A stretch of DNA of 64,000 bases from Bathymodiolus brooksi. Lineage: Eukaryota > Mollusca > Bivalvia > Mytilida > Modiolidae. Location of the stretch: positions 34,135,103 to 34,199,102 of the forward strand of contig OY804575.1 of assembly GCA_963680875.1 (NCBI GenBank), written 5' to 3'. The position numbers were made by a program, and so were the translations under genes. Position 1 is the first letter of the stretch. The number at the start of each line of letters is the position of its first letter. This document shows, piece by piece, positions 1 through 64,000 of this stretch. Under the pieces are notes generated by a model. It searched no databases. It saw only the letters and a program-made list of their open reading frames with translations, and was not told where the DNA came from.

Positions 1-54
1 TTTAAGCTTTCATTTTTTTATACTGAAACCACAGAAATGACTTGCCGCCTTTGT

Positions 55-375
55 AAGTTCTGAACCGCATCGATGGTGTAAAGGTTAGCATGCTCGCCTC
101 GAGTATGGTATATCGTGGGGTCGAGTCTCGATCAGGTAAAACCAAAGACTATAAAATTGGTATTTCCTGCTTCTCTGCTAAGCACCCACTCTAATTAAAA
201 TTGCTTCCCGGTTTTGTTGTGCGACATAATCGGGAGCAATCAAAGATCGAATCTTAATTAGATTGCCAAGCACCCAGCATGATGGAGAAAGAGCAATCAC
301 GGTTCGGCTCGGAATCGGGATAATGTGTCCGAGTGGGGCGACATGTTTATCCGCGAACTGTTGTTTCAGTGAGCT
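55..375 (+). mobile_element. tRNA-derived SINE (family A), copy 1
   Basis: The first 90 bases look like a decayed tRNA gene, with a box-A-like stretch (GGTGTAAAGGTTAGCATGC) and a box-B-like stretch (GGGTCGAGTCTCG). The same sequence order recurs on the minus strand at 38640-38858: tRNA-like head, a segment around 'ataaaattggtatttcctgc', and a tail around 'cggaatcgggataatgtgtc'. Two dispersed copies with a tRNA-like head support a SINE. This copy is about 100 bases longer than the other in its middle. It cannot be a working tRNA gene because no cloverleaf closes. Confidence 0.6.
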
Positions 376-639
376 AGCAGTATAAAAATCCAACTAAGCG
401 CGTTGATCTAGTAAAAAGCGGACCTCATCATCATCTCATTGAAAATTAACCTGTTCTCGTCATGATATAGTTGAAAAATTGCTGAGTTAAATAACAATCA
501 CTTGCAAGTTCTGTGACTCATAGTATTAGTGTTAGAATTGTTGACCATAACTACTTTCTTTTCATAATCCTATTATATTTTTTTGTCTGGGTTATCAAGC
601 ATATATCTACAGCTGCAATGAACTCTTATATGTGGTTTG

Positions 640-925
640 TCTTGATAAGGGACCGACCATTTAACTTGCAGGGGGGAGGGGGGCTACGGGGGTTTTTTTT
701 CGTTCAGAAATTTTTTTTGGACAACACGAGAGTTAGAATATTATTTTTTTTTCAAGAATTTAACATTAGGTTATATGACAAAAACTCTGAATCAGATTAT
801 TTTTTTTCCTCTATCAAAATCAGAATATTTTTTTCAGCAACATTGGGAATCAGAATATTTTTTTTAGAAAAAAATCATAGCACCCCCACCCCCCCCCCCT
901 GAAAATTAGATAGCCCGTCTCTAAA
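640..925. mobile_element. MITE, PIF/Harbinger-like, decayed copy
   Basis: The left end GGGACCGACCATTTAACTTG is followed by a G run and a T-rich body; the right side ends in a C run and a decayed inverted terminus. The body contains the same landmarks (cgttcagaaa, acaacacgagagttagaata, tcagaatattttttt) as the better copies at 23371-23968. The superfamily call rests on the TAA target duplication seen in those copies. The ORF across 513-902 is only this element read through and is not a gene. Confidence 0.6.
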
Positions 926-1279
926 TAGAAGTGACTTTGTGCGTCATTTGTGGAAATATCAAGTTTTATCTACCACACCCGAATTGCTTCTCCTTTTCGC
1001 CAGCGGTACCGTAGCTCTTAACGGTATGTTTACGACCAAAACGAAACAAAGAGAGACTGCTTCTGCTGCTACTTACACTTCGCTATAACAACAGGACGAC
1101 CTCATGACATTCGAGAGATGAGATTTGTATCATTCAATATTTGTTCAACAAACTACATTTTCTTCACTCGCTTTATTTTGCCAAGTAAACACACAAAGTA
1201 TACTGAAGTTAATGTAACTAATATATTACATGGTTACACCTACTACAAGAAATAAGAAGAAACTGTTAATAAAAGTAGT
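926..1279. other. Intergenic, 3' side of membrane-protein gene
   Basis: No ORF or repeat is recognised. It should contain the 3' UTR of the minus-strand gene that ends at 1280, but no unambiguous polyadenylation signal was picked out. Confidence 0.4.
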
Positions 1280-4027
1280 TTATACTGTAAACTTGTCATA
1301 TATCAAAATGTCTATTCGATCAGACGTGTCATTTTTTATGATAGGAGTTATCTCCTGTAACATTATAGCTTGGTCTTTTGATTTTTCGTCACCATTAGCA
1401 ACATCGACATCGTCATTATGTTCACTGTCTATATTAACTTTCGTACTTTTGCTATCAATTCTGATGTCAGAAACGATCCAATTTTGTGTATATTCTTCTA
1501 TTTTTCGCTTAAATTTGCTCTTGAAACTCAAATTGTCAGGATCAATGGTAACTGGTTCCGGTTGTTTGAACAAAACAAATCTCAATATATACGGTAGAAA
1601 CCCTCCAGCCAAGGTAGCAAACATTTGATTGGTTGCTGAAATTCCATATTCTTCACCAAAAGCTAAAATTACAACAACAACGAAAAACAAAAACACGCAA
1701 ATTAATAAAAATCTTTGCATAGCACGAAGCAAACTCGTTAACAAAGGACCGGGAACACCAGCTTGTTGTAAATAACAAGTATCAAAGAAAAACTTAGAGG
1801 TAATATAAGGGGTATCATTTTTGTCTAAAAATAAAATTAAGCGGTTTATTTTCCATTTCAATTTCTTATCTTGTATCAGTAAGGATACTGGCTTGTCATC
1901 GTCGCCATAGCTATCTTCCAAACTAACTTGGAATGCTGTGTTCCTCTGTAGTTCGTGGTTCATTGCGCTAACCCTTTCAACTTTCTCTCTCATTTCTCCA
2001 ACTAAATAACTGTTTAAGAACTTGTTAAATGTTGAATATTCTGTAGTGACGGTACTAAAACAATCACGTGCATAAAATCCAAGGAGAAAAACCAATGATA
2101 AGTACTTCAATGCATTGGATGCATTTATGATTATACCAATACCAGTATACATTAAAACTTCCACTACGAACAGGATACACTCCATTGCGAGAAGAACAAA
2201 CGAGAGAATAGTCAACAGACACGACAATATCACGAACAATTGCAAAAATCTGTTTTTCATAGAAATTTTTTCCGGTCTTTCGATCGATTCCTTTCTGGTT
2301 AGAATGTCCATTCGGAACACCCTGTGAATATAATTCCATAGCTGTTTTAATTTGGAACACCACCGTACAGTTAAACAATTCCGTCCGTATGGAAGAAGAT
2401 ATGCCATAAAATAAATAATAAGCCGCACCAATATATTAATTGTTGGAAGACAATAAAATGCTAATGTCAAGACTACAATAGGTATCGCTGGAATATAATA
2501 CAACCATGCGAAAAAAATTCCAAAAATTCCACAATGCTTGAACGGATGGAGCAAAATTTGCATAGACCAACCGATTGCACTTGTTCTTGATATTTCTCGC
2601 ATGTCTCGCAAACATTTTCGCATGACGTGTTTCAAAGAGTTTTTCACGTGCTCGCTCAATATTCCAAATACTACAAGATCGACAAGAAAAATACAATAAC
2701 AAACGAGAAAAGAAATATGAATAGGAGTTAAATACCATGTCAAGTTTCCTGTATATGACAAAGCTAAGTTTCTAAGGGTTGCTGCTTTTTCTTTTTCATG
2801 GCGCTCAGATTTTTCATATTCGAAAAAGAAATACAGTCGAACAATCCAAATAATTCCAATTAATATATACGTCACAAGTTGCATGAAACGCCTCAAAAAT
2901 TTAAACCACGGCAGTGTATGGTTACATGGTTTACATGGTCCGAACATATTACTGTTGCAACATTCTTTAATGGAAGGTTTTTTACGTATTTCACAACCGA
3001 CCAAAGCAGAATAGAGCGATTCGAGCAATCCTACAGGAACTCGATTTGATGGCAACAGTCGATCCATTGAGGTCATGAAGTAAATTTTACTCAATATGAC
3101 GTCATATGTAACGTCACTGTGTAGTTCTTCAATAGTATTCTTGAATGTCTCCATTTCTTTAAAGTCAGCAATAGTAAAAACATGTTGTCCTTTTGGCTTC
3201 GAAGATGTTTTCCGAATAGATAAAGTCAGCGGGCTTTTTAGTTTGTGTTCATAAGAAGTAGTTTCGTATATTTTTCTGTATAATTTAGACGGAATTAACA
3301 ACGGACTAAACATTACAGCAAAAAAATTCACAAGAAACATACAGACAAACAATATTGCTAGGTATTTATCTGATTTAAGTTCTTGACATTTTGTTTGACC
3401 ACTTGACGTTTTATGGCAACAAACATAGTAAAACAGTGCCTTACCGCCTCTGTCGGCAATATTTAAATTACAAATATGTTCATTTTCCATTAGGATGTCA
3501 TCCTTTATTGAGACATTGGTACTGGGTGTTTTGAATTTATGCAGCAAAAATTCTCCCAGTTCTTCAGAAATGATCGTCGCATTGTAATTTGTCAGACAAT
3601 TTGATGGTGTCTGTGTCACCGTTACATCAATTCTTTTTGTTCCAATACTTAAAGACCATAGTGAAAATATTTCGAACTGTGGACGTAAAAGAAGCAGACT
3701 TCTTCCGTGACGACCGGTTGTACGTGCCCATGATAACGGTTTGTAAACACTTGCTTTCTCTTCCTCAAGCAAGTCTCCAGTAAAATTTTGAATATGAAAA
3801 CACACATATATTACTTTTGCTCCGTCGTCTGCCATTTGATTCACTTTTGACGCGATGTTCGAGTCCACTGTTTCAACAACACAATTTGTTAACACATCAC
3901 CGATAATATTATTTCCATGTATATCAATAGAAAATTTGTTTTCTATGCCTTGTCCTGTTGTCTTAAAAATTAGTGCAAACGACACCAGCAAAAGCACACA
4001 AAACAATGTGCATTTATGTTTATACAT
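1280..4027 (-). CDS. Intronless 915-residue multi-pass membrane protein, function unknown
   Basis: A single uninterrupted ORF starts at an ATG followed by a hydrophobic signal peptide (residues about 7-22, cleavage likely near TTGQG). Residues 26-222 form a probable ectodomain with N-glycosylation sequons (near 81, 149 and 171) and several cysteines. Membrane segments lie near 223-246, 383-403, 434-456, 500-524, 525-545, 594-625, 629-652, 771-791 and 801-820. A cytosolic or loop cysteine cluster (CCNSNMFGPCKPC, 356-368) precedes the second. The C-terminal tail (about 825-915) is charged. I do not recognise the family; no channel or receptor signature was identified. A broken second copy lies in inverted orientation at 35971-42354, and similarity extends about 80 bp upstream of both start codons, which supports this start and shared regulatory sequence. 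An open frame of this length in AT-rich DNA full of stop codons indicates a maintained gene. Confidence 0.85.
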   Translation of the reverse strand: MYKHKCTLFCVLLLVSFALIFKTTGQGIENKFSIDIHGNNIIGDVLTNCVVETVDSNIASKVNQMADDGAKVIYVCFHIQNFTGDLLEEEKASVYKPLSWARTTGRHGRSLLLLRPQFEIFSLWSLSIGTKRIDVTVTQTPSNCLTNYNATIISEELGEFLLHKFKTPSTNVSIKDDILMENEHICNLNIADRGGKALFYYVCCHKTSSGQTKCQELKSDKYLAILFVCMFLVNFFAVMFSPLLIPSKLYRKIYETTSYEHKLKSPLTLSIRKTSSKPKGQHVFTIADFKEMETFKNTIEELHSDVTYDVILSKIYFMTSMDRLLPSNRVPVGLLESLYSALVGCEIRKKPSIKECCNSNMFGPCKPCNHTLPWFKFLRRFMQLVTYILIGIIWIVRLYFFFEYEKSERHEKEKAATLRNLALSYTGNLTWYLTPIHISFLVCYCIFLVDLVVFGILSEHVKNSLKHVMRKCLRDMREISRTSAIGWSMQILLHPFKHCGIFGIFFAWLYYIPAIPIVVLTLAFYCLPTINILVRLIIYFMAYLLPYGRNCLTVRWCSKLKQLWNYIHRVFRMDILTRKESIERPEKISMKNRFLQLFVILSCLLTILSFVLLAMECILFVVEVLMYTGIGIIINASNALKYLSLVFLLGFYARDCFSTVTTEYSTFNKFLNSYLVGEMREKVERVSAMNHELQRNTAFQVSLEDSYGDDDKPVSLLIQDKKLKWKINRLILFLDKNDTPYITSKFFFDTCYLQQAGVPGPLLTSLLRAMQRFLLICVFLFFVVVVILAFGEEYGISATNQMFATLAGGFLPYILRFVLFKQPEPVTIDPDNLSFKSKFKRKIEEYTQNWIVSDIRIDSKSTKVNIDSEHNDDVDVANGDEKSKDQAIMLQEITPIIKNDTSDRIDILIYDKFTV

Positions 4028-4110
4028 ACCGATGATTCAATCCCAAGTTGTAGTACGTCCTAATACCTTGTTTGTTTTAATACTATATGACCTATATCAC
4101 CTGTGACTTG

Positions 4111-5540
4111 GTTGATGTTGATTATATTACTGGAAGTATTGAGTTTTAAAAATTCTATATGCATGCAATTTTAAACGCTAATACGACCTTGAAATTTGAG
4201 AAAGGGATGATTTGGTTCATTGATTTTATTATCTAAAACTGAAATAAAAGCTGGATTAGTTTAGATATTTTAAGCGTTTGATTTTATATAATATGCAAAA
4301 CAAAAATAAAAAGTATAATCTATTAACTAGAAGGCAATTAGCTCCAGACATACTACTCTGTCCTATAAAATGTATAAATAATGATGTAGCAGAAAAGTGA
4401 TTGCTTTCTTTTACCTTAGCTGAAACTTGCAAGATTGGAATGCCGAATTACCTTGCTTAAAAATCAAATTAGAATGAATTTCCATGATGTGAACATAGAT
4501 CGAAACCATAGAAATGACTACTTTTGTATGGTATGTGAAGGCAACGTTGTCTTACTAAAATCCTCCAAACTCATACAGTCCTATAATCAAATAATAGTAA
4601 TTTTGTTTTAAACACACAATGTGGGGGAGAATTTAATGCAATATGATCCACCCTACAACCGACTATCTGGACAACAGATGCTATCGGGAACTCAGATCAT
4701 ATCTACGTCACACGGAATGACAGGTAGGAATTTCTTTGACGTTTTACTTCTATTTTATCTACTTTTTGCATTTTATATTTATGTCTGATTTGTTGCACTA
4801 CAAATGAGAAATTTGCATACCAAATATGACAGTATAGATTTTAATATTTAGTAAGTTTTCAATCAATGAAGATAGAATTTGACATTTTCAACAGAGAATT
4901 CTTCAGAACATTAACGTTTTCTCTAAAATTTCAAAAGAAAGCACAAGTTTCTATCATATACATTTTAAATCGCTTCTTAATAGCGAGCACAGAGAGCTCT
5001 ACAGCAACATGGGCATGCAACACACAGTTGGGTCTGCCTAATGATGAGATTGAAATCCTTTCGTCCGGAAGTTGATAAAAGTTGACGTGTCACGGAGAGA
5101 ATGCCAAAAATAAAAATAAAAAGTCTACAATAAATGATTTTAAAACTAAAATGATATCATGAACTTCTAAAAATCGTATTTAAGTAACAAACGACAATAC
5201 AATACAACACTGGCGTACTGAAAGGACTTTATGTTAACATGGACTATCATTAAGGACAACTGTTCATTTTTTTTATCACTGTGAATGACTCTTAAGATAA
5301 ACTGACGAGTTCTGTCCCCTGGCTCGTACCTCATTAGATTGAGACAGGCAATTGTCAGTATACTCTTAAGACAACTCGAATCTGGTAATTTTTTGACGTA
5401 ATGGACATTCTATGTCACGCCCAACTGCATTTCACTGTCGAACTCCAGATTTATATTGACATTTCGTTATATGACTTATCAGTTTAAAAGAAATCCAAAC
5501 ACAACTAGAATTGCCATTGCAAAGCAATAGCAGACATCAC
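4111..5540. other. Intergenic, no gene recognised
   Basis: AT-rich sequence upstream of the membrane-protein gene. The first 80 bases correspond to the region upstream of the pseudogene start at 35971 and probably hold the promoter. The short ORF at 4866-5075 has no recognisable domain and no splice or codon support. Confidence 0.4.
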
Positions 5541-5544
5541 CCCA

Positions 5545-6255
5545 CCCCATTATTTTGGTACCTCGGTTTCCATGGTAACGCCATTTTGAATTTTATAAAC
5601 ACGCCAAAAGCTTCCACACACTACAGTGAATATTCCTACGATGTTTCATGAAGTTTGATGAAAGAAATCAAAAAAAAATTTAAATCCCCCCTTTTTTTTA
5701 TTTCCATGGCAACTGCGGCAAAGTTTGCCCTACCGATTCCAATTTTTTTGGCTTATCTCGTTCCACAAGATGTGGATGTGACAGGAAACATTACTGCAAA
5801 ACTTTGTGAAGTTTGGGGTAAATTAAAAATAAATTGCACCTTGGTTACCATGGCAACGGCTGCGATTTTGATTTTTTTTCAACCCTCCAAAAGCTGCTAC
5901 ACACTACGGTGGATATTCCTACAAAGTTTCATGAAGTTTGATGAAAGGAATCCAAAACTTTTTTAAATCTCCCTTTTTGGTTTCCATGACAACTGCGGCA
6001 AAGTTTGTCCAACCGATTCCGATTTGTTTTGCCTATCTCGTTCCACTAGATGTGGATGTTGTTCCTATCATGTTTCATCAATTTCTGTTCGGCGAGTAAC
6101 CTGCTATGCTCATTTTTGTGTTTTTCAATTTTTTAGCATTTTGGCCGTTTCCATGGCAACGGCAGCCATTTTGAAAAAATCAAACCTGAACAGCACAACT
6201 TCACATGGCATATGATATTCCTATAAGGTTTCATAAAGTTTGATCAAGGCATCTC
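5545..6255. repeat. Imperfect tandem repeat, about 300-bp unit
   Basis: Three partial units share 'ttccatggcaactgcggcaa', 'gtttcatgaagtttgatga' and 'atctcgttccac-agatgtgg'. Landmarks fall at 5560-5660, 5700-5780, 5845-5950, 5985-6060 and 6150-6245. The short ORFs at 5655-5966 and 6024-6215 come from this repeat and share no recognisable protein domain. Confidence 0.6.
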
Positions 6256-6784
6256 CGAGAAATAGAGCGGACAAAAATGTGTGGAAGAATAATAAGAATA
6301 ATAATAATAGTGAAAAAGAAACGTAGAATAGCAATACATCACCCGACAACAGTCGGGGTGGTGTAATTCCTGTCTCCAAGAATATTTGTACATGTACCAC
6401 AATATTCCTAAAGTTCTACAATAAATGCGTAAATAAAAACGAATCTGGCCACCATTCATCGTCATGTTAATATTTTTATTATCACGTCATATTTTACGTT
6501 GCAACAAGGAAAGGTCAGCATTGCAATCGTATTTGGGTCACAACTGACACGCAAAGATGACAACGTCATCAATATTTTTCAATACGCATCTATAGTACAC
6601 GTACAATAACTAGGAGGAGATCACAGGGACTTGCTTCCGGCCTTTCGTTATCAATAATGTTAACCCTACTATCAATGTGCGGTACTAAAATATCACAAGG
6701 GATGACACCTGCGCGATACCACCTCACTTCAATTCTATAATTTTCATATTTATACTTAATTCCTACCTTTTGTACGGTTTTGTT

Positions 6785-7382
6785 CACAGGGGCTAGGTGC
6801 GTCCGAAAAAAACCCAAAAAAACTATATAATAATACAAGGGGGCGAACTCACTTGCTTCCATTTTTTTAAGTCGTCGTGTTAAATTGATCGTAACTTCGG
6901 AACGCCTTAATATTTTCAAAAAATGTTTTCACCAGTCGAAAGTCAAGTAATTTTCCTTTCCAAAGAGACCCCAATTGTTAGTGTAGGCCTCCGAACTGCT
7001 GAGGTATCATACACCAACCAAAACAAAACGGCGTGAAAATCCGAAGTCGTACAAATGCTGGGTTGACCACTTCCCATCTGTGTACAGACTTTCCCATGCG
7101 TAAACGAGTCATTTTGACTGGATAAATACTTTCATCCATTCAAATTATGTTAAAATTTCTTACCTTACGCCAATGTATATGTCCTTTAAGTCTGTTTTTG
7201 AAAGAAATCCCCTTTACATCCTTCACAAACGCCATAGACTTGAAAATTGAGAGAGTTCTAACGGGCTTTTTGATTGGCTGAACAGATTGACGACCTTCAC
7301 CTGAGAATCCAGCAACTTTTTCGGAACATATCTAGACTCTACATGACTTTTGACCAAAAGGTACGTAGTTTCCAAAAGTAAT
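6785..7382 (-). repeat. Left copy of a 0.6-kb inverted duplicated block
   Basis: This stretch is the near-exact reverse complement of 33908-34490, estimated by eye at about 95% identity, with one insertion of about 24 bases near 6850-6875. The similarity stops abruptly at 'ttccaaaagta' (7382). On the minus strand it carries an ATG-initiated reading of 24 codons (7233 down to about 7162, starting MAFVKDVKG) followed by a GTAAG donor-like site; the same reading and donor occur in the other copy at about 34060-34131. It may be a first coding exon of an unrecognised gene. Confidence 0.7.
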
Positions 7383-7960
7383 ATTGGCGCCTTTATTATA
7401 AAGTCAGAAAAAAAATAGGAAAAAATTCACACCAAAACGTTCCCCAAATATGAATCTTGTTACCTGGTAAATGTCATTTCTATTAAGAACTGAATACATT
7501 TAGTTTTCTTTTCAATTATCACCATCAAAATTACATTATGAACATGTACTTTATGCCAAATAACAGAAGGGGGGAGGGGGGGGGGGGGGGGGGGTTGAAA
7601 GGACATATATAGGACTAACACTGTCAATTGCATATCTAATTTGGGAACAACGATTTCGTGCTACATAAAAAAGTAATTGATAAAGCTGCTAAAAATGATT
7701 TTTAAAGCATATAAAGAATCTGTAATTGAAAATCACAAAAAGGACATAGATCTGCTGATTCAGGCCAATCAGGGGGATGGGGGGGCTAAACATAATATAT
7801 TGGATCCAAGCCTAAAGGTTACACATGTCCCTTGCAACTGTATCTGATAAGTTTAGCAGTTGCTTGCCCAAGTTGCAAGTTGACCATGGCTTCCTCCAAC
7901 AATAAAACTGATTTTTATAATAACGTCTCATATATATAGAGGAAAAGTTTAAAATAAACC
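7383..7960. other. Intergenic with poly-G run
   Basis: No gene is seen. A G-rich run at about 7568-7594 is close to homopolymeric and could be an assembly weak spot. Confidence 0.4.
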
Positions 7961-8420
7961 GGTGCATTGATTGATTCATTGATTGATTGATTGATTGTTG
8001 TTTAACGTCCAGCGAGCAATTTTTCAGCTATATTCAGGACGAGAACATGTTTACAATAAATCAATATGTAGGTTGAAAAAGGGGGACGGATAGGCCAATG
8101 GGTAAATAAAATTTAAACGCCACAGGACTCGAAACAAGGAAAGGTGATGGGTAGGGACGGAAATATTAGCCAGTGCAACAGGTCTTCTATGAGCTGTTAC
8201 ACTGGGTTCTTTAACGTGCGAAGAGGATGGCAATATCTCAACACAGGACCTCGGTTTTATTAACGTCTCCTCCGAAGGACGGGTTGGTTGTGAATTTATA
8301 CATCCCGCACAACCGACGGACGCCCCTTCAAGCCGAAGAAGCTCTCGGTCCCATTTCTATACCCCAGGGTTCCCGCTGGGTTTATACCGGTGCAAAAGAT
8401 CAGAGAAGTTAAAAAGTAAT
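7961..8420 (+). repeat. Dispersed repeat starting with (GATT)n
   Basis: A GATT microsatellite leads into 'gttgtttaacgtccagcgag', followed by blocks such as 'acaggactcgaaacaagg', 'gttctttaacgtgcgaag' and 'acaaccgacggacgcccctt'. I recall this type of repeat as common in mussel DNA, but that is memory rather than a search. Short related pieces appear at about 11240-11272 ('atgagaacaagtttacaacc') and 45945-45965. The short ORFs at 8051-8233, 8227-8412 and 8296-8490 lie in it and are not genes. Confidence 0.55.
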
Positions 8421-9095
8421 TTAACCATATTATTAGCATGAGATGATAACTGAATACAAGCATCTGGTGGCAGTCCTGCTTTTTTAACAATTTTGGTTTG
8501 GATTTGTATCTATACTGTCATTATATTAAATGCTGATTGTTCTATTTTAATGCACTTTATGATCAAAGTTACTGTACCTTTGCTGTGTCTTTAATTGGAT
8601 TGCATATCTGTGTAGGGCACTGATGAATAAACTGCTGACAAGTCAATTTTAGCCTGTACAAATTCCAGATATGGTATAAAATAATGGATTTGCTCGGGGA
8701 AAAACACTAGGACTCATTTTAGCATGATTTAATCATCTTGCCTGTCTTGGTGAACTAGAAACCATGCCATCTAAATATGCTGAACAAGTGTGCAATTGAA
8801 ATTGTTTCTCTATCAATAATAGCTGCTTTTGATGGAAACAGCAAAAATTTAAAAAAAATATGCATTTTATCAACACAATTCAGAGCTTGCTACATTGTGT
8901 AGATTTCCAGTGTTGAATACCTCTGGTTGGATTTTGTCTGGCATCAAAGAGTTATCAAATGAGGAATATAGACATGTATAATTGTTGTTCTGACATTGAT
9001 ACTTGTCAAGTTAAAAACATGAATCATTACAATTTCTCATTTCAAGGGCAATAACTTTCAAAGGGTCATCAAACAATCAATACATTTGTTTTCTT
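8421..9095. other. Intergenic, 3' of the SAP/PHD ORF
   Basis: AT-rich sequence with no recognised gene or repeat. The part nearest 9095 is presumably 3' UTR of the minus-strand ORF. Confidence 0.35.
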
Positions 9096-9907
9096 TCACT
9101 TGCATGTATCACATATGTATTGTACATTCTTTTTTGAGAATCGTCTCCATTTAAAACCGTTACTTAGACCTGCACAATTGCGGTGAAACCATTTACTGCA
9201 CGAATCACAACTGATCCAGTCCTTGGATGAACTTTCTTTGTTTAAACAAACTGTACAGATATCGTCATCCAGTTCAGTCTCAGAGCTAACTGTATGTGTG
9301 GCCAATTGTGTTTCCCTTGTCTGTGACGTTGTTACATTGTCGTGTGGCCAATTGTGTTTCCCTTGTCTGTGACGTTGTTACATTGTCGGTTGTTTCTTCC
9401 TCTACATGTGTGTTTGTTGATGAACTCGAAACATTTGGATCTGAGCTTTGGTTTAAACATGCTGGTTTTATCATTGCACTTGCTATCTCAGTAATCTGGC
9501 GGTTTAGCTGCTTTATAATATTATCCTTATTTTCAGTACTTTTTATCTTCATATTGTATGCTTTACACAAAGACATTAACTCCTTCTTCTTAAAAGTACA
9601 AAGGTACTTTGAATTCTGTAAAATCAATCCTTTTAAAATCTGGTGAGAAACTGATTTCCCTTCTGAATCATTCACAATAAATTTAAAATCAATGTTTGAA
9701 CCTTTGAAGGCTTTGGATTTTGCTTTTACTTGAATCTGTTTGCGGTGTGCCATTTTTTTTTCAACAGAGAGAGTTTGTAAGAAGTCTTTTCGATACTGGT
9801 TTAACAAGACTAATAGAAATTTTCTAACCAATTCTTCATATATTTCTTCTATTGCACATATTCTATCAACAGTTTCTGAAAGTAAGCAATCCACTGTTGA
9901 TTCAGAC
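9096..9907 (-). pseudogene. SAP-like plus PHD-finger protein exon, frame broken by a 46-bp tandem duplication
   Basis: On the minus strand an AG acceptor (gaatttcag) at about 9908 opens an exon. It encodes an alpha-helical stretch, a SAP/HeH-like motif (about 9500-9600; KKELMSLCKAYNMKIKSTEN, a helix-extended-helix typical of DNA binding), a Ser/Thr linker, and then a C4HC3 PHD finger (9096-9260: CTVC, CDSC, WFHRNC, CDTC). PHD fingers commonly bind histone H3 tails; the combination suggests a chromatin or mobile-element-associated protein. The linker contains two perfect adjacent copies of a 46-bp segment (about 9296-9387). Because 46 is not a multiple of 3, the PHD finger lies in a different frame from the SAP part; without one copy the frame is continuous. 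No other lesion is seen, so the damage is young, polymorphic or an assembly error. The exon may belong with the exon at 14093-15101. Confidence 0.7.
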
Positions 9908-9921
9908 TGAAATTCTTGCAC

Positions 9922-10645
9922 ATGACATGATGATGCGATAACAACAAAGGATTGGGAGTTATAAGGGCCAAAATCGGCTCCACCTCAGATGTCGATAAAA
10001 TTTCCTCCAAAATGTATTCACAATATGTGTTTTTCAGAAATAAATACAGTTAGTTAATATGTGTATCCAATTCCTCACAGTGGATCGACAAATTCACGTA
10101 ATGAAAAGCAGTGAACGTCATTTTTTTCATTATACAGAACGTACGTATCATTTTATTATACTGCATATCTTTAAAAAAAAAACAAAAAAAAACAAAGCAT
10201 AATAAAACTCAATAAACAAAGCATAAATTTGACTTAATATGCAATGTGGATTGATTTCAGGAATAAAAACATGTTCCGAAGTTGTATTATGAAATTAAAG
10301 TGAACGAATAGTAATGTCGCAACGTCACCCATTTTCGACGGTCTCCTGTTTTCGACGGTTTGTTTCACGTGATAAAATCTCTCATTATTTGTATCGTTTA
10401 ATTTGTCAGAGGTTATATTATGATGCTGAAATTGCATGAATGATCTCATGAAATCTGATCTAAAAATGTCATCTTTAAATGTAAGAACTACGTACCACAT
10501 CTATTATTTCTCGTTCAAATTGTAGTTTTTCGTAATTAATTTTTTCGTCACCTTGACAAAGCTTTAATCATTTAAAAAATATATCTCACACAGACCAATG
10601 TTGGATTCATCGTCTGCTATGACATTGATAATGTACATATTGAGG
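9922..10645. other. No gene recognised; possible intron
   Basis: AT-rich sequence with short homopolymers (A runs near 10170-10200). If the SAP/PHD exon and the exon at 14093-15101 belong to one gene, this is intron. The ORF at 10234-10500 has no domain. Confidence 0.35.
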
Positions 10646-10647
10646 TC

Positions 10648-10812
10648 AATAGGGGCGGATCCAGGATTTCAAGTTAGGGGAGCGCAGTTAAAAACAATTG
10701 CGCCGAGCGGAGGGAGGCGCGAAAATTTTTGGGGTATTTCGTGTGAAAAATCCAAGAAATCTTATTTTTTCCAATTTTAGGGGGGGGGGGCACCGGGTCC
10801 GCCCGCCCCTGG
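10648..10812. mobile_element. Small MITE with GGCGGATCC-type ends
   Basis: The left end ggggcggatccaggat pairs with the right end ccgggtccgcccgcccc. A second element with the same kind of ends (ggcggatccag ... ctgtatccgcc) lies at 27060-27169. Both bodies contain a gggg run near the right end and 'tttttccaa / attttcc' patches, as expected of one family. No coding capacity. Confidence 0.6.
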
Positions 10813-10829
10813 GACATCAATTCAGAAAT

Positions 10830-12515
10830 TTTAGTATTAATCTTAAAGAAGTAATAGATAGATTTATTTGGACAATAGAGCTTCGTCATATTTGAAATTT
10901 TTTTAAGCACTTTTTTAACCGTACTTTATTCTTAACGACAACCAATGCGATGATATATTCCAGTACATTTTTACGGACAACCATCACAAATCTATAAAAA
11001 AAAAAAATGCCAAGGTGCGGGTTGAGAGAAGTCCAATATCTAAAGATCGCTTTTTTTATAATATGGAAATATTTTGGGAAATGGTGTGAAGCAAAATGTT
11101 TAATGTGTAACGATTTTAGCTAGGACCCTGTAAGAATTTTTTTTTTTTTTTTTTATAAACTGAAAACAAGTCTTGGAATCAGATATCCCATAGAAAGTGG
11201 TTGTCGATAGATAATTGTTTTACAATCAAGTATTTCATATATATTTATGATGAGAACAAGTTTACAACCATATGATTAATCGTGTAGGTAAAATGTGTGT
11301 CGCTGCCATGAGTCTATGTATGATTGCTTTGATTGTCACTAGAAAAAGAGGAGATGGTAGATATTATTTTGCTTTGTGTCAAACCAACAACAACACTCCT
11401 AATAAATTGTTGCTATCAGAATCTGCTGTAAGTTGTCTTTTACGTGAAAGGAGTGTGTCCTTTACATTCCGCGCTAAGGGATGTATTAAATTCGTTCCTC
11501 ATAGCTGTCTGGTGTCCCTTTCACATAAAGTCGGCGTTTTCCTAGAGGAAGCCATTTGTTATTTTATTTATGTCAAATTCGCAGTCATGTTAGGATTCTA
11601 ATAATAATAGGATATTATACATTATTATACAGCTACAATTTTAATCCAATCAAAAACAATATGGTTGTGATCGTCTTCCGTAATTAGAATCGTCAAAATG
11701 AAATACAACCGAATTAATATCAAACGGTGACTTGTTTCAACCTCATTTAAAATATACCTTGACATTATTTAATACTTGTACTCGTACATCACGTTCACGA
11801 TCTTTTATTACAACACTATTTCACTCAAGTGTACATTTTGTTCCTGTTCTAGTTAAAGGACTTGATCAAACAGAATCATACAGTTTACATGTAATACAGT
11901 TAATACGCATTTAATCCACAGAAGAATATTTCTATTTTCCACACCTTGTGGTGTGGGGTCGCTATCGTGCATGCGAAATATTAACTGCAAACCCCATTGA
12001 CTGGCTATTTGCTGCCTGTCTAGAATATTTCATTTTTTTCTCGATCGACAGTTCAGAAGCTAGAAAACAATATGATGAATATTGTCTGTCAATCATGCAA
12101 ACACTAACTTATTCACATGACAGAACGCATTTTCAATGCACTACATACACAAACTTTTGATCCATCATTTGTCCAATGGGGGTTGATTTAAGAGAATGGA
12201 ACTGATAGAAGTTAAAAGTTTAATTTGGGCGCAAAAGGGGAAACTTTATATAATTTATGAAAATGTGATGTGAATTCAGTGGCCAACCATCCCAGTCTGG
12301 TGGCAAAAGAAAAGGTATTGTTCTGATATGCCTAACGTCGTGTCTGCAATTGACGGAACTTCACATGAGATACAAATTCCATCCAATGAACCCCAACAAA
12401 AAACCTACTTTCAGCAAACCAATTATTTTCATTGATTGATATGAAAAGAAAGTTTATAAACAGTGATAATCATAAATTCCATCAATATCAATAAAACAAT
12501 TACCTTTCATCTTAA
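10830..12515. other. No gene recognised
   Basis: The ORF at 11272-11601 (109 codons) has no recognisable domain and starts just beside a fragment of the dispersed repeat seen at 7961-8420. A T run lies at 11140-11156. Nothing else is identified. Confidence 0.35.
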
Positions 12516-12517
12516 CT

Positions 12518-12760
12518 GAACTTGAGCCGTCGTGGTCGTATGGTAGTTGAATCTACAACTACCTGTGCAATCATTGCCTATCACCACTTAAGTTGTGGGT
12601 TGCGAGGTGTACTCGATAAAACATTATGTGATCAAGTTTGTCAGTGACTTGCGACAGGTCTGTAGATTTCTCTGGGTACTCCAATTTCGGCCACACAAGT
12701 AGTAACTGAAATATTTTTGAAAGTGGTGTTAAACACCTAACCTCCAATGGACAAATGATG
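12518..12760 (+). mobile_element. SINE (family B), near full length
   Basis: It starts with 'cgtcgtggtcgtatggtagttg', continues through a tRNA-like head with 'ttgtgggttgcgaggtgtac', and ends with the module 'aactgaaatatttttgaaag' and 'ggtgttaaacacctaacc'. The same order occurs on the minus strand at 48700-48968. Other copies of the 3' module are at 24055-24195, 43305-43435 and 49991-50058, and it is shared with family C at 26408-26680 and 51622-51900. Confidence 0.7.
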
Positions 12761-14092
12761 GATCAAACGTTTGTGTATGTAGTGCATAACATAAAACACC
12801 TTTGGGTCATAATGTGAGAGCTATCTGTTGGATTGTGCCCAAAAAATATCTACTCCTTTTGGATCAAACTATTTTACTTCATTTTAGAAGTTGCATCGAT
12901 AGACCATTAAACCTACCTCCGTATCCCTGTAGTAATAACTTTTTCAGTACCCCGGGAGAAAATATATAATCAATAATTGGGGGCTTATGAAAAAAAAACT
13001 ATTTTGGATGAAGTGGTTGTTTATTTTATTTTTATCTTACATTTGTATATAACTGTCAGGTGTCGACATACCATCGTTTTTTACGGCAAAGATTGCTTCT
13101 CAAATATCAAAACGTCATCTAAGCGCTTGGAATATTTGAACATTTTCCCGTCGTTTTTCAAGAAATTTAACACCTCGTGAAACCAAACAAATATTTTAAC
13201 AGTATTTGTGTTTTATTTATTTTAATAATCTGGTAAAATATTTTTCTGGTGCACGATTGCGGAGGTGCTTAATTTCTTCGAAAACCGTCCAAATATCGCG
13301 GGCAAAATTTCACGAAATACAGAAAACAAATAACGCTCATGACGTCACAATGATGTCAAATACGTATCGATTTTGTTGGAAACAAGTTTTAACATCAAAA
13401 GTGTGATCTCGTCTATAATATAAAACACATCAAATTTTAATCAAGTACCCCGTATGTTCTGAGATAATGATTCATTAAATATGGGGCCATATATGGCACT
13501 TATAGTCCCCAGTTCTTTTTATGGCATTGACGCCGGATTACATGCACTGAGTTTTTCTCTTGGTTTCAATGTACACAAACTGTATCTAAAATAAATACAA
13601 TTATTTACAGAAACATAAGTTATTTACTGATGAATTTCATTACTTGAAATGAATCATGAAATGTACAGATGGTCTCATATATACAATCAGAAGAGTGAAA
13701 ATATTGATTTTAAGGGTCTGGCTGAGGATATAAATAAATCAATATTTAATAACCTCCACAATCCTCCACCAACAAAATATTTTGATATAATCATTAACCC
13801 TCTATACTCAAAACAACTGCTCAATTTGGTGTTGGTGGAAGACTGTGGAGGTATATAAAATAGCTAAAATGTACATTAAATATGTCGTTTATAGTCCATT
13901 TTTAGCATTATCCGTCTAATTATGATGTCATTATGACGTCATAGAGCACCCAATTTCACGGAAAGTTATATTTTTTGAAAATTTGTTTATCTAACAATTA
14001 AATTAGTAAATTGTTTTTATTCTATGTCGAGCATTATTTTTTAATATAATGTGGGGCCAATTTTGCACATTAACGCCTCTCCCTCTTTCTTA
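12761..14092. other. No gene recognised
   Basis: AT-rich DNA with several short ORFs (12977-13180, 13206-13406, 13649-13858), none with a domain, splice site or initiation context. Short phrases recur in mirrored form, such as 'cctccacaatcctccaccaa' near 13752 and 'ttggtggaagactgtggagg' near 13830, forming a small local inverted repeat. Confidence 0.35.
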
Positions 14093-15101
14093 TTATAGTT
14101 CAATAGATTGAACTAATTTTTCGGATGAAATATTGTAAATGTGAGATCCTTGTACATTGAGATTTTTATCAACTAGACTTGCTAGGCAATTTTCACACAA
14201 ATCAATGAAAAATTTATATAACTCATCAGTGATATTTGTTAGTCCTCTTGACACATTTTGTCTTTGGGCTGTCTCAAGTAAAGTTTCTGGATGCTCAGTG
14301 TGTAATTGCAATGAAGTTTCGCTTACTCTCATCGTGTCAAGTATCTGTGCTATAACACTTGATTTTTTATACTGTGCTTGATCTTTGGAAGAAGTTGTGT
14401 AGCATTTATTAAACTGAATTTTCTGATGTTTATATCTTAATTTTGCTAAGCAAAATCCACCAACATACCTAACTTTTCCTAAACTTGCAGTGGTTACTGT
14501 TCTTTTGTGGGAATCTCTGTCTGCAACCGGATATTTTGCTTCTTTTTCCTTTAACACAAATATTCTAACAGCTACTGTAAATTGATAAGCTATATGAGAT
14601 ACGGCTTTAGGACTTATATTGGGAATATTGTCCACCATTAAGAAAGCTCTTGCTTTGTATGCCGTGCTTGTTTGGTGTTGATGACATTTTGAATAAAACA
14701 AAGTCAGTTTATCTGGAGTAACACTAACAGCAGAAGTTTCAGGGGTGTCTATGTTGGAATTCTTCATAATTTCATATATAATTGTGAATTCTTGAGAGCA
14801 AAATTCTTTTACTTTTTCCATATTTTGCTGGTTTAAACTTAAGCAAGAAAATATTTCATTAATTTCTGATTGTATTGAAGTTAATGGATCGTCATATTTT
14901 AATTTGGAAATAATCACTTCAACATCAAATCCCTGTGGTAAAGTAGTGTCCCAGATGGTTCTTTCATTCACACATGTGTCAACGGATAAAATTATCTGGT
15001 TGAATTCATTATCAAATTCATCTTCCCCATATTCGTCGGCAGTTTCATTTAAAAATTCATCCATAGAGAATGGTGTCATGAACTCTTCTACAATTTCCTT
15101 C
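14093..15101 (-). CDS. Terminal exon of an unrecognised gene (about 336 codons)
   Basis: A 'ttgttatag' acceptor at 15102 begins an open frame that reads to a TAA at 14093. The ATG-like starts upstream of 15101 fall in what looks like intron, so the true start is in an exon not found. The product is acidic at its N-terminus, then mixed helical, with a basic, aromatic stretch (about 14435-14475; VRYVGGFCLAKLRYKHQ). I do not recognise a named domain. It lies between the SAP/PHD exon (same strand, downstream) and the transposase remnant (opposite strand, starting 16436). It could be an upstream exon of the SAP/PHD gene, read past its real donor to a chance stop, or a separate gene. Its open frame contrasts with the decayed genes around it. 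Confidence 0.5.
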
Positions 15102-15169
15102 CTATAACAAATAGTGGAAAAACATATTATTACACCTATAAACGCAGACATATCTGGACATAAGGCCAA

Positions 15170-16007
15170 TTAAACTTCAGGTATAGATATTCATCCACAT
15201 TCCAATTTAAAAACTGGGCAGTTGGGGGGATTTTTTTTTTTTTTTTTTTCACTTCAAAATAATCAAAAACTAGAAAAGAAGTAGCGGTATGCCCCCGTAC
15301 TTGATAATTATGGACAAAGTTGTTTTGTTAGGAGTGATTTAAAAAAAATGAAGTGTGTCTGAAAGACACAAATGATTCCCCCACCTGACCATTAGAAATT
15401 ATAAACAAGTCAAAAACTGTAGTAGGAGCCATACAAACCATGTTTCCATTATGTAGCTTAGTAAGAAGGAAATGAAGTCCAACTACTCGTCATTTTGTGA
15501 ATATTTGAGGAGAGTTGATTTTCAAGGGGCTGGTGGGGATGAAAATCATTCATTTCATTTTGATTGTCCTAAGCTACATGACTTTACACAGGGGTGTTAT
15601 GTTTGATTAAGGAGGGGCATTAACAAATTAGGTACTTAAGGAATGTTTATTTTAAAATCCAGCACAGTAGACTAGTGAAAAAAAATCACATTCTGACCCC
15701 AATATAGTGGCCATTCAACGAATAATAAGGCCAAAAAAATATATGACTGTTTCCTGCCTCGCTACTGTAACCCTAATTTGTTTCGTTAAAAATGCATACC
15801 CTAGCTATAACACATTCAATGGTAATTTGGGCTTAAGCATCGTTAGTTTAGATTGCTTCCCCATTCACTCAATATTTTTCAAACAAGAAAATAAATTTTC
15901 CTATTACCTATAACCCTATTTTTTTCAGCTGTGAGGCAGGAAACAGTAATTTGTGTTGGCCTTGTCTTGGGGCCATATGCAGATCGCCATTAAGTGTGGA
16001 CTTTTGT
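15170..16007. other. No gene recognised
   Basis: Contains a T run at 15232-15250. The ORF at 15707-15913 has no domain. The two minus- and plus-strand genes diverge from this interval, so promoters may lie here, but none is identified. Confidence 0.35.
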
Positions 16008-16255
16008 CACTCAACGTCTGGACCTCCCTTTTCCCGGTTGACCCCACTTTTTCCACAAAGTTGAATTTCACTAAATAAATTGTTTTCCCCTTAAATACGT
16101 GTATTCTGGACCCACCTTTTTATTTTTTTTCACTTAAATACAATACACGTGTATGTTTAATACATGTATTCAATGGAAGAAAATTAATTTAGTGAAATTC
16201 AACTTTGTGGAAATAGGGGGGTCAACTGGGAAAAGGGGGGTCCAGACGTCGAGTG
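16008..16255. mobile_element. Foldback MITE, 248 bp
   Basis: The ends are CACTCAACGTCTGGACC at the left and the matching GGTCCAGACGTCGAGTG at the right. The inverted similarity runs inwards about 80 bases (left 'gttgaatttcactaaataaa', right 'tttagtgaaattcaactttg') with few mismatches. The central part is about 80 bases. There is no coding sequence. It lies just upstream of the first recognisable transposase exon. Confidence 0.75.
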
Positions 16256-16435
16256 CCTGTGTCGTTGAAGACTGAAAGATGATCTCTGTACGAGATATTG
16301 TATTTTCTTTGTTTTTTGTGGATCGTTGTCTCATGGACATTTGTTCCACATTTCTATATACCTCAGACATATACTTTACCACCACAAAAATCATCTTCAT
16401 CATCATGAATTTACTAATTAAACATCTTTTTGTAG

Positions 16436-18783
16436 GTTGGTGTCAAGAATAAGAGAAAATCATGAAGGAAAAGAAAGTCAGGAAAATTTGCAAATTCAAT
16501 ACAGACTGGAAATGTTTGACAGTGGATTGAATGTTGAGAAAGAAAACAGTGGTGTATTCTCCAAATATATTCTTTCTGTATTTCCACATGTTAAAATTGA
16601 ACGCCTTGCGCAAGGTAATGACAGAAAAAGGTTTTATGTAGGAATAGAATTAAAACCACTATTGCCATTACATAACTTATCTGACAAACTCTGTTTTGAA
16701 AACATTGTTTAGTATATACCTGATACGTACACTGTTATGGAAGCTAGTGAAAAATATATCCGATGTGAAATCAACACATCTTACAAAGCCAATGGACATG
16801 CAGTTAAAAAGTGCATAATTGTTTCTTCTGATATTACATGGAAATTACAAATTGCTGATGAAGACATAGATCTGAAGTCTCTGCTGATAAGTAATACCTA
16901 CCAATTTACAAAAGAACACATTTCTGTTATTTTGGAAACTGTTCAAAAGGTCAAAATATGTGAAGGCGTGACAGTCACAAAATCAGTGACATGCAGTAGA
17001 TTCCATACTTTAGAACGATGGGAAAATACACTTGATGAGCAAATTGTAAGAAAGCTAAGATCTGTCATTTGTACCAAGGTTGTTAATTTTACTTCAACAG
17101 TCAGCATTTGTAGGACATGCCAGAAAATGACATTAGGTGGAGTGTCTAAAGAGAAAACTCAAACGAATCTAGATCCTAAAACCAGAAAGGTCACTGCAGG
17201 TGACATCACAAAACTAATTCATAATGCAACAAAAGACATGGTCACACTTCTACTGAGTCAGGCAAATAATGCAGGGAGCGATCCAAGGGGAAGACGATGG
17301 CCAAAATATATCATTTCTATATGTTTACAACTATATAATCGCAGCCCCCTTGGTCACAATTCTTTACGTGACAGTGGAATTCTCATTTTACCATCGTCAT
17401 CGTGCTTATTCTGTATAAAAACAGTGTCCATCAGCAAGTTGAGTTTCACACTGAAATATTCAAATGGATGCATACAGAGGCTAAACGTCTTAAAATTCCC
17501 ACTGAGGGTTGGACAGGGGGTATAGTCATTGATGAAATGTCAATACAGGAAGACCTTCAGATATGTAAATCAGGCGATGGGATTGAAATTGTCGGCTTAG
17601 TCGACCTTGGCGAGGAAGGGAATATTTGCAAAACACTGAGGGTTGGTAAGAAGGAAAAACAGTTGAGGAATCATGTATGCCAATTTGTTTTTCTTGGACT
17701 GACAGGATTTAGATTCCCATTTGCACATTTTGTTTCAGATCAAATACAGGCTTATGACCTACATACTTTATTTTGGGAAGCTATTGATCAACTCCAGGTT
17801 TATGATTTCAGATGTGTTTTTACATGTATGGATGGAGCCCAGAGCAATAGGTCTTTTCTCCACATGAATCTGGGGCCAGAAAGACAAACAATGACAGTGA
17901 AAAGTCCATGTAATTTTGAAGAGACAGTCATTTTTATGATGGACTACTCCCATGTTATGAAGAAAGTCAGAAACAATATTATAAAAAGCGGTTTAACGAA
18001 AACATCAACCCGTAATCTGACACTTCCTAATGATGACGTTATTCAGTGGCAGATGTGGACTGACTGCTTCAATGGGACCAGCAAAATGGCTTGCAAATTC
18101 ATAGGCGTCTGACTAATGAACACATTTTTCCAAGTCAACAATGCAAAATGAGAAACCATCTTGCAGAGGAGGTCCTTAACTGTGATATGCTACACCTATT
18201 TTTACAGTATCAGTCACACCTGGGGGAAAAAGGGTCAGTACTTAATGGAACTATCCAATTATTAAGACAGACCTTAGCATTGATAAATATATTCAGAGAT
18301 GTTCGATCCGTATCAAATTTAAATGACAACAGGTTAAAACAACTTCAGGAAATCTTAAGTTGGTTTGGCGAATGAAAATCTGGTATCCAAGCCAAGTCAT
18401 TATTAAAGAAGGAAAAGGCATCATTCCTGATGTCAACTCAATGTATGGAAGACTTAGAATCGTGCATTATTGGTTTTGTTGAATTGTGTTCTAAGCTTCT
18501 GACTCATGAAAATAATGTAAATATTTTCCTTACCCCAGCTCTAATTAATTCAGATGTCGTTGAAAATGAATTCAATCAACAGCGATCAACCTACAATGGT
18601 GCTAATACTTACCCTAATGCCCTTCAATACAGACGATCATTAAATAGTATTATTATTGGACAATCTGTAATATCAAAAAAGGGGAATGCAGGCCTCAATA
18701 AATTTTGCTCAGCACAGCCGTACTCATATCAAAATCAAAATCCACTGAAACCAAAAAAGAGAAAACAGAATGAGTCAGCATGA
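16436..18783 (+). pseudogene. P-element-like DNA transposase, decayed
   Basis: A 'ctttttgtag' acceptor precedes 16436, so the N-terminus lay in an upstream exon that is not found. Landmarks of P-element-type transposases follow in order. RWPKYIISICLQL with LRDSGILILPSS precedes the catalytic core. IDEMSIQE (about 17530) carries the first acidic residue of the RNase-H-like core. CMDGAQSNR (about 17827) and MMDYSHVMKKVRNN (about 17937) match the DGA.NR and D..H..K..RN blocks. HRRLTNEHIFPSQQCKMRN comes after these, and VVENEFNQQRSTYNGANTYP with IIIGQSVISKKGNAG lies near the C-terminus. Lesions are an in-frame TAG at 16710-16712, a frameshift near 17400, another near 18095 and an in-frame TGA at 18373-18375. 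The family cuts and pastes DNA, and some members use GTP. A 141-bp satellite begins about 57 bases after the stop codon. Confidence 0.8.
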
Positions 18784-18839
18784 CAAAACCCCAATTGAAA
18801 AAATTAAAGTTATCCGCTTATGAATTTGCAGAGCTGAAA

Positions 18840-19263
18840 TTAAATTGTTGGCACCAGTAACTGTCGATATTTCAGTCAGCACGAGCTCTTCCGAGCTAAA
18901 CTGAAACCATCTACAGTGAATGTTAACAATCCAGCAGCTTGAATCCACAACACCAAACCATCGTCGTAGACCAAGCACAATTAAATTGTTGGCACCAGTA
19001 ACTGTCGATATTTCAGTCAGCATGGGCTCTTCCGAGCTAAAACGAAACCATCTACAGTGAATGTTAACAATCCAGCAGCTTGAATCCACAACACCAAAAC
19101 TATCGTCACAGACCAAGCACATTTAAATTGTTGGCACCAGTAACTGTCGATATTTCAGTCGACATGGGCTCTTCCGAGTTAAAATGAAACCATCTACAGT
19201 GAATGTTAACAATCCAGCAGCTTGAATCCACAACGCCAAACCATCGTCGTAGACCAAGCACAA
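18840..19263 (+). repeat. 141-bp satellite, short array of three monomers
   Basis: Monomers begin with 'ttaaattgttggcaccagta' at 18840, 18981 and 19123, a period of 141-142 bp. The sequence is the reverse complement of the long array at 28848-32790. Minus-strand ORFs at 18775-19122 and 19106-19291 exist because 141 is a multiple of 3; they are repeats of one 47-codon reading and not evidence of a protein. Confidence 0.9.
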
Positions 19264-20870
19264 CATACATATTGCTCTGGGCTCCCCACATCTGTCCAAC
19301 CTATTTCCATAACCGAAACATTACTGATTGTTCCAACCAAAAATGAAAGGGATCCTCCTCTCTTCACCGGTAAGCTGCTGATAAAATTTCAAAACATTCT
19401 GAGAAACACTACTCAAATTATCATATGACATAGGGTAAAAATCCTATTTTCCGTCATATCAAATCCAATAACTCTGGAACGGCAAAAGTGAAAATCGTCA
19501 AAAATGAAATCGTTTTGATAACTTTGAAAGTGCCAATATCAAAAACAATTCCAAGGCACTAGAGACTACTGTGTGCAATACTGAGCAATTCAAGAACTCG
19601 TTCTTCGTCAAAAGTATAATTCATTGGAACCAGTTGGACGAAGAGATTGTGCATGCAAAGAGAGTTGAGAGCTTCAAAACAGCTCTCCATCACCTACAAT
19701 AGGTGCTCTCTCTCCCGTCGAGTTAAAACCAGAAAGTGGTATCTTCGACGTATATATACAGATAGTGCTCAGGAGAATGATATTGGTTTGAAATGAACTT
19801 TTCTGCAACTTGTCAAGTTTATATATTCACAGAAATTAGTCATGTTTGCAACTTAATATTATTCACAACATTTGCAAAATTGTCACATACAGTTGATTTA
19901 AAAGCTCAATCTGCAGGTGGTGTTTTTCTGTTAAACTAAAAAGATGTCTACCGTCAACAAACTAATATTGTACCATTAGGAAGATATGTACGTAATAGTC
20001 CAGTCAATAGACCCGTAGACCCAAAACAAATTGCAACAGAAATTATAAATACGCCATCATTTTCACTTTAACCCATAGAGTAACCTATAAAAAATCGCCA
20101 TGAAAATTTTATGTATTAAAGACAGAAATTAAGATAAAAAATGAGTACTTTTTACTTCTATCGTTTTGTCACTACGGATCCTCCATAGCCGAATCAGAGA
20201 TGTTCCGGAAAATACAACTCAGACGGAAAGCAATGAAAATAGGAATTATTATCCATATCTAGGTAAGCGTAATAATAATATAATATATTTCTATGAAGTT
20301 ACTACAACAAGTATGTTCAATTTTACCAAAACACCCATGAAAAGTGAACAAACAGGTCAATATCTATGACATTCAAATTGAGCAGACGTAATTCCCATAA
20401 TGCACCATTCTCAACCCAAAAAGAGCTTTGTAAAGCCTTTTTAAATTACTTTCTACTAAATTTTGTGTAAAAATGTGTTATTATATAGACAGAGATATTT
20501 ATTCAAGTGTTTGATCGAATTAGCACTTAAATTCGCGGATTTCCATAATAGGTAGATCTATGCGGACGAAAGAAAAAAAAATCTATGGAACGCCAGTTTA
20601 CCTTACCTGACCTTACCTCTGTATCTTTACCCCCTTCAAAGTAGAACCATACTGTGTCGTATGTTAAACGTGTGTTGGGTGGCGGTGCGCTGTACAGTGC
20701 TGTGTGAGTGAAAATTCCATCACCTCCGTATCCATGAATACAATTTATGTACACTAAAAATCAGGCTTATTCACACGGGATATAAAAGTTTATCAAATCA
20801 AGTTAAAACAATCCACAACGATTGTCCCGACATTACGTATAAAATATGCATGTTGCATGTATTGGAAAAA
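19264..20870. other. No gene recognised
   Basis: AT-rich sequence of unknown origin. The short ORFs at 19222-19428, 20166-20369 and 20527-20754 have no domain. A phrase 'cgtaatagtccagtcaatag' near 19991 is echoed in inverted form near 24691-24712. Confidence 0.35.
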
Positions 20871-21065
20871 ATTTAAGAAGACGCATCACTGTTTAAAATC
20901 TAAAAGTCTCTGTTCGTATGGTTAAAATCTAAAATCTATTTGTTACGGTTTGGTTCGAGGTTTAAAAAGTAATTGTCACATCCTAAAATCTAAAGCGAAT
21001 CGTATCTACAGTTTAAGATCTAAAACGTCATCTTTCAAAGTCTAAAATCTAAAACAATTATCACA
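20871..21065. repeat. Loose tandem motif 'taaaatctaaaa'
   Basis: The motif (t)taaaatctaaa(a), with small changes, recurs about every 35-45 bases (near 20893, 20932, 20982, 21015, 21047), with unrelated spacers. It adjoins the 3' side of the retrotransposon remnant and might be part of its tail, which I cannot establish. Confidence 0.45.
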
Positions 21066-21127
21066 GTTTATTGTAATGGATTCTTGGGCAATCCCCGGAC
21101 GGCTCTCCCCTCCCCCTTTTCGCAATG

Positions 21128-22985
21128 TTAGTTCCGTTTCTTCATTGTTGTCTGTATTTTGTCTCTATCACTCTCCAGAAGCTTCGTTCTCTTAATATGC
21201 AATTTGAACATTAATCTCCTTGATAGACCTTCGAGTCTGGCTACGGTGGCTGAGTTTTTCTTGGTAGGTTTCACCTTGATTGAATTGTCCATTAGCAGTT
21301 GTAGTTGGTCAACTTCGCTCAAGTCCGTAAAATTTTCATTATTTTGGAACTCATTTTGCCATATAGCGTTGATCTCGGACAGTAAAGCTACTCTCTCCGA
21401 CTGTAGTTTTTCACATTGGAGAATGAAGTGTAGTACATTCTCTTCAGCTGCTCCGCATAGCAGGCATGTTGGGTCTGTTTCAATTCTGTAGTACTTAATG
21501 CGTTTTGTTTGTAGCACGTATGTCCCGGTGACGAGTCTTAATTTTACTAGAATTCTACTGATGTCTAATGATGAGTAGCATCTGTGCTTCAAAATAGGAT
21601 GTATTTTGCACTTGCTCAGGTTGTGGTTACTAAGTTATTGCAGCCCTATGTAGAGTTGTGCTAGAGTTGTTAGCTGGGTACACCAGTGGTCATTCACTCT
21701 TGATTTCACCAACAAGATCCATCGTGATTTTTTGATAGGATTGTCCAAATAGTTGTACGCCTCTTTCAGGTCGTATTTTCGTAGTATTTTGTTGACACAT
21801 ATAAACCAGCTGTTACTAGATTCCTCCTTTACGGTTAGTTGTCTTCTTGCAAGCTTTTTCTCAGTGTTTTTTTCGCCCTGATGACAGACGTTATTGAAGA
21901 ATATGAGGGCTTTTATATGAATTTGTGCTTCTATTGGTAGAATTCCAGTTAGTATATAAACGGCTGGGTCCGGACAGCTCATCGGTAATGAAAGGATTTG
22001 TTTTAGTATCCTTTTCTGGAAGAGTTCTAGTTGTTCAAGAGGTTTTGAGGACGGTAATAATAGCTCCATACCGTAGAGCAATACTGATGTTATGTAGGTT
22101 TTGTAGATGTGTAGTAGGGACTCGGGATCTAGGCCGTTGTGTCCATGAAATCCACAACCGAATAGACTGTATGCACTACGTCTTGCTTTAATTATATTTT
22201 CATCAACATTGGTTTGGATATTGTGTTTCATCGTTGTTGTTCTGATGATACCCTACTTAAATGAGTAGCTTGCTCCACCTCGGGCATGGTGATATTCCCC
22301 ATATTAAGTTTCTCGTTGGTTGTTTCGCACTGTTTGTTGTTTCCTCTAATGTGGATTGCTACACTTTTCTTTGATTGTAATTCATATCCCTCGAGGTTCG
22401 AAAAGTCAAGAGCCATGTTGACCATGATCTGTGCATCACTGAGCTGCGTAATGAGTAGTGCGATGTCGTCTGCACATCCTGTGTTGTTAACGTTGATGTT
22501 TCCTATTTTCAGTTCTATACCTACATCTTGCAAACGGTCTAATAGTGGGTTGATATATAATTTATAGAGATCAGTGCTAAGGGTATCTCCTTGCCGAACT
22601 CCCATACCGACCTTAAAACAATCGGACGTGCTTCCTGCCCATTTTATGCAGCTTTCCGCATTGTGGTGTAAGCTTTTAATAATAGTCCACGTTTTGTCCT
22701 GAATTCCCGCGTGGTACATACGCCGGAACAGATGTGAATGTAAAACTTTGTCGAATGCAGCTTTTGCATCGAGAAGTACAAGATGTCCATTTTGCTTTTC
22801 GTCGGTTAATATTCTGTATACTTCTTCGACAGATAGGGCAGCATTCATGGGGGACGATCCTTTCGTAAACCCTCTTTGCGTTTGATTTGGCATATTATGG
22901 ATCAATGGTTGTATTCTATCTCTGATCACTGCTTCGACGATCATACTAATTACAGGCAGAACTGTTATTCCTCGATAGTTGATGG
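21128..22985 (-). pseudogene. Non-LTR retrotransposon, 5'-truncated reverse transcriptase remnant
   Basis: Reading on the minus strand, the sequence begins inside the RT fingers (INYRGITVLPVISM). It then shows GFTKGSSPMNAALSVEEV, the block-A DAKAAFDK (about 22740-22765), the block with RQGDTLSTDLYKLYI (about 22560-22605), and a catalytic block reading GCADDIALL (about 22455-22480) in place of the usual YADD. A thumb or connector region follows (21635-22231), and then a CCHC-like knuckle (CLLCGAAEENVLHFILQC, about 21415-21470). Frame changes occur near 22230 and 21600-21635. The part before the RT is absent: the element stops abruptly at about 22985, where CXC-domain coding sequence of the opposite strand begins. 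Abrupt 5' truncation is normal for target-primed insertion. The clade is not determined. Confidence 0.85.
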
Positions 22986-22987
22986 CA

Positions 22988-23326
22988 TCGTTTTTGCTTC
23001 CGACGTCAAATGCTGCACACTTTCATATTTTGCGAGTGTTTCATCAAGTGAAACAATGGATCGGTGATGCTGACAACATGGAAGCAAAAGATTGGGGATG
23101 GTCTATTGAACACAACATGTGCGTGCCAATCAGATCAAGTTTGCCACCCGCTCTAGATGAACTTCTAAAAACGATATATTGCAGATGTAAGACAAACTGC
23201 GATTCAAAACGCTGTAACTGTAGAAAGCATGGTCTGGAATGTTCTGTCGCTTGCACTGAATGCCGAGGGAATACATGTAGCAACATGTCTGCATGCGAAG
23301 ATCAGGACTTTGATTCAGACGAATAG
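22988..23326 (+). pseudogene. C-terminal exon of a CXC cysteine-cluster protein, cut by a retrotransposon
   Basis: The frame encodes a conserved-looking lead (FHQVKQWIGDADNMEAKDWGW), then a basic cysteine cluster, CRCKTNCDSKRCNCRKHG plus CSVACTECRGNTCSN, close to the CXC or tesmin/TSO1-like pattern, and an acidic end (DQDFDSDE) before TAG. CXC modules bind zinc and often DNA, and turn up in uncharacterised, mobile-element-linked proteins of invertebrates. The first codons of the open frame come from the retrotransposon, so the true upstream part is missing. No other exon of the gene was found. Confidence 0.65.
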
Positions 23327-23370
23327 TTGATGCCTAATTTTGATATTTGAAAGATACATGTATTGCTAAC

Positions 23371-23968
23371 TTAGGGAACGACCATTTAACTTGAAAGGGG
23401 GTTATGGTTTTTTCTAAAAAAATATTCTGATTCCCAATGTTGCTGAAAAAAATATTCAGATTTTGGTGGAGGAAAAAAAAAAAAATTTGATTCAGAGTTA
23501 TTGTCATGTAAGGGACCGACCATTTAACTTGAAGGGGGGGGGGGGGGGGGTTATGGTTTTTAGTTTCGTTCAGAAATTTTTTTTCGGACAACACAAGAGT
23601 TAGAATATATATTTTTTGTCGCGCTAAGCGCGATTTATTTTCTAGAATTTAACATTAGGTTATTAGGTTATATGACAAAAACTCTGAATCAGATTATTTT
23701 TTTTTTTCCCCACCAAATTCAGAATATTTTTTTCAGTAACAATGGGAATCAGAATATTTTTTTTAGAAAAAATCCATAACCCCCCCCCCCCCCCTCCTTT
23801 CAAGTTAAATGGTCGTTCCCTAACCTAATGTTAAATTCTGGAAAAAAAAATCGCGCTTTGCGCGACAAAAAAAATAAATATTCTAACTCTTGTGTTGTCC
23901 TAAAAAAAAATTCTGAACGAAACAAAAAACCATCACTCCCCCCCTTTAAGTTAAATGGTCGGTCCCTT
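23371..23968. mobile_element. PIF/Harbinger-like MITE with a second copy nested inside it
   Basis: The outer ends are TTAGGGAACGACCATTTAAC (23371) and the inverted GGTCGGTCCCTTA (23956-23968). An inner copy occupies about 23508-23821, with ends AAGGGACCGACCATTTAACT and the inverted AAATGGTCGTTCCCT. Read without the inner copy, the outer halves (23371-23507 and 23822-23968) form one element in the opposite orientation. The bases TAA/TTA at the inner junctions are consistent with the 3-bp TWA target duplication of PIF/Harbinger elements. Short palindromes 'cgcgctaagcgcg' and 'cgcgctttgcgcg' occur in the body. A decayed relative lies at 640-925. Confidence 0.75.
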
Positions 23969-24054
23969 ATGCGATATCAGAACTTTCATTTAATTTTTTT
24001 GGTGGGGATTTTTGGTAAATTTTCTTTCATCTATGTATGTACATGTATGTATGT

Positions 24055-24195
24055 TTATGGTGTTTAGCCCCACTTTCAACAATATTTCAGCTATATAGTC
24101 GCTGTCAATTTTATTGATGGAGGAAACCGGAGTACCCGGAGAAAACCACCGACCTGTCACAAGTCACTGACAAACTTTATCACATAATGTCGTTA
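24055..24195 (-). mobile_element. SINE (family B), partial copy
   Basis: The 3' module (here 'tttcaacaatatttcagcta' on the plus strand) is followed by 'ggagtacccggagaaaacca' and 'acaaactttatcacataatg', in the same order as the full copy at 48700-48968. The tRNA-like head is missing. Confidence 0.65.
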
Positions 24196-25097
24196 ATCTA
24201 GGGAAGGAAAATAAGATGTTTCTATTTTTTTTCATTAAACAAACACCAACTGATTGTTAACAATTGACATTTAATTATATTTCAAAACATTCTTTATTAA
24301 TCTGTACCGAAACAATCATGATTTAATTTATTCTGCCACGGAAAATAAAATTTTTTAAAAATTTCAGTTTTCAGCATTTTTTTTTTTTTAATGAAATTTT
24401 ACCAAAAAAAATAGCCACCTGGGGAGAAAATGGATAGATTTTTTTATTTTGTTTGAAAGAATATTCAATAATAACAAGATATTTTTAGAGAAATTGGTAA
24501 TATTCTGCAAAGTAGAGTGAAAATGTGAAATTTCCACTTTTCAGCGATTTTTCTTCAAAATCCCTTGTTTTTCCTCAAAAATTGCAAGAAGGCAACTTGG
24601 GATTTTCGGCGACTTTTAATATGTTAATGAGGACACTCCCAGCTTCAAGATGAGCCCAAGAAACCTTTTGTTCTAGGTCACGCCTTTTCTGGCGTATATA
24701 GACTGGACTATACGTATAAAGTATAAAGTCAAGATTGATTCAGAAGGGGCCAGTGTTCTCCCCAGAAATTTGAAATAGCTTCCTGGTACATTTGTAACTT
24801 GAAATTTTGAAATAACATCTGTGTCTCAAAATTATAGCATCACATTCCTTATACAGTCTATAAGAAACAATTTCAAATAACATCACATTCAAACAATATA
24901 GCATCACATTGCCAGGATGCTAAAAGGCTCTGGGGAGAACACTGGGGGCATACTATGAATTCATATGAAGAACAGAAATATCTCCCTAGAAATTGACCTC
25001 AAGAAAAACAACTTTATTTTAGGTCCTTTACTTTGTTAATGTGCAACCTTCCCTTATTTTATGCTTTCTGTTACCTATGAGACCTACCATTGTTTAC
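24196..25097. other. No gene recognised
   Basis: AT-rich sequence. The remaining downstream exons of the helicase remnant would be expected here on the minus strand, but no convincing continuation was found. Confidence 0.35.
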
Positions 25098-25599
25098 CTG
25101 AGAATATTTCTGCAACATTTTAAATCAGGATCAGGAGCCAGACATGTCCTGCTACAGAAAAGTTCCACTGTTTCTGGGTGTGGCAAACAAACTTCATCTT
25201 TGTTGAAGTTTATTATTCTTAAACCATCTATAGATGTGCATCTACCGATGGCAACACCTAGCTGGCCAGGCAGAAATATTTGCTGGCAATCTACTTCAAC
25301 TCTGAAAATATAAAGAAAACAATTTGCCTCATAAAAATCATAGGAAATATAAATTTATCAAAAAACTATTCAAAGCAGCTTCATTACAAGTTTGCAATTC
25401 CAAACTTTATACAAACTTGCATGTCAGAGTGTATGCAAGACTTCATACTCCTGCAAACAATTAATGTGCAAGGTAGAAAATAATTTCTAAAATTTCTGTC
25501 TATGTCATTCTTTGAAAGATAACTGTTTATTCAATTAAGTCTCAGACATTGGTTTGGCCAGAAGCTAATTTAGGACAGTGATTTCTGTTGTGGTGGGTT

Positions 25600-26345
25600 C
25601 TGACTGGGTAAAACTAGAACTGTGAGTGACCTCACTGAGTGATACCCCCCGCTTGCAATACTATGATGTTCAAACTTTGGAATTTTAGACAGCAACGATA
25701 TTCCTTCATGCACATCTGCAGGTTGTGTACTACAATTGTGTAAAGTTTCATAAAAATTCAATAAGCAGTTTAGTAGGAGTTGCGCTTAAAAGGTACATGC
25801 CCCCCCCCCCTTTTCGTGAAAGTATAAGTTGAATTATCTCCCCTTTTAAATTTTGGACAGCAACCATATTCCTTCATGCACATCTGCAGGTAGTGTACTA
25901 CAACTGTGTAAAGTTTCACAAAACGCCAATAAGCCGTTTAGAAGGAGTTGTGCTTACAAGGTACACAACCCCCTTTTCGTGAAAGTATAAGTTGAATTAT
26001 CTCCTCTTCTAAAATTTAGATAGCAACGGTATTCCTTCATGCACATCTGCAGGTTGTGTACTACAACTGTGTAAAGTTTCATAAAAATTCAATAAGCAGT
26101 TTAGTAGGAGTTGCGCTTACAAGGTACATGCCCCCCTTTTTCGTGAAAGTATAAGTTGAATTATCTCCCCTTTTAAATTTTAGACAGCAACCATATTCCT
26201 TCATGCACATCTGCAGGTAGTGTACTACAAATGTGTAAAGTTTCATAAAAATCCAATAAGTCGTTTAGGAGGAGTTGCACTTACAAGGTACATGGACGGA
26301 CGGACAGGGTGATTCCTATATACTCCCTCAAACTTTGTTTGCGAG
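25600..26345. repeat. Tandem repeat, about 166-bp unit, four copies
   Basis: Units are marked by 'attccttcatgcacatctgc' near 25697, 25869, 26031 and 26198, each followed by 'aaagtttca-aaaa' and 'ggagttgcgcttacaaggta', and by 'cgtgaaagtataagttgaat' between units. The array ends in 'ggacggacggacagggtgat' and 'actttgtttgcgagggg'. It lies in an intron of the helicase remnant. The plus-strand C runs mark the joints. Confidence 0.8.
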
Positions 26346-26407
26346 GGGGGGTATAAATAATTGTTATGTTTAGTTTTTTATACTAAAAATGTTGTTTCTT
26401 TACTATA

Positions 26408-26680
26408 CAAGGGGCCCATGGTGGCTCAATGAGTTAGGTCGTTGGATCTAACAACTCATACAAGCCTATCACCAATACGGCGTGGGTTCACGCCTCGGTT
26501 TGTAAATCACAAAAAAGGGTTCACTCGACTCGAAGTCGCAAGTCATAAAGTTTATCAGTTGCTTGCCCATGGTTGGTGGTTCTCTCCGGTTTCCTCCACC
26601 ACTAAAACTGGTCGCCACGATATAGCTGAAATATTGTTGAAAGTGGTGTTAAAACACCAAAAATCAAATAAAAAATTAAT
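26408..26680 (+). mobile_element. tRNA-derived SINE (family C), copy 1
   Basis: The head 'gcccatggtggctcaatgag' with 'acggcgtgggttcacgcc' looks tRNA-derived (box-B-like ggttcacgcc). The tail has 'ccaccactaaaactggtcgc' and the module 'atatagctgaaatattgttg'. The copy at 51622-51900 matches over the full length. Confidence 0.75.
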
Positions 26681-27057
26681 CTTTACTATACATGCTATAT
26701 AGGAGTAAATTAGCTTTGGAAATTGGTGGTTGGGGGTGATAATGATTTTTTTACCTTTCTAGTGTCATCCCTTGAGACTTGTGTATGGTTAGTGCATATC
26801 CAAGTTTCAATGGTATCTGATTTCTTACTGCTAAATTTCTTGTCGATGCAGGACTGTAAATTAAAATATAATGAAAACATAAAACATTACTTGTAGAAAT
26901 ACAGAACTGGCATGATTGAAAATTATATAAATACAAAAAAAAAACTACATGTACATGCAAGTACAGCATGGTCACCTAGGTGCAGAGTTCTTGAAATTTT
27001 TTTTTTTTTTGCTTTTCAGTCCTTTTGACACTCCAACTATAGTCAATTTGTAAATTT

Positions 27058-27170
27058 AGTGGCGGATCCAGAATTTCTGAAAATAGGGGGCCAAATTTTC
27101 CAAAATACCCCATCAATTTTAAAGATTTTTCTCCAAAACAGGGGGGGGGGGGTCTGTATCCGCCCTGATA
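27058..27170. mobile_element. Small MITE with GGCGGATCC-type ends, copy 2
   Basis: The left end tggcggatccagaattt pairs with the right end ctgtatccgccctgata. The G run at 27140-27152 lies just inside the right end, as in the copy at 10648-10812. It sits in the first intron of the helicase remnant. Confidence 0.6.
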
Positions 27171-28480
27171 GTATTATATGTATATCTTTGTTGAAAACTT
27201 GAACAAGAAAATACCCAGACGTAGATTAAATTTCCATGGGACAACAACCCAAAATAGCAGTCTGCAGAAAATACAAAATCTCACACAGAGATAAATATTT
27301 TAGTTAGGTGTATTTGTTTTGTTTTTTTAATTCATGCAATTACTTTATCGCTGTACAATATTTGTGTATATTTAGGCCCCTGTATTTGATCTATTGTCAC
27401 AACATGATTGTCATTTTAGCTACTGAACATTCTGAAATAAAGTGAAAACATTTTATTTAAAGTCCTTTCAAGATTATGCATATGGAAATGAATTGTAAAT
27501 GATTACCTGAGAAATTTATTTTATCCAATTTTGTGGTCACATCTATGGATGGGAAATTCACAACAGGGCCATCATCTCCACAACTCACAACTTTTCCAAT
27601 CAATCCATTGACCAGTTTATCAGACAGGTTCCGTAACAATACGACAGGACAATATTTTATCAGCCAAAGTGTAGGTGGTGCTAAGACTTTTGACAGATGT
27701 TGTACATCTCCACCATCTCTGCTCTGTATTCGTACAACTGGCCTTCGGCTTGCAGTATGCATTGTCTGTTATACTTATCCACCAAGCCATTTGTAGCAAA
27801 TAATTTTATACTGTCTTTTTCATCTAATGGTCTATTAAGTTCCGACAAGTACTTAATTGAATCTTCTGAGAGTATCCCACGTGACACTTCATTAATTGTC
27901 TGTAGGTACTGTCACACTGTCTTAATTTCTGAGAGAAAAACTGTATGCTGGAAAACCCTTTGAAAGGTTTCACTGAGAAAACAGAACTGACCTTCCTCAT
28001 TATACAGGGAATTGTTTACAGGTGGCAGTTGAAGAGAGTCACCAGAGAACACAAGTTGAATGTTTCCGAAACAGTAATTGCCATCTTTAAGAGAGCAAAT
28101 TGTTGACAGCTGTTCAAACAGTCGTTTACTTAACATTGACATTTCATCCAAATTCAGGACATCACAATGTAAAATTCTATGTAAAGCTTGTTTATAATGC
28201 ACACTGTTTTGCAAAAGATCACAAAAATTTCTGATGATTCGTGCCTACCATCATCCATCCCAGCCCAGCTATGAATTGTGGAAGCATGACATTTCTGTGG
28301 GAAGTGTGTACAAGCAATACCTGTAGTGCATGTCACCGAAACCTTTTTGCCTGCAATTGTTAATTTGTCAAATAAATGTGTTAGCAGGTAAGACTTTCCA
28401 GTTCCTGCTTGTCCTCCGATGTATACATTGTGGCCTTTGAGGACTAAGTCAACAACATATTCCTGGTCTTTCGTTAACAT

Positions 28481-28847
28481 AGTTTTTTCTTCTGTATCTG
28501 TATACTACATGTATATTAACACTTTCAAAATCAAAGTTATGAAAGTGTTTTGGCTTGATTTTACGTTTCGGTTTACTTTTCACCAAAAATTCAGAAGGAT
28601 TTATATATAAATTATAGCTGGGACCAAACCCTCAACCACCTTGTACACGAATACCAGTCTTTCGCTTGTTCTGTTTATATACTTATGAGTTTTGACTTTC
28701 CCTTTGTAAGATTGTTCGGAGTTCGGTAACTTTAGGTCATTGAGCATCTTAGTGACAGAACCTTCTTCTCTTGTCTTATAGTCCCCGGTTAGGACCCTAT
28801 GTAATAAAGTAGAGTAAATGCTGTTATTACTGTTAATATTTTCAAGA
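28481..28847. other. No gene recognised, between helicase remnant and satellite
   Basis: Would hold the 5' flank of the helicase gene. Nothing is recognised in it. Confidence 0.35.
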
Positions 28848-31800
28848 TGATGGTTCAGCGTTGTGTATTCAAGCTGCTGGTTTGTTGACTTTCACTGTAG
28901 ATGGTTTCAGTTTAGCTCGGAAGAGCCCGTGCTGACTGAAATATCGACAGTTACTGGTGCCAACAATTTAATTGTGCTTGGTCTGTGACGATGGTTTGGT
29001 GTTGTGGATTCAAGTTGCTGGATTGTTAACATTCAAGATGGTTTCAGTTTAGCTCGGAAGAGGCCATGCTGACTGAAATATCGACAGTTACTGGTGCCAA
29101 CAATTTAATTGTGCTTGGTCTGTGACGATGGTTTGGTGTTGTGGATTCAAGTTGCTGGATTGTTAACATTCAAGATGGTTTCAGTTTAGCTCGGAAGAGC
29201 CCATGCTGACTGAAATATCGACAGTTACTGGTGCCAACAATTTAATTGTGCTTGGTCTGTGACGATGGTTTGGTGTTGTGGATTCAAGCTGCTGGATTGT
29301 TAACATTCACTGTAGATGGTTTCATTTTAGCTCGGAAGAGCCCATGCTGACTGAAATATCGACAGTTACTGGTGCCAACAATTTAATTGTGCTTGGTCTG
29401 TGACGATGGTTTGGTGTTGTGGATTCAAGCTGCTGGATTGTTAACATTCACTGTAGATGGTTTCATTTTAGCTCGGAAGAGCCCATGCTGACTGAAATAT
29501 CGACAGTTACTGGTGCCAACAATTTAATTGTGCTTGGTCTGTGACGGTGGTTTGGTGTTGTGGATTCAAGCTGCTGGATTGTTAACATTCACTGTAAATG
29601 GTTTAAGTTTAGCTCGGAAGAGCCCGTGCTGACTGGAATATCGACAGTTACTGGTGCCAACAATTTAATTGTGCTTGGTCTGTGACGATGGTTTGGTGTT
29701 GTGGATTAAAGTTGCTGGATTGTTAACATTCACTGTAGATGGTTTCATTTTAGCTCGGAAGAGCCCATGCTGACTGAAATATCGACAGTTACTGGTGCCA
29801 ACAATTTAATTGTGCTTGGTCTGTGACGATGGTTTGGTGTTGTGGATTCAAGCTGCTGGATTGTTAACATTCACTGTAGATGGTTTCAGTTTAGCTCGGA
29901 AGAGCCCATGCTGACTGAAATATCGACAGTTACTGGTGCCAACAATTTAATTGTGCTTGGTCTGTGACGATGGTTTGGTGTTGTGGATTCAAGCTGCTGG
30001 ATTGTTAACATTCACTGTAAATGGTTTAAGTTTAGCTCGGAAGAACCCGTGCTGACTGAAATATCGACAGTTACTGGTGCCAACAATTTAATTGTGCTTG
30101 GTCTGTGACGGTGGTTTGGTGTTGTGGATTCAAGCTGCTGGATTGTTAACATTCACTGTAAATGGTTTAAGTTTAGCTCGGAAGAGCCCGTGCTTACTGA
30201 AATATCGACAGTTACTGGTGCCAACAATTTAATTGTGCTTGGTCTGTGACGATGGTTTGGTGTTGTGGATTAAAGCTGCTGGATTGTTAACATTCACTGT
30301 AGATGGTTTAAATTTAGCTCGAAAGAGCCCGTGCTGACTGAAATATCGACAGTTACTGGTGCCAACAATTGAATTGTACATGGTCTGCGACGATGGTTTG
30401 GTGTTGTGGATTCAAGCTGCTGGATTGTTAACATTCACTGTAGATGGTTTCAGTTTAGCTCGGAAGAGCCCATGCTGACTGAAATATCGACAGTTACTGG
30501 TGCCAACAATTTAATTGTGCTTGGTCTGTGACGATGGTTTGGTGTTGTGGATTCAAGCTGCTGGATTGTTAACATTCACTGTAGATGGTTTCAGTTTAGC
30601 TCGGAAGAGCCCATGCTGACTGAAATATCGACAGTTACTGGTGCCAACAATTTAATTGTGCTTGGTCTGTGACGGTGGTTTGGTGTTGTGGATTCAAGCT
30701 GATGGATTGTTAACATTCACTGTAAATGGTTTAAGTTTAGCTCGGAAGAGCCCGTGCTGACTGAAATATCGACAGTTACTGGTGCCAACAATTTAATTGT
30801 GCTTGGTCTGTGACGATGGTTTGGTGTTGTGGATTAAAGCTGCTGGATTGTTAACATTCACTCTAGATGGTTTAAATTTAGCTCGGAAGAGCCCGTGCTG
30901 ACTGAAATATCGACAGTTACTGGTGCCAACAATTGAATTGTACATGGTCTGCGACGATGGTTTGGTGTTGTGGATTCAAGCTGCTGGATTGTTAACATTC
31001 ACTGTAGATGGTTTCAGTTTAGCTCGGAAGAGCCCATGCTGACTGAAATATCGACAGTTACTGGTGCCAACAATTTAATTGTGCTTGGTCTGTGACGATG
31101 GTTTGGTGTTGTGGATTCAAGCTGCTGGATTGTTAACATTCACTGTAGATGGTTTCAGTTTAGCTCGGAAGAGCCCATGCTGACTGAAATATCGACAGTT
31201 ACTGGTGCCAACAATTTAATTGTGCTTGGTCTGTGACGGTGGTTTGGTATTGTGGATTCAAGCTGCTGGATTGTTAACATTCACTGTAAATGGTTTAAGT
31301 TTAGCTCGGAAGAGCCCGTGCTGACTGAAATATCGACAGTTACTGGTGCCAACAATTTAATTGTGCTTGGTCTGTGACGATGGTTTGGTGTTGTGGATTA
31401 AAGCTGCTGGATTGTTAACATTCACTGTAGATGGTTTAAATTTAGCTCGGAAGAGCCCGTGCTGACTGAAATATCGACAGTTACTGGTGCCAACAATTGA
31501 ATTGTACATGGTCTGCGACGATGGTTTGGTGTTGTGGATTCAAGCTGCTGGATTGTTAACATTCACTCTAGATGGTTTCATTTTAGCTCGGAAGAGCCCA
31601 TGCTGACTGAAATATCGACAGTTACTGGTGCCAACAATTTAATTGTGCTTGGTCTGTGACGATGGTTTGGTGTTGTGGATTCAAGCTGCTGGATTGTTAA
31701 CATTCACTGTAGATGGTTTCAGTTTAGCTCGGAAGAGCCCATGCTGACTGAAATATCGACAGTTACTGGTGCCAACAATTTAATTGTGCTTGGTCTGTGA

Positions 31801-32790
31801 CGGTGGTTTGGTGTTGTGGATTCAAGCTGCTGGATTGTTAACATTCACTGTAAATGGTTTAAGTTTAGCTCGGAAGAGCCCGTGCTGACTGAAATATCGA
31901 CAGTTACTGGTGCCAACAATTTAATTGTGCTTGATCTGTGACGATGGTTTGGTGTTGTGGATTCAAGCTGCTGGATTGCTAACATTCACTGTAGATGGTT
32001 TCATTTTTAGCTCGGAAGAGCCCATGCTGACTGAAATATCGACAGTTACTGGTGCCAACAATTTAAATGTGCTTGGTCTGTGACGATGGATTGGTGTTGT
32101 GGATTCAAGCTGCTGGATTGTTAACATTCACTGTAGATGGTTTCATTTTTAGCTCGGAAGAGCCCATGCTGACTGAAATATCGACAGTTACTGGTGCCAA
32201 CAATTTAAATGTGCTTGGTCTGTGACGATGGTTTGGTGGTGTGGATTCAAGCTGCTGGATTGTTAATATTCACTGTAGATGGTTTCAGTTTAGCTCGGAA
32301 GAGCCCATGCCGACTGAAATATCGACAGTTACTGGTGCCAACAATTTAATTGTGCTTGGTCTGTGACGATGGTTTGGTGTTGTGGATTCAAGCTGCTGGA
32401 TTGCTAACATTCACTGTAGATGGTTTCATTTTTAGCTCGGAAGAGCCCATGCTGACTGAAATATCGACAGTTACTGGTGCCAACAATTTAAATGTGCTTG
32501 GTCTGTGACGATGGATTGGTGTTGTGGATTCAAGCTGCTGGATTGTTAACATTCACTGTAGATGGTTTCATTTTTAGCTCGGAAGAGCCCATGCTGACTG
32601 AAATATCGACAGTTACTGGTGCCAACAATTTAAATGTGCTTGGTCTGTGACGATGGTTTGGTGGTGTGGATTCAAGCTGCTGGATTGTTAATATTCACTG
32701 TAGATGGTTTCAGTTTAGCTCGGAAGAGCCCATGCCGACTGAAATATCGACAGTTACTGGTGCCAACAATTTAATTGGGCTTGGTCTGTG
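28848..32790 (-). repeat. 141-bp satellite, long array of about 28 monomers with higher-order structure
   Basis: Monomers repeat every 141-142 bp, marked by 'tgaaatatcgacagttactg' and 'ggattcaagctgctggattg'. The first two full units at the left edge are 137 bp because they lack bases of 'cactgtag'. Variant 'gaattgtacatggtctgcga' occurs at 30371, 30934 and 31499, a spacing of 563-565 bp, meaning a four-monomer higher-order repeat. Near the right edge 'gatggattggtgttgtgg' occurs near 32084 and 32509, a spacing of 425 bp, meaning a three-monomer repeat. The array is the reverse complement of the one at 18840-19263. Its right edge runs into the coding sequence of the ORF that ends at 32754. Confidence 0.93.
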
Positions 32791-33497
32791 ATTTTTTTCA
32801 GCCAAGTCTTCGCCAGTAGGTTATCTGGATGTACTCCATCTGTGTATAAATTAAAGTTGTATTGTGTTCTTGTTGCCGATGTTCTATGGTCCCCTTTTTT
32901 ATACTTGGATTTTGTCTGTAGGTCGTTCGAAAATTTTGGTGAATGACTATTTATTGTATCATTTAGTTCCTTCACTTTTGTATTTAATTTGATGACTTGA
33001 TCTGCTAGTGTGGTATCTTGGTCTTTAAATTCGTCAGGTGATTTATGTTTGCGGTTACAATTCCAGTGGTATATGGAGTAGACTGGAGTTTCAAGTATGG
33101 TTACTTTACAGTTTTCATATTGTTGGACTAAATTGATGATTTTGTTGTAGTAAAATGAGAGGATGGTAATTTTTTCGTCACTGTATGAGCTGATCGAGAT
33201 GAATTTCTTGTTGTATGAAGTGAGGTCACATGTACCAAACCATACATATATCCAAATAGCTCCTAGTTCTGCTATTTTTTGCTGTAATACTGACTCTAGC
33301 CAATTGAAACGGTCTTTAATTTTGGCTCCACCTTTGCACGAAAAGACTATTTCTCTTTCAACTAGGTGAGAGCTCCTTACATGATTTTGTAAATAGTTTC
33401 CTTTGCTATCTGAGAAAATCACGGGTGTAAAGTTCTTTTCAGTTGTTGGTGGTTCCTTTGTGTTGTTCAGGCATTTAACCAGTTTTGAGTTCGACAT
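32754..33497 (-). CDS. SGNH/GDSL-hydrolase-like protein, 247 residues, C-terminus inside satellite
   Basis: An intact ORF starts at an ATG at 33497. Motifs fit a diverged SGNH hydrolase. FSDSKGN (residues about 28-34) corresponds to block I with the nucleophile serine, WFGTCDLTS (about 87-95) to block III, and YTDGVHPDNLLAKTW (about 217-231) to block V with Asp and His. Such enzymes cleave esters; some mobile elements carry an esterase domain of this fold. The Gly and Asn of the classic pattern are replaced at places (GTCD rather than GxND), so activity is uncertain. The last 13 or so residues and the TAA stop are encoded by the first satellite monomer of the array at 28848-32790. No signal peptide is seen. 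The open frame, free of lesions, differs from the decayed genes nearby. Confidence 0.7.
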   Translation of the reverse strand: MSNSKLVKCLNNTKEPPTTEKNFTPVIFSDSKGNYLQNHVRSSHLVEREIVFSCKGGAKIKDRFNWLESVLQQKIAELGAIWIYVWFGTCDLTSYNKKFISISSYSDEKITILSFYYNKIINLVQQYENCKVTILETPVYSIYHWNCNRKHKSPDEFKDQDTTLADQVIKLNTKVKELNDTINSHSPKFSNDLQTKSKYKKGDHRTSATRTQYNFNLYTDGVHPDNLLAKTWLKKITDQAQLNCWHQ

Positions 33498-33907
33498 GAT
33501 GGACTGGATTGTTTGGTATTAATTTATAACAAGGTGGTATATTAGGGATGGTTTACCAGCTATAATAATTTAGCAAGCCATAATTTAATCTTGTGTAAAT
33601 GTAAACAAAAAGTTTTTCATTTATATATGGAGTAGACTGTTGTAATGTTTGATGTTTTTCCGACTTTAAATTAAATAAAGCTTATTGTACTGATTGAGAA
33701 ATAAAGATGGAGGATATTGGTCGCACACAGTTAAAGTTCGATAGATTGAGTAAGTGTTCTTTGTAAATTTCTGATAAATATCTGAATTATCTTCTTTCTT
33801 CGTCGCCGATTGAAATTCTCCTGTCACTTCTTTTTGCATATAAACAAATTCTGACTTTACCCCCACAATAATGTAAAATCCAGAGATATTCCGAATAATT
33901 CGCGGGA
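33498..33907. other. Intergenic, 5' flank of the SGNH-like ORF
   Basis: No gene is recognised; it would hold the promoter of the minus-strand ORF. The similarity to the left arm of the inverted duplication begins at 33908. Confidence 0.35.
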
Positions 33908-34490
33908 AATGTATACTTTTGGAAACTACGTACCTTTTGGTCAAAAGTCATGTAGAGTCTAGATATGTTCCGAAAAAGTTGCTGGATTCTCAGGTGAAGG
34001 TCGTCAATTTGTTCAGCCAATCAAAAAGCCCGTTAGAACTCTCTCAATTTTCAAGTCTATGGCGTTTGTGAAGGATGTAAAGGGGATTTCTTTCAAAAAC
34101 AGACTTAAAGGACATATAAATTGGCGTAAGGTAAGAAATTTTAACATAATTTGAATGGATGAAAGTATTTAGATAGTCAAAATGACTCGTTTACGCATGG
34201 GAAAGTCTGTACACAGATGGGAAGTGGTCAACCCAGCATTTGTACGACTTCGGATTTTCACGCCGTTTTGTTTTGGTTCGTGTATGATACCTCAGCAGTT
34301 CGGAGGCCTATACTGACAATTGGGGTCTCTTTGGAAAGGAAAATTACTTGACTTTCGACTGGTGAAAACATTTTTTGAAAATATTAAGGCGTTCCGAAGT
34401 TACGATCAATTTAACACGTGAGTTCGCCCCCTTGTATTATTATATAGTATTGTTTTTGGGGTTTTTTTTCGGACGCACCTAACCCCTTTG
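33908..34490 (+). repeat. Right copy of the 0.6-kb inverted duplicated block
   Basis: Reverse complement of 6785-7382. The plus strand carries the 24-codon ATG reading (about 34060-34131, MAFVKDVKG...) followed by GTAAGAAA, a good donor. On the minus strand a frame without an ATG reads QIDDLHLRIQQLFRNISRL and ends at a GTACGT donor-like site. A CCAAT-type sequence (cagccaatcaaa) lies between the two divergent readings. This could be a bidirectional promoter with two first exons, but neither protein is recognised and no downstream exon was found. Confidence 0.7.
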
Positions 34491-34759
34491 GCTTAGTTGT
34501 GTTGAATAATGGTAATTCCAAATAAATATCACAAAAAATCTCCTTAAAGTCCCCCCACGCTGTTAATCCAAGTTTGCCACAATTGTTCACTTACTTGTCT
34601 GGTCCTTTTTGGCTCACTTTTTTACTTTTTTTTCTCTCAGAATCATAAGAACTACAGGTAGGTCTGAAGGGAAAAACCTTAGCATTATCAGACTCGAAAT
34701 AAAATACATAATGTTGGGCGTTGACCACTTGCCCCTCCCCGTAAAGGCCGTATATTTGA

Positions 34760-35275
34760 AATGATAAATGAATGTACAGCATGTGGACAAAAGTGATTCC
34801 GTTTCCGCCATCTACGCTATATATTTCATATAAAACCACTTATTTTCATAACACTATCATGAAGTCATTCCTTATCTGATTTTCATGAACTTTTCAGTAT
34901 TAAATGCAGAAATTAATATAGTTTCTTCTTCGTATAATTTGCAAATAAATTTTTTTCTACTTTCTCTTAAGAATTGATTTAAAATTAAAGTTTAATTTTT
35001 TCACCAAATCTTACTATATAATCATAAAAAAATTGTGACGTCAAGAATTTACATTTGTGTTTGAATCATAAATGCTTGCAATAAAAGTCCCAAAAAATTA
35101 CATGAAGATATTAAGATAAACTCTAATTAATTCTGTTTTTAAAGGTGAAACTTTCATGAAAATCGTCTAAGGAATGACTTCATGAGAATGTTATGAAAAT
35201 AAGTGGTTTTATATGAAATATATAGGGAAGATGGCGGAAACGGAATCACTTTTGTCCACATGCTGTACATCAAAT
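34760..35275. repeat. Local inverted repeat with two divergent copies of one gene start
   Basis: About 100 bases at 34768-34897 and 35150-35275 are inverted copies, sharing 'gtggttttatatgaaatata', 'atggcggaaacggaatcact' and 'tttgtccacatgctgtacat'. Each copy holds an ATG with the reading MAETESLLSTCCT; after that the two diverge. About 250 bases lie between the arms. No product is recognised. Confidence 0.65.
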
Positions 35276-35410
35276 TTGTTGAAACACTTAGAGAAGACTT
35301 TTTCAAAGGCATCAAACTGCTTAAAAAACAAATTACAGAAAAAACAAACTGCATACAAAAAAGTATTAAAATTAAAAAAAAAAATATTTTAGATGTTGGT
35401 CAGTTTTAAC
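35231..35410 (+). CDS. Hypothetical 59-residue lysine-rich ORF
   Basis: The ATG at 35231 has a good context (gaagATGG) and opens a frame to TAA at 35408-35410. The product is rich in Lys and Leu (KHLEKTFSKASNCLKNKLQK), probably a short helix. The divergent copy of its first 13 codons on the minus strand (34811 downwards) continues differently for 65 codons. It may be a first exon rather than a complete gene. No homologue is recognised. Confidence 0.3.
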
Positions 35411-35904
35411 TCCCTATGACCCTTTCTATCTCGGAAACATTTTTTGGATGGTGACTAGACATGCATTGAATTAGCAGATGAGTAGGAGTGGACCAGAAAG
35501 TGGGGGACTAGTTTTGAGGGTGGACCAGAAAAAGTGGTCAGTTTTCAAAACTGATAAGCATCTAGGCAATGCCTACTCCATATTAATCTTAAGATATCTT
35601 ACAAAGAAGGGGTTCAACATATAAAAAATCTACTACTTTACTTACGAATTCACGATCGAACGAGCATACGTTTCTTTTACAGAACGCGACTATCACGATC
35701 TTGTGACGGTTTGTATAAAGTGACGTCATTGATCAGTGATGTTTTATGCAATGTCCATAAATCGGCCTTAAAGGTAGGCACTTAAAAAGTTGTTTCAAAA
35801 GCCAAGATATATAAGCTCCATGGAAATCTAGGGGTTAAAAGTGTACGCACATATATAGAAATGCTAAAAGCCAATACTTCCCGTAATGTAATCAACAACT
35901 AAAA
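35411..35904. other. No gene recognised
   Basis: Leads into the upstream region of the membrane-protein pseudogene; from about 35905 it matches the region upstream of the intact gene. Confidence 0.35.
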
Positions 35905-37308
35905 GTCACAGGTGATATGGTATTGAAACAAACAAGATGGTAGGACGTATTACCATTCAACATTACCGTTATGTATAAACATAAATGGTCATCCTTTTAT
36001 GTGCCTCTGTTGATGTCGTTTGCACTAATTTTGAAAACAACAGAACAAGGTTCGGTTGATCTACAGAATAATTGTGTTGTTAAAACCGTGGACTCGAACA
36101 TCGCGTCAAAGGTGGATCAAATGGCAAAGGACGGAGCAAAAGTAATATACAAAAGGCATGTGTATTTTCATATTCAAAATTTCATTGGAGATTTGCTTGA
36201 AGAAGAGAAAGCAAGTGTTTACAAACCGTTATCATGGGTATGTACAACCGGTCGTCACGGAAGAAGCCTTCTACTTTTACTGGCTATTAAAAATATCAGT
36301 AGCCCTATATCCCTAAACTATCATTTGTCCATTTGTATCGTGATCGTTTTTCTGTTACCTGTTCAACTGAAATGTTTCTAACTCAAAGGAACATCAGTTA
36401 TGGCTTTTCAAACAGGGAACCAGAATGTGTAGTTTATAGAATAATCCTCCGGCTAAGGAGCACTCTAAATTTCGGTAAATTTCCAAAGTTCAAAACATAC
36501 CAGTGCGGTCGTAAAGCTTACGGAAGGATTCGAGAGAAGGCGAATTTTTTTTTTATATTTTGTAATTAATTGATTGTTATTGTTTAGATTATAGTACACT
36601 GTCGTCAAAGAGCTCCGATCGAAAATGTTTGGTCAACATCCGGGATATTTTAAAGCGGTATTTTTAAAGCAGACACGGATAATTATCGTAAGCATTTATA
36701 AATATACTGTGTACATAATGTTTTGAATTATGATACTTTATGATTGTTATTATTATTAATTTCATTTTTTGTCCAAATATCATTTATTTTTGCAGTGTAA
36801 AATTAGATTTTTCTATAAGTTATAAGGAATCCGGCTTCAAAATCATTACAATCAACTGAAATATCGCTATATCTTGCATTTACGAATGAATTAAATGTTG
36901 CCCAAAAAGAAAAAAATATTGATGAATGATTGATTTTACTTAAAAATACTATTTTATTGATGAAAAGTCAATTAGTAACAAGTTATACCCTAAAACATGA
37001 TGTCAACAGATGTTTTTGAAATCCGGATTGGTCAAAATGTAAACATGTATACAAACCGGTTGGGTCATTTATAAATAACCGGGTTTGTCAGTATGTAAAT
37101 GCCACTGATTTAGTTTATAATTATTTTATTTGATCAATGATACAAAGAGGATCAGACACAAGTTTTACCAACTTATGGAGTCTTCTCCTATATATACAAT
37201 CATTATTACATTATATTGAGAATGCACAAGAAAACAAGAAAAATACAATTTTATCATATAATATAGCTGAAAATAGTAAACGAGTAAAAAGAAATGAAGA
37301 AAAAGTAT

Positions 37309-37324
37309 GTGTGTGTGTGTGTAT
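37309..37324. repeat. (GT)n microsatellite
   Basis: A short GT run inside the element at 36597-39842. Confidence 0.8.
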
Positions 37325-37899
37325 GGATGCTGGATGATGCCACTGATCTTATTGTTATTGAGCATTATATTGCAATTTAACAATACCGGGGTAGTTATGA
37401 TTAGGAAATATCTCAAATGCGATAAATACTGATTCATAGTATGAATATTCGCCATGGTTGCTAATTTCAGCTACTTTGTACAATAAAAAACTCGTTATTT
37501 CTATGTTAATTTTAAATTGCTACTGTCGCAAACACTTGATTTTTTTTAATACTTTTTTTGGCACTGACATCACGTTGGTGCTCAATACGCTACACTCACC
37601 TTAAGTAGCTGTCCAGGCGCATCAATTGAGTAGTGGGAGATTCTTTTTATAACGCAATATTTTAATTTTATACTCGTTGATAACGAAGTAAGTCACTCTG
37701 TGGAAATAACTTCATGGATACGATACTTAAGTTTCTTCACAGTATAATGTTTACATTAACATTACAGATAAGCAAATTAACAAAGGCTGTAGTATTGAAT
37801 TCCTTTACGCACGGACGATTTTGGCAGTTTGTATACAAAGAAAATGTTAGGTGTACTCGATTAATGCAACGTTCGTTACAAGTTGTAATACGACAAATG

Positions 37900-38640
37900 T
37901 TCGTGCTTTGCTCACTGAAAATAGAGGCTCAGAGGCTCAGTGGTCTGAGCCTATGTCGTTCACCTTTCATTCTGCTTTGAAGAAGCTTAATACAAACAGA
38001 ACCTTCTATAGGTGCTTCCCACCAAAGTTCGGTTCATTTGGCTAAGCAGTTTCAGAGAAGAAGATTGTTAGAAATCGGCCAATCAGAAACAAGAATTGTC
38101 TGTGGCGAACATGTTTGTCAACGGATCGGGATGAAATGTGCAATCCTTAAAGAAGACCTTCCATAGTTGCTTCCTACCAAGTTTCGGTTCATTTGGCTAA
38201 GCAGTTTGAGAAGAGAAGATTTTATAAAATCGGCCAATTAGAAACAAGAATTGTCTGTGGATACCATGTTTGTTAACGGATCGGGATGAAATGAGCAATC
38301 TTTATAGAAGACCTTCCATAGTTGCTTCATACCAAGTTTCGGTTCATTTGGCTAAGAAGTTTTAGAGGAGAAGATTTTTTTTTTAAATCTGCCAATCAGA
38401 AACAAGAATCGCTTGTGGCGACCATGTTTGTTAACGGATCGGGACGAAATGAGTAATCGTTACAGAGGACCTTCCATATATGCTTCCTACTAAGTTTCAC
38501 TTCATTTAGTTGAGGCGTGTCAGAGGAAAAGATTAAAATGTGAATAGTTAATGGACGACAGACGACGAACGAAAGATGACGGACGACGGGCGTCAAGTGA
38601 TGGTAAAAGCTCACGTTGCCTTTGGCAATGTGAGCCAACA
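37900..38640. repeat. Tandem repeat, about 150-bp unit, four copies
   Basis: Units contain 'gaccttccatagttgcttcc', 'gttcatttggctaagcagtt', 'cggccaatcagaaacaagaa' and 'gttaacggatcgggatgaaa', near 38000, 38158, 38304 and 38468. The array ends in 'gacgacgaacgaaagatgac' and a hairpin-like 'cacgttgcctttggcaatgtg'. Confidence 0.75.
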
Positions 38641-38858
38641 ACAGTCATTGGGTAGATATGTCGCTCCACTCGGACACATTATTCTGATTCCGAGCCAACC
38701 AGTCTTTGCTTTTTCTCCTTAATGCTGCGTTCTTAGCGGAGAAGCAACAAATACCAATTTTATATTCTTTTGTTTGACAAGACCGCGGCTCGTACCCACA
38801 ATCTATCGCACTCGAGGCGAGCACGCTAGCCATTACGCTACCGATGCGGTTCCCTATT
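38640..38858 (-). mobile_element. tRNA-derived SINE (family A), copy 2
   Basis: Read on the minus strand: the head 'gcatcggtagcgtaatggct', 'tgctcgcctcgagtgcg', 'gggtacgagccgcggtc', and the tail 'ggaatcagaataatgtgtcc'. It matches copy 1 at 55-375. It adjoins the tandem repeat that ends at 38640. Confidence 0.65.
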
Positions 38859-39847
38859 TTTATTTAATTTTTATTTATTTTTTTAATCAAAATTTCTTAT
38901 TGTCCTTCAATATATTATTTGAAAACAAAAATTAATCCAAAACAATAAGAGTTACTTGATATCTATATAAACAGTGAGAGTTCCTACTTTTGATCAAACA
39001 CTCTTTGAATATGCAATAATCCAACTGTCTAGCAAATAAAGAAAAAGAATTATAAGTTCTATACAAAATCATGACCATTCTGTCGAAGGTGACTTGGTGA
39101 ATGCCAATTCTGCACAAACCGTTTTGTATTTCTTTCTTTTAATGGTATACAAAACATCCACATGTAACATATTTTGACTATGTACTGTTGGGTTTTTTTT
39201 CACAACTTTTATTCATTGAAGACAATTTTTTTTTATAAATTTGCAAGTCGAACATACCCTTGACAAGTGTTATAATGAACCTTAAATAAATTACAGAAAG
39301 GAAACATAATTGTGATATTGAGCTGTTTTCGCTATTCTTTCAATTTTTTACATAGACAAAACCGGTTCTACTGAAACACACTTTTTGCGACCCAACCGGA
39401 AAGTAGTGACTGACAGAGCCGGAACGAATGTACGTAAATAAGCATTGTGTTTTTCACTGTAGTAAATCTAAAACTATTCATGGGGGCACGCCAGTGCAAA
39501 CTATCATGCATATAAGCATTACAAAGGGTTTGTGTACTTTAATTACACATATAAACTACTTTTTATAGCTTTATTTGATGATTTCAATCTCATTATTAGC
39601 ATTTTTCATTGTTTATGTCCATCATTTTATCTATATCTGAGTAATCGATGAAGATAACTACAGTAATAGTAAAAACAAGCAAAAATAATCGACCCATAAC
39701 GACATCTTCTGGATTCAAGATATAATAATACTATATGATCATAATACTTACTTTTTGTCGTCGCCTGTATGTCAAACATGCCTAATTGACTTGTACCGGA
39801 AGATGACAGAGCATTTCCGACCGGAGCTCTTTGACGACAGTGTAGTA

Positions 39848-40570
39848 TGTCGTTGATATATTAAAATGTACCAAAACGCAGAATTAAATCGAGACAATTC
39901 CGGAATTTTTTTTTATCTTTAATCTTTTATCAACATCCGTGTTAAGTCTATCGAAAATTAAAGTTAGCAGTTAGTCAACTTAGTGATGTGGAATTATTTA
40001 TCGGGGGTCAAGTATGAAATGGAGAATGAGAAAGACCTTAGTGATAGTGAAATTGAAAGTGATCTGAATGAAGATATAGTGTTTGGCAAACTTTTTGACT
40101 TTTCTAGAGACTGAGTATTTATGTGTTGACAGTTCTGATCATGAAAATGTTTGATATTCTGCTTTGAAAACAATAAAAAAAAGTTCATTACACGTGTAAA
40201 TTTCTGTGTTTTATTTATTTATTTTCTATTTGCAACTCGCACAAATTAAGATAATGAGATCATACTACTATTCTGGTAGTTGATTTTTTTTTAAATCAAG
40301 AAAAATGTACTAAATGTTTATATATTGGGGAAAATCCACTTTTTCAACTAGTTTTATTTCTTTCAAAAATGTGTGTAAAATGCAGGATTTGGCTTAAAAA
40401 ATACAAAATTTTCTTGAGGGGGTGGGGGGGGGGGGGGAATAACTCCCCAATCCTCCTAGCGGCCCTCGTCATTTTCACCTGGGCTACTGCTTTTTAATCT
40501 GCCTTCTGGGCTAGCAGTCTCAAAATTTCAGTAGCCCAGCTGGCTATTATGCACAAAAAGTAAATCTGGG
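39848..40570. other. Inserted DNA inside the pseudogene, no gene recognised
   Basis: A short open stretch at about 40010-40114 reads an acidic peptide (ENEKDLSDSEIESDLNEDIV) to a TGA. It could be a remnant of a transposase N-terminus, but there is no downstream support. A G run lies at 40424-40438. Confidence 0.3.
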
Positions 40571-42360
40571 ACCCTGGAGACGTTCAAGAAAACTACTGTG
40601 GAACTGCATAGTGATGTTACATATGACGTCATATTGAGTAAAATTTACTTCGTGACCTCAATGGATCGACTGTTGCCATCAAATCGAGTTCCTGTAGGAA
40701 TGCTCGAATCGCTCCATTCTGCTTTGGTCGATTGTGGAATACGTAAAAACCCTTCCATTAAAGAATGTTGCAACAGTAATATGTTCGGACCATGTAAGCC
40801 ACGTGACCATACACTACCATGGTTTAAATTTTTGCGGCGCTTTATGCAACTTGTGACGTACATGTATATATTAATTGGAATTATTTGGATTGTACGACTG
40901 TATTTCTTTTTCAAATATGAAGAATCTGAACGCAATGAAAAAGAAAAGGCAGCAACCCTTAGAAACTTAGCTTTGTCATATGCAGGAAATTTGACATGGT
41001 ATTTAACTCCTATTCATGCTACTTTCCTCGTTTGTTATTGTATTTTTCTTGTCGATGTCATATTATTTGAAATATTGAGCGAGCACGTGAAAAACACTTT
41101 GAAACGCGTCATGCGGAAATGTTTGCGAGACATGCGGGAAATGTTAAAAAGAAGGGCTATTGGTTGGTCCGTGCACATTTTGCTCATTCCGTTCAAGCAT
41201 TGTGGAATTTTTTGGTGTTTTTTCGCATGGTTGTATTATATTCTAGCGATACCTATTGTACTTTTGTAGTCGTGACATTAGCATTTTATTGTCTTCCAGC
41301 AATTAATATATTGGTGCGGCTTATTTCTTTTGTTGCATACCTTCTTCCATACGGACGGAATTGTTTAACTGTAAGGTGTTGTTCTAAATTAAAACAGCTA
41401 TGTAATTATATTCACAGGGTATTCCGAATGAGCATTCTTAGCAGTAAAGAATCGATCGAAAGACCGGGAAATTTTTCTATGAAAAACAGATTTTTACAAT
41501 TGTTTGTGATATTGTCGTGTCTGTTGACTATTCTCTCGTTTGTTCTTCTCGCAATGGAGTGTATCCTGTTCTTAGGGGAAATTTTTAATGTATACTATTA
41601 TTGGTATAATCGTAAACGCATCCAATACATTGAAGTACTTATCATTGGTTTTCCTCCCTGGATTTTATGCACGTGATTGTTTTAGTACCGTCACTACAGA
41701 GTATTTAGCATTTAACAAGTTCTTAAACAGTTATTTAGTAGGAAAAATGAGAGAGAAAGTTGAAAAAATTTGTACATTGCACCACGACCTACAGAGGAAC
41801 ACGGCATTCAAAGTGAGTTTGGAAGATAGCAGTGGCGACGATGACAAGCCAGTATCCTTACTGATAAAAGATAGGAAATTGAAATGGAAAATAAACCGCT
41901 TAATTTTATTTCTAGACAAAATCATACCCCTTATATTATTACCTCTACATTTTTCTTTGATTCTTGCTATTTACAACAAGTTGGTGTTCCCGGACCTTTG
42001 TTAACGAGTTTGCTTCGTGCTACTCAACGATTTATGATAATTTGCGTCTTTTTATTTTTCGTTGTTGCTGTAATTTTAGCTTTTGGTGAAGAATATGGAA
42101 TCTCACCAACCAATCAAATGTTTGCTACCTTAGCTGGAGGGTTTCTACCGTATATATTTAGAACTGTGTTGTTCAAACAAGTGGGACCAGTAACAGTTGA
42201 TCCTGACAATTTGAGTTTCAAGAGCAAATTTAAGCGAAAAATAGAAGAATATACAAAAAATTGGATCGTTTCTGACAGCAAAAGTACAACAGTTAAGGTA
42301 GACCATGTCGATATCCATGAAAAATCCATGAAAAATCAAAAGACGAAGAAGTAATGCTAC

Positions 42361-43300
42361 AGTCGAGCATAAATTATTTATGTATTTAACATCATCAATT
42401 ATCATAAAAAGACACAAACACCAAACATTTTGGGATCAGCTCGCCAGACGTGCAGCCAACAATCGAAAATCAAAACAAAGAAGGGGTAATAACGTCTTGT
42501 AGATAAAAATATATACAATACAATATCAAATCTTACAAACCGAGCTGTTTAGAAACTGTCATTCAGAAATACTGATTTTGATGTCCAAAATAACAAATAA
42601 TCTGAGTTCTGTTCCTGTGGGAAAAAAAACTGGCTTGGACGGAGACGCCCCTAAAGGTTAAATGGTCAATTACTTACATGATTATTTAACGTCATTTAAT
42701 TGTTGTTTTAATTTGTATGCAGGTTGGTTCCTTTCGAAAATATTGTCCTTTTCCCTTCTAATTTAAGTGTTCACCTCTAAGAATTCGTGAAAAAAGAAAG
42801 GATATAAATATTTTAATGGATATTTTTCAATTTTTTAGTGTACATGAATTTGATTGGGGAAAATTTCATCAATTTGATTTGTGGTGAAACCCCTACCCTG
42901 TATTTATGATTTGCGATAAGTTTTGCATGACTTATATTTCAAGTTTCGTTTTGTTTTGAAGTCTGTATTTTGTAGTTGTCAATCTATCGTGTAAATGTAG
43001 CAACTTGCAACAAGCTATTTGATTGGGTTACACTCTTGGTGGTGAATGTACACAACATGGCGGATCTCAAACCAATTAAATAGGTGAAATATTGCATTTA
43101 CTGCAAAATATTTTAAGAATTTACAACTTTCTCTTAACATGTGCACAATGTATAATAAGTTATAGTGGTAGACATTTATACAATTGCTGCACAACCATTT
43201 TGTTGTTATAAATCTTATTTCTGTAATATAAGTATCCAAGACCAAGTGTTTATCGAAGGGAGTAAAAAGTTAAAAGTGAAAGAGGGTTAGGATAAGGGTT
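42361..43300. other. No gene recognised
   Basis: AT-rich sequence downstream of the pseudogene; the ORF at 43015-43245 has no domain. Confidence 0.35.
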
Positions 43301-43435
43301 ATATGGTTTTTAACGTCACTTTCAACCATATTTCAGTTATGTCTTGGCGGTCAGTTTTATTGATATTTGTGGAGGATCCGGAGAAAACCACCGAGCTGTC
43401 GCAAGTCACTGAAAATTTTTATCATAAAATTGTGA
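43285..43435 (-). mobile_element. SINE (family B), partial, with telomere-like tail
   Basis: On the plus strand 'gggttaggataagggttata' is followed by the inverted 3' module 'cactttcaaccatatttcag' and 'ggagaaaaccaccgagctgt'. The end of the element therefore reads (CCCTAA)-like on its own strand. Confidence 0.65.
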
Positions 43436-43782
43436 AAATAAAAAAGTGAAAGAGGTGAGGGGTTATAGTAGCTGCAATGATGTAGCTCCTGTGACAAACT
43501 TGTGTCTCGGCAGAGCTACAACGCGGTCCCATTCATCACAATGGAGCAAAAAAAAAGTTGTAGTTGAAACATAAAAACTCACTATTTACGCTTCAAACAT
43601 TTCATTATAACAATTACTGATGATCCCAGTCCTTGTTAAATCGGTTTGGCTGAGAAATATATGCTTTTCAAAGTTAGCAACAACCTTGTTCAAATTTATC
43701 GATCGTTTTCCATAACCGGAAACTACGGAAGGCGGAGCTTTTCTAAATATGGTATTTCTTATTACAAGCTGATGTAAACATT

Positions 43783-43859
43783 CCAATCGTAACTACTCGG
43801 CCATTCTCGCTACCCTGTTATTTGCAGTGTAGCGAGAATGGCCGAGTAGTTACGATTGG
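43783..43859. repeat. Perfect 31-bp hairpin
   Basis: The left arm (43783-43813), starting CCAATCGTAACTACTCGGCC, is exactly complementary to the right arm (43829-43859). The loop is 15 bases. The flanks are not similar. It lies about 2.3 kb upstream of the first coding exon of the EF-hand gene. Confidence 0.9.
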
Positions 43860-43989
43860 TAAACATTCACGCCTAAATCGCCAAATATGGTATCGACATC
43901 CAAATAGTGAGGCCGGAAATGACGAAATTCAAAATTTTCAAAGAGGAGATTTTTATTTTGTGGGAATTACATTCTAAAATACTGGTAGG

Positions 43990-46101
43990 TGATACAAACT
44001 TGTTATAATAATGAACAAAAGGAAAGATTATGTCTTATTATTGATAAATGCAGGCGTCGGAAGCTCTGTAAGCGAGCCCAAAAAATCTCGGCGGCTGCTC
44101 CATTACGTGTAATGGCATCCCGTTATAACCCTTGCGAGTAAGCGAGCATTTAGGGTTTTATTATTAGATCTAGGTTATAGTGATTCTTCTTCCAATAAAG
44201 TTCACCCCTCAATGGTCCTGAGTATTATCGAACTTGATTATGATAATAAAAGAAATATTTATACATCCCAACCCATTTCATACATTTATGATTAAATTTC
44301 ATCTGTATAATTGAATCTCATGAAAAATTGTTTTTCGTTTGCAATCTGAGGTTTTTTTTTATTACAGATAAACTAATTCATATAAATGTGGCATCTGTGA
44401 AAGAATTCATGCGATAAACAACGGTATGCATGACACATTAGACTTAATTATTCAGTTTGAGATCTAAATTGGCATAAAGAGTAAAAAATAAAGAATATAA
44501 GTGATAAAATATTTATTTTTGATCTAATGACATCACAGAAACAGGATATTTTTAAAATTAAATAGATATATATAATTGTTAATGGTAAAATCTTATAATT
44601 CTTGATAAAAAAATAATGCATAGTTCATGATTTATTGAAAAAAATGTGTTTTGCTTACATGGAATTTTCGCTGCAAGTACAACAGAAATTAATTGTTGAG
44701 ACACAATACAATATAATAATGTTTATTTAGAGTCGGAAAGAAGCAAACAGTTATAACATAATAGTGAGCTTTTTAATCCAACATAAGAAAATACATGTAC
44801 AAACAAATAACAAAGCATGCACAAAATCAAAAGCACTTTCAAGATAAAAAAAAATCCATGCATGAAATTAAATACCAAGTGAAAAAATATGAAAGCAATA
44901 AAAACACATAATAGGCCTAGCACTGGCATAATTTAAAAGCACATATACATTGTTTTTTTGTATATTGATGTGAGTAAGCAGAAAGTATAGATATAAGACA
45001 CCACCCCAATCTCTACCAGAGTTCTAGATCCTTACTCTCACATCAAGCATTGTCAATATCTCAAATGATTCAAATTATTTAGCAAGAATATCAAAATAAA
45101 AAACAGAATTAATCAGAACAGAAATATACTTAACATTGTCCAGATGCTATTCCGTTCCGACTATGTGATTTGATTGTTTAGAATACCACAAATTTTCATC
45201 ACGCACTGTAACCATGATAAGAAAATAATCTGTGAAAACAATCTGAAAATTATAGAAATCTGTGATAAATGTTTGAAATTTGAGATTAGGATATATATTA
45301 CATTATTAAGTATTTCATTTGAATGAATTTAGCTTTAACTTTTTTAGTAAAAGTTGAAACGTTGAAACGTTCATTATTAATTACTTCCCTTAAATACTGG
45401 AAATTCCTGCACCTTAACAATGTGGGATGCATTATTTCAGGACTATATACGTCTTTGGCTGCTTTAAAATGCCAGACAGTTCAAATATTTTTTTTATTAT
45501 ATAAACATTTAAATATTATTTGTTTATCATCACTGTTATTACTGTCACATATATAATTGTTGAATTAATTGTTTATATCTGAGGAATTTTTACTCACTTG
45601 AAGGCACTACTATTTTTCTGTTCAATGTCGGTATGTATTTCTTTATAATGCATTTCTTTTGGACTTGAGACAAATGGATCAAGGTAAATTGTAGTCTCCA
45701 AATCAGTTGTTATTTACCAGATTTGTAAAGCAACGATTTAATTGGATGGATAAAAGTCACCTGAATTTGACCTGTTATGGGATTGTGTTAGATCTTTATT
45801 TGTGACATCAGAAAGATATGTTCACCTGAAATTTATTGTTTGGATTGTTTTACCTCTCAGTGCTAAACTTTGATACTGAAAATGATATTTTAAATTGGAT
45901 CCAAACTTTATCACTCTGTCCTAATGCATCAACAGTATTTATATTGATTGATTGTTGTTTATTGTAAAGTGAAAAATATTAGTGTAAAATATTCAAAACA
46001 CCTGCTTTTACAACATTGATACATAATACCAATAAAAATTAAAGAATGAAGGACAGAATCGTGTTCTATTGATTAATCTTTTCCTCTGTTATATTCTGTA
46101 G
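43990..46101. other. 5' region of the EF-hand gene, probably its first intron
   Basis: The first coding exon is preceded by an acceptor (tattctgtag) at 46101, so a non-coding 5' exon must lie upstream. A donor-like ACTG/GTAGGTG at about 43985 could end that exon, but this is only a guess. No other gene is seen; the ORFs at 44723-44929 and 45323-45556 have no domain. Confidence 0.4.
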
Positions 46102-46128
46102 CACCAGAAAGAATTCCAGTTATATAAA

Positions 46129-49100
46129 ATGGGGCTCCAAGATTTTATGTCAGAGTTTAGTAATCTAGACCCATCATGTAAGGGATTTGTAACAACAGAC
46201 CAATTGTTGGAATTTTATCAGTCTATATACTATAGTAGTATATCAGTAGAACAAATAGAGTCAGCAGTTAGTCAGATCTGTGGTACAACATCAGGCCGTA
46301 TTGCTAGACAACACTTTATGCCAGTTCTTGAAGAACTTGAACGCAGGCGTTCAATAGAAGAACAAGCATATTGGGACTTTCAAGCTCTTGATTACAAGGG
46401 AACCAACAGAATATCGCTGAAAGATGCTCTTATGATGTTTAGAGAATTCCATGCTGACAGATTCTCTTTGTATACATGGAAACAATTCTTGCAATCTCGT
46501 GATGATCCTGATGAAAATGTATATTTTGATGAGATAAGACTATGGTTATGCAATTACCCATCAGGGGAACCAGCATCTCAAGAACAGATAATCCAGGAAG
46601 AGAACCAGTTAGTTAGAAGACAATCAAAACATCAAAGTGATACAGTTAATAAATTAAAACAAATTCAAGTAAGTATATCATATGTTCTTGAATTGAATAT
46701 TGCACATTTCTTTGCATTTATAAAGTTTTATTCTGCATAGAAAGCTGATTTACATTGTAGCTAAGATCACAATGGAACAAGTTGTTGCTTCTTATATTAT
46801 TAAGTGGAATAGTGTTTTCTTTGCTGAAATGGAAATGAAAAGGTAAACATTTTTACTACCAAAGGAAACAAACTGAACAGAAAAAAGTGGTCCTAATAAC
46901 TTGAATTATTTTAAGACATTCATTTACAATATATATAAACAGAAAATTATCAAAAATCTAAGAATTTGTATCTACTTCATTTTCAGGACAGTCAGGAAGA
47001 ATTACATGAATATCTAGACAATGTTCAATACCATTCTCAGAGGAGGAAAAATAAGTGAGTTAAACAGTCTTATTTAATTGTCATAACCTGGTTTTGTACC
47101 TACCTCATTTAACTTTCCTTTTGTTTAAACAATAATATTTTATTTCATAGATATGATGTGCATAGTATACATATGCAAATTACAATAAGCAAAAATGATT
47201 CAGAAACAAGCTAAATTTTTTTTTTTTTCTAAATCTATTTCATTCCCTTTTGTTTTGACATCTCCAGAAAAAAAAATCTAACTTGATTTTGGTATATGCA
47301 TTAGTGGTTTATTTTTAATTACCAAGTTATGTGCATACAAACACAATTTTATACAAAACTGTTGAGAAAAACATTCTCTCCAGACTAAAATATAAAAGTT
47401 GAGTAATGACATGATATTTATAGATTATAATGAATACAGAGTAGATTTTTTGTGTTTCATTCATTACAGAACATCCCTAGAATAGATATTTTATTAATTA
47501 TCATCTTTTGTAATTCAGCAGTCTTATTGTAAAGACCTTGTGATTATTTAAAGTTTTTTAATCTGCAGGATATCCTTTATCAAATGCAGTTTAATTTGAA
47601 CATCTCTTTCAAAGATGGAAAAAAACATTTCTGAGTTACAAAACATGAGATGTTTTACTATTTTTCAACCTTTCCAAATATGAAATAAAAAATCCTATGT
47701 GTTTCCATTTAGGTTTAACAATGCAACATATAATTTATACCTCTGATCATCCCCACTGTTTCAATCTGACATCGGACAATATTTATCTAGTCTGTGTTAC
47801 TGTTACACTTTTCTTGTGGCAACATAATTGATTTGACATTTGCGGTCTACAGATAGAAGGCAATGCCAAACCCAGAGGGGACATGTTGAACTTGACGTTT
47901 TTAGAAATGATGTTAATTAAAAACTGTTCTGCACTCATTAGCTTTTCTGTAAATGGATCAATGATGTCTGGTGTCTTGAATATTTTTTTTGTAGTTGACT
48001 TATTACATTATTTTGTTATAAATAATAATATATGAAGAATTGAGTCGGTTGCCATTTTTTGAAATTTGATGTTACAATATTATATGTGTATAGCCTGTTT
48101 TCAGATGGGACAAACAAGGACTAGAAGCCATGTTATTTGATGATGGTTTAGAGGCAGATGACGAAACAACATCTACCAAACCTAAAGATAAGATAACCAT
48201 GTCTGATGTAAATGATGCTCTCTCACAGAAATATGACAAACTCAAGTCTAAGCTTCTGTGGGAAATGGCAAGAATGTATGCAGGTATTTCACTATTACAA
48301 AATATATGCCAAACTCTTTGATAAGCTTCTACATGAAAATGGCAAAAATGTCAGCAAGTTATTATCTTTTACACAATTTATAATCCAAATGCTAGTTTAG
48401 AATTATATTGGAAATAACAAAAATGTCAGCAGTTCATTCACTTTCACAAAATATGTTTCATGCTGTAGTATTAACTTCTATCTGATATTACCAAAATGTA
48501 ACAGGTAAAATTTGACATGATCATGTTTATTCTAATGGAATTGTCCAAGCTGCTTTGTACTAAATTTGCAAAACAGTAAGTCATTGAGAAATAATGAAAT
48601 GACAAGACCAGGTACTTAAAATAAATCTGAGTTTTTGCTCAAATTTAACCTAGTTTGTTGAGTGAAAATGGCTAAGATATGAGATTCTTTTGAGAAATCA
48701 GGGGGGTTAGGGTTATGGTGTTTAATGCCACTTTGAACAGTATTTCAGTTATATTCTGGCGGTCAGTTTTATTGATGGAGGAAAGCGGAGTACCTTGGGA
48801 AAACCACCGACCTGCCGCAAGTCACTGACAAACTTTATCACATGATGTTGTATCGAGTACACCTCGCCATGAGTGGGATTTGAACTCGCAACTTTAGTTG
48901 GTGATTGGTGATTACACAGGTAGTTGTAAATCCAACTACCATATGATCACGACCAAGACAGCCCCTGTTAGATTTTAGAGTATTGCAAAAAAAGAGCCTA
49001 TATGTATCATTAGATTCATATAAAATAACACTGAATATTTCAAATATGTAATTTTTCAGCTATGGAAAGTGACAGACAAGAGATTTTCCAACAGCTGTGT

Positions 49101-52100
49101 CGTGAGGAGAAACAATACAGTCGTGAAGGCAGTTTACAAGACAGAATAGATGGCCTACCTGGTTCTAGACTTAACTTAGCTGCTACCCTTATTGGACTGA
49201 TGGGAGAGGTCAAGTCACATGATATTAGAAGAAAGGAACAAGTAGAGAAAACAAGAGAAACCATGAGACAGCAAGGAATGAAAGAAAGTGACACTGATAA
49301 AGCTGTACAGATGGAGTATCAAGGAGTTATTAGTGGTAAGAAGTTTGATAAAAAATAATATACAGAGAAAGCAAATTAGCACCATCATAGATTATCTAAA
49401 ATAAAGGTTACATTTCTTCCCATGTCAGCATATTACTAATGATACTCTGTAAGAAATTCCTCTTGTGATGAGCAACTTGCCCCAGTTAATTATAACATTA
49501 CAATACTCATGTTATTGTATGTAGCAATGTGTAAAAGAGGTACTTTGTAACCAGGGGTGGAATCTTTCCTCCCAGCGTAGGAGAGGTCATTTTCTGACTG
49601 ACAAAAGAAGAAAGATGACTGCTCACCATGAGCGGGTAGTGGAGATTGGCACTCATTCACAGTACATGTAGTTGTAAATCTAACTAACATATGATCACGA
49701 TCAAAGACAGCCACCAAATAGATTTGGATGTGGACCATTGTTTAAAGATGTATCTTCTGTAATTGTTGAAAAGCATGAGAATATTTTACAAGAAGCATAT
49801 TTATATTGTTGAGGATTTGTTTATTTCATGACTTGACAAATACGGGGGAAATTATCATACCAACATCTTGGCTTATTTTATGCATCAGACCTTACACATC
49901 CTGTTACACTTTCAACTGATTTTTTTTTAATCGAGAAAAGCATTCAAAATTTTCAACAACATCATAATTTTAACAATATGCAGTGCAAAATAAAACTGAC
50001 CGCCATGATATAACTGAAATATTGTTGAAAGTGGCGTTAAACACCATAACCCTAACCCTGCAGTGCAAAAGTGGCAACAGTACTTTATATTATTTGTTTC
50101 AGGTGATGCAACTTGTGGAGCCTCACTGGTTGGTTTAATAGAGAGATTTAAACTTGAAAAGGAAGAGATGATGGCCATGATAAGATCCAAGGTCAGTGTG
50201 TCCTCATTTACCATGGAGAATGAATACTATAGGTTGCTAAGACAACACATCCTGTTAACAGAAGAAGCAGGTTTCCCAGCAGTATCAGTTGCTGTAGGTT
50301 TGGCTGAAAGACAACAACAATATAAATCAGATAGGTAATTTGTTTAATTTTTAGGGTTGGATAAATGATTTTAGTGTTTAGTAAACTTGAAAAGAGAATG
50401 ATAGGAATGTATTTTGACAAGAGGTGGTGTAAAATGATAATTACCTTATTAACTTAATTAAACTCAGTTATGGATGGAATTTAAATTAATTTAATTGTGA
50501 AAAAAAGTCTTTAAGATTGTAAATTCTGAATAATCAAAAGAAGTCTGAAAGATAGTAAATACTGTATAACTTCCAAATGTAACAGTTGACCATGTATAGA
50601 TTTTCAAATTCAATTTAAATATAAGAATAGTATATATAGATCCAATGTTCTGACATAGTCTAATTGCCTGATGAATACTCTAAATTATTTTGGTCTATAA
50701 CTATTATACAAATGATTTTTCTTGTTTTAAAAAAGGAAAAAAAAATTTAAATTTCTTTTATAGTGAAAAAAAATACCTGAAAATCTGACAAAAATAAAAA
50801 TTTAAGAAGCAATACTTACTGTATGTACAGTGGCAAATACAACAGAAATTTACCAAACTCTCAACAATATATAGAATTAAAAAAGATATAAGTTAAAATA
50901 ATTATTGATAATAATTAAAACAGCTTCCTATGTTATTCATGTACTTCCATAATAAATCTTCAATCCAAGCTTCTCTAGTTATTGCATACATATCATGAAA
51001 CATTTTGCTGTATTTTTTTTTAAACCTTGATATCATGCCTATATGTCTGAACCTCTACTTGGTAGCATATTTTTGCTCCCAAATTTCTGATTTATACGAG
51101 AGTATATATGATATATTGCTGTTCTTCATCCTGTAGTTACTGTGAGAACTTCAGTGAAAGACATAAATTAATTTGATGTTTTTAGGGAACATGACTGGGA
51201 CAGGGGAAGAGCAGAGAGACTATCACAGATCAACTTAATGGAAAGGAAAGGCAGAAAACCCCAGCATACACCAACAGATATAGTTGACACTAACAAACTA
51301 GATGACATGGGGTTGACAGATCTGAAACAACACTTAATTAAAGAAATTGTACAGAAACATTTCTTTGAGAGAGAGGTAAGGCATCAACTTATATCAAGTA
51401 AGACTTGTACATAAACTTTGTATATAGGTTTGGAATATATATGTGAGATCTTAACACAAGTGAAAATATTAGACAAGGCAATCTCTGATACCAGGGTCTA
51501 ATATTTATTTTCTATGTTAATTTTTAAGGCAGATCTCTGTTACCACTGTCTAAGATTTAATATCTAAGATGAGGTTAAAGAGAGGTCTAAGGTGTTTATT
51601 CTTATTTCTCACTTTCAAATTTAAGAGGGCCCGGGTGGCTCAATGAGTTAGGTAGTTAGATTACCTAACAACTCATACAAGCCTATCACCAATACGGCGT
51701 GGGTTCGCGCCCGGCTTTGTAGATTACAAAAAAAGAGTGCACTCGACTCGCAGCCGCAAGTGATAAAGTTTACCAGTTGCTTGCCCATGGTTGGTGGTTC
51801 TCTCCGGGTACTCCGGCTTCTTCCACCACTAAAACTGGTCACCATGATATAGCTGAAATATTGCTGAAAGTGGCTTTAAAACACCAAAAATCTAAATCAA
51901 TTCAAATTTAATTGCTTTTGACAAAATAAAATGGAGAATATAAACAATGTTAAATGCTTGACACTAAATTGTACTATGAAATTTGTATTAAACATTATTT
52001 ATTTTAAGGCAATGATAAACATGTTACAAGGCAGAGAAAGTGAACAACAAAGGAAGAAGGCATACCAAATGAGTAGCCAGGAAAGAAAAAAGAGACTTAA

Positions 52101-55100
52101 AGTTCTGAGGAATCAACAAACTAGCTGGTCACAATCTAACTCAAATGACACGAAACATCTTCATCAAATACTAATGGAAGGTATTAATTATTTATAAAGA
52201 TAAATGTCTAATATGTTAGTAGTATGAAGAACAGCAATAAAATGTTGTTTCTTAATTTTGGATTTTTATGTCCCCGCCACTAAGTGGCTGGGACATATAG
52301 TGTTACCCATGTCCATAATTGCGAAATAAAACAGTTGTTAACACTTTTTTTCGCTATGCTTTGAGATATTGACTTGATATTTGGTATGTGGGTGTATAGT
52401 GATATGTTACAGATCGAGATTATGTTTCGTTCCGGTCCAATGATTTTTGGCTGAGTTTTGGACTTTGAAATTTGGCCAAATATTTAGTTGTCACCACTTT
52501 TTTTCGCTATGCTTGGAGATATTGACTTGATTTTTGGGATATAAGTGTATAATGATGAGTCACAGATCAAATTTACGTTTCGTTCCGGTCCAATGATTTT
52601 TGGTCGAGTTATGGCCCTTGGACTTTGAAATTTGGTCAAATTGGTATATGAGTGCATAATGATGAGTTACAGATCAAGTTTACATTTCGTTCCGGTCCAA
52701 TGATTTTTGGTCGAGTTATGGCCCTTGAACTTTGAAATTTGGCCAAATATTTAGTTTATTTCACTATGATTTGAGATATTTTTGGTATGAGAGTGTATAA
52801 TCATAAGTTACAGATCAACTTTGAAATTCACTTGTTATTCTTAGCCTATTACTTAGGGAATTAAAAAAGGGTGAAACATTTGCGAGCCTCTTTAATATTC
52901 ACGGCAGGGACATTCGTGTCATTCCGACACATCTAGTTTCCTATAGTATCTGATGGATTTTCTTTAGCTTACATCCATTTCTTTTCTTGTTAAATGTTGA
53001 TGGTATATTTATGATGTACTGGCTATAACTAATTATATTCCTAATACAGACTTTTTGAAATTTGTTTTGATTTTGCTGGACATAGGTCCAGCACCCAGGA
53101 ATTTTCTGCTGGACCTACATTTTTTATGTAAAATTGTTTTAAAGCCAAGCAATGTCATACCATTATTATTATTTTAGTCTAGCAGAGCACTTTCTGTATT
53201 TAACTTCATTAGTACTGGTAGAGGCCTAAAAATAGGAAGACCAATCACCATCCAGAATAAACCAAAAAGTTGAAACCATGCACCAAAAAAGAGTAGCCAA
53301 ATCCAGCTAGGGATACCCTCAAACTTTGAAAAATTTACCAGATTTAAAACATAATTTTTTTTATTTTTATTGAGATTACAATAACAATATTCTAAAAGTC
53401 ATTAGACTCTCTCAATCTCCTGGGGTGGCACTGGCTGTTTTATGTTTGCCCGGCTGAGCTCCGTCGTAATGCTTCAGGAACGACCACATTTTTATGATCG
53501 ACACAATTGCCATGTTGCCGGAACTGTAAACAAAATTCTAAATAGAAACGGATTCGGTGAAGGGAACGATACAAATCAGGGACGTCGTGTTTTTTTATTT
53601 TATTAATTTTTTGGGGGCTTTTCACTCTAAAAGATCATCTTACACATCACAATATATTCAAATATATTTATTTTCATGACAGTTACCAATAATATTTACC
53701 AAAAACAGATAAAATATCACGTATTCAATGCGGTTACGAATTCCGAGTTGACTGAACTTGTTCCGGTATTTACAATACGACCTGCATTTCCGACTTCCGT
53801 TAAGAAAGTAAACACATCATTCAAAAATGTTTGGCGGACATGTAGTCCGAGATTCCTCTGTCGTTTAACGGCATTGATAATCTTGCTGTAGCCGTTCAAC
53901 GACAGAGGGTGATACATACGGAAACCATCAAATTTGCCTCACAGCCATAGTATCGGCACATTTCCACGTTTCGTGGCTATCGGATTTTATTTTCTATCAT
54001 AAACCTTATATAAATCGCTTCACCAATCATTTTTCTATTCATTCATAACCATCTTACCCTCAGAAAGTGGTGTTACACTCCATTACAGCACGATTTTGCC
54101 TTAGATCCTATTATTCCGCCATTTGACTTCCATTTTCGAATCTACACACGTGATCTCGCGATACTAACTGAATGATGACAGCAACGCATTGCATGATGGG
54201 AGCTAATTAATGCAGCGTGCCAAATTATTTGGAGCATTATTTGCATACGTAAACAACATTCAAATCACATGGAAGACGATACATTTAAGCGTATTCTGCA
54301 GGACAAACAGTCCATCTACAGATCAAAGAAGAGCAGAAGGAAATTATACAGAATGTGTTGGAAAGAAAAGATTCAATGGCAGAGTGTTACCAACGGGCTT
54401 CGGAAAGAGCATGTGTTACGTTCCCCCTTTTTGTTTTTGGACAAGGTACTACATTTTTTTTTTCTTATGGTTATCTGTAATTCACTAAATTTGCTGTTAA
54501 AATCATTACCAATCAATGTAATCAACTGTATTAAATTTTATCTTAATTGTTCTGCCTTAACAGGCGCCTATGATTGGCAATAAAAATATTTGTTTGTTTG
54601 TTTATATGCAAATTATCTCCCATGATACATTGCGGTAATCGTAGTTTTCTCGTAGTCACGTGACAAATGTTTGAAAAATGGAAGACAAATGTCGAAATCA
54701 TAGGTTCTAAGGCAAAATCGTGCTGTAATGGAGTGTAACACCACTTTCTGAGGGTAAGATGTTTATGAATGAATAGAAAAATGATTGGTGAAGCGATTTA
54801 TATAAGGTTTATGATAGAAAATAAAATCCGATAGCCACGAAACGTGGAAATGTGCTGACCCAGAGTTGGAGAAGCAAATCCGCTGTTTTCCGTATGTATC
54901 ACCCTCTGTCGTTGAACGGCTACAGCAAGATTATCAATGCCGTTAAACGACAGAGGAATCTCGGACTAGCGGACATGGAGATCGGCATTATCGACGTTAT
55001 TGGCAGTCCTCATGATTTTCTGCCCCCTAGGTCCGATAGGTCCGACGAATTTCAAAAACTCTGCTAATATAAAACGCCAAACAGTCCATTTGTAAAACTG

Positions 55101-57446
55101 CTTAAATTAAGATCTAATTGTAATTTTAGCTGTTGCCATATATAGTGAAGTAAGAAGAGAAGAATTACTTCCTACAGCTAAAACTCTTACCGATGAAGTA
55201 GTATTAGAATGTGTTCTGACTGATCTTATACAGAGACAGGAAGTGGAATTTGAAGCAAGTCTAGAACAATTTGTTACAAAACAGGTACATGATAAATGTA
55301 AACTGTACATATATTGGAATATGTTTTAGTGTTTAATCCATCAGATAGTTTTACTGAAACAGTGAGTCAAGTCATCACTTAAACTACTAATGATTATTTC
55401 TATAACCTGTACAGAGTGTTGAGTCTCTGGATAAAGGAGATATTTTAACATCTTTATTTGAAAAATTGTCAAATATAGTTATTAAATATACATTTAAGAA
55501 GAAAAATGAATCAAAATTTTACAGATAATGTTTAACAATGAACTTTACATGAGAAAGTGTAACAACTCTTTAACAGATCCTCCGTGTTGTTTCTAAGATC
55601 TCTTGGTCTAAGTGCTAAAACTTGTCTCAATGATACAGCTGGCAAATTGCTAATAATTTCAAGAATTAAAAATAAGAATAAAAATAATGCTTTGAAAATG
55701 ATTTGACATTGTTTAAATTTTACCTTACCTCAGGGTGGACTTTGAAAGTTATTTAATAATCTTATTATCTATGACATTTAAATTACCCTTTTTTTTTATT
55801 ATATTATATGATTTCAGTTTGTTTAATTCTATACTAATAGGGGCAACCATGTCCAGTGCACACTATGGCAAGGTGTACATTGATATACAGTTAAACCTGT
55901 ATTAAGAGGTCACCTTTGGGACAAAGAAAAAGTGGCCTTTTATGACAGATGGCTTCTTAAAAGAGGTTCAATTGATATGAAATTATCTATGACAGGACAA
56001 GAAAAAAGTGACCTTTTAATACAGGTGGCTGCTTAACAGAGGTGACCTTTTAGGCAGGTTTGACTGTAGTCCTATATGATAAGCTGATCAGTAACTTACA
56101 GCAGGTCACTGGTATTATGCAGATCCATCAATATACTATGCCAAAATTTCATGACCAAAAAAGTTACCATTATCATTAATAACGGTAATTAGAATAGTGT
56201 AAAAAGTTATGTTAAACACTCATAATCCTAATCATAATCTTTAATTTACTTACAGGTAAAATCTTTTATTATTTACTTACAGGTAAAATCTTTAATTATT
56301 TACTTACAAGTAAACTCTTAATTATTTACTTACAGGTAAAATCTTTAATTATTTACTTACAAGTAAACTCTTAATTATTTACTTACAGGTACAATCTTTA
56401 ATTATTTACTTACAAGTAAACTCTTAATTATTTACTTACAGGTACAATCTTTAATTATTTACTTACAGGTAAAATCAGATGTGATACATCAGATTAAAAA
56501 AGAAAACAAGATTCGTGTTAAAGAACATTTTGATAATATATCTTTCGTTACCTTGGGAACAATAGAGATTTCAGCAGAAGATAAGGATTACATTGATGCA
56601 TTAGATGTCAAATATGATACCTTACGTAAAAATATCTTGAGGATGGGACTTCAGTATAAGATGGGCTCTGAATGGAAACAGTAAGTCTTAGAAGTATGCT
56701 TTTTAGCTCCCCTGACATGAAGACTCAGGAGAGCTATTGCCATCACTTGGTGTCTACCAACCGTCAAATATTGCTGCTGTTACTAAAAATAGAAATACAG
56801 TTGACTTCTTAATTGCAAAATTCGGATTTTGAGTTTTCAAACCCAATAAAATGGTAGACCTAACAGAAGTACAGTGAGACTTGATGTAGTGAATTTCCAG
56901 TTTAGACTGATTTTTCCATTTTCCTACTGTTAATAATACCTTTAAATCCAATTGAATATACAGTGAGACCTGTCTTGGTTTCTAAAAAGAGGTTTATTCT
57001 ACATAGTTGACAAAGAGTTGTCATATTTTAAAGTTGTCTCACAAATGAGGATGGTCTATCAAGATAGGATTCATTGTAACAAAGTTCTGTTAAAACTATT
57101 AGCAACTAATCTTGAAGGGCCCTAGAAGTTTTACTGTATTAAAACATTTAAATACATTCCTTTATATTTCTTGTAGAAAAAACAATGAAAACTTTTTCTT
57201 TTTCTTTTCATAAACCTTCAATAGTATATATGTATCTTTTTCTTATGAAAACCACATTTTAATACAATATAAAAAAACAATTTTATTTTTGGAAATTAAG
57301 AACTACAGTTTCATTGTATTTCCCTTCACAGGTTGAATGACAAAGAAAGAAAGAAACATCTGAAAGAAAAGGAAAAAGAAGAAAGAAAACTGAGAGGACA
57401 AGGACAGTTAGAGGAAATGGAGAATCTGATAGGTCCTAAATCAAAG
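46129..57446 (+). CDS. EF-hand-like and coiled-coil protein, ten coding exons, 3' part beyond the window
   Basis: Exons: 46129-46668, 46987-47054, 48105-48283, 49060-49335, 50103-50334, 51186-51375, 52009-52180, 55130-55284, 56469-56680, 57332-57446. All junctions are GT-AG and all phases agree, giving 713 codons without a stop. The ATG follows a 5' UTR piece that starts at 46102. Residues 1-140 contain degenerate EF-hand loops ([12 protein letters not shown] at 14, [12 protein letters not shown] at 88, [12 protein letters not shown] at 125) lacking several calcium ligands, so calcium binding is doubtful. From about 150 the protein is mostly charged helix with probable coiled coils, ending in the basic [20 protein letters not shown]. 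No signal peptide or membrane segment is seen, so a cytosolic or cytoskeletal/ciliary role is possible, but I do not recognise the family. Introns hold SINEs, a tandem repeat and a foldback. The exon 9 acceptor and the exon 10 donor lie in tandem repeats. Confidence 0.85.
48700..48968 (-). mobile_element. SINE (family B), full-length copy in intron 3
   Basis: Read on the minus strand: the head around 'tggtcgtgatcatatggtag', 'ggtagttggatttacaac', 'gagttcaaatcccactcatg', then 'ggtcggtggttttcccaagg', the module 'actgaaatactgttcaaagt' and the end 'ataaccctaaccc'. This is the clearest copy and defines the order of parts. Confidence 0.75.
49620..49728 (-). mobile_element. SINE (family B), head fragment in intron 4
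   Basis: The plus strand shows 'tgtagttgtaaatctaacta' and 'catatgatcacgatcaaaga', matching the inverted head of the copy at 48700-48968. The 3' module is absent here. Confidence 0.5.
49991..50058 (+). mobile_element. SINE 3' module with 12-bp target duplication, intron 4
   Basis: Only the 3' module ('atataactgaaatattgttg', 'gtggcgttaaacaccataac') and the CCCTAACCC tail are present. TGCAGTGCAAAA stands directly on both sides (49979-49990 and 50059-50070), a clear target-site duplication from a 5'-truncated insertion 44 bases before exon 5. Confidence 0.8.
51622..51900 (+). mobile_element. tRNA-derived SINE (family C), copy 2, intron 6
   Basis: The head 'gcccgggtggctcaatgag' and 'acggcgtgggttcgcgccc' (box-B-like) precede 'ttgcttgcccatggttggtg', 'ccaccactaaaactggtcac' and the module 'atatagctgaaatattgctg'. 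It matches the copy at 26408-26680. Confidence 0.8.
52265..52935. repeat. Tandem repeat, about 120-150-bp unit, about four copies, intron 7
   Basis: Units share 'tttcgttccggtccaatgat', 'ttttggtcgagttatggccc', 'gactttgaaatttgg' and 'gatattgacttgat'. The block begins 'tatgtccccgccactaagtg' and closes 'gacattcgtgtcattccgac'. Typical of dispersed, internally tandem bivalve repeats. Confidence 0.75.
52936..53834. other. Intron 7, no gene recognised
   Basis: Nothing beyond short ORFs without domains (53440-53625, 53676-53891). Confidence 0.35.
53835..54982. repeat. Foldback: inverted arms of about 370 bp around a helicase remnant, intron 7
   Basis: The arm 53835-54202 and the inverted arm 54612-54982 share 'cctctgtcgtttaacggcat', 'ccgttcaacgacagagggtg', 'cacatttccacgtttcgtgg', 'accctcagaaagtggtgtta' and 'attgcatgatgggag'. 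The outer parts are nearly identical and the inner parts more diverged. The spacer is about 410 bases. The ORF at 54852-55067 and its inverted partner at 53717-53917 both read [18 protein letters not shown] because they lie in the arms; no protein family is recognised. Confidence 0.85.
54269..54460 (+). pseudogene. RecQ-like helicase N-terminal fragment, frameshifted
   Basis: The start [15 protein letters not shown], then in another frame [17 protein letters not shown], then in a third the Walker-A block [15 protein letters not shown] (about 54385-54430), fit the Q motif and motif I of a superfamily-2 DNA helicase of the RecQ type. At least two frame changes separate the pieces, and nothing downstream follows. 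It lies between the arms of the foldback, so it was probably carried or captured with it. Confidence 0.6.
55285..56249. other. Intron 8, no gene recognised
   Basis: AT-rich intron sequence with three loose repeats of 'aaaaagtggccttttatgac' / 'gaggtgacctttt' type near 55905-56055. Confidence 0.4.
56250..56475 (+). repeat. 26/27-bp minisatellite that contains the exon 9 acceptor
   Basis: Nine copies of 'tttacttacaggtaaaatc' or its variant with 'acaagtaaactc' alternate, with periods of 27 and 26 bases. The last copy supplies the acceptor ttacttacag of exon 9 (56469) and the first codons GTAAAATCA. Each upstream copy with 'acttacag' has the same acceptor-like sequence. Confidence 0.85.
56681..57331. 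other. Intron 9, no gene recognised
   Basis: Ordinary AT-rich intron. The minus-strand ORF at 56754-56951 has no domain. Confidence 0.4.
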
Positions 57447-60400
57447 GTATTTTATTTTAATGGAGAATCTGATAGATCCTAAATCAAAGGTATTTTATTT
57501 TAATGGAGAATCTGATAGGTCCTAAATCAAAGGTATTTTATTTTAATGGAGAATCTGATAGGTCCTAAATCAAAGGTATTTTATTTTAATGGAGAATCTG
57601 ATAGGTCCTAAATCAAAGGTATTTTATTTTAATGGAGAATCTGATAGGTCCTAAATCAAAGGTATTTTATTTTAATGGAGAATCTGATAGGTCCTAAATC
57701 AAAGGTATTTTATTTTAATGGAGAATCTGATAGGTCCTAAATCAAAGGTATTTTATTTTAATGGAGAATCTGATAGGTCCTAAATCAAAGGTATTTTATT
57801 TTAATGGAGAATCTGATAGGTCCTAAATCAAAGGTATTTTTTTTAATGGAGAATCTGATAGGTCCTAAATCAAAGGTATTTTATTTTAATGGAGAATCTG
57901 ATAGGTCCTAAATCAAAGGTATTTTATTTTAATGGAGAATCTGATAGGTCCTAAATCAAAGGTATTTTATTTTAATGGAGAATCTGATAGGTCCTAAATC
58001 AAAGGTATTTTATTTTAATGGAGAATCTGATAGGTCCTAAATCAAAGGTATTTTATTTTAATGGAGAATCTGATAGGTCCTAAATCAAAGGTATTTTATT
58101 TTAATGGAGAATCTGATAGGTCCTAAATCAAAGGTATTTTATTTTAATGGAGAATCTGATAGGTCCTAAATCAAAGGTATTTTATTTTAATGGAGAATCT
58201 GATAGGTCCTAAATCAAAGGTATTTTATTTTAATGGAGAATCTGATAGATCCTAAATCAAAGGTATTTTATTTTAATGGAGAATCTGATAGGTCCTAAAT
58301 CAAAGGTATTTTATTTTAATGAAGAATCTGATAGATCCTAAATCAAAGGTATTTTATTTTAATGAAGAATCTGATAGGTCCTAAATCAAAGGTATTTTAT
58401 TTTAATGAAGAATCTGATAGGTCCTAAATCAAAGGTATTTTATTTTAATGGAGAATCTGATAGATCCTAAATCAAAGGTATTTTATTTTAATGGAGAATC
58501 TGATAGGTCCTAAATCAAAGGTATTTTATTTTAATGAAGAATCTGATAGATCCTAAATCAAAGGTATTTTATTTTAATGGAGAATCTGATAGGTCCTAAA
58601 TCAAAGGTATTTTATTTTAATGGAGAATCTGATAGGTCCTAAATCAAAGGTATTTTATTTTAATGGAGAATCTGATAGGTCCTAAATCAAAGGTATTTTA
58701 TTTTAATGGAGAATCTGATAGGTCCTAAATCAAAGGTATTTTATTTTAATGGAGAATCTGATAGGTCCTAAATCAAAGGTATTTTATTTTAATGGAGAAT
58801 CTGATAGGTCCTAAATCAAAGGTATTTTATTTTAATGGAGAATCTGATAGGTCCTAAATCAAAGGTATTTTATTTTAATGGAGAATCTGATAGGTCCTAA
58901 ATCAAAGGTATTTTATTTTAATGGAGAATCTGATAGGTCCTAAATCAAAGGTATTTTATTTTAATGGAGAATCTGATAGGTCCTAAATCAAAGGTATTTT
59001 ATTTTAATGGAGAATCTGATAGGTCCTAAATCAAAGGTATTTTATTTTAATGGAGAATCTGATAGGTCCTAAATCAAAGGTATTTTATTTTAATGGAGAA
59101 TCTGATAGGTCCTAAATCAAAGGTATTTTATTTTAATGGAGAATCTGATAGGTCCTAAATCAAAGGTATTTTATTTTAATGGAGAATCTGATAGGTCCTA
59201 AATCAAAGGTATTTTATTTTAATGAAGAATCTGATAGGTCCTAAATCAAAGGTATTTTATTTTAATGGAGAATCTGATAGGTCCTAAATCAAAGGTATTT
59301 TTTTTTAATGGAGAATCTGATAGGTCCTAAATCAAAGGTATTTTATTTTAATGGAGAATCTGATAGATCCTAAATCAAAGGTATTTTATTTTAATGGAGA
59401 ATCTGATAGATCCTAAATCAAAGGTATTTTATTTTAATGGAGAATCTGATAGGTCCTAAATCAAAGGTATTTTATTTTAATGGAGGATCTGATAGGTCCT
59501 AAATCAAAGGTATTTTATTTTAATGGAGAATCTGATAGGTCCTAAATCAAAGGTATTTTATTTTAATGGAGAATCTGATAGGTCCTAAATCAAAGGTATT
59601 TTATTTTAATGGAGAATCTGATAGGTCCTAAATCAAAGGTATTTTATTTTAATGGAGAATCTGATAGGTCCTAAATCAAAGGTATTTTATTTTAATGGAG
59701 AATCTGATAGGTCCTAAATCAAAGGTATTTTATTTTAATGGAGAATCTGATAGGTCCTAAATCAAAGGTATTTTATTTTAATGGAGAATCTGATAGGTCC
59801 TAAATCAAAGGTATTTTATTTTAATGGAGAATCTGATAGGTCCTAAATCAAAGGTATTTTATTTTAATGGAGAATCTGATAGGTCCTAAATCAAAGGTAT
59901 TTTATTTTAATGGAGAATCTGATAGGTCCTAAATCAAAGGTATTTTATTTTAATGGAGAATCTGATAGGTCCTAAATCAAAGGTATTTTATTTTAATGGA
60001 GAATCTGATAGGTCCTAAATCAAAGGTATTTTATTTTAATGGAGAATCTGATAGGTCCTAAATCAAAGGTATTTTATTTTAATGGAGAATCTGATAGGTC
60101 CTAAATCAAAGGTATTTTATTTTAATGGAGAATCTGATAGGTCCTAAATCAAAGGTATTTTATTTTAATGGAGAATCTGATAGGTCCTAAATCAAAGGTA
60201 TTTTATTTTAATGGAGAATCTGATAGGTCCTAAATCAAAGGTATTTTATTTTAATGAAGAATCTGATAGGTCCTAAATCAAAGGTATTTTATTTTAATGG
60301 AGAATCTGATAGGTCCTAAATCAAAGGTATTTTTTTTTAATGGAGAATCTGATAGGTCCTAAATCAAAGGTATTTTATTTTAATGGAGAATCTGATAGAT

Positions 60401-63400
60401 CCTAAATCAAAGGTATTTTATTTTAATGGAGAATCTGATAGATCCTAAATCAAAGGTATTTTATTTTAATGGAGAATCTGATAGGTCCTAAATCAAAGGT
60501 ATTTTATTTTAATGGAGGATCTGATAGGTCCTAAATCAAAGGTATTTTATTTTAATGGAGAATCTGATAGGTCCTAAATCAAAGGTATTTTATTTTAATG
60601 GAGAATCTGATAGGTCCTAAATCAAAGGTATTTTATTTTAATGGAGAATCTGATAGGTCCTAAATCAAAGGTATTTTATTTTAATGGAGAATCTGATAGG
60701 TCCTAAATCAAAGGTATTTTATTTTAATGGAGAATCTGATAGGTCCTAAATCAAAGGTATTTTATTTTAATGGAGAATCTGATAGGTCCTAAATCAAAGG
60801 TATTTTATTTTAATGGAGAATCTGATAGGTCCTAAATCAAAGGTATTTTATTTTAATGGAGAATCTGATAGGTCCTAAATCAAAGGTATTTTATTTTAAT
60901 GGAGAATCTGATAGGTCCTAAATCAAAGGTATTTTATTTTAATGGAGAATCTGATAGGTCCTAAATCAAAGGTATTTTATTTTAATGGAGAATCTGATAG
61001 GTCCTAAATCAAAGGTATTTTATTTTAATGGAGAATCTGATAGGTCCTAAATCAAAGGTATTTTATTTTAATGGAGAATCTGATAGGTCCTAAATCAAAG
61101 GTATTTTATTTTAATGGAGAATCTGATAGGTCCTAAATCAAAGGTATTTTATTTTAATGGAGAATCTGATAGGTCCTAAATCAAAGGTATTTTATTTTAA
61201 TGAAGAATCTGATAGATCCTAAATCAAAGGTATTTTATTTTAATGGAGAATCTGATAGGTCCTAAATCAAAGGTATTTTATTTTAATGGAGAATCTGATA
61301 GGTCCTAAATCAAAGGTATTTTATTTTAATGAAGAATCTGATAGGTCCTAAATCAAAGGTATTTTATTTTAATGGAGAATCTGATAGGTCCTAAATCAAA
61401 GGTATTTTATTTTAATGGAGAATCTGATAGGTCCTAAATCAAAGGTATTTTATTTTAATGGTGAATCTGATAGATCCTAAATCAAAGGTATTTTATTTTA
61501 ATGGAGAATCTGATAGATCCTAAATCAAAGGTATTTTATTTTAATGGAGAATCTGATAGGTCCTAAATCAAAGGTATTTTATTTTAATGGAGAATCTGAT
61601 AGGTCCTAAATCAAAGGTATTTTATTTTAATGAAGAATCTGATAGGTCCTAAATCAAAGGTATTTTATTTTAATGGAGAATCTGATAGGTCCTAAATCAA
61701 AGGTATTTTATTTTAATGGAGAATCTGATAGGTCCTAAATCAAAGGTATTTTATTTTAATGGAGAATCTGATAGATCCTAAATCAAAGGTATTTTATTTT
61801 AATGGAGAATCTGATAGGTCCTAAATCAAAGGTATTTTATTTTAATGGAGAATCTGATAGGTCCTAAATCAAAGGTATTTTATTTTAATGGAGAATCTGA
61901 TAGGTCCTAAATCAAAGGTTTTTTATTTTAATGGAGAATCTGATAGATCCTAAATCAAAGGTATTTTATTTTAATGGAGAATCTGATAGATCCTAAATCA
62001 AAGGTATTTTATTTTAATGAAGAATCTGATAGGTCCTAAATCAAAGGTATTTTATTTTAATGGAGAATCTGATAGGTCCTAAATCAAAGGTATTTTATTT
62101 TAATGGAGAATCTGATAGATCCTAAATCAAAGGTATTTTATTTTAATGGAGAATCTGATAGATCCTAAATCAAAGGTATTTTATTTTAATGGAGAATCTG
62201 ATAGGTCCTAAATCAAAGGTATTTTATTTTAATGGAGAATCTGATAGATCCTAAATCAAAGGTATTTTATTTTAATGGAGAATCTGATAGGTCCTAAATC
62301 AAAGGTATTTTATTTTAATGGAGAATCTGATAGGTCCTAAATCAAAGGTATTTTATTTTAATGGAGAATCTGATAGGTCCTAAATCAAAGGTATTTTATT
62401 TTAATGGAGAATCTGATAGGTCCTAAATCAAAGGTATTTTATTTTAATGGAGAATCTGATAGGTCCTAAATCAAAGGTATTTTATTTTAATGGAGAATCT
62501 GATAGGTCCTAAATCAAAGGTATTTTATTTTAATGGAGAATCTGATAGGTCCTAAATCAAAGGTATTTTATTTTAATGGAGAATCTGATAGATCCTAAAT
62601 CAAAGGTATTTTATTTTAATGGAGAATCTGATAGGTCCTAAATCAAAGGTATTTTATTTTAATGGAGAATCTGATAGATCCTAAATCAAAGGTATTTTAT
62701 TTTAATGGAGAATCTGATAGGTCCTAAATCAAAGGTATTTTATTTTAATGGAGAATCTGATAGGTCCTAAATCAAAGGTATTTTATTTTAATGGAGAATC
62801 TGATAGGTCCTAAATCAAAGGTATTTTATTTTAATGGAGAATCTGATAGGTCCTAAATCAAAGGTATTTTATTTTAATGGAGAATCTGATAGGTCCTAAA
62901 TCAAAGGTATTTTATTTTAATGGAGAATCTGATAGGTCCTAAATCAAAGGTATTTTATTTTAATGGAGAATCTGATAGGTCCTAAATCAAAGGTATTTTA
63001 TTTTAATGGAGAATCTGATAGGTCCTAAATCAAAGGTATTTTATTTTAATGGAGAATCTGATAGGTCCTAAATCAAAGGTATTTTATTTTAATGGAGAAT
63101 CTGATAGGTCCTAAATCAAAGGTATTTTATTTTAATGGAGAATCTGATAGGTCCTAAATCAAAGGTATTTTATTTTAATGGAGAATCTGATAGGTCCTAA
63201 ATCAAAGGTATTTTATTTTAATGGAGAATCTGATAGGTCCTAAATCAAAGGTATTTTATTTTAATGGAGAATCTGATAGGTCCTAAATCAAAGGTATTTT
63301 ATTTTAATGGAGAATCTGATAGGTCCTAAATCAAAGGTATTTTATTTTAATGGAGAATCTGATAGGTCCTAAATCAAAGGTATTTTATTTTAATGGAGAA

Positions 63401-64000
63401 TCTGATAGGTCCTAAATCAAAGGTATTTTATTTTAATGGAGAATCTGATAGATCCTAAATCAAAGGTATTTTATTTTAATGGAGAATCTGATAGGTCCTA
63501 AATCAAAGGTATTTTATTTTAATGAAGAATCTGATAGGTCCTAAATCAAAGGTATTTTATTTTAATGGAGAATCTGATAGGTCCTAAATCAAAGGTATTT
63601 TATTTTAATGGAGAATCTGATAGATCCTAAATCAAAGGTATTTTATTTTAATGGAGAATCTGATAGATCCTAAATCAAAGGTATTTTATTTTAATGGAGA
63701 ATCTGATAGATCCTAAATAAAAGGTATTTTATTTTAATGGAGAATCTGATAGGTCCTAAATCAAAGGTATTTTATTTTAATGGAGAATCTGATAGATCCT
63801 AAATCAAAGGTATTTTATTTTAATGGAGAATCTGATAGATCCTAAATCAAAGGTATTTTATTTTAATGGAGAATCTGATAGATCCTAAATCAAAGGTATT
63901 TTATTTTAATGAAGAATCTGATAGGTCCTAAATCAAAGGTATTTTATTTTAATGGAGAATCTGATAGATCCTAAATCAAAGGTATTTTATTTTAATGAAG
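57413..64000 (+). repeat. 43-bp minisatellite, about 153 copies, built from the exon 10 end and its 5' splice site
   Basis: The unit reads atggagaatctgataggtcc then taaatcaaag/gtattttatt ttaa, where the slash marks the exon end and the intron start. The first unit overlaps the last 35 bases of exon 10 (57412-57446), which are in the reading frame. Later units are almost identical; common variants are ggtcc/gatcc, ggag/gaag and loss of the A in ttttatttt. The array runs to the window end, so its length is at least 6.58 kb. Each unit contains AAAG/GTATTT, so more than 150 identical donor-like sites lie in a row. Because 43 is not a multiple of 3 and the unit read on has a stop after 21 codons, use of a later donor would break the protein. 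Confidence 0.95.

Follow-up and report, generated by a model that had tools for sequence, protein, structure and literature searches.

In human ABCA7, a VNTR carries about 12 to 427 donor copies, its 25-bp unit opening with the exon 18 GT (PMC5954066). The donor one unit downstream is used in about 2% of transcripts, independently of VNTR length, and skipping of exon 19 (the next exon after the VNTR) climbs with length, reaching 4.1-fold for the expanded allele. Since the out-of-frame isoforms are NMD targets, which go up when translation is blocked, the 2% should be regarded as a lower figure for next-donor use. In amphioxus, so-called "mirages" were described in the globin, Adh3, TnC, and PGBD5 genes, and RT-PCR suggests that regular splicing is undisturbed (PMC3087553, PMC3902484). 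The Rogers model, as cited in PMC3087553, derives intron gain from the tandem duplication of AGGT. For molluscs, no report of junction-spanning arrays was found in the open-access literature (judged partly by titles); the available part of PMC4039745, which concerns intronic minisatellites of nematodes, does not deal with junction-spanning repeats.

The locus of Bathymodiolus brooksi analyzed here comprises the following features, given in coordinates of the window (i.e., the whole 64,000-nt stretch of DNA under analysis), with a slash marking the exon-intron border:

46129..57446, + strand: ten coding exons, amounting to 713 codons within the window, of a gene that runs on downstream and whose protein weakly matches the EF-hand
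56244..56476, + strand: second splice-junction minisatellite, 27/26-bp unit, about 9 copies, spanning the exon 9 acceptor (TTACTTACAG/GTAAAATC)
56469..56680, + strand: coding exon 9, assigned by phases and open frame
57332..57446, + strand: coding exon 10, 115 nt, assigned by phases and open frame, its last 31 nt being the exonic part of unit 1
57416..64000, continuing past the window end to 64509, + strand: donor-spanning minisatellite, 43-bp unit, 165 units in total
57447..57452, + strand: intron side of the exon-proximal donor AAAG/GTATTT, the sole donor leading in frame to exon 11
57480..57482, + strand: in-frame TAA, met by any transcript using donor 2 or beyond

The ten coding exons within the window have consistent phases and form a single open frame of 713 codons. 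In Pfam, the encoded protein matched a weak EF-hand pair alone (E 4.5e-05, below the curated cut-off), none of the solved structures matched it at E up to 1, and its ten matches in the assembly all fall at its own locus. Searches of the window with Rfam (gathering thresholds) and ARAGORN returned nothing.

The first-pass annotation had proposed a donor-spanning 43-bp minisatellite at the end of exon 10, which was confirmed by TRF (57416-63997, period 43, 153.1 copies, 98% match), although the array starts at 57416 and not, as had been given, at 57413. Its figure of about 153 copies holds for the in-window portion (153 full units and 7 bases, with 152 exact AAAGGTATTT sites) but not for the whole array, which, with the downstream DNA added, ends at 64509 and counts 165 units (164 of 43 bases and one of 42). 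Each unit consists of 31 bases of exon 10 followed by 12 intron bases opening with the donor. That all copies keep the donor is true of AAAG/GT, retained in 165 of 165 units, whereas one donor departs at position +3 (GTTTTT), so that AAAGGTATTT is present in 164/165. Variation over the 165 units is restricted to eight variant columns and one deletion, a 24-unit block occurs twice, and the 152 43-base units of the window show 99.3% identity to the consensus. This bears out the recent expansion or homogenisation suggested earlier, the identity and the doubled block being equally consistent with the one or the other. Unit 1 equals the consensus, and boundary exclusion, a trait of mirages, was not observed.

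An assembly artefact, in which the true locus would hold far fewer copies, was also considered, as the copy number of long arrays is often misassembled. We regard it as very unlikely: the units bear ordered variants, the DNA on either side is that of a normal gene in which the phases of exons 10 and 11 agree, and junction arrays with other units and sizes exist elsewhere in the same assembly. A dispersed satellite family was rejected as well. In a search of the whole assembly (up to 3 mismatches), the unit matched 165 times on the forward strand and 0 times on the reverse strand (control 0), and since this number equals the array's own count (places being those among the matches listed), the unit is not a dispersed satellite. 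A comparison of 32 bases of the unit with viral contigs gave no exact match.

Exon 11 lies downstream at 66541-66631 (window numbering carried on). Its length of 91 nt is not a multiple of 3, and it is open solely in the frame supplied by the first donor (57446); its own donor was moved one base from the first guess to hold phase with exon 12. Two further claims of the first-pass annotation, i.e., that only the donor at 57446 keeps the frame and that any later one adds a stop codon, thus agree with our results, each later donor lying behind the TAA at 57480-57482. The frame and exon 11 both fit the first donor, which would then be the one used in RNA. We consider it likely that the array is passive, a minisatellite at a splice junction (a "mirage") that is tolerated through exon definition, and we infer that it has no positive function. 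The seed would be a tandem duplication over the exon 10/intron 10 border producing the 43-bp unit, from which unequal exchange or slippage would have raised 165 units. With recognition of exon 10 working across the exon, starting at the acceptor that precedes it, splicing would pick the copy nearest the exon, the remaining copies would fall within the intron, and the protein would be unaltered. Intron 10 would in this way have grown from its own edge, border copies making up 7,063 of its 9,094 nt (77.7%). That donor 1 alone gives an open frame into exon 11 supports the passive reading, and exon definition is plausible because introns 9 (651 nt) and 10 (9,094 nt) are long enough. Further support comes from the rare, length-independent use of the next donor in ABCA7 (PMC5954066), from the amphioxus RT-PCR data (PMC3087553, PMC3902484), and from human minigenes in which a strong donor was present as two identical copies, separated by 52 nt and flanked by introns of 365 nt: splicing went exclusively to the upstream copy (PMC9225289). 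Counting against the passive reading, the splicing studies cited here on donor choice concern human cells, larger exons were skipped instead when both minigene donors were very weak (PMC9225289), and intron-defined splicing, as Reed and Maniatis are cited in that paper, favours the downstream donor.

Four further arrays of the same gene span splice junctions, of which two are acceptors and two donors. In the array at the exon 9 acceptor, AG is retained in 6/9 copies, the exon-proximal one among them. Splicing to the preceding acceptor, 27 nt (one unit, 9 codons) further upstream, would likewise leave exon 9 in an open frame, so its exon-proximal acceptor is not singled out by frame, a point against the passive reading. 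More uniform arrays keep all of their later sites (164/164 AAAG/GT in the 43-bp array, 18/18 at 88415, 8/8 in L042, and 13/13 acceptors at 105344), which also counts against the passive reading, although such full retention is indistinguishable from youth. Another array, at 110707-112194 (84 bp x 15), reaches a predicted donor; it was rejected because it can be read in frame as a repeat within coding sequence.

Additional junction arrays were recognised elsewhere in this genome, in genes that we take to encode myosin and CCT proteins, identified by HMM matches and, in the stretches past those, by familiar protein motifs. In these arrays the conserved protein is encoded by the exon-proximal copy, in keeping with the passive reading, and copy numbers differ between paralogous myosin arrays. 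Two diverged myosin arrays, which are paralogues with common variants, show decay of the later sites: within their first 20 units, GT persists in 15/19 and 15/19 non-proximal copies (30/38 in total), and 63 and 65, respectively, of the unit's 75 dinucleotides are kept better than the donor GT. This decay favours the passive reading, but less so for the kinship of the two arrays and for the two in-frame stops found in one of them, L039. In a third array, GT was retained in 9/11 later copies (counted by eye). L048 (42 bp x 2.1) extends only just across its acceptor, and L055 consists of two diverged copies (76% match). L059 (970-2033, 38 bp x 28) has the look of a donor array but was rejected, as no exon was found there.

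These data bear on the idea that the repeated donors are functional, serving as a U1 sponge, a polymerase brake, or a U1 shield against premature polyadenylation, which we consider extremely improbable. Such a role would fit the presence of AAAG/GT in every unit, as well as the distribution of AATAAA, which the in-window array carries 150 times in antisense and once in sense, so that the array is at least asymmetric. However, the variants are too few to reveal constraint (P 0.72 for GT escaping by chance), and GT was lost in 8/38 later copies of the two diverged myosin arrays; as a sign of function, the retained donors are not supported. The predicted U1 pairing of the array donor is weak: at -5.7 kcal/mol it comes close to the weakest of the gene's ten in-window donors, which range from -5.6 to -10.1. 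Folding of 258 nt of the array gave no special RNA fold (z 0.71). With a hand-entered splice matrix, the array donor ranks in the top 3.2% of the window's 3,377 GTs. The nascent RNA of one gene could bind just a small part of nuclear U1, and the proposed sponge is left without support.

Splice junctions may also themselves promote tandem duplication (e.g., through R-loops or border pausing), the arrays then marking a mutational hotspot; we hold this to be possible, though rather doubtful. Excluding the given array and the one at 110707-112194, 4/16 short-unit arrays of the gene cover a junction versus 0.75 expected (P 0.005), and in the CCT sample the figure is 3/16 versus 0.81 (P 0.039). With 110707-112194 included, 6/24 arrays lie at junctions (P 0.0054); without the given array these values become 5/23 (P 0.022) or, for short units only, 5/17 (P 0.0005). 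The expectation rests on placement of one unit, preferred as the null because a junction is straddled by only one unit, whereas placement of whole arrays gives no excess (P 0.96). Moreover, the samples are small, two CCT exons were marked because an array lay there, and most exons of the gene past exon 13 are predictions (29 exons, from a small custom gene finder that used hand-entered splice matrices and was trained on 16 exons of the gene). The hotspot reading is compatible with the passive one. Junction arrays look commoner than chance placement of one unit would give, which a purely neutral origin alone would not account for.

Another possibility is that copy number tunes the output of the gene: a longer array would lengthen intron 10 and might recruit splicing factors, exon 11 would be skipped more often, and the resulting RNA would be frameshifted and degraded. 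The length-dependent, 4.1-fold rise in next-exon skipping in ABCA7 (PMC5954066) offers a precedent, and loss of the 91-nt exon 11 would break the frame. The authors of that report, however, invoke motifs for named splicing factors in the ABCA7 unit, and we find such tuning unlikely here. If there is any, it might act via skipping of the next exon and not via donor choice. It would be compatible with a passive origin.

Returning to the passive reading, we tentatively propose, while leaning against rather than towards it, that reiteration of junctions is a common route of intron growth in this genome, in which exon definition fixes the exon-side copy, the border is a protected nursery in which arrays can expand cheaply, and junctions are hotspots. 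If this were true, the outcome would be introns consisting largely of their own duplicated border, as do intron 10 (78%) and the intron preceding the predicted exon 106221 (67%). Near-identical donors compete here within one genome in numbers from 2 to 165, as do acceptors, some of them at conserved myosin and CCT exons; how splicing chooses between equal sites, and what the extra ones cost, is thereby directly testable. The findings also suggest that minisatellites anchored at borders, described in amphioxus and one human gene, can be frequent in a genome and can build introns.

Compared with the described systems, the array shares with the ABCA7 intron 18 VNTR its position at an exon's donor and its many units. 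It differs in that the 25-bp human unit starts from the GT, without exon bases, whereas unit 1 here begins 31 nt inside exon 10; the human case also has RNA and disease data. The Rogers model likewise involves a duplication over AG/GT that creates extra splice sites, but here an existing intron grows and no new one was seen. With the amphioxus mirages the array shares a tandem unit laid across an exon-intron border (on the donor or acceptor side) and containing the splice signal along with bases from both sides of it (31 exonic and 12 intronic here). The globin and PGBD5 mirages have 2-6 copies of 60-160 bp units, against 165 copies here, the Adh3 mirages have units of 10-72 bp, and the five junction arrays carried by this one gene set it apart from them. 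Junction minisatellites are a known kind, represented in amphioxus and human ABCA7, and the array at exon 10 belongs to it.

Tandem Repeats Finder placed the 43-bp minisatellite spanning the exon 10/intron 10 border at 57416-63997 of the window (period 43, 153.1 copies), where a unit-by-unit count gave 153 full units and 7 bases. After the downstream DNA was added, the array was found to end at 64509 and to comprise 165 units in total, and the approximately 153 copies reported in the first-pass annotation are right within the window only. Its statement that all copies keep the donor holds for AAAG/GT (165/165 units), but the whole AAAGGTATTT is intact in 164 of the 165. Variation across the units amounts to eight variant columns and one deletion, and a 37-unit run carrying five ordered variant units coincides with itself when displaced by 24 units, which indicates block duplication. 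A search of the whole assembly (2.0 Gb, 136 contigs) with up to 3 mismatches gave 165 forward and 0 reverse matches; this number equals the unit count of the array, and the 43-bp unit is therefore considered specific to this locus, on the equality of counts and not on match positions. Within 57447-64000, AATAAA hexamers occur 150 times on the opposite strand and once on the sense strand.

Elsewhere in the window, a 141-bp tandem repeat is present in 28 copies in one of the segments 28849-32791 and 18838-19263 and in 3 inverted copies in the other, near reading frames 27457-28504 and 16713-18783, which we take to be helicase-like and transposase-like, respectively; the region is probably mobile-element DNA. 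A 918-codon open frame (1280-4036, minus strand), presumably resembling DC-STAMP-like membrane proteins, has a broken-up relative in opposite orientation (35944-42354, plus strand).

The ten exons of the host gene in the window have consistent phases and a joined frame of 713 open codons, with a weak EF-hand match, under the Pfam cut-off, at the N-terminus. Exon 11 (66541-66631 in continued window coordinates, used for all positions beyond 64000; 91 nt) is open in one of three frames, namely that supplied by the donor at 57446, and the phase is maintained through exons 12 and 13; a small gene finder predicted 29 further exons up to 124300. Intron 9 has 651 nt and intron 10 has 9,094 nt. The use of later donors would extend exon 10 from 115 nt to 158, 201, 244 nt and so on, each adding one common stop (TAA, 57480-57482), which, together with the single open frame of exon 11, bears out the earlier view that only the first donor keeps the frame.

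By predicted U1 pairing, the GTATTT donor at 57446 is weak (-5.7 kcal/mol; the ten in-window donors span -5.6 to -10.1). Exon 3 ends at the identical hexamer, and with a splice matrix the donor scores in the top 3.2% among the window's 3,377 GTs. The role of a U1 snRNP sponge proposed in the first-pass annotation is unlikely. In PMC9225289, human minigenes carrying two identical strong donors separated by 52 nt, with flanking introns of 365 nt, used the upstream donor exclusively, the reverse of the rule for intron-defined splicing, and with very weak donors larger exons were skipped. In human ABCA7 (PMC5954066), the repeat ranges from about 12 to 427 units, the donor GT forms the first bases of the unit, and the donor one unit downstream yields about 2% of transcripts independently of VNTR length, a share undercounted because these transcripts are NMD targets. 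On these grounds, near-exclusive use of 57446 would be expected in the host gene.

Including the array at exon 10, five junction arrays were recognized in the host gene; the other four are:

56244-56476: acceptor array at exon 9, 27/26 bp, about 9 copies
Predicted exon 77255-77380: donor array, 68 bp x 1.9
Predicted exon 88336-88451: donor array, 48 bp x 19.3
Predicted exon 106221-106441: acceptor array, 65 bp x 14.1

For exon 9, an acceptor lying one unit farther upstream would leave the frame open as well (+9 codons), so the frame cannot decide the acceptor there. When the exon 10 array and an ambiguous coding repeat are set aside, a junction is covered by 4 of 16 short-unit arrays versus 0.75 expected when one unit is placed at random (P 0.005; P 0.0066 when placements wholly within exons are barred); random placement of whole arrays in the host gene gave no junction excess (P 0.96). 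The gene also holds an intronic minisatellite off any predicted exon (94882-101427, 43 bp x 152), and at 128237-133352 a 51-bp unit, repeated 100 times, contains an acceptor-like stretch where there is no exon model.

Myosin head exons gave 80 matches in the assembly, and 30 of these were retrieved as loci. Judged against the marked exons, a junction array or duplication was recognized in 9 of these 30, representing four independent sites, and in three of five CCT stretches of about 10 kb:

Myosin L037, L038, L039 (three paralogues): 76-bp donor unit
Myosin L052, L053, L056: 53-bp donor unit; 12, 5 and 3 unit starts (exact pattern)
Myosin L055: diverged two-copy form of the 53-bp donor unit
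Myosin L042: 32-bp donor unit
Myosin L048: marginal acceptor case
CCT L058: acceptor duplication x 2
CCT L059: donor duplication x 1.9
CCT L060: acceptor duplication x 3.5

No junction duplication was found in the CCT stretches L057 and L061 (about 10 kb each). The 76-bp unit has 283 matches in the assembly, and among the matches listed all are on contig C16. L039, a C16 paralogue, carries two in-frame TAA in the head exon beside a donor array with 20 or more units, and is thus probably a broken myosin copy. Of the 16 arrays in the CCT sample, 3 lie over a junction versus 0.81 expected (P 0.039), and pooling with the host gene gives 7/32 (P 0.001, rising to 0.005 should the stretches contain 60% more junctions than marked), these values being optimistic since the marking of two CCT exons was prompted by an array. 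Two uninterrupted 564-codon chaperonin frames with equal scores (C78:2023350-2024849 and C125:74769-76268) suggest bacterial contigs within the assembly.

The seven in-window variant changes of the exon 10 array would miss the GT by chance with P 0.72, too few to reveal selection on extra donors there. In the diverged arrays of L038 and L039 (first 20 units, the full extent covered by the fetched loci), both retain the exon-proximal GT and later copies keep it in 15/19 each; 63 and 65 of the 75 dinucleotides of the unit, respectively, are kept in more copies than the GT. Later GTs are kept in 9/11 (L052), 4/4 (L053) and 2/2 (L056) copies, counted by eye, as well as in 8/8 (L042), 2/2 (L037) and 18/18 (the host gene's 48-bp array); for the acceptor AG, the figures for upstream copies are 5/8 at exon 9 and 13/13 at 105344. 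Later splice sites thus decay in the arrays that have diverged most, although it should be borne in mind that L038 and L039 are paralogous and that L039 has in-frame stops.

The pattern is consistent with a passive, junction-anchored minisatellite. Such an array would be tolerated since splicing uses the copy adjoining the exon, and growth of the intron from its edge would be an outcome of array expansion. Own-border copies make up 77.7% of intron 10 and 19% of intron 8; for introns next to predicted exons, the share is 67% immediately upstream of exon 106221, 39% immediately downstream of exon 88451 and 3% immediately downstream of exon 77380. Copy-number tuning, also suggested earlier, is possible only through skipping of exon 11, which, at 91 nt, would break the frame; in ABCA7, skipping of the next exon increases with VNTR length (PMC5954066). 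Both this skipping and a mutational hotspot at splice junctions could be compatible with a passive origin, and the confidences in these readings are not exclusive.

Arrays of this kind were called mirages in amphioxus (PMC3087553, PMC3902484), and the ABCA7 VNTR (PMC5954066) is a near twin of the exon 10 array. What the present case contributes to this known kind is its lineage, the size of an array whose unit contains exon bases, the occurrence of five arrays within a single gene, and further examples in other genes of the same genome.
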